Shown here: positions 1 through 64,000 of the stretch, piece by piece
Layout of the letters: each line of letters opens with the position of its first letter
How positions within the stretch are numbered: the stretch's first letter is position 1
DNA from: Apostichopus japonicus
Lineage: Eukaryota > Echinodermata > Holothuroidea > Aspidochirotida > Stichopodidae
Assembly: GCF_037975245.1 (NCBI RefSeq)
Contig: NC_092568.1
Span: 10,935,501-10,999,500 of the forward strand
Length of the DNA stretch: 64,000 bases
Direction: 5' to 3'
The notes under the pieces: generated by a model
Seen by the model: only the letters and a program-made list of their open reading frames with translations
Told to the model about the DNA's origin: nothing
Database searches by the model: none
Program-made: the position numbers and the translations under genes

Positions 1-3000
1 TGCCGTAACTTGATAACTCTCTTAAATAATGAATAAGGCAGAATTTTAGTCTTGATATTTTAAAGAAAAGAAAACAGACAACGTTGAGTCCATGCAATAT
101 GTTTCTGTAGCTATTCCAGTATTTTTCAAGATATGTTTCTTTAAAGATACTTATTTCTTGAATATTCGTTTAGGCCCACTTGATGGTGACGTCGGCTCCT
201 CACTGCAGTTCTTATAGTTAATGTTAATCCGTTGGTTTTGAGGTCAATCAGAATATGTACGTTAATCTTCATATAAGCAACAGAGTACCCTTGGATGGCA
301 TTCAACACCGTTTGTCCTTAATAAATTTGTAATAATTATAAACATGTCATTTGAGACCATATAATCTTAATTTCTCCCATTGAGTTGTGTAGTGCAACCG
401 AGGAACTAGTCTGATGAGCTGTGTACTAAACTAAAAGGTCCAGTCACTTTAACTAGTGAACCTCAACTGCATGTTTAAAGGGTCATTCCAAAAACAAACA
501 AAAAATAAGTAATTATGCTATAGGAATACAATCCTAGCTAGACGGAGAGCAGTGGTTTTTAACGGTCCACAGCATATCACAGTTAATTTTGTTCCTGAAG
601 TTATCAAAACATAATACGGGGTATTTTTTTGGTTAATCTCAAACAAAGTTCTTCAGAATCACTGTTTCCGAAACTACCTACTATCCGGTATGAGAATTTG
701 CTACAACACTGTTGCTTATAATGGGACCATATTGAAACTGGTATACTTTGGTTTTCTAGCAAAAGTGATATAGATTGAATTTATCTCATGGTCTTGCTGG
801 CTTGTATGTTTCTGGCACTGCAACGAATACAATGCTTGTTTTGGTGTAGGTAGTGTAAATCTTTGCCAACACATTTATGTCAAACAATGGGTTTAATTAA
901 GTTCCTGCAACCCTTGTGAACCGCATGACTGTTTGAATGTTTTGCTTGGCTTACCATAAATGGCCCACTACAATAAAATTTATTCCACCTTTAGCGTGAC
1001 AAGAAAAAAAAAACGGCTTTTAAAGAATTCGATGGCGCTAGTTTGAAAAAGGGTGTTTTTTTTAATATAAAATAATTATATGGCTCTTAAAGGCATCCGT
1101 AGAGTCACTTTTAGGAGAATAGCGCCTCATCAGGCCACGTATTCAGTGGACGGTGGCTGCAAGCATGCCGGTCGCAGAGATGTCACCACCTCTGGCCAAA
1201 GGCAAGGATTCACGCACGCCACCTAGTACGTTTCTGGTCGATTTGACCGACCCTCTGCGCATCCTCCCGGGTTCCTTTGCGACAACAAGGGAGACATGGT
1301 ACGGGATCCTAGGCCACAAAAAAGCACCATGCCACAGCCAGAGGTATTATCGCCAGAGGCCTGTCTTGAACCCTAGCCACGATTTACACGACCGACAAGG
1401 AATGAGTCTTTCGTCACCCTCTATAACATCGGCCACCACATCAGCTAGTAAATTATTTGGTTGAATTAATATATCAAGACTTCAGCATCGACTGCTGAAA
1501 AAGAAAAAGAATTTATAAACGTATATAATCGTTGATGGAGTCGACCTCAGTTCATCAGGTTACCAGTCCACTGCTCAACCCACAGAACCATTTGACGGGT
1601 TAACTTTCTAGTAGATTGGTATTGTTATTGGTATTATTGGTTGGATACAATCTATTGGTAACAGTGAACGACACTGCCTTCAACGAAATCTCTATTCATC
1701 ATATACTCTCATTAGAACAACGGATCTGAATATCTTTATTTACAAGAAGCTCACGCTTGTCTTTGTTTACATTGCAGCAAGCAGAAAGAATGTCGTTTCC
1801 TTCCAAGACGTAAATGTACAATAGGCTTATGCCCCAATACCATCGATGACTTCGAAGCAAGCAGTAAAAGACAAACGGATTCCATGAAATCTTCTTATTC
1901 ACAAAAGGCTGCTTAAGATAATGCTCGCAAGAAAGTTCTTGCTGTAAGTTGTGTCCTTTTACAACTATATTATATGTAGACGATCATGAACTGGAGTAAG
2001 CCTGAAATTTCAACAAACAATACATAAGTTCACATTTCAGTACCGTTTTGAATGAGGAAGGGACAATGCTTATTAAGTCAAACACGTTAACTACATGTGA
2101 CTAATCTTAGTTAGGGATCTGAATGGCTGGAAGTAGCACGGTTATTCGAAACCCGAAACAGGATTCATAGGGTTTTGAGTTTATGCAAGTAGATTTGGGA
2201 AACACGGGTATCGGGAATTTGTCAACTGCAAGACTTTGTTTAGTCCGCAATGATATGCTTATTGATCATTTGAAACTGCGGCATTTGCGTGGATAGATAC
2301 CCCCACACCCCTCTCCCGCCCCAAATGACTGTGTTCCACACGTATACAGAAGTGTGTATTTGGCTTAATACAAAACATTATATAAATATCAAATTTTGAT
2401 CTATTAGCAGCCAACTTGATCACGTCGTTTACAATTGTTTCATTTTGAAAGACTGAATAGTAATGTGGTTGGGACGGTGACGAGGACGGGGTTTGGATGT
2501 TTTTTATAGCTTTTATATGTGCAATATAAGTCAACACTCTGAAATGGTCGACTACATCAACAGCTATAATCACTCATATAAAACATAAGTTATAGGAGGC
2601 AATAGCATCCCTTTCATGGTCAAAACTACCCTCCCTTCACCGCCGCCCCTCCTTCCCATACCATTTGCCGGTACGTTACTGAACCATGAAGATTGTATAT
2701 TAGATCTCTATGAACATGAAATATTCAATTGCATAAGTTTCCGATGAACAGAATAAAGATAGTTTCCTCCTTCTTCGGCTGATTTGAAAAGAGGTATTTG
2801 AATCGCCTCTCATATAGAGTATGGGTTTGAAAATTAATCCAAAACGCATCCAGAACTCTGCTTAACTTTCACTTCATCACCGGACCAAAATTATTCATGC
2901 AACTTATTTATTCTTGAAAAAAACATCATGTTATAAAGCATTCTTTGAGCTGTTGTAAGTCTGAATCAAAAGGAAGGAATAAACCAATGAGAACATGTGA

Positions 3001-4427
3001 ACTATAGAAACATTCCTTACATTTCCTTGCAAGTCATTGGAGGATATAGAGATTACGTTGTTCCAAGAATAATACCCCATGAAATGTGAGGAATGCTAAA
3101 AGGGAAATCATTCTTGTAAGAAATTCCAACTGAAAATAAACACTCTATATGCAATCATAAAAGAGCTTAACATGCTGCTTGATTCTTTCTATGGATTTAA
3201 ACTTAACGACATTAGATCGAAAAAAAGTGAATAATACAACTGTGGCCCACCTCTTTTCAATCTTTCAATCGCATGAACTACGATTGGCAGAGGCTCACTA
3301 GTAGGGGATTCTCCCTATAGCAAGGATTCTCCCATTGTGCGAATGAGTGAGGGTTTAACTATAATGTACGTTGCCATGGTATTAGGAACTGGTATTACCA
3401 TTGGGTAACAAGCAAATGTGTCACGCTCACTCCAATGCATGATAAGCAATTATCGGCTTGTTATCAACTTGAATCGTACTATTGTTCCAAATTATTTGAC
3501 AAAGAAAAAGAGAATTCTTGTAGCTATAAGATTACAATTGAAATTTAACAGATGGTAGTATACTTGGCATATTTAAGACATGATCCCGCCAGAAAGAATT
3601 CAAATCACCGAAATATTTATCCTAACACACCGACACACACTCAGACAACACACGCTCACAAATTATTTGTGATAACGAATTTACGAATTTAATGGGGGTT
3701 TTTTTGTTTACTGTTTGAATGGGTAAATCTTTGATAATATTACCGTCTCGTTTCAATCTGCCCGACGTTTCACTGAGTGACGTCACGTATTGAATTGTTA
3801 TCAGGTACCTTATTTTTTTGAGTAACCGTTTTATGTGTTTCTGTCAGGATGTTTAGAATTCAACGCAAAAAAAAGCAGTTTTCACATTACCACGTGTTAT
3901 TGAACCATCTGGATAGAAATTTTACCACAAAATTTCACTTTCTGTCAAAGCCGACATAATTGTAGATAAACAAACTTTTATAATAAGAAAATTAGGTTTC
4001 AAACCTGGGCTTAATTTGATATAATTTCGTTACTTAACTAACCTGGCTGTACATTTCGAAGCGGTTATAGATAGATCATCTATAAAGGAGGTCGAGTCGA
4101 TCGTCTCCAAGTTATTTGCTAAAAAAAAAACATCTCAATAACATACCAAACGCTGAATAACAGTTGGGAGAGGTGAGATTGACAGACGTTCTCTAATATC
4201 TCCCCCCCCCCTCCCCGTCTCCTCTCTCTCTCTCTACCTCTCTCTCTCTCTGTATAACTATTCATGTCAGTAGGCAAAAAGTATGTCTTAAATGTGAACT
4301 AACGGAAATATGGTTGTTGTTGGTTTGTTGTTTTCTCTGAGATATAATGACAGCTTGTATCATTCTGGGCCCTTCTTCTGCAGAAAATTGCTCGTTTCTG
4401 AAATCAGACATGGATACAGGTACTAAG
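1..4427. other. intergenic, no gene recognised
   Basis: AT-rich sequence with short, unconvincing open frames on both strands. A GC-richer patch at about 1085-1450 has an open frame on the plus strand, but I recognise no protein, splice context or repeat there. A C/CT-rich simple repeat lies at about 4200-4250. Nothing else is supportable. Confidence 0.5.
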
Positions 4428-4937
4428 CAGGGGCGTCAATCCGATTTGAAACGTGGAGGGGGGGCGTAATCGGGGGGGGGAGTATTCCGGCCGTAAGTAC
4501 TATCTAAGCGGAGCGCCACCATCGGTTGGCGCGCAGCGTATACTACCAAGAAAATTTCAGATTTCAATACCTGCCAGATCGCTGGAGATGGCACTTGCCA
4601 GGCTGGATAGCAGCCATCTAGTTGCGTGATTTCGGGTGAAAATTACAAATTCGTCACTCAGGAATAAAGTTCATGCGACCTTCATGTTTGGTGGATTATT
4701 TCTTTTATTAGTGATTCCAATTGACATGAACATTAGAACGCAGTGCAAGTTGACAAATGATGCGGCGAACTGGGACCCCAGCCCCATTTTGCCATATGTT
4801 TCAGGATAGAATACCCCTCAATTGTTCGAACCCATGACAACTAACAATCTGTGAATAAATTTACTTCGAAGTGGGCACATTATATTGCACCAAGTCGGTC
4901 AAGGAATGACCCCAGGGCCTCAGATATAGGCCTATAG

Positions 4938-5257
4938 CAGGGGTGGGCTACCTTTTTGAATGCATGGGCCAGATTTTAGAAGCGAAAGATTGACAGGGCC
5001 GCACCTAACCAACGACCTGCTGTTGATTTCAAACCTTTGCTTGCGAGGACGTTCAATAAATAGGTGTGTGTACTAATCTGTATTCTTAAAAACATAATGT
5101 CAATACAGTCCAATTGATAATTAATGGTGATAATAGACCTACCTGACAGCATCATTAAGTGCAGATAAATTCTAGGCAGCTAGTTTGTTTTTTGTGATGA
5201 TGTAAAAAATCACTGGCGGGCCGCATGTGGCCCGCGGGCCGTAGTTGCCCACCCCTG
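4938..5257. mobile_element. hAT MITE, 320 bp
   Basis: Termini are CAGGGGTGGGCTACC and GTAGTTGCCCACCCCTG, an inverted repeat of about 15 bp with few mismatches. The flanks are GCCTATAG on the left and GCCTGTAG on the right, an 8-bp target duplication with one mismatch. CAGGGG-type ends with 8-bp duplications are the hAT signature. There is no coding capacity, so it is non-autonomous. Confidence 0.8.
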
Positions 5258-5839
5258 GCCTGTAGGAACGATGTCCCAAAATGTTCCCGGGCATATAGGC
5301 GAAGGAAGCTATCCGCCGCGACTGCATGTGAGTTTCTCGACTTGCCGTCCTGGGAGCCGTACCACAAAATTGGTGCATTTCCTCATACGCCATTATTAAT
5401 AATTTAAATAACTAACTAATTAGGCACAGCCCAGATCCGAGTTCGTATAGTGAGCTTAGCGCAAATTTGGCCAAAAGTCGTCATACGCCAGCATGTTAAA
5501 CCACCAATGACTTTTAATACCACCCGTGACACACTTCCAACGGGACTGTGTCAGTTTAAATGTTTTGCTAGGTCTACGAGAATACATTTCTATGAAATTT
5601 GAAACAAGGATGGCAAGACAAACCACTTTACTTATGTTTTCAGGACCTCACACATGCGCATGTATCGTGAGACTTAGAATAGGTCCCATGTGAGTGGTGG
5701 CTAAAGTGATGAAGGCATCCAAATAAATCAGTGGTTGTTCGTTGGAGTACTCACGCAAGTTACATCGGTTGCTAGGTGGATCTGCATCTGGTAATCGGGT
5801 GAATTCTGGTCGGAGCGTACTATGTAACCACCGTGTACC

Positions 5840-6776
5840 CAGGAACGTAGCTAAGGCCTGATGATTGAGAAAGGGGGGGGGGCGTGTAGTGGCTGAAAAT
5901 CCAACGACAAAATGGGTTTTGAAGCCAGAAAATTCCGACTGCTGCTTTGTACCCCCCACCCCCCCACCCTCGCGCTACTCGTCTACGATACGGTCAGTGT
6001 CAGACACCCAATCTTTCGCGACTGCACTTTTGTTCCGAACTTTTTTTCGATACATTTTGTACTCACTGGCACTCATTTCACAAATTTATTAGCCCCCCCC
6101 CCACCCCAACCAAATATTTTTGTGAAATTTCGGGCAAAATGCTGATAATTTTTCAGGCACCTACTGAAAGAAAGATAATTTGCAATGTGTTTTTCAGTAG
6201 TTAAACTTATTATTACCATTAATATTGTAACGACTTCCAAATAACTCTAACCAATATGGAAGGGTAATAAGACGGAAATGGTTGTATGTTATTTGCATGC
6301 GATTTAAAAATCGATGCATGTCTATATGATATGCACATTAACATGTGGAAAGCGCGCGTAGCTTGCGAAAAATTTTGGTTATATTTTTCGGGCAAGTCGT
6401 TACAATCCCCCCCCCCCCCCCCAAGTCAAATTGGGCTCCTACGCCTATGACGGTAGTTCTACTAGGCATTTTTTGATTGGAGTAAACAAAATCATACGAA
6501 GTTTTGTACGGTGGAGTATAAGAATCGCGAGATACAATTTCTCAAAGTGGCAAGGAAAACGTGGTAAATATGACATATTCAAGGTAAATTTTGACCGAAA
6601 TTTTTCAATTTTTAGGTCATGCACAATCACAGGAATAAATGAATAGGCCTAGATAAACTAGAGTGCGACAGTCGGAAATTCCGACTATCGCACTCCAATT
6701 TTCCAACTATCGTCAGTTTTACTAAGTTTGGGGGTGAGACACCCCCACACCCACACCCCCTCTAGCGACGTCCCTG
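5840..6776. mobile_element. hAT non-autonomous element with perfect 8-bp TSD
   Basis: The element lies between two exact copies of CGTGTACC (5832-5839 and 6777-6784). Its ends are CAGGAACGTAGCTA and the complement of TAGCGACGTCCCTG. A copy of the CATAGGCG-type repeat seen near 48.2, 59 and 61.3 kb sits inside at about 6085-6440, in inverse orientation to the 59-kb copy, and lacks one terminus. Long C runs mark its edges. Confidence 0.8.
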
Positions 6777-6999
6777 CGTGTACCCAGTGTTCTCACTGTG
6801 GAGTAAACTCCGGTATCACTCAACAACAAGGTAACATGGGATGCGCTGCCACGGAATATGCTCCCTATTTCATTTCCCCAATATTAGGGAACGGGCACCG
6901 TCTTTGAAACACCATCTACAACTAAACAACAACTATGTACAAGCTTTGGCTCTAGCTATGAAGTGCTGTCTCTTATGATAATGACGGAGCGCACTATTT

Positions 7000-7270
7000 T
7001 TCTACTGGAATCGCCCGAAGATGCGGCGTCTGTAATCCGAGGAACCAACGAACTTCTCTGTTAACTCCTCAGGCTTCAACTGGGCTAGACGTTCGCGGTG
7101 AATATGGCACACCATCACATAGTTCAGCCTCTGTTGAGTGATGGTGCTCCGTAGCCATGTTTTCAAACGCCTCAAAGCACTAAATTATCTCTCGGCTGGC
7201 GGAGGAGACGAGGAGGACACCAAGAGAGCTTCGACTTCACCAAACATAGCCCGTACCGCTGGATTCATCA
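7000..7270 (-). pseudogene. hAT transposase C-terminal (dimerisation) domain remnant
   Basis: The minus-strand reading gives an AER-stop-FSALRRLKTWLRST core, then QQRLNYVMVCHIHRERL. This is the hATC dimerisation block of hAT transposases, where SERxFSALRRIKTxLRST is typical. An in-frame TAA replaces the residue before FSAL, so this copy is dead. The match continues to about 7010. It lies inside the element whose ends are at 4428 and 7596 and is the likely relic of an autonomous source of the local MITEs. Confidence 0.75.
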
Positions 7271-7918
7271 ACTTGAATATTTGTCTATACCCTTCAACCG
7301 ACGACGACTGGAACTGGCCTCGAAAGAAAGGCAGACTAAGCTTAAGATTGTCGGAGAGCTCAGGGTATCAACTCACGAGATTTGGGTGGAATTCTCCATT
7401 CAGCAACATTGAGTGATATTCGATGATATGAATCCTGAGATGTGTAAGTCCTAACCAAATAGAGCCACATCATTACTCTTTTTCCAAATGTGTGTGTGTG
7501 TGGGGGGGGGGGGGGGGGGACATTTGATATTGTTTCCACCACCCATAGAAATGTGGGGGGGACGTGTCCCCCCGTCCCCCTGGATTGACGCCCATGTACC
7601 ACCCTAGGGAACTGGTCATGACTTCAATACTTTCGCCGAGTTGATAAAAACAGCAAATTGTATATCAGCAGCTGATATACTCAGTCCCTGCGTACTTATG
7701 TGAACATGCTTATATATAGGACGTATCATAACCTCGTGTTAATACACAACTGACGAAAGCGTAGGCAGTAAAAAGTAAATGGTGTGGGTGTTTGGTATTT
7801 TATACATAGTTGATAACTCCAGTGCATCGTATTTCCATACGATAGTAATATACTATGGTATTGCGGAGTAAATTTCAGCATGGGTTACATGCACAAGGGA
7901 TCGAACATTACTTACGGG

Positions 7919-8495
7919 CAGTGGCAGACTGGCCACACGGGCATTTGGGCAATGCCCGGTGGGCCGGTGGACTGGGGAGCCTGGTAAAAATTACAGCCCA
8001 TTTTCACAGTAGTTAACAGAATACAGACGGGTTGTGTAGAAATATATTTTTAACTGTGGGAATCAGCTCATGAAAAGAAGAACGTGCAATATTAGCAACC
8101 CGTCCGTGCTAATGGATTTTATTCAGGTTTTTTTCAATTTTTTTCAAGCATGTTGTCACAAAATGCTTGAAAAACTTAAATAAAATCCAGTCTAAAACAT
8201 ATATTTTTGTCTTTATTTGTTTACGTCTTATCTTTCCTCAGTTTAATCAAGTGTTGCTTCTGGAAAATTATTTTGTGTCATTTTTGAAGGATTATTGTAA
8301 CCTACAATATTGAGATATATAGCACCATTTTGCATCTTAAACTTCAAAAAACTTTCAATAGGGAGGGGAAAACCCCCTCCCCTTAGACCCCTCCCCCAGG
8401 ACGGCGATCACTATGTAAGTATAGCATATCAATGAATAATGCGCCGGTCTAGGTGGAAAATGCCCGGGCCGCTTTTAAGACCCAGTCCGCCCATG
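7919..8495. mobile_element. hAT-like MITE, no clear TSD
   Basis: The left end CAGTGGCAGACTGG and right end CCAGTCCGCCCATG are imperfect inverted repeats, and both ends continue into GGGC/GCCC-rich sequence. A G/C-rich hairpin block at about 8360-8400 (GGGAGGGG then CCCCTCCCC) resembles blocks in the elements at 12.0 and 36.6 kb. The flanking 8-mers do not match, so the boundary or superfamily is less certain. Confidence 0.5.
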
Positions 8496-8499
8496 GTCA

Positions 8500-10781
8500 T
8501 AAGTGAAGAGAAATTCAATAAGGTTCAAGCAAAAAATTGTGGGTGTCCTGATATGATGGGATGCAAATAATAGGATTTAGTTCTACATCTGTTAGACCAC
8601 GAGAACGATTTCGAAGATATGGTGATGTGATAGAAAATTGAGTCAGTGATGTGTGACCGAGAAAGCATTTAACCTATGCCGGTAAATATATGTGTGTCTA
8701 CCAGTGTCTTGTTTTTGCTTCTTTTAATATTTAGAGTAAGTAAAACAAAAGACAATTGTTTTCTCCCGAACAAAGAGAATTATATAATTTCACTCTTATC
8801 TCTTTCCACTTTCAATTTTGTATACATATTACACACTTAGTTTCGATAACTGTTTGTCATGACGAACTTGTCAGGTAAAGTATAACCTTTATGACTGTAA
8901 TTAGCTGTATTACTCGTCAGGTACGTGAAATAGTGAATAAATTAAATGTCCCAATGCGTCTTCTTCTGGTTCAACGATAGTCAATACTCGCATTAAATTT
9001 GTGAACAATATGAAATATCATATTCATGTTAATAAAATAAGATTACACTGTACATGCAACATTATAAACCAAGACATATACGCAAACGCATGTTATTTCT
9101 AAAGATCTTACTGACTATTAAATGTTTCGCAGGTGTTTAGAAAAAAGCGAGTGTTTTGGTCAATAACCAACAAAAGAAAATAGATAAATAAATAAAAATA
9201 AAAGTACAAAGTGAAATAAGAACTAACATCGTCTAGTGTATTTCGGGGTTGTATATTCCATATATATGATGTGCTAGCATTGGGGTGAAGCATCCAAAGT
9301 TGTGACTCTAAGTTATTACTGACCACACACAGCCTAGATTTTGAGATAAAGAATATATTTCAACGTAGTACAGCACCCAGCTAAACATTCTTAATTTGCC
9401 TAATGACTATTTCCTATTACGTGTCAAAAAAGAATCTCTACGCACGAGCGTTGAGTGGCTTCTATATATAGATTAAGCCTGCTACACCATTTGGTAGAAG
9501 ATATGACATCATCTCATTAGCATAAAGACTAACACAAAAACCTATATGCTTGCATGGTCAACAGTAAATATACGCACAGTGTATTACGATGTATATTAGT
9601 TAAACTTATACCCTCTCCTTAGCAAGAATAGAAAATACAATAACCCAAGCTTTAATAACTAACATTCGGTTCTGGTAAGTTATAAAAAATGTCGACATTG
9701 CCGGGCTAATATTGCGTTGTTTAGGTGACCAATTACTACTGTGATGACGTGGCAAGGAGAGACCGAATAATATTGTCAGAAAAAATACCTTTTGCTTCCA
9801 TGTTAACTTTCGGTTCGATGTAATTACTGCATCAATTCCCACGTTCATATATTGTTATACTGTTTTAAGTGTGGGCGGTTATAAAATGTTCCTTTACAGC
9901 GATCTCATTTCACGCCCTAGTCGCATCTTTATATCTTCACACGGACATTACATAATTACAATACCAAACTTTAAGTATGATCATAATGTAAAAAAATTAA
10001 AATGCAGTTCATCCCTTTGCTTTTATGTAGACCAGCATTGCTGAAATTAATTTCTGTAATATTAACAAATCACATCTATAAAGTTTAACCTAACTTAAAA
10101 GCATCTCAAGTGTGACTCAATAATGTGTGGATTTCAACACCGTTTTTTATCTCACCAACACCAACTAACACTGAATTCTTCTTGACGGAGAAAAGGGATC
10201 GTTTTTCTACAATCGAAGCCTTGCGATGCCGCTTCATTATTTTACCCTCTGTCCTAAGTCTGTCTCTGTTCTCGCTACTTTTTCTTGGAACCTGGAAAAG
10301 CAACAGAGAACAGATATAGGAACAGAGAAAACGACAATATTAGACAAGAGGTATAAATCTCGCTTTGCATATAGGGTAAACTTTTTGGGGCGTATACCAG
10401 CAGTTGTTCACAAGACTACACCAACTAAACACAAATATATATCTGCAGTGCCTCTTCCAGAATTTCTCGGCAGGGGGAATGGGGGACAAGTATATAGGTA
10501 GATACCGAGATTAAAATCGAAATCGCGATGTATAAGAACATATCGGTACAAGACAAAAGATACTCGCGCCCGAATCGTGCCAAATTCTCCACTAATTATT
10601 TACTTCGTTTTGAGCAAATTATGTCTGCATAAAGTTCTTGGTTCCAAAAAATGCAGTAGATGGGATCCGGGCCCATGGGCACCGTCTCTGGATTCAACCC
10701 TGATCTGTATATTGAAAGGTAACTTATGACGGAGTCAGATATCAATGTTTTGGTTCAAGTTAGCCTTAATTCCACTAGTAA
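8500..10781. other. intergenic, no gene recognised
   Basis: AT-rich stretch downstream of the peripherin-like gene. Short open frames near 9.1-9.3, 9.6-9.85 and 10.1-10.5 kb have no family resemblance or splice context that I can see. Any 3' UTR of the minus-strand gene ending at 10782 would lie at the right-hand end. Confidence 0.4.
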
Positions 10782-11681
10782 TCAAAACTTAAGTTTAAAC
10801 GATTTCCCAAAGCCCTTCTTTGGACCTTTCATAGATTTGAACCCTCTCGAAGCAGGCATTTTTCTCATAGCACTTCCACCTTTCATACGAGAGGATAGAC
10901 CTTTTCCAAATCCCTTCTTTTTACTCTTAAATTTCGAAATTGGACTTTTTGCTTTGGAAGACATCTTGCCAAACTTTCTTTTGGTACTACGTTTGAGTCC
11001 ACTTAATTTGGCGCTCGTACCTTTACCCAAACCCTTCTTAGCTTTCCCAAAAGGTGACCTCTTCCCACGACCTGACTTGCCTTTTAATGGACTCTTTGGC
11101 TTACTCGGGGACCGTTTCTTCATACTCTTTACTGTGGGTTTTTTCTTCGATGATTTAGGTGAAGACTTAGTGGATGATGACTTGGTCGGTGATTTCTTCG
11201 ACTTGGAACCTTCCTTGCCGATCTTTTTATCCTTCTTGTCTTTCTTTTTGACTGTTGATTGACGACCCCCGTCTTTACTTTTAGTAGATTTCTTGGAGGA
11301 GGACTTTTTCTTACCTTCTGGCATCTCATCTGGCAATCCATCCATTAGATCATCACCGTCGTCTTCTGGAAATTGATCAGACTCTCCGTTTGCTGGACGT
11401 TGACTACCACTTTGCATTAGAGGGGAGTTCTCGTAAGGTGGACCGGGAGTCTGCTGCGCAGTGGTTTTGTTCTCCTCTTCAAAGTCTTCGTCGTCGAAAG
11501 TTGAATCGTCATCAAAGTCTTCGTCACCGGCCACGATACCTTCGACATCTTTAAAGTCTTTATGAGCGGAAGTGTTACTACTTCGGAATAAGTATCCGAT
11601 GGTAGTGGCCTCTGAGTCTCCCAACTCTTCGGCCTCTACCATTGATGTTTGTAAGATGCGGAATCCCAGGAGGATGAACAT
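10782..11681 (-). CDS. peripherin-like tetraspanin, exon 3A (end of TM4 and long basic tail)
   Basis: This is the last coding exon of the gene starting at 18998. It follows a good acceptor (ttattttcttttag) in phase 0, and the first 14 residues (MFILLGFRILQTSM) complete TM4 and align with PRPH2 exon 3. The exon then encodes an acidic stretch (rich in D/E, roughly protein residues 310-340), followed by about 170 residues dominated by Lys, Ser, Gly and Pro with SKKS, KSPTK and KKGFGK motifs, ending SFKLKF. The complete protein would be 566 residues, against about 346 in vertebrate PRPH2. The tail is cytoplasmic by tetraspanin topology. The initial ATG is an internal codon here, not a translation start. 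Tail function is unknown; the charge suggests binding to acidic lipid, nucleic acid or cytoskeleton (inference). Confidence 0.85.
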   Translation of the reverse strand: MFILLGFRILQTSMVEAEELGDSEATTIGYLFRSSNTSAHKDFKDVEGIVAGDEDFDDDSTFDDEDFEEENKTTAQQTPGPPYENSPLMQSGSQRPANGESDQFPEDDGDDLMDGLPDEMPEGKKKSSSKKSTKSKDGGRQSTVKKKDKKDKKIGKEGSKSKKSPTKSSSTKSSPKSSKKKPTVKSMKKRSPSKPKSPLKGKSGRGKRSPFGKAKKGLGKGTSAKLSGLKRSTKRKFGKMSSKAKSPISKFKSKKKGFGKGLSSRMKGGSAMRKMPASRGFKSMKGPKKGFGKSFKLKF

Positions 11682-11810
11682 CTAAAAGAAAATAAACAGA
11701 TGTTCAAGTCCTGCAGCTGGTTTGGCATATTAGTCATACATGCTGCAGTCATGGCTATAAGTTGTTAATATCGTGATATTGCACGAACGGTTGGATACAT
11801 GAGGTTGATT

Positions 11811-11912
11811 CTACTGTAAAATATATCCCATCGTGGTGGCCTCGGGGTCATCAAATGTCTCGGCCTCTGACATCGATGTTTGCAGGATACGAAGCCCACA
11901 GAATAAGAGAAT
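11811..11912 (-). CDS. duplicated alternative exon 3B of the peripherin-like gene (short tail)
   Basis: A second copy of the start of exon 3 lies about 230 bp upstream of exon 3A in gene order. The acceptor is strong (tgtaccttacag) and phase 0, and the first codon aligns with the first codon of exon 3A: ILLFCGLRILQTSM versus MFILLGFRILQTSM, followed by a shared SEATT/PEATT-type segment. It then stops at TAG after 33 residues (ending GYILQ). Joined to exons 1 and 2 it would give a 300-residue protein with a stub tail. A GT inside the last codons could also act as a donor, but I see no clear polyadenylation signal. It is either an alternative terminal exon or a decaying duplicate. Confidence 0.6.
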   Translation of the reverse strand: MLLFCGLRILQTSMSEAETFDDPEATTMGYILQ

Positions 11913-11960
11913 CTGTAAGGTACAAACAGATATGTTTCGCCCAATAAAGTTATAAGGGCT

Positions 11961-14591
11961 CAGGGGCGGATCCAGGATTTTGAGAAAGGGGGGGCCGACA
12001 TCCCGATTATAGCACTTTAGTGATCTGCGTCCTGGGGGAGGGGTCTAGGGGGAGGGGCCCCCTCCCCATTGGAAATTTTTGGTTAATTGTGAGTGCTTAG
12101 ATGCAAAATGGTGAAACATTTCGCCAAAAACTATAAAAACTAGAAACGTTGCAGACACGCTTTTTTGTGCACATATTTTGTCTCGATAGACACATATTTA
12201 AGAACGCTCAACAGTGCATGTACAATGGATACACTATTATTGCGTCGATTCGTTTTTTCTTTTGTGCGAAAATTATGACGCCAGATTCACCCCAAGAAAA
12301 AACATAAACAAGATATGTTCAATAAGATAATTATGATATACTTATTAATGAAAGGGGGGTGTAGGCGGTTTTACACTATCTAACGCAACGTAGTCGCCAA
12401 GAACCTTAAGTATTTTTAAGGGAGGGCCCGATAATAAGCGGAAACGAATCAACGAACCGAAAAAATATCGGAATTTGTGGACTATTTCTTGCTTCCTATT
12501 CAGGGGCGTAGCGAAGGGATTTTGTTGGGGGGGTGTGGAGAATTTGATTTGCCGACGGATCTGGAAGTGGTGACTGAAATGGGGGAGGGGTGTAAGGGGA
12601 GGGGGTGTCCCCCTCCCCTTTGGAAAATTTTTAGTTTTGAAACGTCCTTAGATGCAATCTGGTGTATATTTTAAGTCAAATTTGATTTGCCGACGGATCT
12701 GGAAGGGGTGACTGAAATGGGGGAGGGGTCTAAGGGGAGGGGGTGTCCCCCTCCCCTTTGGAAAATTTTTAGTTTTGAAACGTCCTTAGATGCAATCTGG
12801 TGTATATTTTAAGTCAAATTTGATTTGCCGACGGATCTGGAAGGGATGACTGAAATGGGGGAGGGGTCTAAGGGGAGGGGGTGTCCCCCTCCCCTTTGGA
12901 AAATTTTTAGTTTTGAAACGTCCTTAGATGCAATCTGGTGTATATTTTAAGTCAAATTTGATTTGCCGACGGATCTGGAAGGGATGACTGAAATGGGGGA
13001 GGGGTCTAAGGGGAGGGGGTGTCCCCCTCCCCTTTGGAAAATTTTTAGTTTTGAAACGTCCTTAGATGCAATCTGGTGCATATTTTAAGTCAAATTTGGC
13101 ACCGTAGAATTTCCATTTCGATATTATTTTTATGGCAGTCGGCAGAAGAAGAATTAATTGGGAACAATTATCGAACTGTGTTTTCTCTTTCACCGATCGT
13201 TGAAATAGTGAAACTTTGTGATGAAAATGTTCAGAAAACTTTCCGGTAATGAGAAATAACAACATTCATTGATATACAAGCGAGAAACGTTAAAAATTGT
13301 GTACAATTCGTGAGCGGTGTCCTTAAGTTTTCCACGGAGAACGAATGACATCTGCGATGACGTCATTCTGAACAGAGGATAATAACAACACGTTGTCACA
13401 CGATAGCACGACTCATGGGCTGCGGCCTATACGGAAGCCTTTAATTCCATTTCTTTCACTGAGTTGCCGGCGATTCTGGCACTCGTGAGCCTGGCTACAG
13501 TAGCTATACTGACGGCCGTGACATTATCAGTTATTTGCCGAGAGGTTTTTAACTTGCAGGCGTCGAGTGATTGGATTGGTGAATGAGTTTATCAGATGAA
13601 GAACTGGAAAATCGAAATAACCGATAAAGAAGCTCCCGTTCTCCTTTTCTCTATTCAGCTTTCCTTCTTTCTTCCCCTTCCGCTCTCTTCACCTTTTCTC
13701 CTTTTGCCGACAAACCCAAAATTTGCCGACAGCGACCAAATTATTATATACACCCCCACACCCCCCCCCCCCCGCTCTCTACGCCCCTGCACGCGGAATT
13801 ATCCAAACTGTTTCCAAAAGAACCGATTCTAGCCTATACAAAAGGGCCCAAAATCTCAAAGGTTTACTTGTTAACTCAAGGTTTCATACTAACGAAGAAT
13901 CAGCTGACTCTCAAGGTTCACACGAAGCTCTTTTAGATGCTCTTATAGCTGCACTATGAGTCCATAAAAACTCGTGCACAGAAAATAGATGCATTTTGAG
14001 AACGAGACGCCCAGGCCGAATATAAAATATTCAAAGGCTACTACTGATGAAGCTCCTCCTATAAAGTTTGAGAGCAGAAACCGTTTAGTTGGTCATAAGA
14101 ACCTACACTAGTCTCTCCTACTATTAACAGTACACTCAATTCACGTAATAGGTGCAATTATGTTCCACCACGAGGAGCATGCTATAAGTTCATGTTCCTC
14201 GGGCCCTCCCTTAAAAATACTTCAGGTTCTTGGCGACTACGTTGCGTTAGATAGTGTAAAACCGCCTATACCCCGTTTCATTCAGATAATTATGATATAC
14301 TTGCTAACTGTGCATTGATTTTCCCTGACAGTAATAGTCAGCACTATAGTACTGAGCCGTATCTAATTAATACGCGATGTCGCGTAGGCCTGGTAATTGC
14401 CTTAGTTTCAAATTTGGAATAAAAACGATCGCGTTTCAGGGAAGAGCAGCTGGATATATATTAGGCTTTTCTTTCACCAAGGTATGCCTATTAGGAATTT
14501 GAAGTACTCCCACATAAAAAAAAAACGCAACTGATTTCCAAAAAGGGGGGCCGGGGCCGGGTCGGCCCCCCCCCCCCTGGATCCGCCCCTG
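11961..14591. mobile_element. 2.6-kb terminal-inverted-repeat element, 5-bp TSD GGGCT
   Basis: The ends are CAGGGGCGGATCCAGG and its exact complement, flanked by GGGCT on both sides (11956-11960 and 14592-14596). Inner arms 12344-12430 and 14200-14283 are also inverted repeats. Between them sit the 138-bp tandem array and sequence with a second pair of hAT-like ends (CAGGGGCGTAG at 12501 and CTACGCCCCTG ending 13789, no matching TSD). No transposase is recognisable. The element lies in the second intron of the peripherin-like gene. Confidence 0.7.
12546..13097. repeat. 138-bp tandem repeat, four copies
   Basis: Units begin with GATTTGCCGACGGATCTGG at 12546, 12684, 12822 and 12960, an exact 138-bp step. 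Copies are almost identical, so the expansion is recent. Each holds a GC-rich inverted repeat (GGGGAGGGGG, then TGT, then CCCCCTCCCC) that can form a stable hairpin. The array is inside the 11961-14591 element. Confidence 0.95.
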
Positions 14592-15212
14592 GGGCTTTTG
14601 GTTTGGAACAGTTTAAAAACGTTCTAATTTTTATAAATGAATATCCCAGTTAGTTTTTTTTTTGTGCGTTTTTTTTTTTGCAATGCACATTAACCTGATG
14701 CACTTTTGTTTTGATAACCGTTTGAACTGTAAACAGCAACGGACAAGTTAACAATTCCAAAATCGTGTGCAGAGTGGTTGTCCAGGAAACCGTTGCTATG
14801 GGATACCCTTCGTCAACCATATATAGCAATGTGTTGCAAAGTTAGCTGTGCATCTGAAACAACAATCTGTGGCATGGAACACATATCTGAGTATACCTTC
14901 TTATACCTTTTTATCTGAATATACCTGATTATATCTGATTATACCGAACACATATCTGATTATATCATATCTGATTATACCCTCAATTGTTGTGAAAAAG
15001 TATTGACTTACTAACAAGGGAACATCAACATATGGACATAACAAATATTCAAAACAAATGATGCTACCTATATAATCTTGTTTACATGTACGATTCGGGG
15101 ACTGAACCTTGTTATTTAACTTATTTAACTATAATGATGAGAACATATTCTTTATTCTTTCTATATTGTTGTTCCCGATTTGGACGAGATAATACTTGAA
15201 TATTGATCACAC

Positions 15213-15598
15213 CAGAGGCGGAGCGTCCATACAGTCAGGGGGGCGATACCCCCCCCCCCCTGACGGACTCAAATGGACTGCTGGCGCCCTTTTCAGCTTT
15301 TTACCACTTTTTACTTATTCGCGATTATTTTTATTGCGCTCTCATCTACCTATTGACATTTGTCACATTTTGTTGGTGTAATTTTCTGACAAAATGCTCT
15401 AACAGCTATTTATTCTTCGTTTATCTGCAAATTAGCAAGGCCCGGAAAGGATCATTTCCGGCGATCTAGGGAGTATCTATACTCAAAAAATTTCTGTACG
15501 CTCCGCGCCAACCTGTGGTGGCGCTCCGCTTAGATAGTGTCGAAAGCGCCCCTACAGACCATTCTCGCCCCTGACCAATACCCCTAGCTCCGCCACTG
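15213..15598. mobile_element. hAT MITE (CAGTGGCGGAGC family), copy 1
   Basis: This 386-bp element has ends CAGAGGCGGAGC and GCTCCGCCACTG. Flanks are GATCACAC and GCTCACAC, an 8-bp duplication with one mismatch. It is the same family as 59286-59675 in opposite orientation, and carries the shared core near 15500-15540. It lies in the intron between exons 2 and 3 of the peripherin-like gene. Confidence 0.85.
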
Positions 15599-15727
15599 GC
15601 TCACACTGTAGCAGTTACACACGGGAATCTGATTGCCAAACGATGTATTTGACACGCAAATTGTCAGTCTTTGATGTTATGGGACAAAATGACGGTTAAT
15701 TAATGTCTGGGATTTGCCAATGCTCAC

Positions 15728-15962
15728 CTGAGTAAGGAATGCGATGAACACCAATGCACCGAGAAGTTGAAGACGTTTACTGAAGTATTCCATCAAGCTT
15801 TGCTTGCATCCCAGTGTGTGTAGTGTGATGCCGTCTGCGTGATTGTAGTTAAAATGGACGCTGTCGTCGTGGACATGATGATGAATACATGGACGATGGA
15901 TTCGAGGGTTACAACAACTAAACGGAACGTCGTCATTCAAGTAATGACCACTAGCCATCTTG
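15728..15962 (-). CDS. peripherin-like tetraspanin, exon 2 (large loop and start of TM4)
   Basis: The acceptor cacacctacag and donor CAG/gtgagc bound a 235-nt exon entered in phase 2 and left in phase 0. Human PRPH2 exon 2 (247 nt) has the same phases. It encodes the second half of the large extracellular loop, with PFSCCNP (residues 202-208), RPC (212-214) and GC (240-241), then the beginning of TM4 (LLGALVFIAFLTQ). PFSCCNP with the following RPC is diagnostic of the peripherin/ROM1 subfamily of tetraspanins. Confidence 0.9.
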
Positions 15963-16024
15963 CTGTAGGTGTGCAAAACAAAAGAGACAAATGGGTGTAA
16001 GGATTTTGAGGTCAATAGTTGTCT

Positions 16025-16290
16025 TTTTTTTTATTGGCGGGGTGGGGGGGGGGGGAACAATTGTGATACAGGTAGCATGGACACTGTGAAGTTCGGACAC
16101 CTGAGCCTTAAAACACCCCAAAACTTTATCTTATGGTATAAATCACCTGAAAATATACTTGATATGGTGGGGTCATATTGGAGAGAAAATAACTGTAGCT
16201 TCGTAGTTTTTCGTGAAATTGGCTCTTGCTGTAGGTTGTCATGGTGAAATCGTGTATTTCTTAGGGGTGTCCGAACTTCGCATTGTTCCG
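16025..16290. repeat. inverted repeat, possible MITE
   Basis: GAAGTTCGGACACC near 16088 is repeated as its complement GGTGTCCGAACTTC near 16266, giving a fold-back of about 190 bp just downstream of a long G run. I could not define a target duplication, so this is only a candidate element. It sits in intron 1 of the peripherin-like gene. Confidence 0.4.
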
Positions 16291-17141
16291 AACCTCGCAA
16301 TACTGACTATACCACATAAATTCCCATACATTTGAACAATGCTTGCCCATCCAAGTTTTGATTGTAATGTTAATACTGACTTCTTCAATAAGTTTATTTC
16401 GCAATATTTTCTTCTTATTTTATTAAAAGCAACACAGCAATATTTCAATCCATAACACCTATATATGTTATATTGGCTGCTCTGATGGGGGACTTAGTCC
16501 AAGATATTTTAGACCAATTCTAGAGATCGTAATGTAGGGTATGAACAAAGGGCGCAATCTTGCTTTATTTTATTCTATAAGGAACAAATGTAGACCTACC
16601 TTTTAATGAAGAACTGGGTATTTACGTTACAATCAAATGTAAAATATTATACAAGGGGAGTTTGTGCAGTATCATACCCCCCACCTCACTATAACATGAT
16701 GGTGCCTCATGCTGACGACGTAAACATCGACTTCCATAGAATGTAATGTCCCTCTTTTTTTGGTAAGAGATAAATAGTTTAATATCACGATCGACTCAAA
16801 TGCCTGCCATTGAACTTGTTAATAGAATATGTCAATTTACGAAGTCGCTATATAGTTGCGGACCTAAAATATTTTTCATCTGTAAAGAAATCTTAACAGT
16901 GTCATTTAAATTGCATCTTTCCTACCTCCCTCTCCCCCTCCTTCACTCATCCCTCCCCCCCCCCTCCCATCCCTCCAAAGGTAATGAGATCAGATTGATG
17001 TTGATATCTGGCGGTGCCATGTATTGATCACTGTAAAGAAATTGTTTCCCCCTCTTCTTTAACACAAGGATCACATGTGCCTTTGAGTATCTTTCATCAA
17101 TTGCTATAGGGGTAGCATAGGCCTACAGTACTAGCCTAACA

Positions 17142-17890
17142 CATAGGCGTACGGGACCATTTCAGTTTGGGGGGGGGCAGAACTTTTTGTGCCCGAAAGT
17201 TCCCGTGACACTATCTAAGCGGAGCGCCACCATCAGTTGGCGCGTAGCGTACAAGAAAATTTTTGGCACACAATGCCTCTCAGATTGCCGGAAACGGCAC
17301 TTCTGAGGCCTTGCAAGTTGTATCTAAACATTCTTTACTTTATAATCTCACGTTTAGAAATTTACACTTGCCCAAAAATTTGGTAAATTAGAAGAAGAAA
17401 AAATGGTAGTATCACTTTGAAGGGGGAAAATGGGACAGTATATTTTTTAAGCTCCTATTTAGTTACCTTATTTATTATTTTAACACAGTACTCAGCTACC
17501 TCCAGAAAAACATACATTGTTCAACGACACGTAGGCGGGATGATGTCGCTGTGTCGGGTGAGACTGCAATTTGTCTCACAAAAAAGTATAAAATATAACA
17601 AAGAATATGATAAACCTGTACTCTTAGGCTTGTAGGCACCCCCCACCATCCATGAAAAAGAAAATGTTTCTTATATACACTCATGTTGGGGATGTGCAGG
17701 TCAAGGGCGGCGGAAGCACTTTTAATCTGGGAGGGGGGGGGGGCACCGACATCAAAGGGCACTTTGCAGAAATTCGATTGGACTGATGCAGCCTTACATT
17801 TAGTACCCTTTATAACTCTTATTGTATTATCTTATTTGTGTATACACATCACTCAAATTTGAAAAAGATTAGGGCAAGCTACTGCATATT

Positions 17891-17969
<79 letters not shown>

Positions 17970-18201
17970 TTATATATATATATTTATATTATATATATTA
18001 TATATTATATATATATATTATATATATATATATTTATATTATATATTTATATTATATATAAAATTATATATATTTATATTATATATAAAAATTCGGGCAG
18101 CCTAAGAGAGAAAAAAAAATATATATATATATATTTTTTTCTCCTCTTTGGGGGGGGCAGTCTGCCCCCTGCCCCCCCCCCCCCTGCCTCGTACGCCTAT
18201 G
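17142..18201. mobile_element. hAT-like element, perfect 8-bp TSD, with AT microsatellite
   Basis: The 1060-bp element lies between two exact copies of GCCTAACA (17134-17141 and 18202-18209). Its ends are CATAGGCGTACGGG and CTCGTACGCCTATG. The shared core (CTATCTAAGCGGAGCGCCAC) is at about 17211. A long AT microsatellite and G/C runs fill the right half. It lies in intron 1 of the peripherin-like gene. Confidence 0.85.
17893..18090. repeat. AT-dinucleotide microsatellite
   Basis: About 200 bp of TA repeats broken by TG, TTT and ATT interruptions. It lies inside the element at 17142-18201. Open frames here are artefacts of the repeat. Confidence 0.95.
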
Positions 18202-18432
18202 GCCTAACATAGGTTTCTTTTTACGGGTTTGAACCGTCAAGTATTAAAAATTGATTCCGTACTTCTCACACCAATATCATCGCAATGTTTCTACATTAAC
18301 ATGGAGCATTTTATGAAGATTTTGCTACTATGATCAACTTTTCAATTGGACCCGAACGATTCATGCTGGAGGCCTAGGGTATAGGCTAACTTCTAATAGC
18401 CTAATGCATCTTATTCTGAGTAAAGTGCTTAC

Positions 18433-18998
18433 CTTCGAACTCGTTGATCATCCAAGTTCAAGTACATGTTGCTGATCCATTGGATATCAAACCAGTCTTC
18501 GTAGCCATCGTTACCGCAACAAGTGAACTCTATCTGAAGGAGATCGAATTCTACTTTAACAGTATCGTTTTCACCATATTTAGACATCGCGCTTAAAAGG
18601 CCTTCGTGGAAAGAATTCCTCAGATGTATTTGGTGTATAAAGCACATCAATCCTGTTGAAAAGAGCAGTAAGTTCAACACCAATAAAAATATCAGAAACA
18701 ACATTAAAGTCGGAACGACAGTTTTCCTTCGGCTGACGTCGTCGACGTCGTAAAGTAACTTTCCTCCGACCAAATCTAGAAGGATGAGAAAGACACCGAC
18801 CATGAGGAGAGCGATCAGTAGAATATTACTGTTATACCCTTCAATAAGATTCATTTTGCCCTCGATGTGAATCTTTATGTATAATCCACCGACTAGGAGT
18901 ATGCATCCAAAAAGAATTGAAATCCATGCGATGGCGAATAGGACTTTGCTGTAGCAACGCCTTTTCATTTCAGTCATACGAATCGAAACAAATGCCAT
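18433..18998 (-). CDS. peripherin-2/ROM1-like tetraspanin, exon 1
   Basis: This is the first coding exon of a tetraspanin of the peripherin (PRPH2/ROM1) subfamily, which shapes highly curved photoreceptor disc rims in vertebrates. TM1 spans about residues 19-43, TM2 57-79 and TM3 96-120. The large loop begins near 121 and holds CCG at 160-162. The run LLQIEFTCCGNDGYEDWF and the following IQWISNMYL match the PRPH2 family closely. The exon ends CGA AG at a consensus donor (gtaagc), phase 2, the same phase as PRPH2 exon 1. Joined to exons 2 and 3A the protein is 566 residues; with 3B it is 300. The cysteine that vertebrate PRPH2 carries at position 150 for intermolecular disulfides has no counterpart here. 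Both introns are full of hAT-like elements. Subfamily identity is strong; a photoreceptor role is inference. Confidence 0.92.
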
Positions 18999-18999
18999 C

Positions 19000-21700
19000 T
19001 TTATTGCCGATTTTTAACATCCAAAGTTGCTGTCAAGTATTAATTGTGATGGCGTAACGCTGGAAAGTCCATATAGCTATTGAATGGCCTATACGTTGTA
19101 GGCTAAACATGGTTATTTTCCGCAGAAAAAAGGTCGAGATAATTTTTCCTAAACCATAGTTGCCGCAATCTGTGCACGATAAGGCTATGAAACTGAAACG
19201 TTATGAATTATTTTCAAAATGGGAAGAAATAGAACTTTCCTAGTATGCGTTGTGCAGCGCGATAACAACCGTAACGTCGCGCTTATCTGGCTAGCGTTTA
19301 TCTTGGCTACTTTTCATTACGTCGTGCGTGAACTATTTGTAATGCGCTTACGTGTACCAATGCGCGGAACGTCTAAATGGCATGTAATCCATTGAATAGG
19401 AATTTAGGTTTTAAAAAAGGTGGGGTGTGACCCTGGAGTACTTGAAGCCATCTACCACATAAGGGGTACTCCCCCAGGAAAGTAGGCGTAAAATGGTGTA
19501 TTCTGAAGCACATAGTTATGTTATTAATTAGGTTGTTACTAGGTTGAAATGCAACGTTTCGCCCACATAGCTACGTTTGAATTTTTGTGTGAGGTTGAAG
19601 GGGCTTTATAACCCACTCCGCCCCCCCCCCCCCCTCCCTTTCGCAAACACACACACCTGGATTTGCTTCCGTCAAATAAATGATTTACGTTCAGAGACTA
19701 ATTAAGGCAACAGATCAGGTAAACTGGAAAAAAAAACAATTGTTCATGTTCACCTTAATTAAGAGGCCAGCTAGAATGACATGATTATTCGTTACTGTTA
19801 TGAGATTTGTATTAGTAAAATTTGTGTGGAAAACTAATTGCATTTTACTTTTTCGTCGCATTCGTGTCAGAAATTCGAGTGCCGGGGTTTGCATTTCTGC
19901 CATGCATACTTATAGGCCTATGCGTTTCAGACTGGAACATTTGGAACTGTCATTCAACAGAGATGGTTGACAATATTGACAAAATTCCCCGACCGTCTCA
20001 ATGGATACGGTTGTGTAGACTATTACTGCCATGTGTCCCTTATCAAGCACCTTGGCTCTAGATAAATTCCTGTCTGGTTAAAGATGAATCGGACCTGTTC
20101 AGACTTTGTTCTATTTTCGAAATAACAGACAACTTAATTTGGGATACTTCGATATGATGATACAACCACTGTTCTCTTCATCGGCTGCACACTATACTCT
20201 CTAACGGAATCCCGGGAATCATGTGATAACGCAGTGTACTTTATAACAGACGCATTGTGGCAACACTGGCGTCCCGGACGCGCGCGCTTCACCAAAGATG
20301 TGTTACAGCGCCGAATTCGCTAGATACTTGACTTCTTACCTAAAATGAAGCCGTACTGCATTTTTTGGCAGGAATATATTCTTATGCACCACACATAAGG
20401 TACATCGTAACTGCAAATAAATTGGGATATTCCGGAATGATTCTTCACCCAAACAAAATCTTTGGTATGAAGTATAGCAATCCTTCGACGCTGTATAAAC
20501 ACTTTGGACTTCACTAAGAACTGACACAACATACGTATGATTCAAAATGAAAAGCACGCGCTCTCTTTAGAAAGAGCGCGTTCCTTTTTTCATATCGAAT
20601 TATACGTGTATTGCAGTTCTAAACACTAGTACGCATAGCGCGTGGCATTTATGTTTTCAGGAACACGGGGAAATAAGACACACACATGAAATTAGGAGAG
20701 TTGACTAATGACGTCATAAATACAGTTGCCTGTAGTGTACGTGTAGTATATCAATAATGACCTTATTACGAAGGACTCATGACGAAACAAGATAACATAG
20801 CATAAAGATGTCCATGGAAACGACTTTCCCTCGATTCACATTTGGACGAAATTGAATGCGATAACTTGGCAGTTCTGTAGGACATAGACCTTTCATCTCG
20901 AGGGCTCATTCATTAGAGTGTTCCGAGAACTAACTCATATTTGCAGGTATTTTAATACTAGTTAAGTAAATTCTGTATTCTATAACGAAAAGTAACGTAT
21001 TTTATAGCCCAGTTGTCGGTCATGCCTATAGCCATGGAATTCTGAGTTGGAGGGGCACCAACACTTGACGAGGGCCATCCATGGGGTCTATATACTCGTG
21101 TCCTGAAACTCGAAAGCTTTCTGTACACATGGTGGTGGCTCAGATGGGGGATACAGTAGTCTGCCCCTCCCACCCCACCCCTCCACCTCCCAAAAAAGGA
21201 ACCCATCATTGAGGGTTCTAAACCACAAAAGGTGGGAGTAGAGAGAAATGCATTAGAGTTCCATATTAAAAAGTGGGGGACATTATGCTCCCGGTCCTTT
21301 CCCCCTACAATCGAATTGACGCTCATAAAAGGAAGAGGTAGCTTTTTTAGAGAGTATAATTACTTCCAGAGTTATAATAAACAATAGTGCATATTTAACC
21401 ATTATAATGATAATCATACCACAGGGTGGAGTGGCGGGGGAGTGGGTGGGGAGTTGTAAGTTGCCAAACAGTTACGGTGGGTTATACCGATGGTCCTCCT
21501 AACATGCACATTATGGTAACGTAGGATGCATAAAGCTTCCAAATGAACAGACGAATAGTTCAGTTCTTCCGATTCCACGCAAAAAACAGTAAAAATTTGC
21601 CAAGCACAAATGTTTGTTGAATGTTTTCCAATGCTGTTCTGTTGTTGATATAAAGTTCAATGAACTTGCTTTGGTTGAGTTAATAGCATTTATCAATCAA
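19000..21700. other. intergenic, no gene recognised
   Basis: Region upstream of the peripherin-like gene, presumably holding its promoter, though no core element is convincing. A GC-rich hairpin lies at 20556-20581. At about 21290-21325 a right-end-like fragment (GAATTGACGCTCAT) recalls the termini at 4428 and 7596. No coding exon is supportable. Confidence 0.4.
20556..20581. other. GC-rich hairpin
   Basis: ACGCGCTCT is followed after eight bases by its exact complement AGAGCGCGT, then by TTCCTTTTTT. It does not fit the histone mRNA stem-loop. No promoter is visible, so a Pol III transcript is not supported. Confidence 0.4.
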
Positions 21701-21732
21701 TGGACAAACCATAATATTAAAGCCAGTACTGA

Positions 21733-22110
21733 TTGTGGCTATGGAGAAAGTCTGAGAACATAAAGTGGTCAGACAGGGTCACAAATGAGGAAGTTCTACA
21801 GAGGGTTGGTGAGGTCCGCAGGCTGGGAGAAACTATTAAGCTGAGAAAGAAAAGGTGGATTGGGCACATCTTGAGACATGACGGACTACTGAAAGATGTG
21901 CTTGAAGGAAGAATGAACGGGAAGCGATCAAGAGGGAGAAAGAGAATAATGTTGATGGATGATATCAGAGATGGCAGAAATTATTTCACTATGAAGAGGA
22001 ATGCAGAAGAGCGGTTCTTATGATTTTGTGTTTGGTGAGGGACCTGCCTTAAGGCAGATCACCATTAAAGAGAGACTGATCGGAGCCTACGTCATCCTGA
22101 ATTAAAAGGC
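21733..22110 (+). mobile_element. non-LTR retrotransposon 3' end (RT C-terminal tail)
   Basis: An open frame of about 96 codons reads WRK...SDRVTNEEVLQRVGE, then RWIGHILRHDGLLKDVLEGR, then a GKRSRGRKR block. This is the region after the reverse transcriptase domain of many non-LTR retrotransposons (endonuclease-reverse transcriptase type). The frame ends at a stop near 22021, and a short tail follows with a CTGCCTTAAGGCAG palindrome. The 5' part is missing, as usual for truncated LINE copies. The clade cannot be settled from this piece. Confidence 0.8.
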
Positions 22111-22297
22111 ATTAAAGGAGCATTCAAGAGATTTAATATAATTTAAAGGTGATTATCTTGTAAAGAGTGATAGATTCACATTACTCACACACATTTTATA
22201 TCAATATTTTTTTCTTGTACTATGACAAATCAAGACTAAGGATTCTGGCTAAAATCATCCTGTAAAATTGCTTTCCTTTCTCTGTTTTGTCTTGTAG

Positions 22298-22579
22298 ATG
22301 GGAAATAGTTTATGTGGAAGCGGGACTAAGGTCAAGTCCATCGAGAGGGACAAATCAGTCGGAATTGAAAATAGTAAATCCAAGACTGAATTATGTACTT
22401 GTGGTGAACTAAATGTTGATAACTCTTCGAAAAATGAGGAAAAACCTGTCATCTTAAAGAAAACGGATCAGAACGGTAAAGTCAATGTATTACTTACGAC
22501 GCATGGAAAGATGAAGACCGAAGAAGTGCTAAACGAATCATCTGATAACTTACCTGGGATGCCAGCACCCCAGTCTTAA
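22298..22579 (+). CDS. small protein with N-terminal MGNSLC acylation motif, unknown function
   Basis: A 93-residue frame begins directly after a pyrimidine-rich acceptor (ctctgttttgtcttgtag), so an upstream non-coding exon is likely. The start MGNSLCGSG fits N-myristoylation at Gly2 with a nearby palmitoylatable Cys6. The rest is hydrophilic, rich in Lys, Glu, Ser and Asn, without a hydrophobic segment, and ends MPAPQS. An ATTAAA polyadenylation signal lies about 110 nt after the stop (22689). I recognise no family. The inferred product is a membrane-tethered, probably disordered small protein. It could also be one exon of a longer gene or a chance frame. Confidence 0.45.
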   Translation: MGNSLCGSGTKVKSIERDKSVGIENSKSKTELCTCGELNVDNSSKNEEKPVILKKTDQNGKVNVLLTTHGKMKTEEVLNESSDNLPGMPAPQS

Positions 22580-22699
22580 TGACAAAGCATATCAGCTGTG
22601 TAAACGTACGTTTTAAAAGCAGAAACATGAATAACGTCTACAGCAATGAGTGACAGAGAATGGGTTATGTAATTTGCTGAATCTCATTATTAAAGATCC

Positions 22700-24648
22700 T
22701 ATAACAAATTCTAGAAATATTGTGATATATCTGCGTCTTTGTTTGTTTTTTGGCGTACGCATTGAGTTGGTCCATTATTCATCGTTACTCGTGTAGATCT
22801 ATCACCTACGCCAGCTCCCCAAAAATCGTAGGTCGCGACCCAATGATGCGTCGTAAAGCTTCAATTGCGACGTAGCAGAAGAGCAATTAAAGGGGTTTTC
22901 TTATCGTTTTATAACGGAGGATTGTATTTCCGGTACGTTGGCAATTGATCGTTTCTGTTATGAATTGCTTATCAAATTGTTGGGAAGAGGGGGTGCGTAA
23001 CATTTCTTTTTGTGTTTAATTGTCTCATCTTTGTCGACAAGAACCCCCTCCCTGACCCTCTCGATCCCTACGCAGGCGCCAAACCAAACGAAACTCGTAA
23101 AAGCAGCAAAAAAAAAAAAAAAGAACAAAAAAAAAAGGTCTGTATATGATTTCCTTTACTGACTTTCTTCTCGATTCGTCCAACAACCTGGATTCTGAGC
23201 CTGGTTACAGACCCAGTGGACCACGTTATCACAAAACTAATGTAACAAACATTTCTTTTGATTGGTTCATATATATAATTTCACTAACGATGATACATTT
23301 ACGGCATAACAGTACATTAAACATTCAATAACGGCACTTGAATTTATCACTTTCGACTTGGTCTTTCAACCGGCAACGGCTTCCAATCTCAAAGTATTCA
23401 AATACGTAAAACATTTTTGAATCAATTCGTCATTGACTTAGTACAGATATAAGAAACGGTTTTGATTACTGCCTCTCCGTACTACCTTTCTTATTACAGG
23501 GTATAACAAACCTTATATCAATCAATAGTAATGAATGAGATCTGTAGTATAGCACAATTAGCGTAGTGAACATCCGCCAATGTTGACAAATAGTCCTAAT
23601 AAACCTACTGATGTGATTTTTATTCTTTTTTTTTGGGGGGGGGGGTGGCGGACGTTATTATATTTTTTCATACTTGGATGTTGAAGAGGATGAAATAAAC
23701 AACTGATGATCTTAAAGTCTGGAGGAGTGAAGGTAACTGTTAGAAAAGATTTTTTGAAATTCCTGGGTGACAACCGAAGATTCCAGATGAAGGGCAGGCA
23801 GATGGCATTGGGTGTACTATGCTAAGATTCAACCTCTACTAGGTCAAAATCCAAACAGTGATTGTGACAAAAATCCTAAATGCTATGATAGTCTTAGAAG
23901 CCATAAGCTATCATATGGTGGGGTAGGACATGTCAGTTGAAAACTTCTATTTTTTGTTCTAGCAAGGTCTTCTATTCCTTTCTCTGATGCAAAATTGATC
24001 TAATTAACTTTTAAATTCAAACTTTTTCACAATGTATACATAGTATAAATTTTATATTCAATTTGCTTTGATTATCTTTGACATGTTGAGGCATATTTGT
24101 GTATTAAAACCATATACTTTTACTTAACTACCATTAGCAGTGACTTAAGACAATCTAAACCATTTTGAGTGGCGGATTTTAATATGTCAACTACGTAGGC
24201 CTACTGTAAACGGTCCAAATGCTTGGAGAAATATCATGCTCTGTACTTTCTAATGTCTATTTTGGCACACCTGTACCGTAGTATGAAATCTGTCTGACAT
24301 CATAACATATTTAAGAGATAACTGTTAGCAACAAAAAGCACTCATGAGAAATGTCTATTAACATGATGACTTTTCATATACACAATACTGCTAAAATTTC
24401 ATGTATGTCTTTCTACACACCCTATGAAAGAAGTTCAGAAAATGCATGCTTTTCACTATCTTTTTTCTCTCACTAGTGATCTATAATTGCTTGATCTCAC
24501 AATCAAATGCTAAGAAGGGTCTGCACAACACTTCCAATTGTCTAGTTTAGCACACTTGTAGCGTGAAAACTATCTGACGTCATGACATACCACGCAACAT
24601 TTAGCAATAGAAAGCATCGAGTGAGGAACAGCTATTCTAAATGGTAAC
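22700..24648. other. intergenic, no gene recognised
   Basis: AT-rich sequence with A and G homopolymers (about 23108-23138 and 23628-23645). The 3' UTR of the minus-strand TBCC gene should begin at the right edge. No further exon is supportable. Confidence 0.4.
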
Positions 24649-25668
24649 TTAATCCCACTTTTGAACCCTTTGTGATTCGGGTAAAATACCCCAGTTTGGA
24701 GAATGCTTGTCACTCGCAAGCCAATTGAAATCATCCACATCATCCCAGTTATTCCTATTTGGATCTAATCCGCTCTGTCTGTAATCCTCGCCCTTCGTCG
24801 CATAATCCCACTGATACGGAGCAAACAAGACCATGGTCGTGTCCTCGATGATCGCCCGACTGGTGACCTGGAGATAGAATTGAGTGTCCTTGGTGTGGTG
24901 AACCCGTAACTGCTGACAGGCTACCACGAATACGCAGCTTTCGCAGTTGTCTACGAATATCGAGCCGGGAACGGGCCCGCAGAATACCTTACAGTCTTTC
25001 AGGTTGTTGACGTGGACTGCACTCGGATATCCTTCGAGGGTCACCTTGCACGATTTGAGATTGGAGAGACTGACGTCCTGAAGCTTAATTTCTTCGCCTG
25101 CCATTCGCAGGCATTCCGAAGATCTGTCGGAAAACCCCTTTGAGTCTTGAACGAAGGCATTTTCTGGTTCTACTCCGGACTTTGCTCTTCCGTCCTCCTT
25201 GGGAGGTTTCTCCTCCACGGGTACTCCCTCGGATTCCTTCTTGCGAGATTTGAACGCAAACTTCTTCTTCGGGATCATCTCCTCTCGCTTTCGTTGAAGC
25301 GTCGAGAGCAGTTCGCTGGCCGACGACTGGGAGCGATTGATATCATAGGAAGGGAGGACAGCCGTATAATCTGCGATGAATTTTTGAAGTTTCTTCACCC
25401 TCATAATTAATGCATCGAACCTATCCGTCAGCTGAACCTTGGGGAGTTTTGCACCAGGTCTGCATAAATCTTCAAGACCAGTCTCTATCGATGATTTTTC
25501 AACTTGGAAGGTTTTGTAGAAGTAGTCGATGGATGTCTTCTTGGATTCATCGACATCTTGTTCCTCCCTCTTCTTTTCGATCTCAGCGATCCTTCCATCG
25601 TGCCGTTTCTGGAGCTTCTCTGTCATCCTGTCCTTACGTTCGCTCAAGTCTGATGTGTCCACTTCCAT
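24649..25668 (-). CDS. TBCC: tubulin-specific chaperone C (tubulin-folding cofactor C)
   Basis: A single-exon coding region of 339 residues; human TBCC has 346 and is likewise intronless in its coding part. Cofactor C joins the cofactor D/E-tubulin complex and stimulates GTP hydrolysis by beta-tubulin to release native heterodimers in the cytosol. Residues 1-130 are charged and helical (spectrin-like N-domain). A Lys/Glu/Pro-rich linker follows, and the C-CAP/cofactor-C beta-helix domain covers roughly 170-320. The invariant QQLR motif is present; its Arg (about 255) is the arginine finger. The C-terminal NNWDDVDDFNWLA and SPNWGILPE motifs match the family. I chose the ATG at MEVDTS because an acceptor (ttcaattggcag) ends five bases upstream of it, indicating a 5' UTR intron. 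Confidence 0.96.
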   Translation of the reverse strand: MEVDTSDLSERKDRMTEKLQKRHDGRIAEIEKKREEQDVDESKKTSIDYFYKTFQVEKSSIETGLEDLCRPGAKLPKVQLTDRFDALIMRVKKLQKFIADYTAVLPSYDINRSQSSASELLSTLQRKREEMIPKKKFAFKSRKKESEGVPVEEKPPKEDGRAKSGVEPENAFVQDSKGFSDRSSECLRMAGEEIKLQDVSLSNLKSCKVTLEGYPSAVHVNNLKDCKVFCGPVPGSIFVDNCESCVFVVACQQLRVHHTKDTQFYLQVTSRAIIEDTTMVLFAPYQWDYATKGEDYRQSGLDPNRNNWDDVDDFNWLASDKHSPNWGILPESQRVQKWD

Positions 25669-25689
25669 ACTGACTGCCAATTGAAAGAG

Positions 25690-27410
25690 ATGGAAGAGAT
25701 AACTTCAAATAAGTCATACAATGACTAAGTCTAGTTCTTTTCACAATTTTCTATTTTTCACCTTGAAACATGTACACCAATAGGGTCAGGTAACCCTAAC
25801 CCTGCTTGTTGCAAAGAGAAAACTTGAGTCAGCAAACCCAACATGCAGATCATCTATCGTTTTCATCATACTGTAGCTACATATCAATCACATCTTTTAG
25901 TAACCCTCAAGCTGTGGATAGAAGATAGAGTTAACAAAGAAAACCCATAAAGACTACATGTAGGAATTTTACAGGTAACAGGGTTGGATGCATTTACTTT
26001 AAAACTGAAAATAACCAGTTTATAAAGCACTCTCCTTCAAAATTTTGCAAACTGAAAGGAGACAAAACCCTACCTTTAGACTCCATACCCAAACATAGGA
26101 CTACCCTGATATTGTCCACTTCTTCTAACAATATCTTTCAAAGTTGACTGGTTTCATATGCAGTGGACCAACGACTTTCACCAGATCTGTAATATCAAGG
26201 CCATTCTTATCTTATTTCCCTTATGTTTTAAATAAGGTATTGAACATTGTTTTCATCCTGCCAAAGTCAGGTTTATACTCAGCCTTAGCTAGTGCCCATG
26301 GCTGACAAAAACGTCAGTTTTCCTGTTCCCAGGTTTTGAGCTACATGTACAGTAGCAGCTCCATGCCATAAATTCTATATTCAAGCATAATGTTAAACTG
26401 AGACACAAATCCAACCATCATCATTGGGCTATATGATAGTGATAACTGGGCATGAAAAACTTCCCAAACAGCTAGGAAATATCTTCTGCCGATTGGGAGA
26501 ATGTCTTGAGCAAGGTGAAAGACTTGAGCGATGACCAACATGTGCTTCATTTTTGTTTTCATTTTGCGGTAATGCCATGGATTTTGCAAATGCCAGAATC
26601 TTTCATGTTTAAAATACTTAACATGGCCGAACAATTGGCAATGTTTTCAGTGTCAACACTGCTCTTGTAATCTTGTTCATCTTGAAAATTTGAAAAGAAA
26701 CACACAGAGAGAGAAAACAGGTTTCAAATCCTTGTGACAATATGACATCATCAATTCATATGACGATTCTTCACAATTTTTACACTGTTAGGATATCTCC
26801 AAAATGAAGTAAGACTTTTCTTATCAACTTGTGGGAGTTGCTCACAAAGTCTTATAATCATTTCAGCTAAAAACGATAACTGGGCTGTCACCATAGAAAT
26901 TGATAAGGAATTTCTATGGTTATCACTCACTCACGTCAATAATTTTTTGACGAAAGGGATTCCCCATTTCTCTGCCATTGTCCATGGAAAGTTCACAACA
27001 GCTATTATCACCATCACCATTTCACATTTGTCGTTCTTACATAATCTGATAGTTGTTTTCAAATGGATTATATTAGCAAAGAAGTTAGGAAATTAATGCG
27101 AATCAATGCTTTCTATAAAAGTGTATATATAATAATGATATAGTCTTTAAGTTGTTAACACTAACAGGTAAAACGTATGCTAAGCTTGTATGTCGTTGGT
27201 TATGCCGATAAGATTAAGAGAAAAACCAAATAGCAAACACTGCATTAACATCTAACACACATACAGAAGTATATATAATAGTAGTTTTGCGAAAAGCATG
27301 TAACGTGACCGTTACAGCGTTCAGGCCCTGGTCAGTACTACACATTAGGCTATGTCAAATTAATTAATTGTGCACTTAACACTGCTTCTACATTTTCGAC
27401 ACTATTTTAT
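25690..27410. other. probable TBCC 5' UTR intron, no other gene
   Basis: AT-rich, with no recognised repeat family or coding exon. Its status as an intron rests on the acceptor next to the TBCC start and the donor at 27412-27417. Confidence 0.3.
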
Positions 27411-27417
27411 GTCTTAC

Positions 27418-27500
27418 CTGCAATCTAGAGCTACGTCTTTGTTGAATATATCTCAAAATTTGTATAATATCTTGTTCACGACAGTTCGTTGAAGCATTTG
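27418..27500 (-). other. probable 5' non-coding exon of TBCC
   Basis: The acceptor just before the TBCC start codon requires an upstream exon. A consensus donor (ATTGCAG/gtaaga) lies here on the minus strand, about 1.7 kb upstream. Upstream of it is TGACGTAC, a CRE-like half site. The transcription start is not visible and the right boundary is arbitrary. Confidence 0.3.
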
Positions 27501-28807
27501 CTTAGCAACTGACACAGTGTCATAAATGACGTACGGATTTCTTTCCCAGGTGGTACTGTAGTACTATACTATTGTTGATTTGCCGTAAGATAGTCTTCCA
27601 AAGCTACTGTACCACTGCATTTGTCATCGAAGAGTCCAGTGTATTTCGCACGTTGTAAATGGTGTTAGTTTGAATCGAGGTATGAGCGAGATAACGATTC
27701 CTTATCTAACCTTAATAAATAACCTACGGCAAGTTTCGTAAAACAAAGTCGAAACACCCATGGTGTTGTCAACTGACTCCACACTTCAGTTATGGGTCAG
27801 TATTTATACTGTAAAGACAGAGACACGGTTACATTATAAGTGCTGGTGGGAGCTATACTTAGGCCTAAAATTTATGATAGCATTGGGGTCCGAATTCCGA
27901 CCATGTTGTGGTAGTTTACTGTAATAACGTGAGAAATTTCATGCTAGAAAGGCTGCTTTTAATTGAGTAGAGGAAGCACTTATCGTATTCTACTTTCCTG
28001 AGTATCACACAGACTGACTTTACACTGTCAAGTGTCAGTGCATGCCACTTTAGCCTGCCTAAGGCCTAACATTAGGACTCTATATTGCTTACAGTAAGTC
28101 AATCAGTGAGCAGAAATGATAATTAGATAATAATTTAATGGTATAAAATGTGTTGCAAGTTTTGGCTCATTTATTCTAGGACCATTCTTGGATATTCATA
28201 TCCTTGAACTTGTGGAAAAGTCTCACCCCCACCCCCCTCCCTTGATAGTGAATACTTGTATGTAGTACTTAATACATACAGTACTATCTTCTGTTCAATT
28301 CACAATTGCAATGTGATAATAAGAAACCTATCATTAACATGTACCTGTACTATTTTACATACACATGTCTCAGCTATATCCGAAAATGCAAAAACTGTTC
28401 TGTAGTGTATTAGATAACAGTAAAGTTGTTCCATATTCATTCTAAAATTTCGAATTACATATTTTACAGTCGATTTATATAACCTTTTCAAATAGCTATA
28501 TTAGAAAATGCAAAAAAAAAAAAGACAAAAAAAATGAACTTTTGTGTATTGGATAAAGGTAAAGATGTTTCATATTTATTCTAAAATGGCTCATTACATT
28601 TTTCATTTTAACAGTCAATATTGAATGTTAACACAATGATGAAAAATGTAATGAGCAATATATAACCTCTTCAGATAGCTATATCAGAAAATGAAAGAAA
28701 AAGAAAAGAAAACTGTACTGTTGAATATTGGATAAAAGATAAAAATTGTTAAGTATTTATTCTATATTTGCTCATTACATTTTTCAGTCAATGTAGCCCT
28801 GTCAGAT

Positions 28808-29072
28808 ATGATCATCAAGTTCACCTTCACGGTAGTAATACTTGCTTTGTCGCAAGTGCCGTTTTGTCTGATGCTGCCCAGGGATCCTCTGGACAAACCA
28901 AACATTATCATCCTAGTAGCAGACGACATGGGATATGGGGACCTCTCCAGCTATGGACATCCAACCCAAGAATCTGGTCCTATCGACAGAATGGCCTTGG
29001 AAGGGATTAGGTTCACACAGTGGTATAGTCCTGAATCAGTTTGCACTCCGAGCAGAGGGGCTACCCTTACAG
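28808..29072 (+). CDS. steryl-sulfatase-like arylsulfatase, exon 1 (signal peptide, catalytic Cys)
   Basis: First of six coding exons that join to a 515-residue sulfatase. A signal peptide (about 1-20) is followed by [15 protein letters not shown], whose Asp39 and Asp40 bind the metal. CTPSR (79-83) is the sulfatase signature; Cys79 is the residue expected to become formylglycine. GKWHLG (Lys136, His138), the histidines of FLHLH (234/236), SDHGGH (Asp288) and Lys309 before WEGG complete the active site. The IIQQP, AGAPIPSDRVIDG and LPCCNPPYCFC motifs ally it with the STS/ARSD/ARSE/ARSF/ARSH group. The membrane hairpin of human STS is absent, so I infer a secreted or lysosomal enzyme. Substrate is unknown. 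The exon ends ACA G/gtgcat, phase 1. Confidence 0.92.
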
Positions 29073-30061
29073 GTGCATACATACATAATGTACATTCATA
29101 CGTACGAACAGATATACACGCACGCACGCACAAACTTACATGTATTCATTGTATTAATTTTGATATTTAAAGGGTGTGAAGACTCGCGCACAAAGAAACT
29201 TCTCATGCCGGTAATCTGACCTAGTTTCGAATGAGGTGTAATAGACACCACCATCAATCCCAGAAAATACACACACAGCTTGCTACCGTTAGTAACTAGA
29301 CACGATAGTGTACAGTCAATACATACAGCTACGGTCAATACCCACAACACTGTGTACATAGCATCGATGGACATCTCAGGTCTAGATGAAAGATTACAAG
29401 GTTTCACGTTTCATTAATGTCTGCATTTTGTAGCAACAAGAAGAAAACTTCACTTGCAAGCAACGTACGGAAAGTAAACTTTTTCAGAACGCAGCACACG
29501 GTTTGGGGCGAGTCTTCAATGCCTTTAAGTTGTTGTTAGTATATGCTTCCTATGCTGTATGTAACATTCCCTCCACTCGTTTGCACTTTAGTCCTGACTG
29601 AATGTATCATCAATGTCAATGTTGCAATTTTAACACATTACATGGGATCTGTTTCTTTGGAAGTACATGTAACAATCAAAACTGTTCTTTTTCAATGCAT
29701 ATACATTCAGGAAAAATAGTCAGGAAATTTTTAGATATTTGAAGTCAAAGTCTAGTAGGAAAGTGCATAAGATTCTCATATGAAACACAGCCATTAATTT
29801 TAGAGCATATTTAGCAAAGAGAGGAACAACAATTGTTAGAAGAAGATGCAGTTCTTGACCCTGTCTATCTCTCCTACCCACCCCACCCCTTCCTTACCCC
29901 ACACAGACACACATCTCACCACCACTTCTCCTTTGTAATGCTGCTAATGATACCTTTTATGTTAATCTCTGCTTATAATTTTTTTTATTATAATTTTTAA
30001 AATTGGATGGAGTTGTTAAGTTATGTTACCATCAACTTACCTTAATTTCCCTTCTCTGCAG

Positions 30062-30214
30062 GTAGACTTCCTGTTAGGGTCGGCTTGTATGGCCCATATG
30101 AACGAGTTTTTATCCCTCATATGCCAACTGGTTTGCCAAAGAATGAAATCACCATAGCTGAAGCATTGAAGGATGTGGGCTACGCTACTGGGATGAATGG
30201 AAAGTGGCATCTTG
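30062..30214 (+). CDS. steryl-sulfatase-like arylsulfatase, exon 2
   Basis: Follows acceptor cttctctgcag and restores the glycine split by the intron (G/RLPVR). It encodes [21 protein letters not shown] and the second sulfatase signature GKWHLG with active-site Lys136 and His138. It ends at donor gtatta in phase 1. Confidence 0.92.
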
Positions 30215-30779
30215 GTATTAAAAAATAGTTTTCTCTTTTCAATTTTAATAGCAGCTGCCTGTTTGTGAGGTTTTTTTCCATATTGAAATTACACAGTCAA
30301 ATTTTTGTGACAGGATTTGTTGTCTACTTTACAGCAATAAAGACAATTCCTGTGTGATTAAAAGTAATATTGCAATCTTGTTTCAGCACAAACAGAGATA
30401 TATAGTTTTTATAGAATAACTCTGCCTTAATTATGAAACAGCTTGGTTTGTCACGAACAGCTCTGGTCACCATGGCATAGCTAGGTGATTCTTTGTTTCA
30501 CAGGGAAATTTGGACTGCTAATTTAAGAAATGACTGAAATAAAATTTGTACTGTAGGTCATCAGGATTTTAGTGTTCAAGAAGTTTTCAAGAGTAAACTT
30601 TCCAAGAGGTTCTGAAACTCCACATTATTTCTCAAATATTGGAAATAATGTTTTTAATTTAAACCATTTAAATATATCTCTGTTAGGAGTAAAGCGGCCT
30701 TGAAATTTGGACGTGAAGGATCATTATTTGACACCTATCTGGGGATAACACTGATATAACCTGTTTATCATAAACCATG

Positions 30780-30786
30780 TTCTATG

Positions 30787-30844
<58 letters not shown>

Positions 30845-30861
30845 GTATTTATATATATATG

Positions 30862-30930
<69 letters not shown>

Positions 30931-30935
30931 ATATA
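30780..30935. repeat. AT-dinucleotide microsatellite in sulfatase intron 2
   Basis: About 150 bp of TA repeats with sparse TTT and G interruptions, ending about 40 bp before the next exon's acceptor. Open frames in it are artefacts. Confidence 0.95.
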
Positions 30936-30972
30936 TCTACATCTATACACACACACCTTCTGTAATTTCCAG

Positions 30973-31085
30973 GTATCAATGAGTTTAGGTTTGATGATGG
31001 TAATCACCTACCAGCCCATCATGGCTTTGATGAGGTTGGAACCATCGCACCTTTTACACACCACGCCAGATGTGATGAAGAAAAG
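30973..31085 (+). CDS. steryl-sulfatase-like arylsulfatase, exon 3
   Basis: Short 113-nt exon after acceptor tgtaatttccag, encoding the FDDGNHLPAHHGFDEVGT segment, the counterpart of the HxGFD region of sulfatases, and ending RCDEEK in phase 0 at donor gtatag. In human STS the next segment is a two-helix membrane hairpin, and nothing of that kind is visible before exon 4. Confidence 0.85.
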
Positions 31086-31971
31086 GTATAGTATTTGCTC
31101 ACTATATGCTGATAATAAGTGTTTGGCTAGGTACAGTAACCTCAACACCAATGTAAATGCTAGAATGGTCATTACCTTTATGGTGCTATGGTTTTATGCA
31201 GCAAAGCCTGCCAAATTACAAATTATAGTGGCAGTTATTCGTGACTAAATGCATAATTTACAAGTTTTAAAGTATAAAGTTCTTTTATATTATAAATCCA
31301 GGCTATAAAGGCTCTCTGCAATCTATATGCTTAAAGTCATATAAAATATAATATAATAGTTTGCTTTTATAATTGAGTACATCACTATAATGGCATTCAT
31401 ATACCATAACATATTTGTAACTTTCAATACACTGCAATGTGGGTTTAACATCCAGAAACAGCTTTAACAAAGATGTCTCAATTATAACCAATGAAATCAA
31501 TATTTACCATTTTCTTGGTCTCATTCCATGAAAAATACTCATTTTACAGAGCCCCATCCACCTTGTGCCTCTGTGATTATTGTTTTCACAGGTTATTCAA
31601 TCAAAGCACTATGTCCAAATGTAATATTGTAGGTTGTTTTCTTGTTGCCAAGTCAGTCAATGCTTGATCTTTACGATGGGTAAACTATTTTTAAGGATTA
31701 AAAAGTTCATCTCATTTATTTGAACCCAAACTTTTTTTTTTTTTTTCTGAATCAGCTGTTTACAAATGTGTACTGAATGTTTGTTTTTTACTTGTAGTTT
31801 GCAGGCAAGTATAAAATCAATGCAGTAAAGGTGGTGTGTATATGGACAGATGTGCGTGGGTGTAAGTGTGTGTCTGTGTGTTTGTATGACACCCTAGCTT
31901 ATAAACATGAATCTCAAGAAGGGGCAACTGGTGGCAAATTTCGAGAATTTTTGTTTGATTTATCTTTTCAG

Positions 31972-32194
31972 AAAATTGTCTCTTCTCCAGAAAAAAGCTA
32001 CTGTTTCTTTTACAGTAATGACACAATAATCCAACAGCCAGCAGCACACCATAATATCACCAAAACTCTGGTCTACGAAACCAAAGCATTTATATACAAC
32101 CATGAAAATGAACCTTTCTTCTACATGCTCAACTTTCTGCACCTTCACGATAGTCTGTTCGCCGGCCCGGAGTTCCAAGCATCATCTAAACGAG
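31972..32194 (+). CDS. steryl-sulfatase-like arylsulfatase, exon 4 (GC-AG donor)
   Basis: Begins after tttatcttttcag in phase 0. It encodes NDTIIQQP (matching the YEIIQQP motif of STS), two N-glycosylation sites (NDT, NIT), and PFFYMLNFLHLH with an active-site His. The only donor that keeps frame with exon 5 is CGAG/gcaagt, a GC-AG intron; the nearby GT alternative gives an immediate stop. Confidence 0.88.
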
Positions 32195-33376
32195 GCAAGT
32201 GTTGACTCTCTGCTCGGGTACAGCTAAACATGAACTCTGAGACAGAGACAACTTTGCTGTGAAGAAGTCAAAGCTCTACTAATACACTTAGAGAGGCTTT
32301 GATTACAAAAAGAGCTGTTCTTATATATATTCTCTCAAAATTTCCCCACCCAAATACTGCTCCAATTTTGTGCTGTCCACAGATACAGCTAGATTCATTG
32401 GAAGAGCTCAAGACTTTTAGTCCAAAGATCATCTGGTTCAAATCCTGTTCTGGCAAAAAAATTCTTTGTTCTTCCCAGAGAAAATGAAAATCAGAAATAA
32501 TTTTTGTATTTGATTCCCAAAACCATATTTTTTCATCTAGGTCTTAAACACATAAATATTTTTTTTTTTGGTTTATCAGTATGCCTTCATTGAATCATGG
32601 AAAATGTAAACAACAAAACACTCTGATGAGAAATTTAATTTTTTCTTTCTTTTCATTTTTTTTATCTTCAAGTTTGTTATTTGCTATATAGCTGAAAGAA
32701 CACTCAACAATGTCTATACATCCATGCATAAGCTCCCATCAATATATATATATATATCTGCTGAATGCGACCAGCATGTCTCACTATCTGGTACTCATAA
32801 TCATCTCACAAGTGTCACTTATGCTACTTGATATGCTACTACTTATATGCTATTGTCTGTTGCTTATTGAAAGATCCAAGTATAATGGTATGCCAATAAT
32901 CATTTCAAGCCTTTTTTGGGGGGAGGGGAAGGGGGGGGGGGTTTGCACCAACTTTCAAACAACTTTACCAAAACTAATGTATCCTTCTACAAATGAACTT
33001 TCAGGGTCAAGTAAGAGATGTTTCTGTCTTCATGGACCCTTGTGCTTATAGTGGCATTGAAGGGATGGACATTGTTTTCCCGATATGTGCCTCCCCCCCC
33101 CTCAAAAGGGTGGATCCACCCTTTTTCACTATACCTAACAAGAATTTTGTCACCTCATCAGCAAGGAATGGAGTATTGATCAAGAAATAATTGTCCCCTC
33201 CACCCTCACTCTCTTACCAAATTTCCTGGTTTTAATTATGCGTTATAAAATTTACTTTGATTCCGTAAATTCAAGGGTAAATCACAGCTTTATATTTTAC
33301 TCTGTATTGAACAGTGATTAGCATATTCCCAACACCAGTGACTTTTATCTACAATATGTTTCTCCGTTCCTTGCAG

Positions 33377-33541
33377 GTGAATATGGCGATAATTTGAATG
33401 AGATGAGCTGGGCTGTTGGCGAGATCTTAGACACATTGAGGAAGCTAGAAATTGAGAAGAATACTTTGGTTTTGTTTATATCAGATCATGGTGGACATAT
33501 AGAGATATGTAGTGACGGTGGCAAAAACTCTCCGTTCAGAG
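33377..33541 (+). CDS. steryl-sulfatase-like arylsulfatase, exon 5
   Basis: Bounded by ttccttgcag and AGAG/gtaaga, phase 1 to phase 1. It encodes GEYGDNLNEMSWAVGEIL and LVLFISDHGGHIE, which holds the metal-binding Asp288. The next residue is His289, where human STS has Gln and ARSA has Asn. Confidence 0.92.
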
Positions 33542-33908
33542 GTAAGAATTTTTCGTTAATAATGAAGATACACTTTTAATGATAGGATAGAATCAAATAG
33601 TGTCTCCTATGTTAAACCTGGCCGCAAACTCCTGATTTCAGGAAGCTATATTTATAAATATGACGGCTGTGAAATTACTAACAGTTCTGCAATAAGACTG
33701 TGCAACAAGTACTTTTTTTCTTGTTAACTTTAATACAGGTTGGTTTAACTTATGCTTTAAGTCTGTTTTATTTTGACAAACTGACCTTTAAATATGTCTA
33801 GTTGCATTAATAGATAGAAAACACACCGATTGAAAAATCGAATGGAAAGCTTTGTTGTTGTAGATCGATTGCAGTCAATGCCACAAGGCTCTCTACTCTC
33901 TGCCATAG

Positions 33909-34537
33909 GTTCTAAAGAAACTACGTGGGAAGGAGGCTTTAGGGTGCCAGCTATTGCATGGTGGCCAAGTATGATAGAGGGCGCCACAGTCTCTCGCGAT
34001 ATCGTGAGTTCGTTGGACATTTTTAGCACGGCCCTGGATCTAGCCGGAGCCCCCATCCCGTCAGACAGGGTAATCGATGGCATCAGTCTAAAGGAACATT
34101 TTCTCAGCAGCGGCCGGACTCCACACAGCAGGGAAGTCATCCATTACTACTGCTCCGATAGGCTCATGGCCATACGACACAGAGATTACAAAGCGCACTT
34201 TTATTCAAAGCCCAAGATCTCTCTCGACATCTATTCCTCGTTATGTTACGAAGGATGGCCCAGCGCGAGGTCGTACAGCTGCTACGGATGTCACGTACCG
34301 TGCATCCAATCACACGAACTGACACCTTTGCTGTTCAACCTGGAGAGAGATCCCGGGGAACTTTATCCGCTGAAAAGTCGGAAGCATAAAAAGTATTTAC
34401 ATCAAATCTGGCAGGAGAGGGACGACCATATTAAAAACCTCGTTAAAGGGGAACCGTTATTCACAGAACCTGCTACCATGTTATTACCTTGCTGTAATCC
34501 ACCATATTGCTTCTGTAATTATTCTCAGGATCAGTGA
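33909..34537 (+). CDS. steryl-sulfatase-like arylsulfatase, exon 6 (C-terminal)
   Basis: Last coding exon after tctgccatag. It encodes SKETTWEGGFRVPAIAWWP (Lys309, sulfate-binding), the AGAPIPSDRVIDG block, YKAHF, and a Cys-rich C-terminus LLPCCNPPYCFCNY, whose CC-x(n)-CxC pattern ends the STS and ARSA proteins. An ATTAAA at about 34637 could be the polyadenylation signal. Confidence 0.92.
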
Positions 34538-35089
34538 CTTTAAGTTGGCTGCATGTTGTATTGCCATGGTTCTTTCACACTCTACTGTTGTTTGCAGTTT
34601 CAAGTAGCACAAGTCCCTGGCCGATCCCAATTTGGCTATTAAAAAATTGAAATCTGGCAATTCATTTTCGATACTTATAATGTTCACGACAAAATGCTTT
34701 TCATTGATTCATGAAATGAAATATGTGGAACAAATGTTGTCAGGGTCTTGATTCTTCAGTTAATTTTTCTATTTATTCTTTCTTTAAGACTGGTATTGAA
34801 TTAGACTAATAATAATTTGAGGACCGCAGTGACTTTCGTTTCCCGGTGTTTGTTTGAGTATATGCTTATATATAGGCTGTCTTCTCAAAGGTAATTTTAA
34901 GACCTGTTGCAAGATAAATCGGTTTGCTTAAACATATTTTGGTTTGCCATTTTCTTTCTTAGGTTCCACAGTAATTATAATCATTATTATAATAATATTA
35001 ATTGTTATGATTATCATTATTATTATCATAATAATATCAGCCTGGGGTTGGCTCAGCAATCACACTGCTTGACTGAACTTGGAATGATT

Positions 35090-35450
35090 CATCTCTAATG
35101 TTGTGACCTAGTGTCCGATAGTTCCCAAGACCCATTGTCTCACTAAACTGAAATTGATGTACCATATTGATATATTTGTGGAGGTCAAAGGTCATTGCGG
35201 TCAACTTATAAGTCAAAGTCTGAAAATCTTGTAAATACAAACTCAAGAAGGACATCTTTCTTGAACTTTATGCTTAATCCAACTTCGTGATTGCAAGAAC
35301 CTTATTGAAGTTGTTAGAGGTCAAATGAGGGCAACCGGTGTCAAAGTCTGAAAACCTTTTAAACATGATAACTCTAAACTTCAAGTTACAATTAATTTCC
35401 AAATGCTATGAATATTCTTTTGGTGAACATAGTTTGGTCAAGTTCAGTAC
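35090..35450. repeat. diverged interspersed repeat with GGTCAAAGGTCA-type blocks
   Basis: Two imperfect copies, about 140-150 bp apart, share AGGTCAAA, then GTCAAAGTCTGAAAA, then an AACTC-AACTTC segment. It has no coding potential. The low identity implies an old duplication. Confidence 0.5.
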
Positions 35451-36521
35451 AGTTTAGTGTTGTTAAGGGGCTCTATAATTCTAAAAAACAATACAGTCAT
35501 CCAGAAATGAAATCTGCTTAAATCTGTTGATAATCTTTAACACTCACTTTAAGACACTCTGCAGGCCCCCCTCAGTTTTCACTGTCTGAGCTTCAAGGGG
35601 TCTAATGGTGGAAAATTGGCTTAAGAGGTCTCAATAGGTTATCTCAAATGGGCTCAAAATTGGCCATTTTCTCTATGATTTATACTAGATGACTGTTGCA
35701 TTTTGGCTTTATTTGTGCAAATATTTTACAGTGTATAAACAATGTCATGTAGAGCTGGTATTCATTAATAACAATTATTAAAGGGATGTTTGCAAGGTGG
35801 CATAGCTGATTTTATTAATACATCTTATATATGTATAATTCACATAGGAAGACCATTCTTTCTAGATCTTGAAACATTTTGGAACTTAATATTCTATACT
35901 GTAAACTCCTTACCAGTGAACTTCTGATGAAATGGTTGAAAACTTGATGCCCACAAGGGAGTGCTACAAATGAGAGCTGGAAATCTCTTATCTTTTTCCG
36001 GTTGTCACTTAATTTCTTGAACAAATCTAACTCACTTGCTCTCCATTAGTTGGATAGTTATTTGAAATGCGATGGCAAGGAAGCACAAACCAACTGGTTG
36101 TCTGGCTGTAGCCAGTTGTACATTGTTGCATCCAAGTTTTCGTATAATGTTAACAACACTGTATAGTATTATACGCCTACCAGCCTCACTTTTACGACTG
36201 CTTTTATGCTGGCTAATTAATAGTTCGAAAGTAATCGTTTTCGTTTTTTACTAGAGTTATGGAATTTAGCAAATATTTAAATTGACATTCATGCTTAGAA
36301 TGCTGATTTCATATTAGGTACATAATCACATTAATTACCGTTAACTCAATGTGTACAATGAGAGCATAGTCATATACACACTGTGTTTGCCTGCAGATAT
36401 CATTGTTTGGTGTAGTTTTAAACCAGTCTTTCTTACGGTTCGGACATAGTCATGTATAATTCATGTTCTAATTAACATATTTGCTTAGCCCATGTTGGTT
36501 TTGATCGTCCAGTTCTGCGGT

Positions 36522-36885
36522 CAGTGGCGTAGGAAGGTACTTTTGAGTGGGGGGGGGGGCTGAAGACTGATGGCTGGCCTTGGGGAGGGGTCTAAGGGTG
36601 TCCCCCTTCCCCTGTTGGAATTTTTTTGCATTTCCAGGTGGCCTCTGATGCAATTTGGTGCAATATAGCACACTTCAACACCCACTCTATTTGTAAATAA
36701 TTTTGCATTTTCACCTGGCTTTAGATGCAATTTGGTGCTCCAAATGAGATTTTTTTTCTCATTTGGAAATGAATTAGGGGTTTTCTGACTTGCGGAGCGG
36801 GGGGGGGGCGGAATGATACTTCTGCCCCCCATATTTTTCACTGGGGGGCTGGCGCCCTACCAGCCCCCCGGTTCCTACGCCCTTG
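36522..36885. mobile_element. hAT MITE, 364 bp, perfect 8-bp TSD
   Basis: Flanked by exact TCTGCGGT copies (36514-36521 and 36886-36893). Termini are CAGTGGCGTAGGAA and TTCCTACGCCCTTG, an inverted repeat with one mismatch. G runs lie just inside both ends, and GGGAGGGG/CCCCTTCCCC blocks resemble those at 12.0 and 8.4 kb. It has no coding capacity. Confidence 0.9.
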
Positions 36886-37862
36886 TCTGCGGTACTATTC
36901 GTTAGAATAATACGTTAGTCATTTAGTTCAATTGAGGGAACTTACTTCTAGTCGGGAATAGTAGATCTCAACAGCATCTATTCTCATCTCTGTCATAGTA
37001 ATCCTACTGTATATGAGTCATAACCGGTGATGTCAGCATGTCACTGTTCTGAGTGCAATCTTTATCATATTTATTTTGGTGTAAATTTTTTTTTGTAGTG
37101 ACATTTATCTTGTTTTACAGTTCTACCATACAAATACAAGTGAGGAATAAATACAGAAAAGGATGTAATCTGTCTTTGACTCATTTATGGTTAACTGGTT
37201 GTCTAGTAGCACATATCCGATGTGCAGTGCGGGCAGCACACCATTGTTATTGATAACAATTGTCCAACATTGAACTTCTTTTTTTTTATACCTGTGTGGT
37301 CCATAAGGGGGGGGGGCGGTGGGTGGGTGGCAGATATGTATCAACATTTCTCTGTTCAGACTGGTGCACATATTTGGGGAAAATACTTATCAGAAATTTC
37401 CATTGTAATGAAATCTCTTGCAGAAACCATTCATGTAATTCTGGAACACTCAGAATAATTCAACAAAGTTGTCCAAAATGATAGCAATTTTGAGATTTTA
37501 CAATTTTTATTTCTAATAAATTACTGCACACACTGAAGTTCTGTCATAACCTCCTGTAATACACTATTTAAAGATATAGTAACCTAAGACAATAAAAAGA
37601 AACAAAAGCAAGACAATGTCTAATTCAGCAATAAAACAATGTATTTGTGGCCTTCATAATAATCATCTTGAAAAATTGTAATATAATTATTAAAAGTAGA
37701 CTAAATATGAGAGAAAATATTTGCTAAAATAAACTGGCTTTGTTTTCCCCCCCTTTTTTTAAATATTTGTATCACTTATAAAACAGTGTTGTAACCAGTC
37801 ATGAGTCTAGTCACTAAATTTCAAAAGTGATTTGACCTGACATAAAGTTTGCCAACTTTTCT

Positions 37863-38122
37863 CCCCGTACGGTGGTCATAGGGTGACATACGAGATGTAG
37901 AGTTACCATGTCAGAATAACACAACATCTCGACAAAATATTGATTTTTTTTTTGTAGATATACCAACTTATGCTACCTTGACATCCCTGTAAAATTTGTC
38001 AAAATTTTGAGTTGCCATGTTACACATGACTTGGTATCTCAACATTAATCAAAATTTGTAAAATGATCCTAACATGGTATAACTCTACATCTCGCATGTC
38101 ACCTTATGACTGCCGTACCCCC
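37863..38122. repeat. fold-back: about 48-bp inverted arms
   Basis: The arm GTACGGTGGTCATAGGGTGA (continuing through GAGATGTAGAGTTACCATGT) recurs as its imperfect complement at the right (ACATGGTATAACTCTACATC through GACTGCCGTACC). About 160 bp lie between. It may be a MITE, but I see no target duplication. Confidence 0.65.
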
Positions 38123-38212
38123 GGCATAGAGATAATACAGCGACTTGGAGATGAACGACTCCACTCGAGCCAGGCAAGTCAATGGCATGTGAATCAGTTC
38201 AGTCTTAGCCAT

Positions 38213-38537
38213 ACGTAGTAACTCTTTACAACTCTGTGTTGTAAAGTCATTTAATTAGAAGTATCATTGTGTATGATAACTTACGATACTTACTGCAACA
38301 ATGTTCTTTTAAAGCATACACATGATAATAGTGATCTTTCTGATGTCGCTATGTGGTTTAGTTTTCTTAGCGATACGAAGTAACTCATTACGACTCGGTG
38401 TTGTAACGTCATTTAATTAGAAGTATCATTGTGTATGATGACTTACGATACTAACTGCAACAATGTTTGTTTAAAGCATACACACGATAATAGTGATCTT
38501 TCTGATGTTGCCCTGTGTTTTGTTTTATCCTGCAACT
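38213..38537. repeat. 162-bp tandem duplication
   Basis: Two head-to-tail copies beginning ACGTAGTAACTC and ACGAAGTAACTC. Each holds TTTAATTAGAAGTATCATTG and GATAATAGTGATCTTTCTGA, with a few percent divergence. Confidence 0.85.
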
Positions 38538-39386
38538 ACATGATATCATCGATGGTTTGATCAGGTTTCCCTCGGAATTATATCTATTACGGTCAAAGTC
38601 TTGAATCAAAACGCACCATGGCATGGAGACATGTCCCTAAATATTATCCATGCTTGATATTACAACATCAACAAAAATGAAAATTAAATGGGTCCATGAC
38701 AGCACTTGAAAATACAACAACTGACAGTCAATCTGTTTGCATTCAGGCTGTGCAGATTAACAAAATTGCAGTTTCGGAAAAGTGCTGGTTGCAAGTTTGA
38801 AACTTTCAAACCACCTGGCAACTACAGTGTCTATCAGTGCCACTACGTAATGTATAACATAGTACTGTACGTTGCATTTTGGGATTATGCAAAATGACTG
38901 TATGGTGCTACAATGCAGCAAACAGTATTTACTTCCGAGGTCATCTGTATGGTCCTCTAACTTTATCAAGTTAAAATCATTCACAAGTATTCGAAAGTAC
39001 TTTCTGTGAGGTTATGACTCGATTCTCTTTATTCCCAAACTATGAGTATTAAACATATAAGGGAAAAACTCCCCTTGGGGGGGATGGTGGTAAAAATACT
39101 TGTTGATGTTTGAACAGGAGTGAAGATTTATATTTTAATCTTCCAGCATATTTGGGAACAATTAGGCTATGTTTTCAATGAAAAGTAAACTTCCTGGGAA
39201 TCAAACTTTTACAAAACAAATAAATGGAATCATTTTTCTCATGCATGCATGAAATTGATGGACCTGTGCTATAAATTTGATCACCATTGCGCATATAGTA
39301 ACTAATTTTGTCAGCCTCAAAAACCAAACAAAATTTGTTGATCGACTGTTTTCTTGAATGTTGCAGCTTATCAGATATGAAGCAAG

Positions 39387-39902
39387 GTGCAAACTGATAT
39401 TAAGAAGTCTGACGTTTTTAATTTTTCAGTTTCTAGATTCTCCTTCCTTCAGATATATGCTATTACAGAAAGCGTGGACTACAAATATCGCAGTTTGCAA
39501 AAACATCAGAGGTCACTTCGTTATCTCAATATTTCTGAAGAGATTGAAAGAAAAATCTTATCAAAAGTTAGCGAAGAACATCACTTTCAGGCGCTCGATG
39601 ATGATGATAATTACATTCGAATGCAACAGAAACATTTCAACAAAAAGAAACATTCAAATTCTTCCAAATTTAAACCCTTTAATTTCTATATACAAGGCAT
39701 TATGACCTACTGCGATCCAGACGTAACTTTGTTTATTGGTCTCGTGAATGAAATATGTAATAGAAACAATTGGAGAAACTTTTGTAAAACAAAAGGCATT
39801 GTACTTGTTGTTTCGTGGACGGGTAAATTGATGAACACTGCAATTAAGTTAAGATTAACGAACTTCATGTTAATTACTGAACAAGAGTGTCTTTACTCAT
39901 AA
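39387..39902 (+). CDS. uncertain open frame, 171 codons
   Basis: A long open frame in AT-rich sequence, preceded by an acceptor-like ctccttccttcag near 39453 after which it reads IYAITESVDYKYRSLQKHQR. The first 50 codons after that site look protein-like (charged, amphipathic). The remainder is not recognisable. No partner exons were found. It may be one exon of an unknown gene or chance. Confidence 0.2.
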   Translation: MQTDIKKSDVFNFSVSRFSFLQIYAITESVDYKYRSLQKHQRSLRYLNISEEIERKILSKVSEEHHFQALDDDDNYIRMQQKHFNKKKHSNSSKFKPFNFYIQGIMTYCDPDVTLFIGLVNEICNRNNWRNFCKTKGIVLVVSWTGKLMNTAIKLRLTNFMLITEQECLYS

Positions 39903-40119
39903 GTTCAACATAAAATATGAAGAACACAAAACAACATACACAATCAGAAAAATGTAAATATGAACCGAAAATGGTGACGATATCGAAAGCATTCTTGTCT
40001 TACGAAACACATTTCCACAGCTATGTAATGTGAAACAGTGATGAAAGTGCCACTGAGTTTTTGCTGTGACAAGATGGGACAGTTACATATCGTAGTTGCA
40101 TGTAGATGTTACGGGTCCT

Positions 40120-40815
40120 TTCAAACTCAGTTTATTCTCATTATTGAAATACAATAATTCGTCTTGATTCTATATCAAACTGTTACATGAACCGATGAAA
40201 CTGTTACGAGTTGATTACATAAGTTTACATACTCTTTCTACCCTCGTGTGATTCTCCACTGAGACTCACTGACGAAGTATTACATATTCATTGTCGACAA
40301 TATTAAGTTACATATTTGATTAATCCCTCACTTCATTCTCACTACTGAGATGTATTAACTCCTCCTGATACACGTGGACAAAGTTACATTTGTTGATTAC
40401 ATAACCTTACAAACACTCTCAACCTAACTCAAAACTGCTGAGATCATGCAGTGGTTGAGTAATTGCACATAACCTATGTACGTTGATTTCCACAATTTTC
40501 CATAAATATTTTCAACCGGGTTGATTCTTTGTGTTTAAAAGGTAGTGCTATTACATTCGCTGTAATCGTTACATGTTATTACATATTGTCTTAACCTCAC
40601 TTGATTCTCTGCTATTTCAAATGGTAGAGCAGTTAAATAATATGTGTGCTGGTTAAATACCTTCACAAATTCTTTTTCAACCTCATTTTACTCCCTGCTG
40701 CGACTCCTGAAGATAGCAATTGTTACATTATTATGTACTGTTTGTTGATTACATTTAATTTTACATAATCGTTCCAACCTGAGTTGATTCTCTGCTGAGA
40801 TGCATCGACGGATCG
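40120..40815. repeat. diverged tandem array, unit about 90 bp
   Basis: A recurring block (TTGATTCTCTGCTGAGAT and relatives, followed by TTACAT-rich sequence) appears near 40128, 40250, 40333, 40430, 40521, 40604, 40690 and 40785. Spacing is mostly 83-97 bp. The block recurs once more after the minisatellite, at about 41778. Confidence 0.6.
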
Positions 40816-41775
40816 ATGACATATTATGTGTTGATAACATACTGAACAATGACATATTATGTGTTGATAACATACTGAACAATGACATCTTATGTGTTGA
40901 TAGCATATTGAACAATGACATATTACTGAACAATGACATGTTATGTGTTGACAACATACTGAACAATGACATACAGTATTATGTGTTGATAACATACTGA
41001 ACAATGACATATTATGTGTTGATAACATACTGAACAATGACATATTATGTGTTGATAGCATATTGAACAATGACATATTACTGAACAATGACATGTTATG
41101 TGTTAATAACATACTGAACAATGATAACAGTATTATGTGTTGATAACATACTGAACAATGACATATTATGTGTTGATAACATACTGAACAATGACATATT
41201 ATGTGTTGATAGCATATTGAACAATGACATATTACTGAACAATGACATGTTATGTGTTGATAACATACTGAACAATGACATGCAGTATTCTGTGTTGATA
41301 ACATACTGAACAATGACATATTCTGTGTTGATAACATACTGAACAATGACATATTATGTGTTGATAACATACTGAACAATGACATATTATGTGTTGATAA
41401 CATACCGAACAATGACATATTATGTGTTGATAACATACTGAACAATGACATATTATGTGTTGATAACATACTGAACAATGACATATTATGTGTTGATAAC
41501 ATACTGAACAATGACATATTATGTGTTGATAACATACTGAACAATGACATATTTTGTGTTGATAACATACTGAACAATGACATATAATGTGTTGCTGACA
41601 TACTGAACAATGACATATTATGTGTTGATAACATACTGAACAATGACATATTATGTGTTGGTAACATACTGAGCAATGACATATTATGTATTGATTACAT
41701 ACTGAACAATGACATATTATGTGTTGATAACATACAAAACGATGACATATTATGTGTTGATAACATATACTGTAT
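40816..41775. repeat. 33-bp minisatellite with higher-order structure
   Basis: About 28 units of ACATATTATGTGTTGATAAC plus ATACTGAACAATG. Truncated 18-bp units and an ACAGTATT variant recur every roughly 155 bp between about 40914 and 41290, forming a higher-order repeat; the right half is a plain 33-bp array. Because 33 is divisible by three, frames stay open through it (on the minus strand an 11-residue MSLFSMLSTHN repeat). Confidence 0.95.
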
Positions 41776-41799
41776 ATTGAGTTGATTCTCTCAGTTCTA

Positions 41800-44700
41800 T
41801 CTCTCTGTAGAGATTAACAGATCTTGCTTCACAGCTAGAAGCATCTTTCAATACACAAGAAAGTACTTAAAGAGGACACAATCCATGATCTTTGGCTTTT
41901 ATATGACATAATTAATATCAGAGAGATATCAGAGATTTCAAAGTCTTGTCTGTGATCAGCTGTCATTTTACAAAATGCCTCTAGGATCAGAAACATTCCA
42001 CTTCTTCTTTGTATTTCATATCAAATTTCCAAGCAAAAACATTTAACAGTTTGACACTGAAACTATCATATTTATTTTCTAAATTGGTGGTTTATGACTA
42101 ACAAGTTTTTAAATTGATATGTCTCTTCATGCTGGTGAACTGTGTAATTATTGCTTTCTTGCCATCCCTCACCAGTCTTACCTCTGAGATCATTTAGTAA
42201 TCTTTCCAATCTTACAAAATTATATAGCTAAATAAGAAAAAATTGCTGCAAATTTATTAAAGTCTGAGAAAGTGTGCTTCATCACTAACCTATGGAAAAA
42301 GCCATATTTTTTTTAAGCAAATAACAATCTATCAAACAAAGAAAATTTAACCCTTGTTGCACATTGCCCCTTCAAAACTTTGGCAAATAAACCCAGCAAC
42401 TATACAAATAACCCAGGAGTTGTGGAAGACTTTGCCAAGTTAATTTTGTTAAAAACTCTGTAAGATGATAAAGAAGAACAATCATTTCTCAATAAAACTT
42501 AAGAAAACATTTAAAACAATTGCAGAAGTAAAAAATACCAAATGAAACCCACATTAATAGCTTATCTTTCTTTTCTAATCTACTTTGAAGTTTAACGATG
42601 ATTGGCAGATAAATGTAAAAATTCAAAATAAAAGGGAGCAACAACTGTTTGTTACTGAGCTGCTGAAACAAAGACATAAGACATAGTATATACTTAAAGA
42701 TAACAACAAAATATTTAAAAAACATTAAATGAACTTTATTTTAAGTATCTGACTGATTTGACAACAGGCAAGCACGTTTCCTTTCAAGTCTTTCCAAATT
42801 GTCCGTAAACAAACGGTTGAAAATTCCCGAAATGTTTTGAACCCAACAATTCGAAACCAATGTTGAGGGGGTAAGACGTGAACACAGCTCATAAAATATC
42901 TCAGTGAGCACAACATGATCTAGCGTTTGACGTAGTAAAAGAAACGTCGGTAATGCCGATCGGGGACGAAAAGATGCGGTAATTTAGGGCTGAGACTGAC
43001 AATAAAATATTTTCATTTTTTAAAACTGTTTACTGTTTAGTTTTTATGACGTTTCAAAGAAAAAGTACTGACGCCCAGAAAATACCTCTGAAGAAGTGTT
43101 GCATAAAGTTGCAATGAAAATGATCAGCAATTTTTGACAGAGAGAGTTTGTTTACAAAAAAGAAATCCACGTTTTGTTCGGTAAGCACTTTCTTTCACGA
43201 CTCGTTACTTCATCAAATTTAATACGTTGTAAACATCCGAAGAGTACATTTAACATTGCTGTTTTTTTGCACTGGTTTAATATCAGTGCGGTATACAACT
43301 TACAAAAACTATTCAGCACAAATTTACCGCTTTATGCATACAGATTGCTGTGCAATATTACCATCTACTTCACATTGTGCAGTCAATGTCACAATGAAAT
43401 TTAAACAAGATACAACTATTAATTGAATACCCAAGAATGGACTTGCAGTACTGTGATACGAGTTGATCTTAATATCGCCCGCACCTTAATTAATTGTTAG
43501 AGGCATCCAAAAGTGTTGTTTATCCCACAGATTCATCAATTAGAAAAATGATTAATTCAGAGTAGCGAAAATGATGACGATAGCCTTTTTAATATAAAAT
43601 GATTCAAGTTTAAACATCCAAAATAAGGATCAAGAAAAGGATAACAGTTTTCAAAAAACGTGTAGGAAAATGGAAAGAAAAATTTGTGAAAAGACGGATC
43701 GGTCAAAATTATGCATAGGATTAGCACACAAATGTTTCGCTGTTAAGGGTTTTTTCACTAGTTGTGATCAAATTTGAATATTAAAAGAAAACATGTTTCC
43801 ATCAGAATAAGATGCTGGCCCCATTCACACACCGAATATCTACAATTAAAAAATTTAAACTAATATTAATTACAATTAGTGTAAATATATTACGCTAAAT
43901 TTTTAATTATCTTCGTACTTGCAAAACGTCTGTGTTTATGTACCAACTTTCCACAGGTGATTCACAGGTTGTTATGTTAATGAAATAATTTGAGATAAGT
44001 ACTTTAGAGCATTTAAGTATCATGTTTTTTTTTATCTGTGAGTAACAGGACATATATACAGGAAAACAGTTTTAATGCCAAGGTAGTCTATGAAACGTTA
44101 AAGGTAAAGTACTCACAAGACGTTTAAGACAAACTTGGTGAATGAGTCACATTCACCTTAATTTTTCTGTAAGTACCAAGATGTCCTGAAAGAGAATTAT
44201 CATGGCTGGCTAAGCCATGTATGATAGTTTCACACTACTCTTAGTACTTGTTAAGTACAACAAATTTGGTGAATAATTTATGAAATTGAAATTGAAAATT
44301 TTTGTAAGTACCAAGATGTCCTGAAAGAGAATTATCATGGCTGCCCAAGAATGTATGATAGTTTCACACTACTGTTAGTACTTGTTAAGTACAACAAATT
44401 TGGTGAATAATTTATGAAATTGAAATTTAAAATTTTTGTAAGTACCAAGATGTCTTGAAAGAGAAATATCATGCCTTGCCATTTTTAGGTACTTTGTAAG
44501 GTACAAGAAAAACATGGGTGAATACTTTCTAAGTTTAAACCTTTAAATTTTTTCTGTAGGTATATACTGTACATAGTTTGAAAGAGTGTGACAAATTTGG
44601 TGATTAATTGAAATAACTACATCTGTTTCTTCTATAAAATACTAGGACAAAGAATACTAGAAATGAAAAAGAAAGTCCCTTCATGCATGATAGTTAAGTA

Positions 44701-46170
44701 CTCAAAAACGTAAAATCTGAAGAATAAATTAAAATTCACCCCAATATATATTCTGTGAGAGTGCCGTGATGTGGAAAGTTAAGTACTCGAAGAAGTAGGA
44801 CAAACTTAGCAACAGCCCCCCCCCCCCCAAAGAAAAAAACGTTTACCTGAAGCTACAGAGCAAGAAATAGGATTTATTAAAAGAGAAATACCCATGGTGG
44901 CCTTTGCGTACTCCTAAAAGTAGAAACAACGAGAAGACGAATAAAAAATACCAAATCTTTGTAATATTGGGAAAAATGCGCCTGTGTGCTTGCTATACAT
45001 ACATGTACTAAATGGTCCAAACCTCAGTTCTGAAGCAAACCAAGAAACCTGTTCTAATCAATCATTTTTACGAGATGTCACAAGATATATATATATATAT
45101 TTTTGCATCAACCCTTTTTAACATGTAATTGAACAAAACTCTCTTACAGTCTGATCAATTTGAGTAAATCCATATAGTGTGAATTTGTGAAACAGACAAC
45201 TAGGTACTTACTATATAATTCTCCAAACACTAAATTAATTCAACAATGCCCTTTACCAATAAATTCTGATGGAATGTTGCAGATATTTTAAAATATTTTT
45301 CATATACATAACATTTTTAGTCAAACATTTATAACTCTTGAACATTACTCACTCTCTCTTCCTCCCTATATTAATTAGTCAGAAATAAATGTTACTTTCT
45401 GGTTGCATACAGACATAGGAAATTTGGGGAGCTCATTTGCATACCTAATGAGCCCAAACTACTTGTCATTCATGTTTTATGAAAACTTCAACTTATAACT
45501 TTTCCACCGATATACACGTCCCAATAGAAAATACTCCTCTAAATTGATGTAAAAAATCCCCAAATATTAATTTTTAATTATTGGAATAGTTCACCTGCAT
45601 TGGACCGTACACCAAAAGGTTAAGTCCTTGCTGTAAAAAAAAGACACCCTCTCCTAGCTTCATTTATGCATTTTATGAAACAAATTTTCTGAGATTAAAA
45701 CAAGACTTATTCTCCAGCTTCTTTTGACTCTGGGCATGCGAGTGCCACAAGGAATTTACCTTATGGTTCCTTGCCAACAACATCACTGCAATCAAAAAGA
45801 CCACAAACTGTTAGAAAGCAAATCTAATTTTTTCAGGGAGAGAACATTAAACAAACAAAATGTGGGAGAGACATGGTACAAGCACAGGCGGGTTTTAAAA
45901 GTTGTTTCATGTTTCACCTAGTGACGCATGCACTCAGAAGTAAGTTCAAAATATTGCTAATGCACAACTTTGCTATCATTGAAGTTGTACAAACGAAAAA
46001 ATGTGAAGAGAAATTGCCCACGAGCAGTATGTAGTGTAGAAACTTTTCCGTTGAAACCTTTCCTGGAATTTGCCAGCGCTGCAATTACCTTGCGGTATTC
46101 TACAGTCCCGTTAACACTCATCTGAAACAGCTCTCGCTAAAAAGCTCTGCAGCAGGGAGCTGTCCATTCT
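41800..46170. other. intergenic, only repeats recognised
   Basis: AT-rich sequence with a roughly 135-bp tandem repeat (44169-44530), a C run (about 44817) and a short TA repeat (about 45087). Open frames at 42725-42916 (minus) and 43174-43404 (plus) have no family match that I recognise. Confidence 0.4.
44169..44530. repeat. 135-bp tandem repeat, about 2.7 copies
   Basis: Units begin GTAAGTACCAAGATGTCCTG at 44169, 44304 and about 44438. Each includes a GTATGATAGTTTCACACTAC segment except the third, which is shortened. Confidence 0.85.
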
Positions 46171-46178
46171 TGAAAGAC

Positions 46179-46274
46179 TCACAGGTCAGGTTTCCTCGAT
46201 CTGCTCACGAGTGCAAGCTCCTTCTCAGAGTCCTTAGGAGAGCGACCCCACAAGCCACGTAGTCTGTCAAATAC
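46179..46274 (-). CDS. mucin-like membrane protein, alternative last exon (basic tail)
   Basis: Acceptor ctattttatcctcag leads in phase 0 into VFDRLRGLWGRSPKDSEKEL and on to RSRKPDL, then a stop: 31 codons with clearly protein-like content in a GC-richer patch. Splicing the TM exon (phase 0 at its end) directly to this site skips exon 5A and gives a basic cytoplasmic tail without a dileucine signal. When exon 5A is included, translation stops before this exon, which then serves as 3' UTR. Confidence 0.5.
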   Translation of the reverse strand, partial: VFDRLRGLWGRSPKDSEKELALVSRSRKPDL

Positions 46275-46703
46275 CTGAGGATAAAATAGACTTCATCGGA
46301 TCGTAGCTGTGAGAGAAGGGGGAAAAAATAACAAATCTTCAGAGCTTGTGACATTAATAGGTGGAAATAAATTGAAAATCAAGAATAGATAATTAATTTT
46401 TCAATAAATGTACCATGGGGAAGGTTTGGAAATGCATACAATGAAATCATGGGTACAATGCCACAACATAGAGACTTTATGATATAACCCAAGAATGCAT
46501 ACAAAATGGCCCCCTATCTTGTTGACCATTTGGATCATTGAGATTGACATGGCCATGTGTTGTTTTTAAAAAAAATGAAAAGATCACAAGCATATCGAGT
46601 TAACAATAAAAGCAGTTGGATATATAGCAAAATATGGATTTTTTTTTTTTGTCATCCCCACTAACAAAACAAGAGATAATGAAACCAGCTAACTTACATC
46701 ATT

Positions 46704-46769
46704 TCAAAATTCGTCTTCAGAACTGTCAGCAAGGAGCATAACTCGGTCCGTTGGTGCCATATCGTGATC
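46704..46769 (-). CDS. mucin-like membrane protein, exon 5A (dileucine/acidic tail)
   Basis: Acceptor gtttggttgtcttgtttag leads in phase 0 into 21 residues ending DRVMLLADSSEDEF and a stop. DRVMLL fits the [DE]xxxL[LI] adaptor-binding endosomal sorting signal; SSEDE fits casein kinase 2 sites in an acidic cluster. Six bases after the stop is a strong donor (gtaagt), so the exon can be an internal cassette with the stop close to the junction. Confidence 0.65.
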   Translation of the reverse strand, partial: DHDMAPTDRVMLLADSSEDEF

Positions 46770-48177
46770 CTAAACAAGACAACCAAACATGTCCCTCATC
46801 ACATCAGAATAGTAAAGAATTGTAAAGGCAATTCTGGATAAAAATGACATTACATAATCGACCAACAGCAGCCATTTCACTCTACTTATTATTTTGCCCA
46901 TCTATTGAAATGATGTCGAAAACATTTGATTCTTAAGTCTCAAGATGATGAGTCAGGTATCAAGGAACAAGTACCCACGTTCTGCCTTTTGATCTACACA
47001 CCGCATTTTTCATAGCAGATTAACCTTGCCTAGCCTATTATGCATATTAATATTAGGACTGAAGATGTTTCTTTGACATTAGGTCTAACTGACAGCTCAT
47101 TGCACCCATTTGTACAGAGCTTACATATTTCAGACGAATATCAACCTGTGATACTTTATGGTTTCTTTGTAATGTTAAACAACAATACTACCACATGAAG
47201 TTCACGACTGAACTCTGTACAATAGTAAATATCATTATAAAGCATAATAAACGTGCCAGCTATGTTGTCATAGTTTGAGACATGGACAGACCAAGCTCAA
47301 AAGACTTTCGTGGTCATGTTAAGTCCCTGCCCTGAAATGTTACATCCTGTCAGATCTATAGTGCAGTAACCATGAAACAGCAAGACCTTGATTTTTTATT
47401 TGAATAATTTGTACAGGGCAGGTAAGATCCTACCATTGACATTGCATTTTTGATTTCAGATTTTGATTGGCTTGATGACCCATGGATTTAAAACTGGCCC
47501 CCTGCGCACTGACAGACAGGTCAGTGCACACGACTCTTCGCAGTTAACGGCCGGAACTTGCTCAGGTCGTATGCAAATTTATTACCCCACGATTGATTAC
47601 ATATGCTAAGACTGTGCAAGTTTGAGTCATGAACGGCCACACACTGCCGACCATCGGTAGGGTAAAATGCTGCATGTTCGGTGTTTCCCGACTGAAGCAA
47701 TGGCAAAGGTCAAAGTCAGTCGTATTCTTATGACAGCATTTGCACACTGCCCGCAGATATCCTCTACTGAATGACGGTTTGAGTCGGGCCCTGCCAGTAT
47801 GGAGCGGACTTAAAGCAGCAAGTTTCGCTGAGAGTAGGAAAAAGGCCAACAACATTTCTAGCCACAGTACTTTGACTGGGCCTTTTATGTTTGTATCCTG
47901 TTTTACTCCTGTGACAATGATTAAACATGTAGGCTTTTTCCAGCTAAGTACGTAGTTAAGGCACACAAGATCCTGAAATTGGGATAGTATTTATGGCATA
48001 TTATGTGGCCACACTGCAAGGTCAAGGAGGTCTGACTTATAAGCAGCCCTCGCTTTGTGACTCTCTGCTGCCAACTTATTATGCAATATCCAGATTTCAT
48101 CATGTGTATTTACTGAGATCTGTGACTGGAGGAGATCTCAGACTATGATGTGGCACTTGGTTGCCCTGAAGTGCTAC

Positions 48178-48722
48178 TATAGGCATAGGAGGCGGGAAAG
48201 GGGGGGGGGCTAGAGCCCCCCTGCGACGTCTTTCTACGTCGGATGCATCGGATTTAACCAGATTCTAGACAAAATACGAATCAGATTCACGGCTTTGATA
48301 CTACTAGTTTATACAGCCATTTTGTAGAACAACTTCATGTGACCAGTCTGTCAAATAGTGTAACCTGCTAGGATCGATACTGCTATTAAGAATCATGCGA
48401 TAATAATTGTCAGTACACAACGCCCCCCAAACCAAATATTTTTGTGAAAATTTGGGCAATTTGCTGCAAATTTTTCGGGCACCTACTGAAAGAAAAATAA
48501 ATTGTAATGATGTAGCTAAAGGAAATCAAAAGTTTAAAAAATTCTCCTTGGTAATTAAAATAAAGTTGTAAGCTTGTCCAACTAATTTGCCACTACTAAT
48601 GTAAAAGCCAATATGATATGTACATTAAGACTTTGAACTTGTGCAGAGTGCGTGAAAAATTTTGGTTAAATGTTTCAGGCAAGTCGTCACAGCGCCCCAA
48701 TTCAAATTGGGCTCCTACGCCA
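48178..48722. mobile_element. CATAGGCG-family MITE, degraded
   Basis: The left end (TATAGGCATAGG) and right end (GGGCTCCTACGCC) are the termini of the family seen complete at 58980-59946. Shared interior includes GGCACCTACTGAAAGAAA and GTTTCAGGCAAGTCGTCACA. No target duplication is visible and the right tip is truncated. Confidence 0.65.
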
Positions 48723-48958
48723 TTTCTACCCAGCTTTCAAAGTTTGTAATGAATATTTTTTGCTGCGTATCGCTTCATAACTTGCATGTCGCATTTAGTC
48801 TACGAGGTGTAAACATTTTTCGATCTGTTATCTGAGGGAAAGAATCACAACTGTCAAGTAAGAGAGGGTTTCAAGAAGTTCCTTTTCTTTATACGCTATT
48901 TTTGTCTGGGGCTCGATGGGGGTGGGGTGGAGAGGGCGGATACAACAATTGTACTAAC

Positions 48959-49099
48959 CATTAATCTCCTCCGGCTGCTGCTACCTTTACCATCTTTGTC
49001 TAGACAGGATCGGACGGAACAAGCGATGAAAACTATGAAGACGGCAAGAACGATACCCGCAGCGATCGGAATTATGACTTTTGCTGTGAAACTGTCTTT
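48959..49099 (-). CDS. mucin-like membrane protein, exon 4 (transmembrane)
   Basis: A 141-nt exon between ttcttgtacag and ATG/gttagt, phase 0 at both ends. It encodes a short stalk (KDSFTAK), one transmembrane helix (VIIPIAAGIVLAVFIVFIAC) and a basic stop-transfer and juxtamembrane segment with SVRSC and SSSRRRLM. The two cysteines beside the membrane may be palmitoylated. Confidence 0.8.
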
Positions 49100-49550
49100 C
49101 TGTACAAGAAAATACGGGAAGGGATTTTTATAAATTTATCAAGATGATCCAGCTAGAGCACAGTCGGTAAAATTTCATGTTATATTCACACATGACTGGA
49201 CATCTCTCAATCTTAACTAAAATCATCAATGTGGTTACAATCAGTTGCTTGTTTCCTAATTAACCTGCTTATTCAATGTTTAGTCAAATACTTTTCTGTC
49301 CCCAAAATTTAAGTAACATTATTTTTTCAGATTTCTCTGTGTGCATGCAACCTTGTAAGCTCTCATCTCAGACTGCCTCATTTTGGTCATTCCTGGACAC
49401 AGTTTTTTGGGTGTAGACCTCTTAATGCACTTTATACCTTATAAATGGCCAAGTAATGGCGTTCACCATAATGCTTTCAGTTCCACACAAAATGCTGCTT
49501 TACATTAAAAAAAAAAAAATCAACAAGTAAAAAATGTGTACTTACATCAA

Positions 49551-49576
49551 TACCTGGCAAGAACTCTGTACCTGTA
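49551..49576 (-). CDS. mucin-like membrane protein, exon 3 (26-nt microexon)
   Basis: The sequence between ttttcttttaattacag and gtaagt is only 26 nt and encodes TEFLPGID when entered in phase 1 and left in phase 0. Those are exactly the phases required by exons 2 and 4. Its two consensus splice sites and frame fit are the evidence. Confidence 0.65.
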
Positions 49577-50780
49577 ATTAAAAGAAAAACAAGAGAAAAC
49601 ATAAAAAAAAAGTCAGGTTTAGTAGTTGCCTTTAATTCATGATGGAGGAGCAGTGTATGACAGACAGCAATAGGGCTATATGCCGGATATGAGATGTATA
49701 ATATCACAGACCACAGTAACAAAATGATCCGGAACATTATCTACCACAAAACAAATGCTTTGACAACTGGTTTGGTTCAAGAATAATCGGCAGACATACG
49801 TTGCTATCTTGTGTCACATGTCTGCAGTATTCCCTAGCGTAGAGAAAGGCCGAAAAACCATGTGTTCCAAATGTGGTTACATCTGTACGATATTCTACAG
49901 TTTGCAAGCCTCAGATTTTGTTATTGCCTTGTTAACAATGATACAAGCTGAATCCTATGTTTACTGGTACTGTATGACCTATGCACTACAGTTACCCAGA
50001 ATGACGAATGTGACTGTTATATTCTCTGTGCGTTTTTGGTATACGATAGGTGACATGGTCAAGTTTTAACAGTCGTCTGATTGGAGAAGATGTCCAAACC
50101 TCGTCTGCGGCGAAATTAAAAAACAAGCTTGGGAGATCGTCTGGCTGACGACTACAGTAGTTATTCGCATCAAATTTGGATTGCATCATAAATAATGTAC
50201 ATCCCCCAAATAGGTGTAAACAATACAATGGAATCACCCTCCATCACTTTGGAGATGTTTAAAAAAAAAAAGTGCTTAAAAATAGTGGCAGGCCTACTGC
50301 AAAATGGACACGAAGTTGGGGGGAGGGGGGTTTACTGGCCCAAAGCTGGTGTTCTATTCACCAAACCTACACATCTCCCCCGCTGGATACATATATTGAT
50401 CGTTCTTCCTTAGTTTGCTATATTTTTCTTCTTTTATGTGGACCAAAGTTACCCTTTGACCAATTTGACAACCAGTCAAAATCCTTAAAAAAAATGTTGG
50501 CCCTTGGCTGTAATAAGCATATGATGAGTAGTATCAAACAGGTTATGATACTTTCTCTGGGATAGTTGTGGTTAATTACAAAGTTAATGAAAAACAAAGT
50601 TCCACTGTGAAGTGAATAGAAGCCTAATAAGTTTCGAAATGAAATAACAGCTTGGGAATATTACAGACAAAATCTGCAGTTTATTTGCAAAACCATGTGC
50701 TTCCAATACCAAAAGCATAAACTTATTACTATATATGACTTAGATTACAATGTAGGGTAAACTATCTATGAAATTCTCAC

Positions 50781-51264
50781 CGCTATTTGTAGAATTTTGT
50801 GTAACCGTTCCTTTCGTAGTGCCCCCTCCGTGTGGCACTGTTAAACGTGCCGATGGAGCTTTGGTAGATTTAGTAACTTTCGCTGGTGCCTTGCTTTCTG
50901 TTTTGGCTGGTGTTGCTCTGGATTCTGTAATGGATGATGCTGTTGGTGTCTCCACGGCTGGTGGTGTGGCGATGGTACTCACTTTCTCTGTTAAAGTTCT
51001 TATAGGTGTTTTTGCCATCGTTGTTGTTGCTGTTGTTGTCGAAGCAGAAGTTGTTGTCTGTTTCTCTGTAGTTGTTGTCTGTTTCTCTGTAGTTGTTGTC
51101 TGTTTCTGTGTAGTAATTATCTTGGAAGCTGTAGTTGTTATGTTGGGAGGTGCTTTCGGTGCTGTCTCTTTCTTTGCGGTCGTAATTTCACCTTTCTTAG
51201 TTGGAGTAGTTGGCGAAGCATTGACCAATATTTCCATTGTATCAGTGGATAATAATATCTCTTC
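50781..51264 (-). CDS. mucin-like membrane protein, exon 2 (Thr-rich mucin domain)
   Basis: A 484-nt exon after ctctccgtacatctag, ending AGC G/gtgaga (phase 1). It encodes about 160 residues dominated by Thr, Ala, Ser, Pro and Lys, with three tandem seven-residue EKQTTTT-type repeats (a 21-bp DNA repeat at about 51047-51112) and candidate N-glycosylation sites NIT and NST. This is the composition of a heavily O-glycosylated mucin stalk. The plus-strand open frame across it is a shadow. Confidence 0.8.
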
Positions 51265-52868
51265 CTAGATGTACGGAGAGAGAAGAGTGGACTTTCGTTA
51301 AATTGCCGCACTGACGGCATGAAGTACACCACTTTCAGGGCTGATGATTATTGGAAGAAAATTCTATTGCTTTAGTAGAGGAGGACTGCCACTGAAAAAA
51401 CCTAGAGTTTTACACCAGTTATTATATGCAATGCCACTTTATGGACTGTCCAATGCACTCATTGTCAATCCTTCATAATAGGCTATTGTGTCAGAACAAC
51501 AACTTCTGTGTTTGTTTTCTGAACGATGGTCAACACTGTATTTGAGAGAATATTTTTCGCAAACTAAACAAATTTCTTTAAAAACATTCCAAGATGTATG
51601 AGCTCTGTTTGCACCACTAACTTATACAGACAATAAAGCTATGTTTTGGAAAGAGAGTTCCATGGTTGCAACTAAACATGTGCTTGTCATGTAACATCCT
51701 TAGATCGAGTGACGTGCTGTGCATACCAAACCAGTTTGCCATTTAACTTTACCGACAATAAAACCACAGCATTTTACTGTTACCGATGTGCATCAAATTA
51801 TGTAATTCCACATCCATCTCTACACTAGAGTTATTAATATTCATGGGAAATTTTGCATATAGCGCTCAGAAGTATTTGATACTACAGTATATCTGCATCA
51901 CATCAGACTGGTACGCCGAGGTCCCCAATGAAAGAACCAAAGTCTGGGCCTCAGTGATAACCAATGTAAATTTTTGGGTTGAATTAGGAAATTTGTCAAA
52001 AGTTCTGCATTTCACTTGACACTGTCTTAAGTTTCCCCTTAGACGGTACAGTACACTTTAATTTGTCAGGAAATATGCTCCTCCCTCAAATAGTTACCTG
52101 GCTTTGCCACCACCACACCCCACCCCTACCCCAATTTAGACTGTGGGGAGGGGGGTTCACTGCCTAAAAAGTTTTCACAAACTCTGTCCATTTACAAGTG
52201 TAGTTTGGATTCCCACCTAAGACTTTCTATATTTAATTAAAAGTATTTGGTGTATAGTGCACCAGTATGTCGAGTATTGCATACAAGCCCTTAGTGTACG
52301 GCTAGCTACAGTATGCTGATTCTAAACAGAACTTTGCATTGCTTGCAATTTCCAATATTCCTGTGTTTGGTAATATGTTGCTGACTACATTTCAAGTTTG
52401 TTTTTTTCAGGTTTTTTTGCAAAATAAATCTGAAGGTTTATGAAATGTACCTGAGCAGTCTCAGGAGAAATTACAAATTCTTTAATTCACCCACCCCCCC
52501 ACCCCTGAAATCAGGAAAATCATAGTCTAGTAAAACTGCATCAAAAGATAAATGCATAAAGACTAGAAGAACTCATATATATATATATATATATATATCT
52601 AGTTTAGGTTTAGAGCCATCTTCTTTACCAGCAGATTATCAAGTTTTAAGAATCTAGTGGAATGTGGACTATATACAGCAACATTTGAGTTGTCCTAAAT
52701 TTTCTTCTTTGTTTTTTTAATCAAGATTTAAATCAGTAATTCAAATTGGCCAAGCTTGAGTGAAATGCCAGTCTTTGCTCATCGGACAAAAGTTTTGCTC
52801 TGCTTAAATCTGAAGGTGGGTTGATTTCATTCCTGGAAAATGCAATAAAAGTGTACATAGTAACTCAC

Positions 52869-53027
52869 AGTTTCCAATTCATTTGGAAAAGTTGTTCCAG
52901 GTTGTTCCGTATCTGTACCATTTACAGGTTGTGGTGGGCCAGCCGGAGGGTCTTGTGATTTAACAGTGACCAACACATAAGCTGGCACAAACAACAAACA
53001 GGTCAATGACCTAATTGAAATCTTCAT
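52869..53027 (-). CDS. mucin-like type I membrane protein, exon 1 (signal peptide)
   Basis: First coding exon: a signal peptide (MKISIRSLTCLLFVPAYVLV, cleavage probably near residue 24), then a Pro-rich segment with NGT, ending NELET at a consensus donor (gtgagt), phase 0. With exons 2-4 and 5A the protein is 291 residues: signal, mucin domain, one transmembrane helix and a short tail, like small sialomucins such as CD164/endolyn in architecture. I see no sequence identity that would name it. An acceptor (gttttttgcag) at about 53072 shows a non-coding exon upstream. Confidence 0.75.
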
Positions 53028-53443
53028 CTTTGACTCTTTCCTGTACTTTACTGATTATGAAATATATTCTGCAAAAAACATTTCTGTCAAAAACCTGAAA
53101 GAACAAAACAAGAAAAAAGTCAAACAGTTACTGAAATTGCTGACGAACACTATAATCATGTGCGTTGCCAAAATAGTATTATGATAGTACTGTACTTAGT
53201 GTTGCCAGTTTGGTGTTTTTGATATGTCAAAAAACAACATGAAATGCCATTTTTAAATTTTCATTGGACGGAGGACATGATATTATATTGTTTCAATTTG
53301 TGGAGTCGTGCGGCCACTTTCACATATGATTTTTTGTCCATGTTTTTTTTTTTTTAACTAGGTAAGGGGAGATTAATGCTTAATTGCATTTCTATAGTTC
53401 CAGAGGCACCCAGTTACTGTAGTATCCTTGCAAAGACTATTAA

Positions 53444-53846
53444 GGCCCGGTCACACTAGACCGATTTTTTATCGGAATACTATCCGATTTTCCCGGAGGA
53501 ATCGAAACAGCCAGTTTTTTGTTCGGGTCTTCTAGCCACAGTGATAAAGGACCTGATTTGCTATCTGTTGAGCCATTCCGATGTGGAATAGCCCTCTCCT
53601 AACTTTTGATATTGACTCCGTTTCCTTTTATCGGATAGCTATCCGATTTCTCTTCCGATTTTTATCGTTTTTCAATTTGACGTCACTTCAGAATGTAGTC
53701 AGTTCCAGAACTCATCAGATTTGGAGTAGGTATTCGAATATTCCACTGCATTCATTACATTCACTACCACAAACCTCACTCTTCGGCCTAAAATCTGAAA
53801 AATCGGACCGTATTCCGATAAAATATCGCTGTAGTGTGACCGGGCC
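53444..53846. mobile_element. MITE with GGCCCGGTCACACTA inverted ends
   Basis: Inverted termini of 15 bp (GGCCCGGTCACACTA and TAGTGTGACCGGGCC) bound 403 bp. Flanks are TTAA on the left and TTTA on the right, which could be a TTAA target duplication with one change (piggyBac or Kolobok type). Subterminal TATCGGA/TCCGATA repeats are frequent. It has no coding capacity. Confidence 0.7.
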
Positions 53847-53849
53847 TTT

Positions 53850-55730
53850 ACTGTGCTTTCAATTCTTTATCGATAATAGACATGGCAAACCATATACATA
53901 CAGTATTTGTCCCTTTCCACTTATGCGTTTTTAAGTTTTACAAAATTGTGCCAATAAATTTAATAGTTGGATTAATTATCCTCTTGACCACCCACTTCAA
54001 TCTGCCATGTCTCTTCAATGCCCCTTCTGCCTCAGTATAAGCACACGACAATTCCCAAATGAATGTCTTCTGATGAGTACACCTTGGCTAATCAATTGTC
54101 ATATCACATTGAACTAATATGTTTATGACCCAACACTTTTTTAGAGGTCAAAACATAAAACCATCAGAAAGCAGCCAAGTTCTATTCAGCCATTATCAAC
54201 CTTGAAGAACTACTAAGTCCTGTAATATTTGTTTCCCTCCTCCATGTGTATTCTCGATCACTCAACATGGTACACATTAATATTATACATTGAAAACATA
54301 AAATTTGTATGGTCTGCTTATATATTCAAGCAAGCGCAGTTAATATCAGTGTAGATGTAAGTAGACAGCAAAAGAAACCAATTGCAGTACACGGCTAAAT
54401 TATGAGAAAATAATCTACGTAAACAAGTTTGGACAAAATGAAAAGGCATTTCTAAGCTCCAGAAAGTCCGGAAAGAATAATTTAAACTTTCAACACTCAA
54501 AGCATATTTAAATTTATGAAAGATTTCATCAATATTTGACTCGGTGTTACTTGTCTTGCATACAAAAATATAATACTTCAGGTGAATAATTAAAAAGTTG
54601 TAATAGCTGGAAATTGTTAAATTCCTCCAAAGAACATTGATTTCTACCATTTCATGTCGTTCAGTCTGACTAAATATTGATACGGTGGATAAAAACATTT
54701 GGAATGTTTTACCACCTTTCACTTCATAATGTTCATTTTAGGAGACCCCCAAATTGCAACAAATTGAGAATCCATACAATATCCCACCTATATCCAGTGT
54801 CAATTATCATAAAACAATATTAGTAAATTTGTATTCTGCATTTTTCACTCTATTTGGCTGTCAATAAAATTGCATCAGAGAAAAACTGGCAACCCTGGTA
54901 GAGTTTACTACAAATACTTCAGTAGTACAGATACTACTACTACTAGTACTATGATGAGAGATCACAAACACAGAAAATTACAGTCTTTAATGGGTAAACT
55001 AAAGCATCCATGTCTGTTGGTCAAATTGCACACAGGCACTAGGGTAATCAAATTCCGAGACCAACTTCTATGTTATACCTAAAAATGATTGGATTCAACT
55101 GTCTAGAATTTTGAATGAATTGCCCAAAACTTACTGGTTTCTGAAGGAGATGTAAGTGGGGGGGGGGGGGTGACCAGGGAGCGAGGGCGCAGCGCTAAAA
55201 CGTTCCAATTTGTAGTTAGGTAAATGGGTAAAAGCATATGTGGAGTGGGAGAAAGGTAAGAGAGGTAGTGAAGCAAATGTCCACAACTGTTGGTACTTTG
55301 TTGTGAGTTAAGGCTAGGACTGGCATTAGGCCTGGGGTAAATGGTGGGGGTACCGCATTGCACATACTGTAACCTGAACCATGGCCCTTATCCAGTACTA
55401 GACAGCACAAATGTACCATGTGCCAACAGGTAAAAACTGGGTCTTGACTAATAATTGGTAATTTACTATGGTGGTGTACGTTAAATTTGTGTGTCCCCTA
55501 AATTCGCATACTGTGTTTAATGTAGCGGCACTGATAGACACCGTAGTTGCTATGCTTGTAAGTCAAAATTGTAAACCACTTTTTCAAGCACAATTTTAAT
55601 GTACAAAGCCTTAAACTTAGAACCAACCAAAGTTGCCACAGTGACACAAGAAAACATCAATTTTGTAATTTGAGACACATTCATAGATCATTCCACCCAT
55701 TTAGCGGATTTATACAGTAAACTTCAACGT
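53850..55730. other. no gene recognised
   Basis: AT-rich sequence with a short ACT-repeat (about 54937) and a G run (about 55158). An open frame at 54318-54722 (minus) has no splice context or family resemblance. Confidence 0.35.
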
Positions 55731-55732
55731 AC

Positions 55733-55842
55733 GTAATGCTGGGGAAATCTTTCCCGACCTTTACCATCGATGAAAGCACATAGCTGAAGGATAAAACTAA
55801 ACCACTGAAAACAATCAGCAAGATCATTATCACCGCTATCAT
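55733..55842 (-). CDS. possible first exon with signal peptide or anchor
   Basis: From an ATG preceded by an in-frame stop, the frame encodes MIAVIMILLIVFSGLVLSFS and 16 further residues ending DFPSI, then reaches a donor-like gtacgt in phase 2. This looks like a signal peptide or a membrane anchor. It does not splice in frame to the mucin-like gene. No downstream partner was found. Confidence 0.25.
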
Positions 55843-56954
55843 GATTTAAAAGAACACAATAGCCCTTACTATTGCGAATTTACCGTGTACTGTCATACTT
55901 ATTGCAGTCACTAGTACTACTCGTGCCGTGGTACTGTTTGGATACAGTAGTTTCATTACAATATTAATAATAATATTGAATTTACCACGTCGTTCGGCCT
56001 GTGTTATTTTACAACGTTACTTGTTAGGTCTATCTAAGTTCAGTATACGCAAGCTAGTTCCAATATACACTGACAGAGTAGTCTTGTTCACCGCTGTACA
56101 TAGCAACTATTAACGTCTAGCCAGCTAGGGCCAATGCCTAGGATATACTAGCCTAACGTTAGGTCCAGCCTACTTACACAGTAATAAGTGCAGAATAATA
56201 AAAACCTTCATGCAGACAGAAATGAGAAACTTATTGTGATGTAGTTTGTGCTCAAGTCCATTTCTGAATCTTAAATATTACATTAAGCGGAAGTTAAACA
56301 TAAAATTGATAGAAGGATGCAATATAACATACCTAAATAAACAACACTTATTTTCGATCAGCAAGATCTGTCACCTTGAATTTGTATGACATTGACAAAT
56401 ATAAATGTACACTACTTATGTACAAGTACGTACTTGAAAAAGCTAGGTTAGCACCAGCTGTACAGTAGAGATCTTTCATAGAAAGAAGTTCTTCGACAGT
56501 TACATCTCTAGATTGCGAAATATACTGTCATACTCATAGTGTGTGTTCATGATTGTGTTCATGGAGTTAGAAAAGGTCGTACAGACGTGGAAGGGTGGAC
56601 GTGGTATGAGGGGGGGGGGGGTCAAACTTGGAGCCGAAATTCAGCATGTGGTTACAATCAGTGATAATTGGAGAAATCAAACTCGTTCTCTCTGTTTCTC
56701 TCTTAAGTACACATATATTTCTCAGATTGCAAAATGTTACAAATCACCAGCTGGGCTTGGAACACATTCCAGAGAACTGTAATTCCCCATCATATCAAAC
56801 AGACATGTTTTGAGCTTTAAAATCGCTACTTTAGAGATCGAGAGGCTTTGAAGTCGCTACTTTAGAGATCAAGAAATATCACCAAATGCTAAATTTAAAG
56901 CTTCAGGGGGTGGGGGGGGGGGCTCAGCCTACTATTACATGCAAGTAGGCCTAC

Positions 56955-57102
56955 CTCTCTCGCAAATGAAGGAGTCGTACGAGACGACATGTAACCAGTA
57001 GCTGCAGTCGATCTTGACGGCTTCGCCTTCTGGATCCGCTATTATAGGGCTTTGAAACCCTTTCCAGAAAAATTTAATTCCTCTATTTAATGTGTATGTT
57101 TG
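56955..57102 (-). CDS. isolated exon of an unknown Cys-containing protein
   Basis: A 148-nt exon, open throughout, lies between a pyrimidine-rich acceptor (ttgttctcttaattgtag) and a donor (GAGAG/gtaggc), entering in phase 0 and leaving in phase 1. It reads ...FFWKGFQSPIIADPEGEAVK, then IDCSYWLHVV and SYDSFICER. The GEAVKIDCSY...SFIC spacing recalls the start of an Ig V-type domain, but this is weak. It has no ATG of its own. It is GC-richer than its surroundings. Confidence 0.4.
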
Positions 57103-57289
57103 CTACAATTAAGAGAACAAGAATAAATCACTTAATTGAGAAATAGGTTTTTTCAATAAACCAGAGCCATATACACGGAGCTGTAAGAAGAAAACGTCAA
57201 AATTAGAGGGCGTCAGTACGCCGGATGAAAAGAAGCTATGTAGCATTTCTTTACACTGAGTGATCTTGATTTCGGTCTTTGGTTTGTTA

Positions 57290-57530
57290 TCAATGAGTGA
57301 GTCGACTGCTACCGGTACAGTCCCCTTCCACGTAGACCATAATCGGACGTATGCTCATCTTACACATCCTATTATCCACTTTCTGTCCCAGGTAAATAGG
57401 TCTACCCGGGTTCTTTCCTTCATGATGACACTGATAATACGGCTCATTCAGGATCAAATATTGAGTTAAATTTGCGATGATGAAGACGATAAGATGAAGT
57501 CTTAGTAGATGGAATTTAATATTCGACCAT
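57290..57530 (-). CDS. possible exon: hydrophobic leader plus Cys-rich segment
   Basis: Open frame encoding a hydrophobic stretch (LRLHLIVFIIANLTQYLI) followed by EPYYQCHHEGKNPGRPIYLG and a segment with two more cysteines, then a stop. It could be part of the same unknown gene as the exon at 56955-57102, but no donor here fits that exon's phase convincingly. The upstream limit is unclear. Confidence 0.25.
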
Positions 57531-59285
57531 TTAAGCGGAAAGCTGCCCGGCAGCCATCTACTATTGTCCACCAGCAGTCGACAGTGGGGAGGGGCGGGGG
57601 AGAGGCACGTCCCCAAACTCCTCAAGGGTGCCTTTTCCATACTGATAGGAAGCGCCCCTTTCTGGATCAAAAGTACTTTTGTTTAAAAGAAAAAGTGCTG
57701 AATTAATCATATGGTGCTTAAGTAATTAAATAGTACCCAAAGGCCATTGAAAAACATCCAAAGGTTGGAATTAGTGGTACGGAAAAAAACAGATGATACA
57801 TTTTGTGAACATTTTGAGGTAACTTTGTGGTTTACCCCCAGGAAGTGTCATGTCCCACTGTATATTTATGCAAGTCACAGTGTTATGCTCTAACAGCAGT
57901 TTGCTTCACTCGTCGGTGAATTTGAACTCCATTGACTCTATGACGCGTTTGACCTCCCATGTTAATTATTACGATCTAGTCATTGAAAGTCATATTTCCT
58001 ACATGGGTAAGAAAGCTTCACCTTTTCTTATCATCTTTTCGTTGTTCTTGTTCGCAATAGCCAAACTTAATTTATGACCTTTGGTCTTTGACCTAGCCGT
58101 AAAAAGTCCATGTCACAGAGGCATAGCTAATTATACCACGTGTCTTTGTATATGTACCCACCAAGTCTGAGTTCCAAAGAGCGTAAAGACGTTTTTGGAA
58201 CGAATCTGGCCAAGTTTTTTTTAATCTGACGTTAGCCATCGATAATTCTCTCATTAAAAGCACGTTCGTACATAGTGGCATACTCTTAAAAGAGTCTATA
58301 TCCATTCGCCCGAGTGTTCTCCTGTCTCAGGAAAAGTGCAAAAAAAGCAACAGGAGAACGTATTCTTTTTTGACCTGTTATCAATTAGGATCTGTTTTTG
58401 GTGGCTTGCATGGTAAAGAGCATGAATGGAAGTACATGTGGTGCACAAATTGGGTCAATTGTGGCAATTTTAGACCCATGCAGTAAGGCCTCCCAGGAAC
58501 AGCGTACGAAAATTGTTTACTACTGAATAAAGAGGTTTGTTTAAGTGGTGAAAACTTCAGGCTCTGATAGCAAAAAATATGCGCGGTCATGGTACGGAAA
58601 ATTGATGGTGCCATGAGAGGCCAACTTGTCAGCTATCCGGTGATGGATAGCGTTTAACTAGTGAGAACTTATATCTAGACTTAGAGACCACATTATGTTA
58701 TGTAGTGTTTGTTATGTAGTGTGTAAGTCAATTGGGCTTTTAATGGGCGTATGCTACCTTAAATGCCAAATTACGCCATTATTCACGGAGAAAATTAAGA
58801 ACCATATGGTCAGACATACACCAGGTAAATTTTGAAATTGAGGTGAAGCTTATTTTCGGATGAATTCAAGCACTTTTTTTTGTAATGACCCATGACATTC
58901 ATTGCAATACCCGGACATAAGGTCTTATGTTGTGGGAGTTGTACAGGGTGTACGGGGTCAACCCCACGGTGACCCCACCCATAGGCGTAGGAGCCTCATT
59001 TGATTTGGGGGGGGGGGCTGTAACGACTTGCCCGAAAAATATAATCAAAATTTTTTCGCCCGTTCCGCGCGCGTTCCACATGTTAATGTGCATATCATAT
59101 ACCGGTACGCATTCATCAGTTATTACATCACCTGCCAATAACATAAAATCATTTTCCGTCTTATTACCCTTCCATATTTGTTATAATTATTGGGGAAGTC
59201 TTTACAACAATAATGATAATATTAATAATAATATAAGTTTAACCATTGAAAACACATTGCAAATTCTTCTTCTTTCAGTAGGTGC

Positions 59286-59675
59286 CAGTGGCGGAGCTAG
59301 GGGTATTGGTCAGGGGGGAGAGAATGGTCTGTAGGGGTGCTTTCGACACTATCTAAGCGGAGCGCCACCACAGGTTGGCGCGGAGCGTACAGAAATTTTT
59401 TGAGTAAAGATACTCCCTAGATCGCCGGAAATGACCCTTTCCGGGCCTTGCTAATTTGCAGATAAACAAAGAATAAATAGGTGTCATCGCCATTTGTCAG
59501 AAAATTGCACCAACAAAATGTGACAAATGTCAATAGGTATTTGAGAGCGCAATAAAAAAGTCAATACTCGCGAATAAGTAAAAAGTGGTAAAAAGCTGAA
59601 AAGGGCGCCAGCAGTCCATTTGAGTCTGTCAGGGGGGCATCCGCCCCTTCTGACTGTATGGACGCTCCGCCACTG
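59286..59675. mobile_element. hAT MITE (CAGTGGCGGAGC family), copy 2, nested
   Basis: 390 bp with perfect 12-bp termini CAGTGGCGGAGC/GCTCCGCCACTG at the outermost bases (inner bases diverge), between exact GTAGGTGC copies (59278-59285 and 59676-59683). Same family as 15213-15598. It carries the shared core at about 59350. It was inserted into the CATAGGCG element, so it is younger. Confidence 0.95.
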
Positions 59676-59900
59676 GTAGGTGCCCCAAAAATTCTCAGCA
59701 TATTGCCCAAATTTTCACCCAAAAAAATTGAAAAACACACTGCAAATTATTATTCTTTCAGTAGGTGCCCGAAAAAATTCTCAGCATATATTGCCCGAAT
59801 TTTCACCAAAAAATTGAAAAACACATTGCAAATTATTATTCTTTCAGTAGATGCCCGAAAAATTCTCAGCATATTGCCCGAATTTTTACCAAAAAATTGG
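59676..59900. repeat. 80-85-bp tandem repeat, about 2.7 copies
   Basis: Units begin GTAGGTGCCC (third copy GTAGATGCCC) and contain ATTCTCAGCATATTGCCC and ACACATTGCAAATTATTATT variants. The array belongs to the right half of the 58980-59946 element. Confidence 0.8.
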
Positions 59901-60333
59901 TTGGGGGGGGGCTGCAGCCCCCAGCCCCCCGCCTCCTTCGCCTATGACCCCACCCCCACCCCTCTCTCCACATATTAAGGTCTGTTGGAAAATCCTGGCA
60001 GTTTGTTGACAAAAGACTCCGAGTCGTCGGGAAACTTTTCCCAATTAATGTATAGTAAACAACGATCCATTATTAGCCTACTGCATGACTGTCGATTAAT
60101 TTCATCATAACACTGTTTATTTAAAACTAGTCCGTCGGGAGAATAATGGATTTTTGTTGAGCAATCAAAAGTGATCGTATTACTTGCTAACCAACATCAT
60201 GTTTGATCTCTAGAGTAAGACAAAATATTTTTCATCAAAACAGAACTAGTATTGTTCGATACAGGTGACAAACGCCTAGTACAGTGGAATTACGACCTTA
60301 CTTACCGGTTTCGAACCTCTGGACATACAATCA

Positions 60334-60404
60334 GCGTCCATAGCCTAGTGGTCAGGGTGTCCGCAAATAAAGCGGGAGGCCCGGGTTCGAATCCCGGTGG
60401 AGGC
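60334..60404 (+). tRNA. tRNA-like sequence, probable pseudogene or SINE head
   Basis: 71 nt with a box A-like TAGCCTAGTGGTCAGG, a perfect box B (GGTTCGAATCC) in a CCCGG/CCGGG T-stem, and an acceptor stem GCGTCCA/TGGAGGC with one mismatch. An anticodon stem CCGC/GCGG is present. The 7-nt loop AAATAAA lacks the invariant U33, so it is unlikely to be a working tRNA. A T6 run, a Pol III terminator, starts seven bases downstream (60411-60416). Confidence 0.6.
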
Positions 60405-61189
60405 TGGAAGTTTTTTCGCTGTTCTTGATTTTCCAACTCATTACGATTTCAATTATATATATCTATATCTATATCATATATTGAGTTTAGGTGAATGTGG
60501 GAGAAGAGGGTAGACAGGCGCGTATCCAGGATTTTCTAACCCGGGGGGCGCGAATTACTATCTAAGCGGAGCGCCACCATCGGTTGGCGCGGAGCGTACA
60601 AGAAAATTTCTGGTTTTGATACCCCCCAGATCACCGGAAATGGCACTTCTCGGGCTTGAAAATGAGCAACCAGATGTACACTTTTGCCTGAGAACCAAGT
60701 ATTTCCCAAAAGTTTTTTCCATCCATAACCTTTTTGAAGATTGTCAGCAGTCACACATCATGTTCGACCTCATTGCATGTCCTATGGATCATTGCTTTTG
60801 TAGGTTATTCTACGTCACGGCCCACAATATCCGAAAGCCCCCCTTTTCAAGGTTTTAAGCCCATTACTTGTTGAGAATTTGAAAATTCACTTTTCTCGTG
60901 AATAAAATCACTTGAAAACATACCCACAATGTTGCACAAAATTCAATCTATAGACAACCAATATAGAAAAACCTCCTTGAACCCCTAACAGACAGGTCAA
61001 AATTGAACGAGTAGAGGAAAGTATGATGAAGAATGTTGGTGAGCAAATTTTCGAAAATTCCGACACAGTTAATTTATTGGTGTAGAAATATTAAAACCTC
61101 TTATAATGGCTTTTACAAAACTTCGTTGAAGGAACAGAAAAATAGGAGATATTTCCGATATCAGGTATATCGAAACCGAACACTTCACT

Positions 61190-61606
61190 CATAGGCGTAG
61201 GTCCCGTAGGAGGCGGGGGCTGCAGCCCCCCCAATTGTTTTGCCATTTTTTTGGGGCACCTACTGAAAGAAAAATAAATAGCAATGAATAGCTTAAAATG
61301 ATCTCCTTGGTAATTGAAATAAAGTTGTAAGCTTGGCCGACATTACTACTGTAAAAGAGAGTTTTGACATAAATGGATCTGTATGTTTTTTCTCCATCTA
61401 CATAAGACATTTGGTTGTTTACATTAGCATCCGGCGGTATACTGTGCAACTTTGACGGACCGTGCGGTACACGATGCCATATAATGTAATGAGCGATCTT
61501 GCCTATATGATATTGGCATCGACATGTTGAATGCGCGAAAAATTTTGGCTTTTTTTTCGGGCAAGTCATTACAGCCCCCAAATCCAATCTGGCTCCTACG
61601 CCTTTG
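61190..61606. mobile_element. CATAGGCG-family MITE, nested
   Basis: Left end CATAGGCGTAGG and right end GGCTCCTACGCCTTTG match the family at 58980. Flanks ACTTCACT and ACTACACA agree at six of eight positions. It lies inside the 60515-62323 element. Confidence 0.7.
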
Positions 61607-62139
61607 ACTACACACATTGACAGTTTTTGAGGCTGTACATCGTGGAACATGCATTTCAATGCTCATTGATATGATGTTATATCTGCTCTTTGCTTTACAA
61701 ATTCGAACAGGCGTGTAGCGAGTAATTGCCAAGGGACGGCGAAGCCTGTAGGCAAACTATCTAAGCGAAGCGCCACCATGAGTTGGCGCGAAGCGTACAA
61801 GAAAAATTTTGGCCGAAAATGCCTCCCAGATCGCTGGAAATGACACTTCCCAGGCCTTGTAAGTTGCATGTAAGCATTGTCTATTTTGAAATTACTAGCG
61901 ATGTCATAAAGAAAATTTGCTCGGGGGGGGGGCGGTCGCCCCCTTCCCGAAATGCGTTATGTTCCCCGACGACTCGGTCGAGTTCAAGTACATTAGTGAG
62001 AGAGGAAAAACGGAAACGTCAAAAATGGAGTTGTCGGGGTAAGGGGTAGGGTGAGGCGCACACCCCCTCCGTAATCCTTGATCTGTCACTGGCTACCCTG
62101 TGTATATAATAGGGATCTTTCTCTTCCCGAGGTCTTGGC

Positions 62140-62270
62140 TATCTTCTACTCCCTCCTTTTCTCCTTTTTCTCTCTTTTTTCTTTTTCTTTTCCCTTCCTT
62201 CCTCTCCTCCTTTTCTTTTTTCCCCTCTTTTTCCCTTTTTTCTTCTCTTTTTTTTCTCTCCTCTTTTCCT
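62140..62270. repeat. polypyrimidine tract, about 130 bp
   Basis: Nearly uninterrupted C and T on the plus strand, ending at a G run, within the 60515-62323 element. Mirror-like CT tracts of this kind can adopt triplex (H-DNA) structure. Confidence 0.85.
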
Positions 62271-63367
62271 TACCCGGGGGGCGCGCGCCCCCAACGCCCC
62301 CCCCCCCCCTGGATACGCACCTGGTAGATGTGCCGAAAGAAGGGCAAGTTGGGAGTAAGTGTTAAAACATGTATCAGGGGCCTTTGCATATGAAATCATT
62401 GGGACTGTGCACTGATTATTGTCAGTTTTTCATTGTCAACTTTTATTTACTCGATAGATTATTGTCATCTACAAGTCGTCACTCAAACTTCAGGTTCAGA
62501 TCACAGTTCAACCGTGACGTCAACACAGGAGGTTAGTAAACGGGGCTTCCCACTACCACGTTTGCAATAATCAGTAATCCCGGTAACTCGGGAAGTAATT
62601 TAGGTGTACAAACGGGTGTGCGTTTCCAACAACTTGACACAAATTATCTACTATATTGTTCTAAATATTTCATATCATAGCAGAAATACTAACGGTAGAA
62701 TAGAAGATTTGAATTTGATTGCAATAGTAAAAGAAATAGCATGATGATCCTGACTTCTCTTGAAAGACAATCCCTACTTACAACTAAATGTAGAGCTTGT
62801 ATTCCCCGTTAAACTCTACGTTACATGAAGGCAATTCTTTCCTTTGTCAAGAATTATCTACGCTGTTCAAAATAGTTCGTAACAAAATTCAACCTCCGAC
62901 TTCACTGTGTTATATATATGATACTGTTAGTCCCTGATTGTGTAAGAGGATATCGTTTTTAAGTCGTTTTTTCAATTTGTTAAGTTTTGTCCAAATCTCA
63001 TCCCAGCGGAATAATATGGAATAGTGTAGCCAAGCAGGAAGGTCGTGCGCTGCTGCACTGGTGCCTACAGCACTGTACTTGCACTTTACTTGCATACCGT
63101 AGTGTTTACTACTGTTTCTGTACTCTACCACAACGCAGAGTACTGTGCAGTATACGTGTACTTGCAGTACTACGTTTCGAAGATCACACACATGCATTGA
63201 TTTCGCACTGGAAGTCCACACAAGAGCACAAGGGGTTCGAACAAAAGCACAGTAACCAATGTCAAGGAGAATCGTTTCCTCATCTTGATTGAAATTCAGT
63301 CTTTAGAGAGGAAGATATTGCATCAATTTTATCACATTAAGGCAATAATCCCTAAATCTCATTGAAA

Positions 63368-63494
63368 ATGGTCGTTGTTGATAAGAATAATGGCTCGGAG
63401 CAAAACCATCGCTCAAACGGCACTGCATCAGGAGCGAATAGTTCGAATGGTCGACCAAGTGAAGAAAGTGGAAGTAGCTCAGACGAAGAGAGTG
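63368..63494 (+). CDS. CoREST (RCOR family) corepressor, exon 1
   Basis: First coding exon of a REST corepressor homologue, a nuclear scaffold that links LSD1/KDM1A to HDAC1/2. It encodes MVVVDKNNGSEQ, then an Asn/Gly/Ser-rich segment with NSSNGRPSEESGSSSDEES, like the low-complexity N-terminus of vertebrate RCOR proteins. It ends AGT G/gtaaga (phase 1). I start at this ATG because upstream in-frame sequence offers no better one. The ELM2 and SANT domains lie beyond the window, so identity rests on this and the next exon. Confidence 0.7.
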
Positions 63495-63613
63495 GTAAGA
63501 TCTCATTGTCTCATCCTCTTATGCGACTGTCAAAACATTGTATCAATATTTTAGTTCGTGTATGTTGCTTTTCCTGAAGAAATATTTATTGGAGTATTAA
63601 ATTGCATTTTCAG

Positions 63614-63670
63614 AGCCTGGTATGCGTATTGGATCAGAGTATCAAGCTGAGATTCCAGAAGTTCAAATTG
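63614..63670 (+). CDS. CoREST (RCOR family) corepressor, exon 2
   Basis: Short 57-nt exon after attgcattttcag, phase 1 to phase 1 (donor gtaggt). It completes the Glu codon from exon 1 and encodes EPGMRIGSEYQAEIPEVQI. This matches the GMRVGxxYQAxIPEF motif that opens the ELM2 region of RCOR1-3. The next exon is not visible before the window ends. Confidence 0.78.
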
Positions 63671-64000
63671 GTAGGTCGAATCATCATTTGCATTTTCAAA
63701 GTTTACATGATATTTACAATATTATTCGTAGAATGTACTACCTTGCTATTAGTTATGAAATTTTCTCATTTTATATGATTTTACGGTAGATACGGAGCTG
63801 ATTTGAAGAGATGCTCTGATAAGACCGGCCTTGTTTGCATCCTAGGAGAATGTACAAATAGAAGATATCACGGGGGAGACATTTTCTTCCACATACGGTA
63901 GAGATGTAGCTTCACAATACTGTACTTTGGTTTATTGAACAAACTGCGTTTTTCTTACGCTGGTGCATGGGCACTAGAAGTTGAACATGAAAGTCGTGAA

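Follow-up and report, generated by a model that had tools for sequence, protein, structure and literature searches.

The gene that we identify from its sequence as the counterpart, in the echinoderm Apostichopus japonicus, of vertebrate peripherin-2 (PRPH2) has a last exon that, judging by the alignment of the two copies, is duplicated in tandem. Our main reading, to which we assign a probability of roughly 55%, is that two competing 3' splice sites make both a tailed and a tail-less peripherin from this one gene. In the window (the whole stretch of 64,000 nucleotides that we analyzed), the gene comprises three exons on the minus strand, with two alternatives for the last of them:

18998-18433, minus strand: exon 1, with the ATG at 18998 and 188 codons plus 2 bases
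15962-15728, minus strand: exon 2, 235 bases
11912-11811, minus strand: short last exon, 33 codons followed by TAG
11681-10782, minus strand: long last exon, 299 codons followed by TGA

Exon 1 matches the Pfam Tetraspanin family (PF00335, 60.4 bits) and ends in a strong phase 2 donor, CGAAG/GTAAGC. Exon 2 codes for the rest of the second extracellular loop and the start of TM4, and closes with the donor CAG/GTGAGC at 15728, in phase 0. Both last exons have phase 0 acceptors, CTTACAG/ATT at 11912 for the short exon and CTTTTAG/ATG at 11681 for the long one. A preliminary description of this DNA had placed these acceptors about 230 bp apart, and the two exon starts measured 231 bp apart; we likewise reproduced both frames and stops that it reported, a 299-residue exon as against a stop after 33 residues. 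Joining the exons at these sites returned the two product lengths that it had given, predicting proteins of 300 residues with the short exon and 566 residues with the long one. The first 33 codons of the long exon are homologous to the short copy, and 266 residues lie beyond them. The intron ahead of the duplicated last exon also holds, at 12541-13098, four tandem copies of a 138-bp unit that are 99% alike and rich in G- and C-runs.

The naming of the gene as a peripherin was upheld by a PRPH2 match along the full length of the 300-residue product. Residues 2-299 align with 7zw1_A, the peripherin-2 of the solved PRPH2-ROM1 complex, with an E value of 9.9e-61, compared to 9.6e-32 for ROM1. The corresponding bit scores are 209 for PRPH2 and 114 for ROM1, followed by 29 and 27 for the next solved tetraspanins, a ranking drawn from solved structures only, with other animal families outside the comparison. 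The product scores 101.4 bits against PF00335, for which the cut-off is 32.1 (the query was approximate at the exon 1-2 junction). The CCG motif and paired large-loop cysteines are present, as in tetraspanins, and all six large-loop cysteines are kept: Cys160, 161, 205, 206, 214 and 241 correspond to PRPH2 residues 165, 166, 213, 214, 222 and 250. We numbered PRPH2 as the 7zw1_A chain numbers minus 7, a conversion checked on p.Tyr204, p.Pro210 and p.Arg284 in the tables of PMC12470102.

The intron positions match those of PRPH2 as well. Intron 1 lies behind the second base of the codon that pairs with PRPH2 residue 194, and intron 2 separates residues 276 and 277. Human PRPH2, whose last exon is exon 3, has the end of exon 1 at c.581, base 2 of codon 194, and that of exon 2 at c.828, where codon 276 closes (PMC12470102); both introns therefore agree with PRPH2 in place and phase. 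A five-residue gap between product residues 146 and 147 spans the PRPH2 stretch with Cys150, the free cysteine proposed to link dimers (PMC9645710). The missing stretch suggests that this peripherin cannot form disulfide-linked chains of the PRPH2 type. Since the Cys150 feature is one of vertebrates and is absent here, we class the gene as a homologue of peripherin rather than as one with the function of PRPH2.

The two predicted products end at different points relative to PRPH2. The short form can be aligned as far as PRPH2 residue 308, with its final residue expected to correspond to 309. The amphipathic helix of PRPH2 covers residues 312-321 (PMC9645710), so the short form stops naturally just ahead of it and the helix region is absent; in experimental work, the functional tail has been taken to begin with this helix. 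In the long form, a weak alignment continues to PRPH2 residue 320. Its 266 extra residues bear out the basic tail of the preliminary description, with 71 K or R and 32 D or E, and are acidic first and strongly basic afterwards (net -15 over the first 72 residues and +54 over the rest). A search of the long last exon against Pfam found no family up to an E value of 0.1. Polybasic segments with aromatic residues bind acidic membrane, and by analogy the basic tail of the long form may do so too. The tail of PRPH2 has a role apart from that of the body: it retains disc membrane and suppresses ectosome release (PMC10665016, PMC9645710), and a ROM1 body carrying the PRPH2 tail can form rims (PMC10665016). 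On that analogy, the tail's function would be missing from the short form, a bare peripherin body, and present in the long form.

We compared the two last exons directly, and found that they align without gaps over 33 codons, with 18 of 33 residues and 64 of 99 bases identical. The homologous stretch covers the end of TM4 and the cytoplasmic linker (EAE...D.EATT.GY), and the motifs RILQTSM and EATTxGY are conserved in both copies. The preliminary description had both exons encode the same end of TM4; the homology stands, but the residues differ there, and the match is longer than thought, taking in the whole short exon rather than 14 residues. Its further statement that the tetraspanin body is unaltered by the choice of exon needs correction, as six of the first seven residues, at the end of TM4, differ between the copies. 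One such difference is a cysteine of the short form, Cys272, which lies at the inner end of TM4 and has no counterpart in the long copy. Palmitoylation-type sites occur in tetraspanins (PMC6773723), and Cys272 is a possible site of this kind.

A tblastn search of the 64-kb window with the short exon returned the other copy at E 1.1e-9 and the next match at 0.69, so the likeness of the two exons is not due to chance. Fresh duplication is ruled out by the 35 of 99 bases that differ and by flanks that are unlike. Outside the exons, the upstream flanks of 100 and 30 bases are no more alike than shuffled sequence (560 and 57 of 1000 shuffles were as good), and neither are the downstream flanks of 120 and 40 bases (887 and 926 of 1000). 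We also rejected a duplication extending into the introns: the shared upstream sequence amounts to only 8 bases in the pyrimidine tract, in the comparison that 57 of 1000 shuffles equalled.

The paired exons have diverged under constraint. Their 35 differences fall 10, 5 and 20 at the first, second and third codon positions, and silent sites, including four-fold ones, differ strongly, giving a pN of 0.26, a pS of 0.65 and a pN/pS of 0.40 (codon bootstrap 0.22-0.67; 1 or above in 0.05% of 2000 resamples). In a codon model over the 33 codons on which this comparison rests, a single omega of 0.24 for both copies had a log-likelihood of -228.87. Setting omega to 1 in both copies fit 4.5 log units worse (-233.37), and letting both evolve neutrally with stops allowed gave -235.36. 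Selection rather than recent origin, at which the preliminary description had hinted from the third bases, is thus the better account, and lifelong neutrality of both copies is rejected by the model.

Neutrality of one copy since the duplication gave log-likelihoods of -232.55 for the long copy and -231.15 for the short copy. The latter is 2.3 log units worse than the shared omega, which disfavors lifelong neutrality of the short copy. Letting the short copy turn neutral only in the final 10, 30, 50 or 75% of its branch gave -228.96, -229.20, -229.56 and -230.22. Neutrality over the last half of the branch thus costs just 0.7 log units, and in this model a late decay would be indistinguishable from constraint. 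We also simulated neutral evolution of the short copy, setting indels, by assumption, at 0.1 or 0.05 per substitution. At 0.1, 0.2 and 0.4 substitutions per site, the share of runs that kept reading frame, acceptor AG and length was 21-34%, 4-13% and 0.4-2.5%, respectively; given this low survival, the short copy, if dead, probably died late.

These results bear on the alternative that the short copy is a leftover, which worked for long and fell recently into disuse, its early stop being part of the decay, with only the 566-residue protein now made. We consider this rather unlikely. The statistics allow neutrality over up to half of the branch, and up to a third of simulated copies survive 0.1 neutral substitutions per site unharmed; moreover, the short copy is without a poly(A) hexamer of its own, and past PRPH2 residue 308 only the long copy aligns. 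Against it, the short copy's frame, acceptor and length are all intact, both shared motifs are kept, and its acceptor scores slightly higher than that of the long copy.

We scored splice sites crudely, with approximate frequency tables. On this scale, the short and long acceptors score 4.5 and 4.2, ranking 60 and 71 of 3637 minus-strand AGs in the window, and the exon 2 donor ranks 3 of 3784 minus-strand GT sites. From 15728 to 10782, the short acceptor is equalled or exceeded by ten other AGs; taken alone, the acceptor score therefore establishes little beyond both acceptors being acceptable. The best donor in the short copy or the gap behind it scores 0.5, compared to 7.2 for the real donor, so the short copy is a terminal exon. 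Its use as an internal exon was discarded for the same want of a worthwhile donor, and a cut at the sole GT at its end would throw the long exon out of frame.

We looked for ten poly(A) hexamers and found none of them between 11811 and 11682, which would leave the long exon as 3' UTR in the short form. AATAAA is absent across 12300-9300, and neither form lies near a textbook signal. The simplest picture would be one common 3' end, with the splicing machinery choosing between 3' splice sites separated by 231 bases. A search of 9300-19500 for known RNA families returned none at gathering scores.

The distal of the two acceptors lies in a hairpin:

11675-11706, minus strand: hairpin with a perfect 9-bp stem and a 14-base loop

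The perfectly paired arms are TGAACATCT and AGATGTTCA; the loop contains the polypyrimidine tract, and the acceptor AG for the long exon is part of the 3' arm. The 65-base stretch at this acceptor folds at -18.7 kcal/mol, compared to -9.5 +- 2.2 kcal/mol for dinucleotide shuffles (z -4.17, reached by 0 of 200), and the acceptors of the short exon (z -0.79) and of exon 2 (z -0.54) fold unremarkably. The window has 1596 AGs of comparable GC content, of which 25 fold as strongly, 14 of these with the AG paired; among the 159 that are also pyrimidine-rich, six fold as strongly and one, the long acceptor itself, has its AG paired. Perfect stems of at least 9 bp number 172 on the minus strand, 26 of them outside simple sequence. 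Having spotted the hairpin after the fact, we treat it as a lead, not a result: by pairing the distal AG, it may bias the choice of acceptor.

The same features could serve a brake, in which the short acceptor tunes the amount of full-length peripherin through an unstable or dominant-negative short product, or through an RNA with a long 3' UTR. The whole long exon would indeed stand as 3' UTR in the short form, with no earlier poly(A) hexamer, and a distal site folded in a hairpin could be slow. However, a brake needs no conservation of the 33 residues, yet replacement differences between the copies have been held down and frame and length kept. We therefore think a brake improbable.

We next turned to the surroundings of the gene. 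Upstream of the peripherin gene, its neighbor on the minus strand encodes tubulin binding cofactor C (TBCC):

24649-25704, minus strand: TBCC gene in one open frame, with TBCC_N and TBCC domains (E 1.2e-41 and 4.6e-24)

From the TBCC stop to the peripherin ATG is 5,651 bases. Human TBCC and PRPH2 are presumably also adjacent, on one strand, at 6p21.1. PRPH2 is located at 6p21.1 (PMC4496857), and a table that places PRPH2 and TBCC in one column with an equal linkage value (PMC3287856) fits adjacency without showing it. The TBCC-peripherin neighborhood may be very old. Elsewhere in the window, open frames with Sulfatase and Sulfatase_C domains at 28736-34537 on the plus strand are apparently exons of an arylsulfatase gene. 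At 40723-41813 on the minus strand lie repetitive open frames with many short MLSTHNMSLFS-like repeats, of which the frame at 40726-41694 has no Pfam match.

The genome contains at least 29 Pfam tetraspanin matches, two of which are this gene. Searching around the other 27 with the peripherin body and both tail exons, we found no peripherin-like locus at any of them: the best match to the body (E 0.003) was the ordinary CCG...SCC pattern, and neither tail exon matched at E 1 or better. Among the at least 29 matches, this is the sole peripherin found. The two last exons might instead come from different transcripts, made from another promoter or from a gene copy that escaped notice, with no splicing choice involved. 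The DNA alone is compatible with this, but we hold it to be very improbable: neither exon 1 nor the tail exons recur in the 64-kb window, and a genome scan, through Pfam matches and hence a lower bound, brought up no further peripherin.

We return to the main reading, a choice between two 3' splice sites. Exon 2 would be joined either to the proximal acceptor at 11912 or to the distal acceptor at 11681, and we infer that both junctions are used. The proximal choice would yield the 300-residue form, ending after the conserved linker and before the amphipathic tail helix; the distal choice would yield the 566-residue form, running through the helix region into the long, acidic-then-basic tail. 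With a common tetraspanin body, tailed and tail-less subunits could mix in one oligomer. Subunits without a tail would form curved membrane but do none of the tail's membrane-binding and trafficking work, which the tailed form would add; the hairpin over the distal AG may bias the choice between the two forms. A wider version of this model, which we put forward tentatively and at less than even odds, is that a single gene of the echinoderm type, its last-exon choice set by the hairpin, supplies a tail-less rim-building peripherin and a large-tailed one, doing the job of the PRPH2-ROM1 pair in one gene.

In vertebrate photoreceptors, the peripherin body shapes the disc rims and the tail prevents disc membrane from being shed as vesicles. 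The question raised here is whether the jobs of body and tail were separable before vertebrates had two genes. If our main reading is right, an animal that makes its one peripherin with and without the tail would permit a direct test of that separability, and would show what peripherin is used for in an animal without image-forming eyes.

Tandem exon duplication with alternative use is well known, terminal exons included (PMC5896119, PMC9013439); a peripherin with two last exons is new as far as our literature search reaches. In the literature searched, partly by title, we found neither an echinoderm peripherin nor a peripherin with two last exons. The gene has what marks tandem duplicated alternative terminal exons, namely two homologous end exons with compatible acceptors. 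As in the final two exons of cephalochordate preGNAS and in Drosophila pip, homologous end exons adjoin each other behind one upstream donor. Those cases are backed by transcripts or annotation, whereas ours is putative, being read from DNA; here, moreover, the copies differ 9-fold in length and have a common downstream end. Splicing also alters the ends of human tetraspanins, but the cases described in PMC6773723 involve exon skipping or alternative start or stop codons, not a duplicated last exon.

Compared with vertebrate PRPH2 (Tspan22), the gene is alike in its full-length body, six large-loop cysteines, three exons and intron places and phases, and in its TBCC neighbor, presumably also next to PRPH2 in human. 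It differs in having two last exons where PRPH2 has one, in the gap at the Cys150 stretch, and in a strongly charged tail that runs 266 residues past the common part. In a table of human tetraspanins, PRPH2 and ROM1 each have a single mRNA in their row (PMC6773723). In the mammalian PRPH2-ROM1 pair, too, two related subunits have bodies of one kind but unlike tails; the bodies are interchangeable in rims, and the PRPH2 tail has its own role (PMC10665016). PRPH2 and ROM1 are separate genes; here, one gene would supply both kinds of subunit by splicing.
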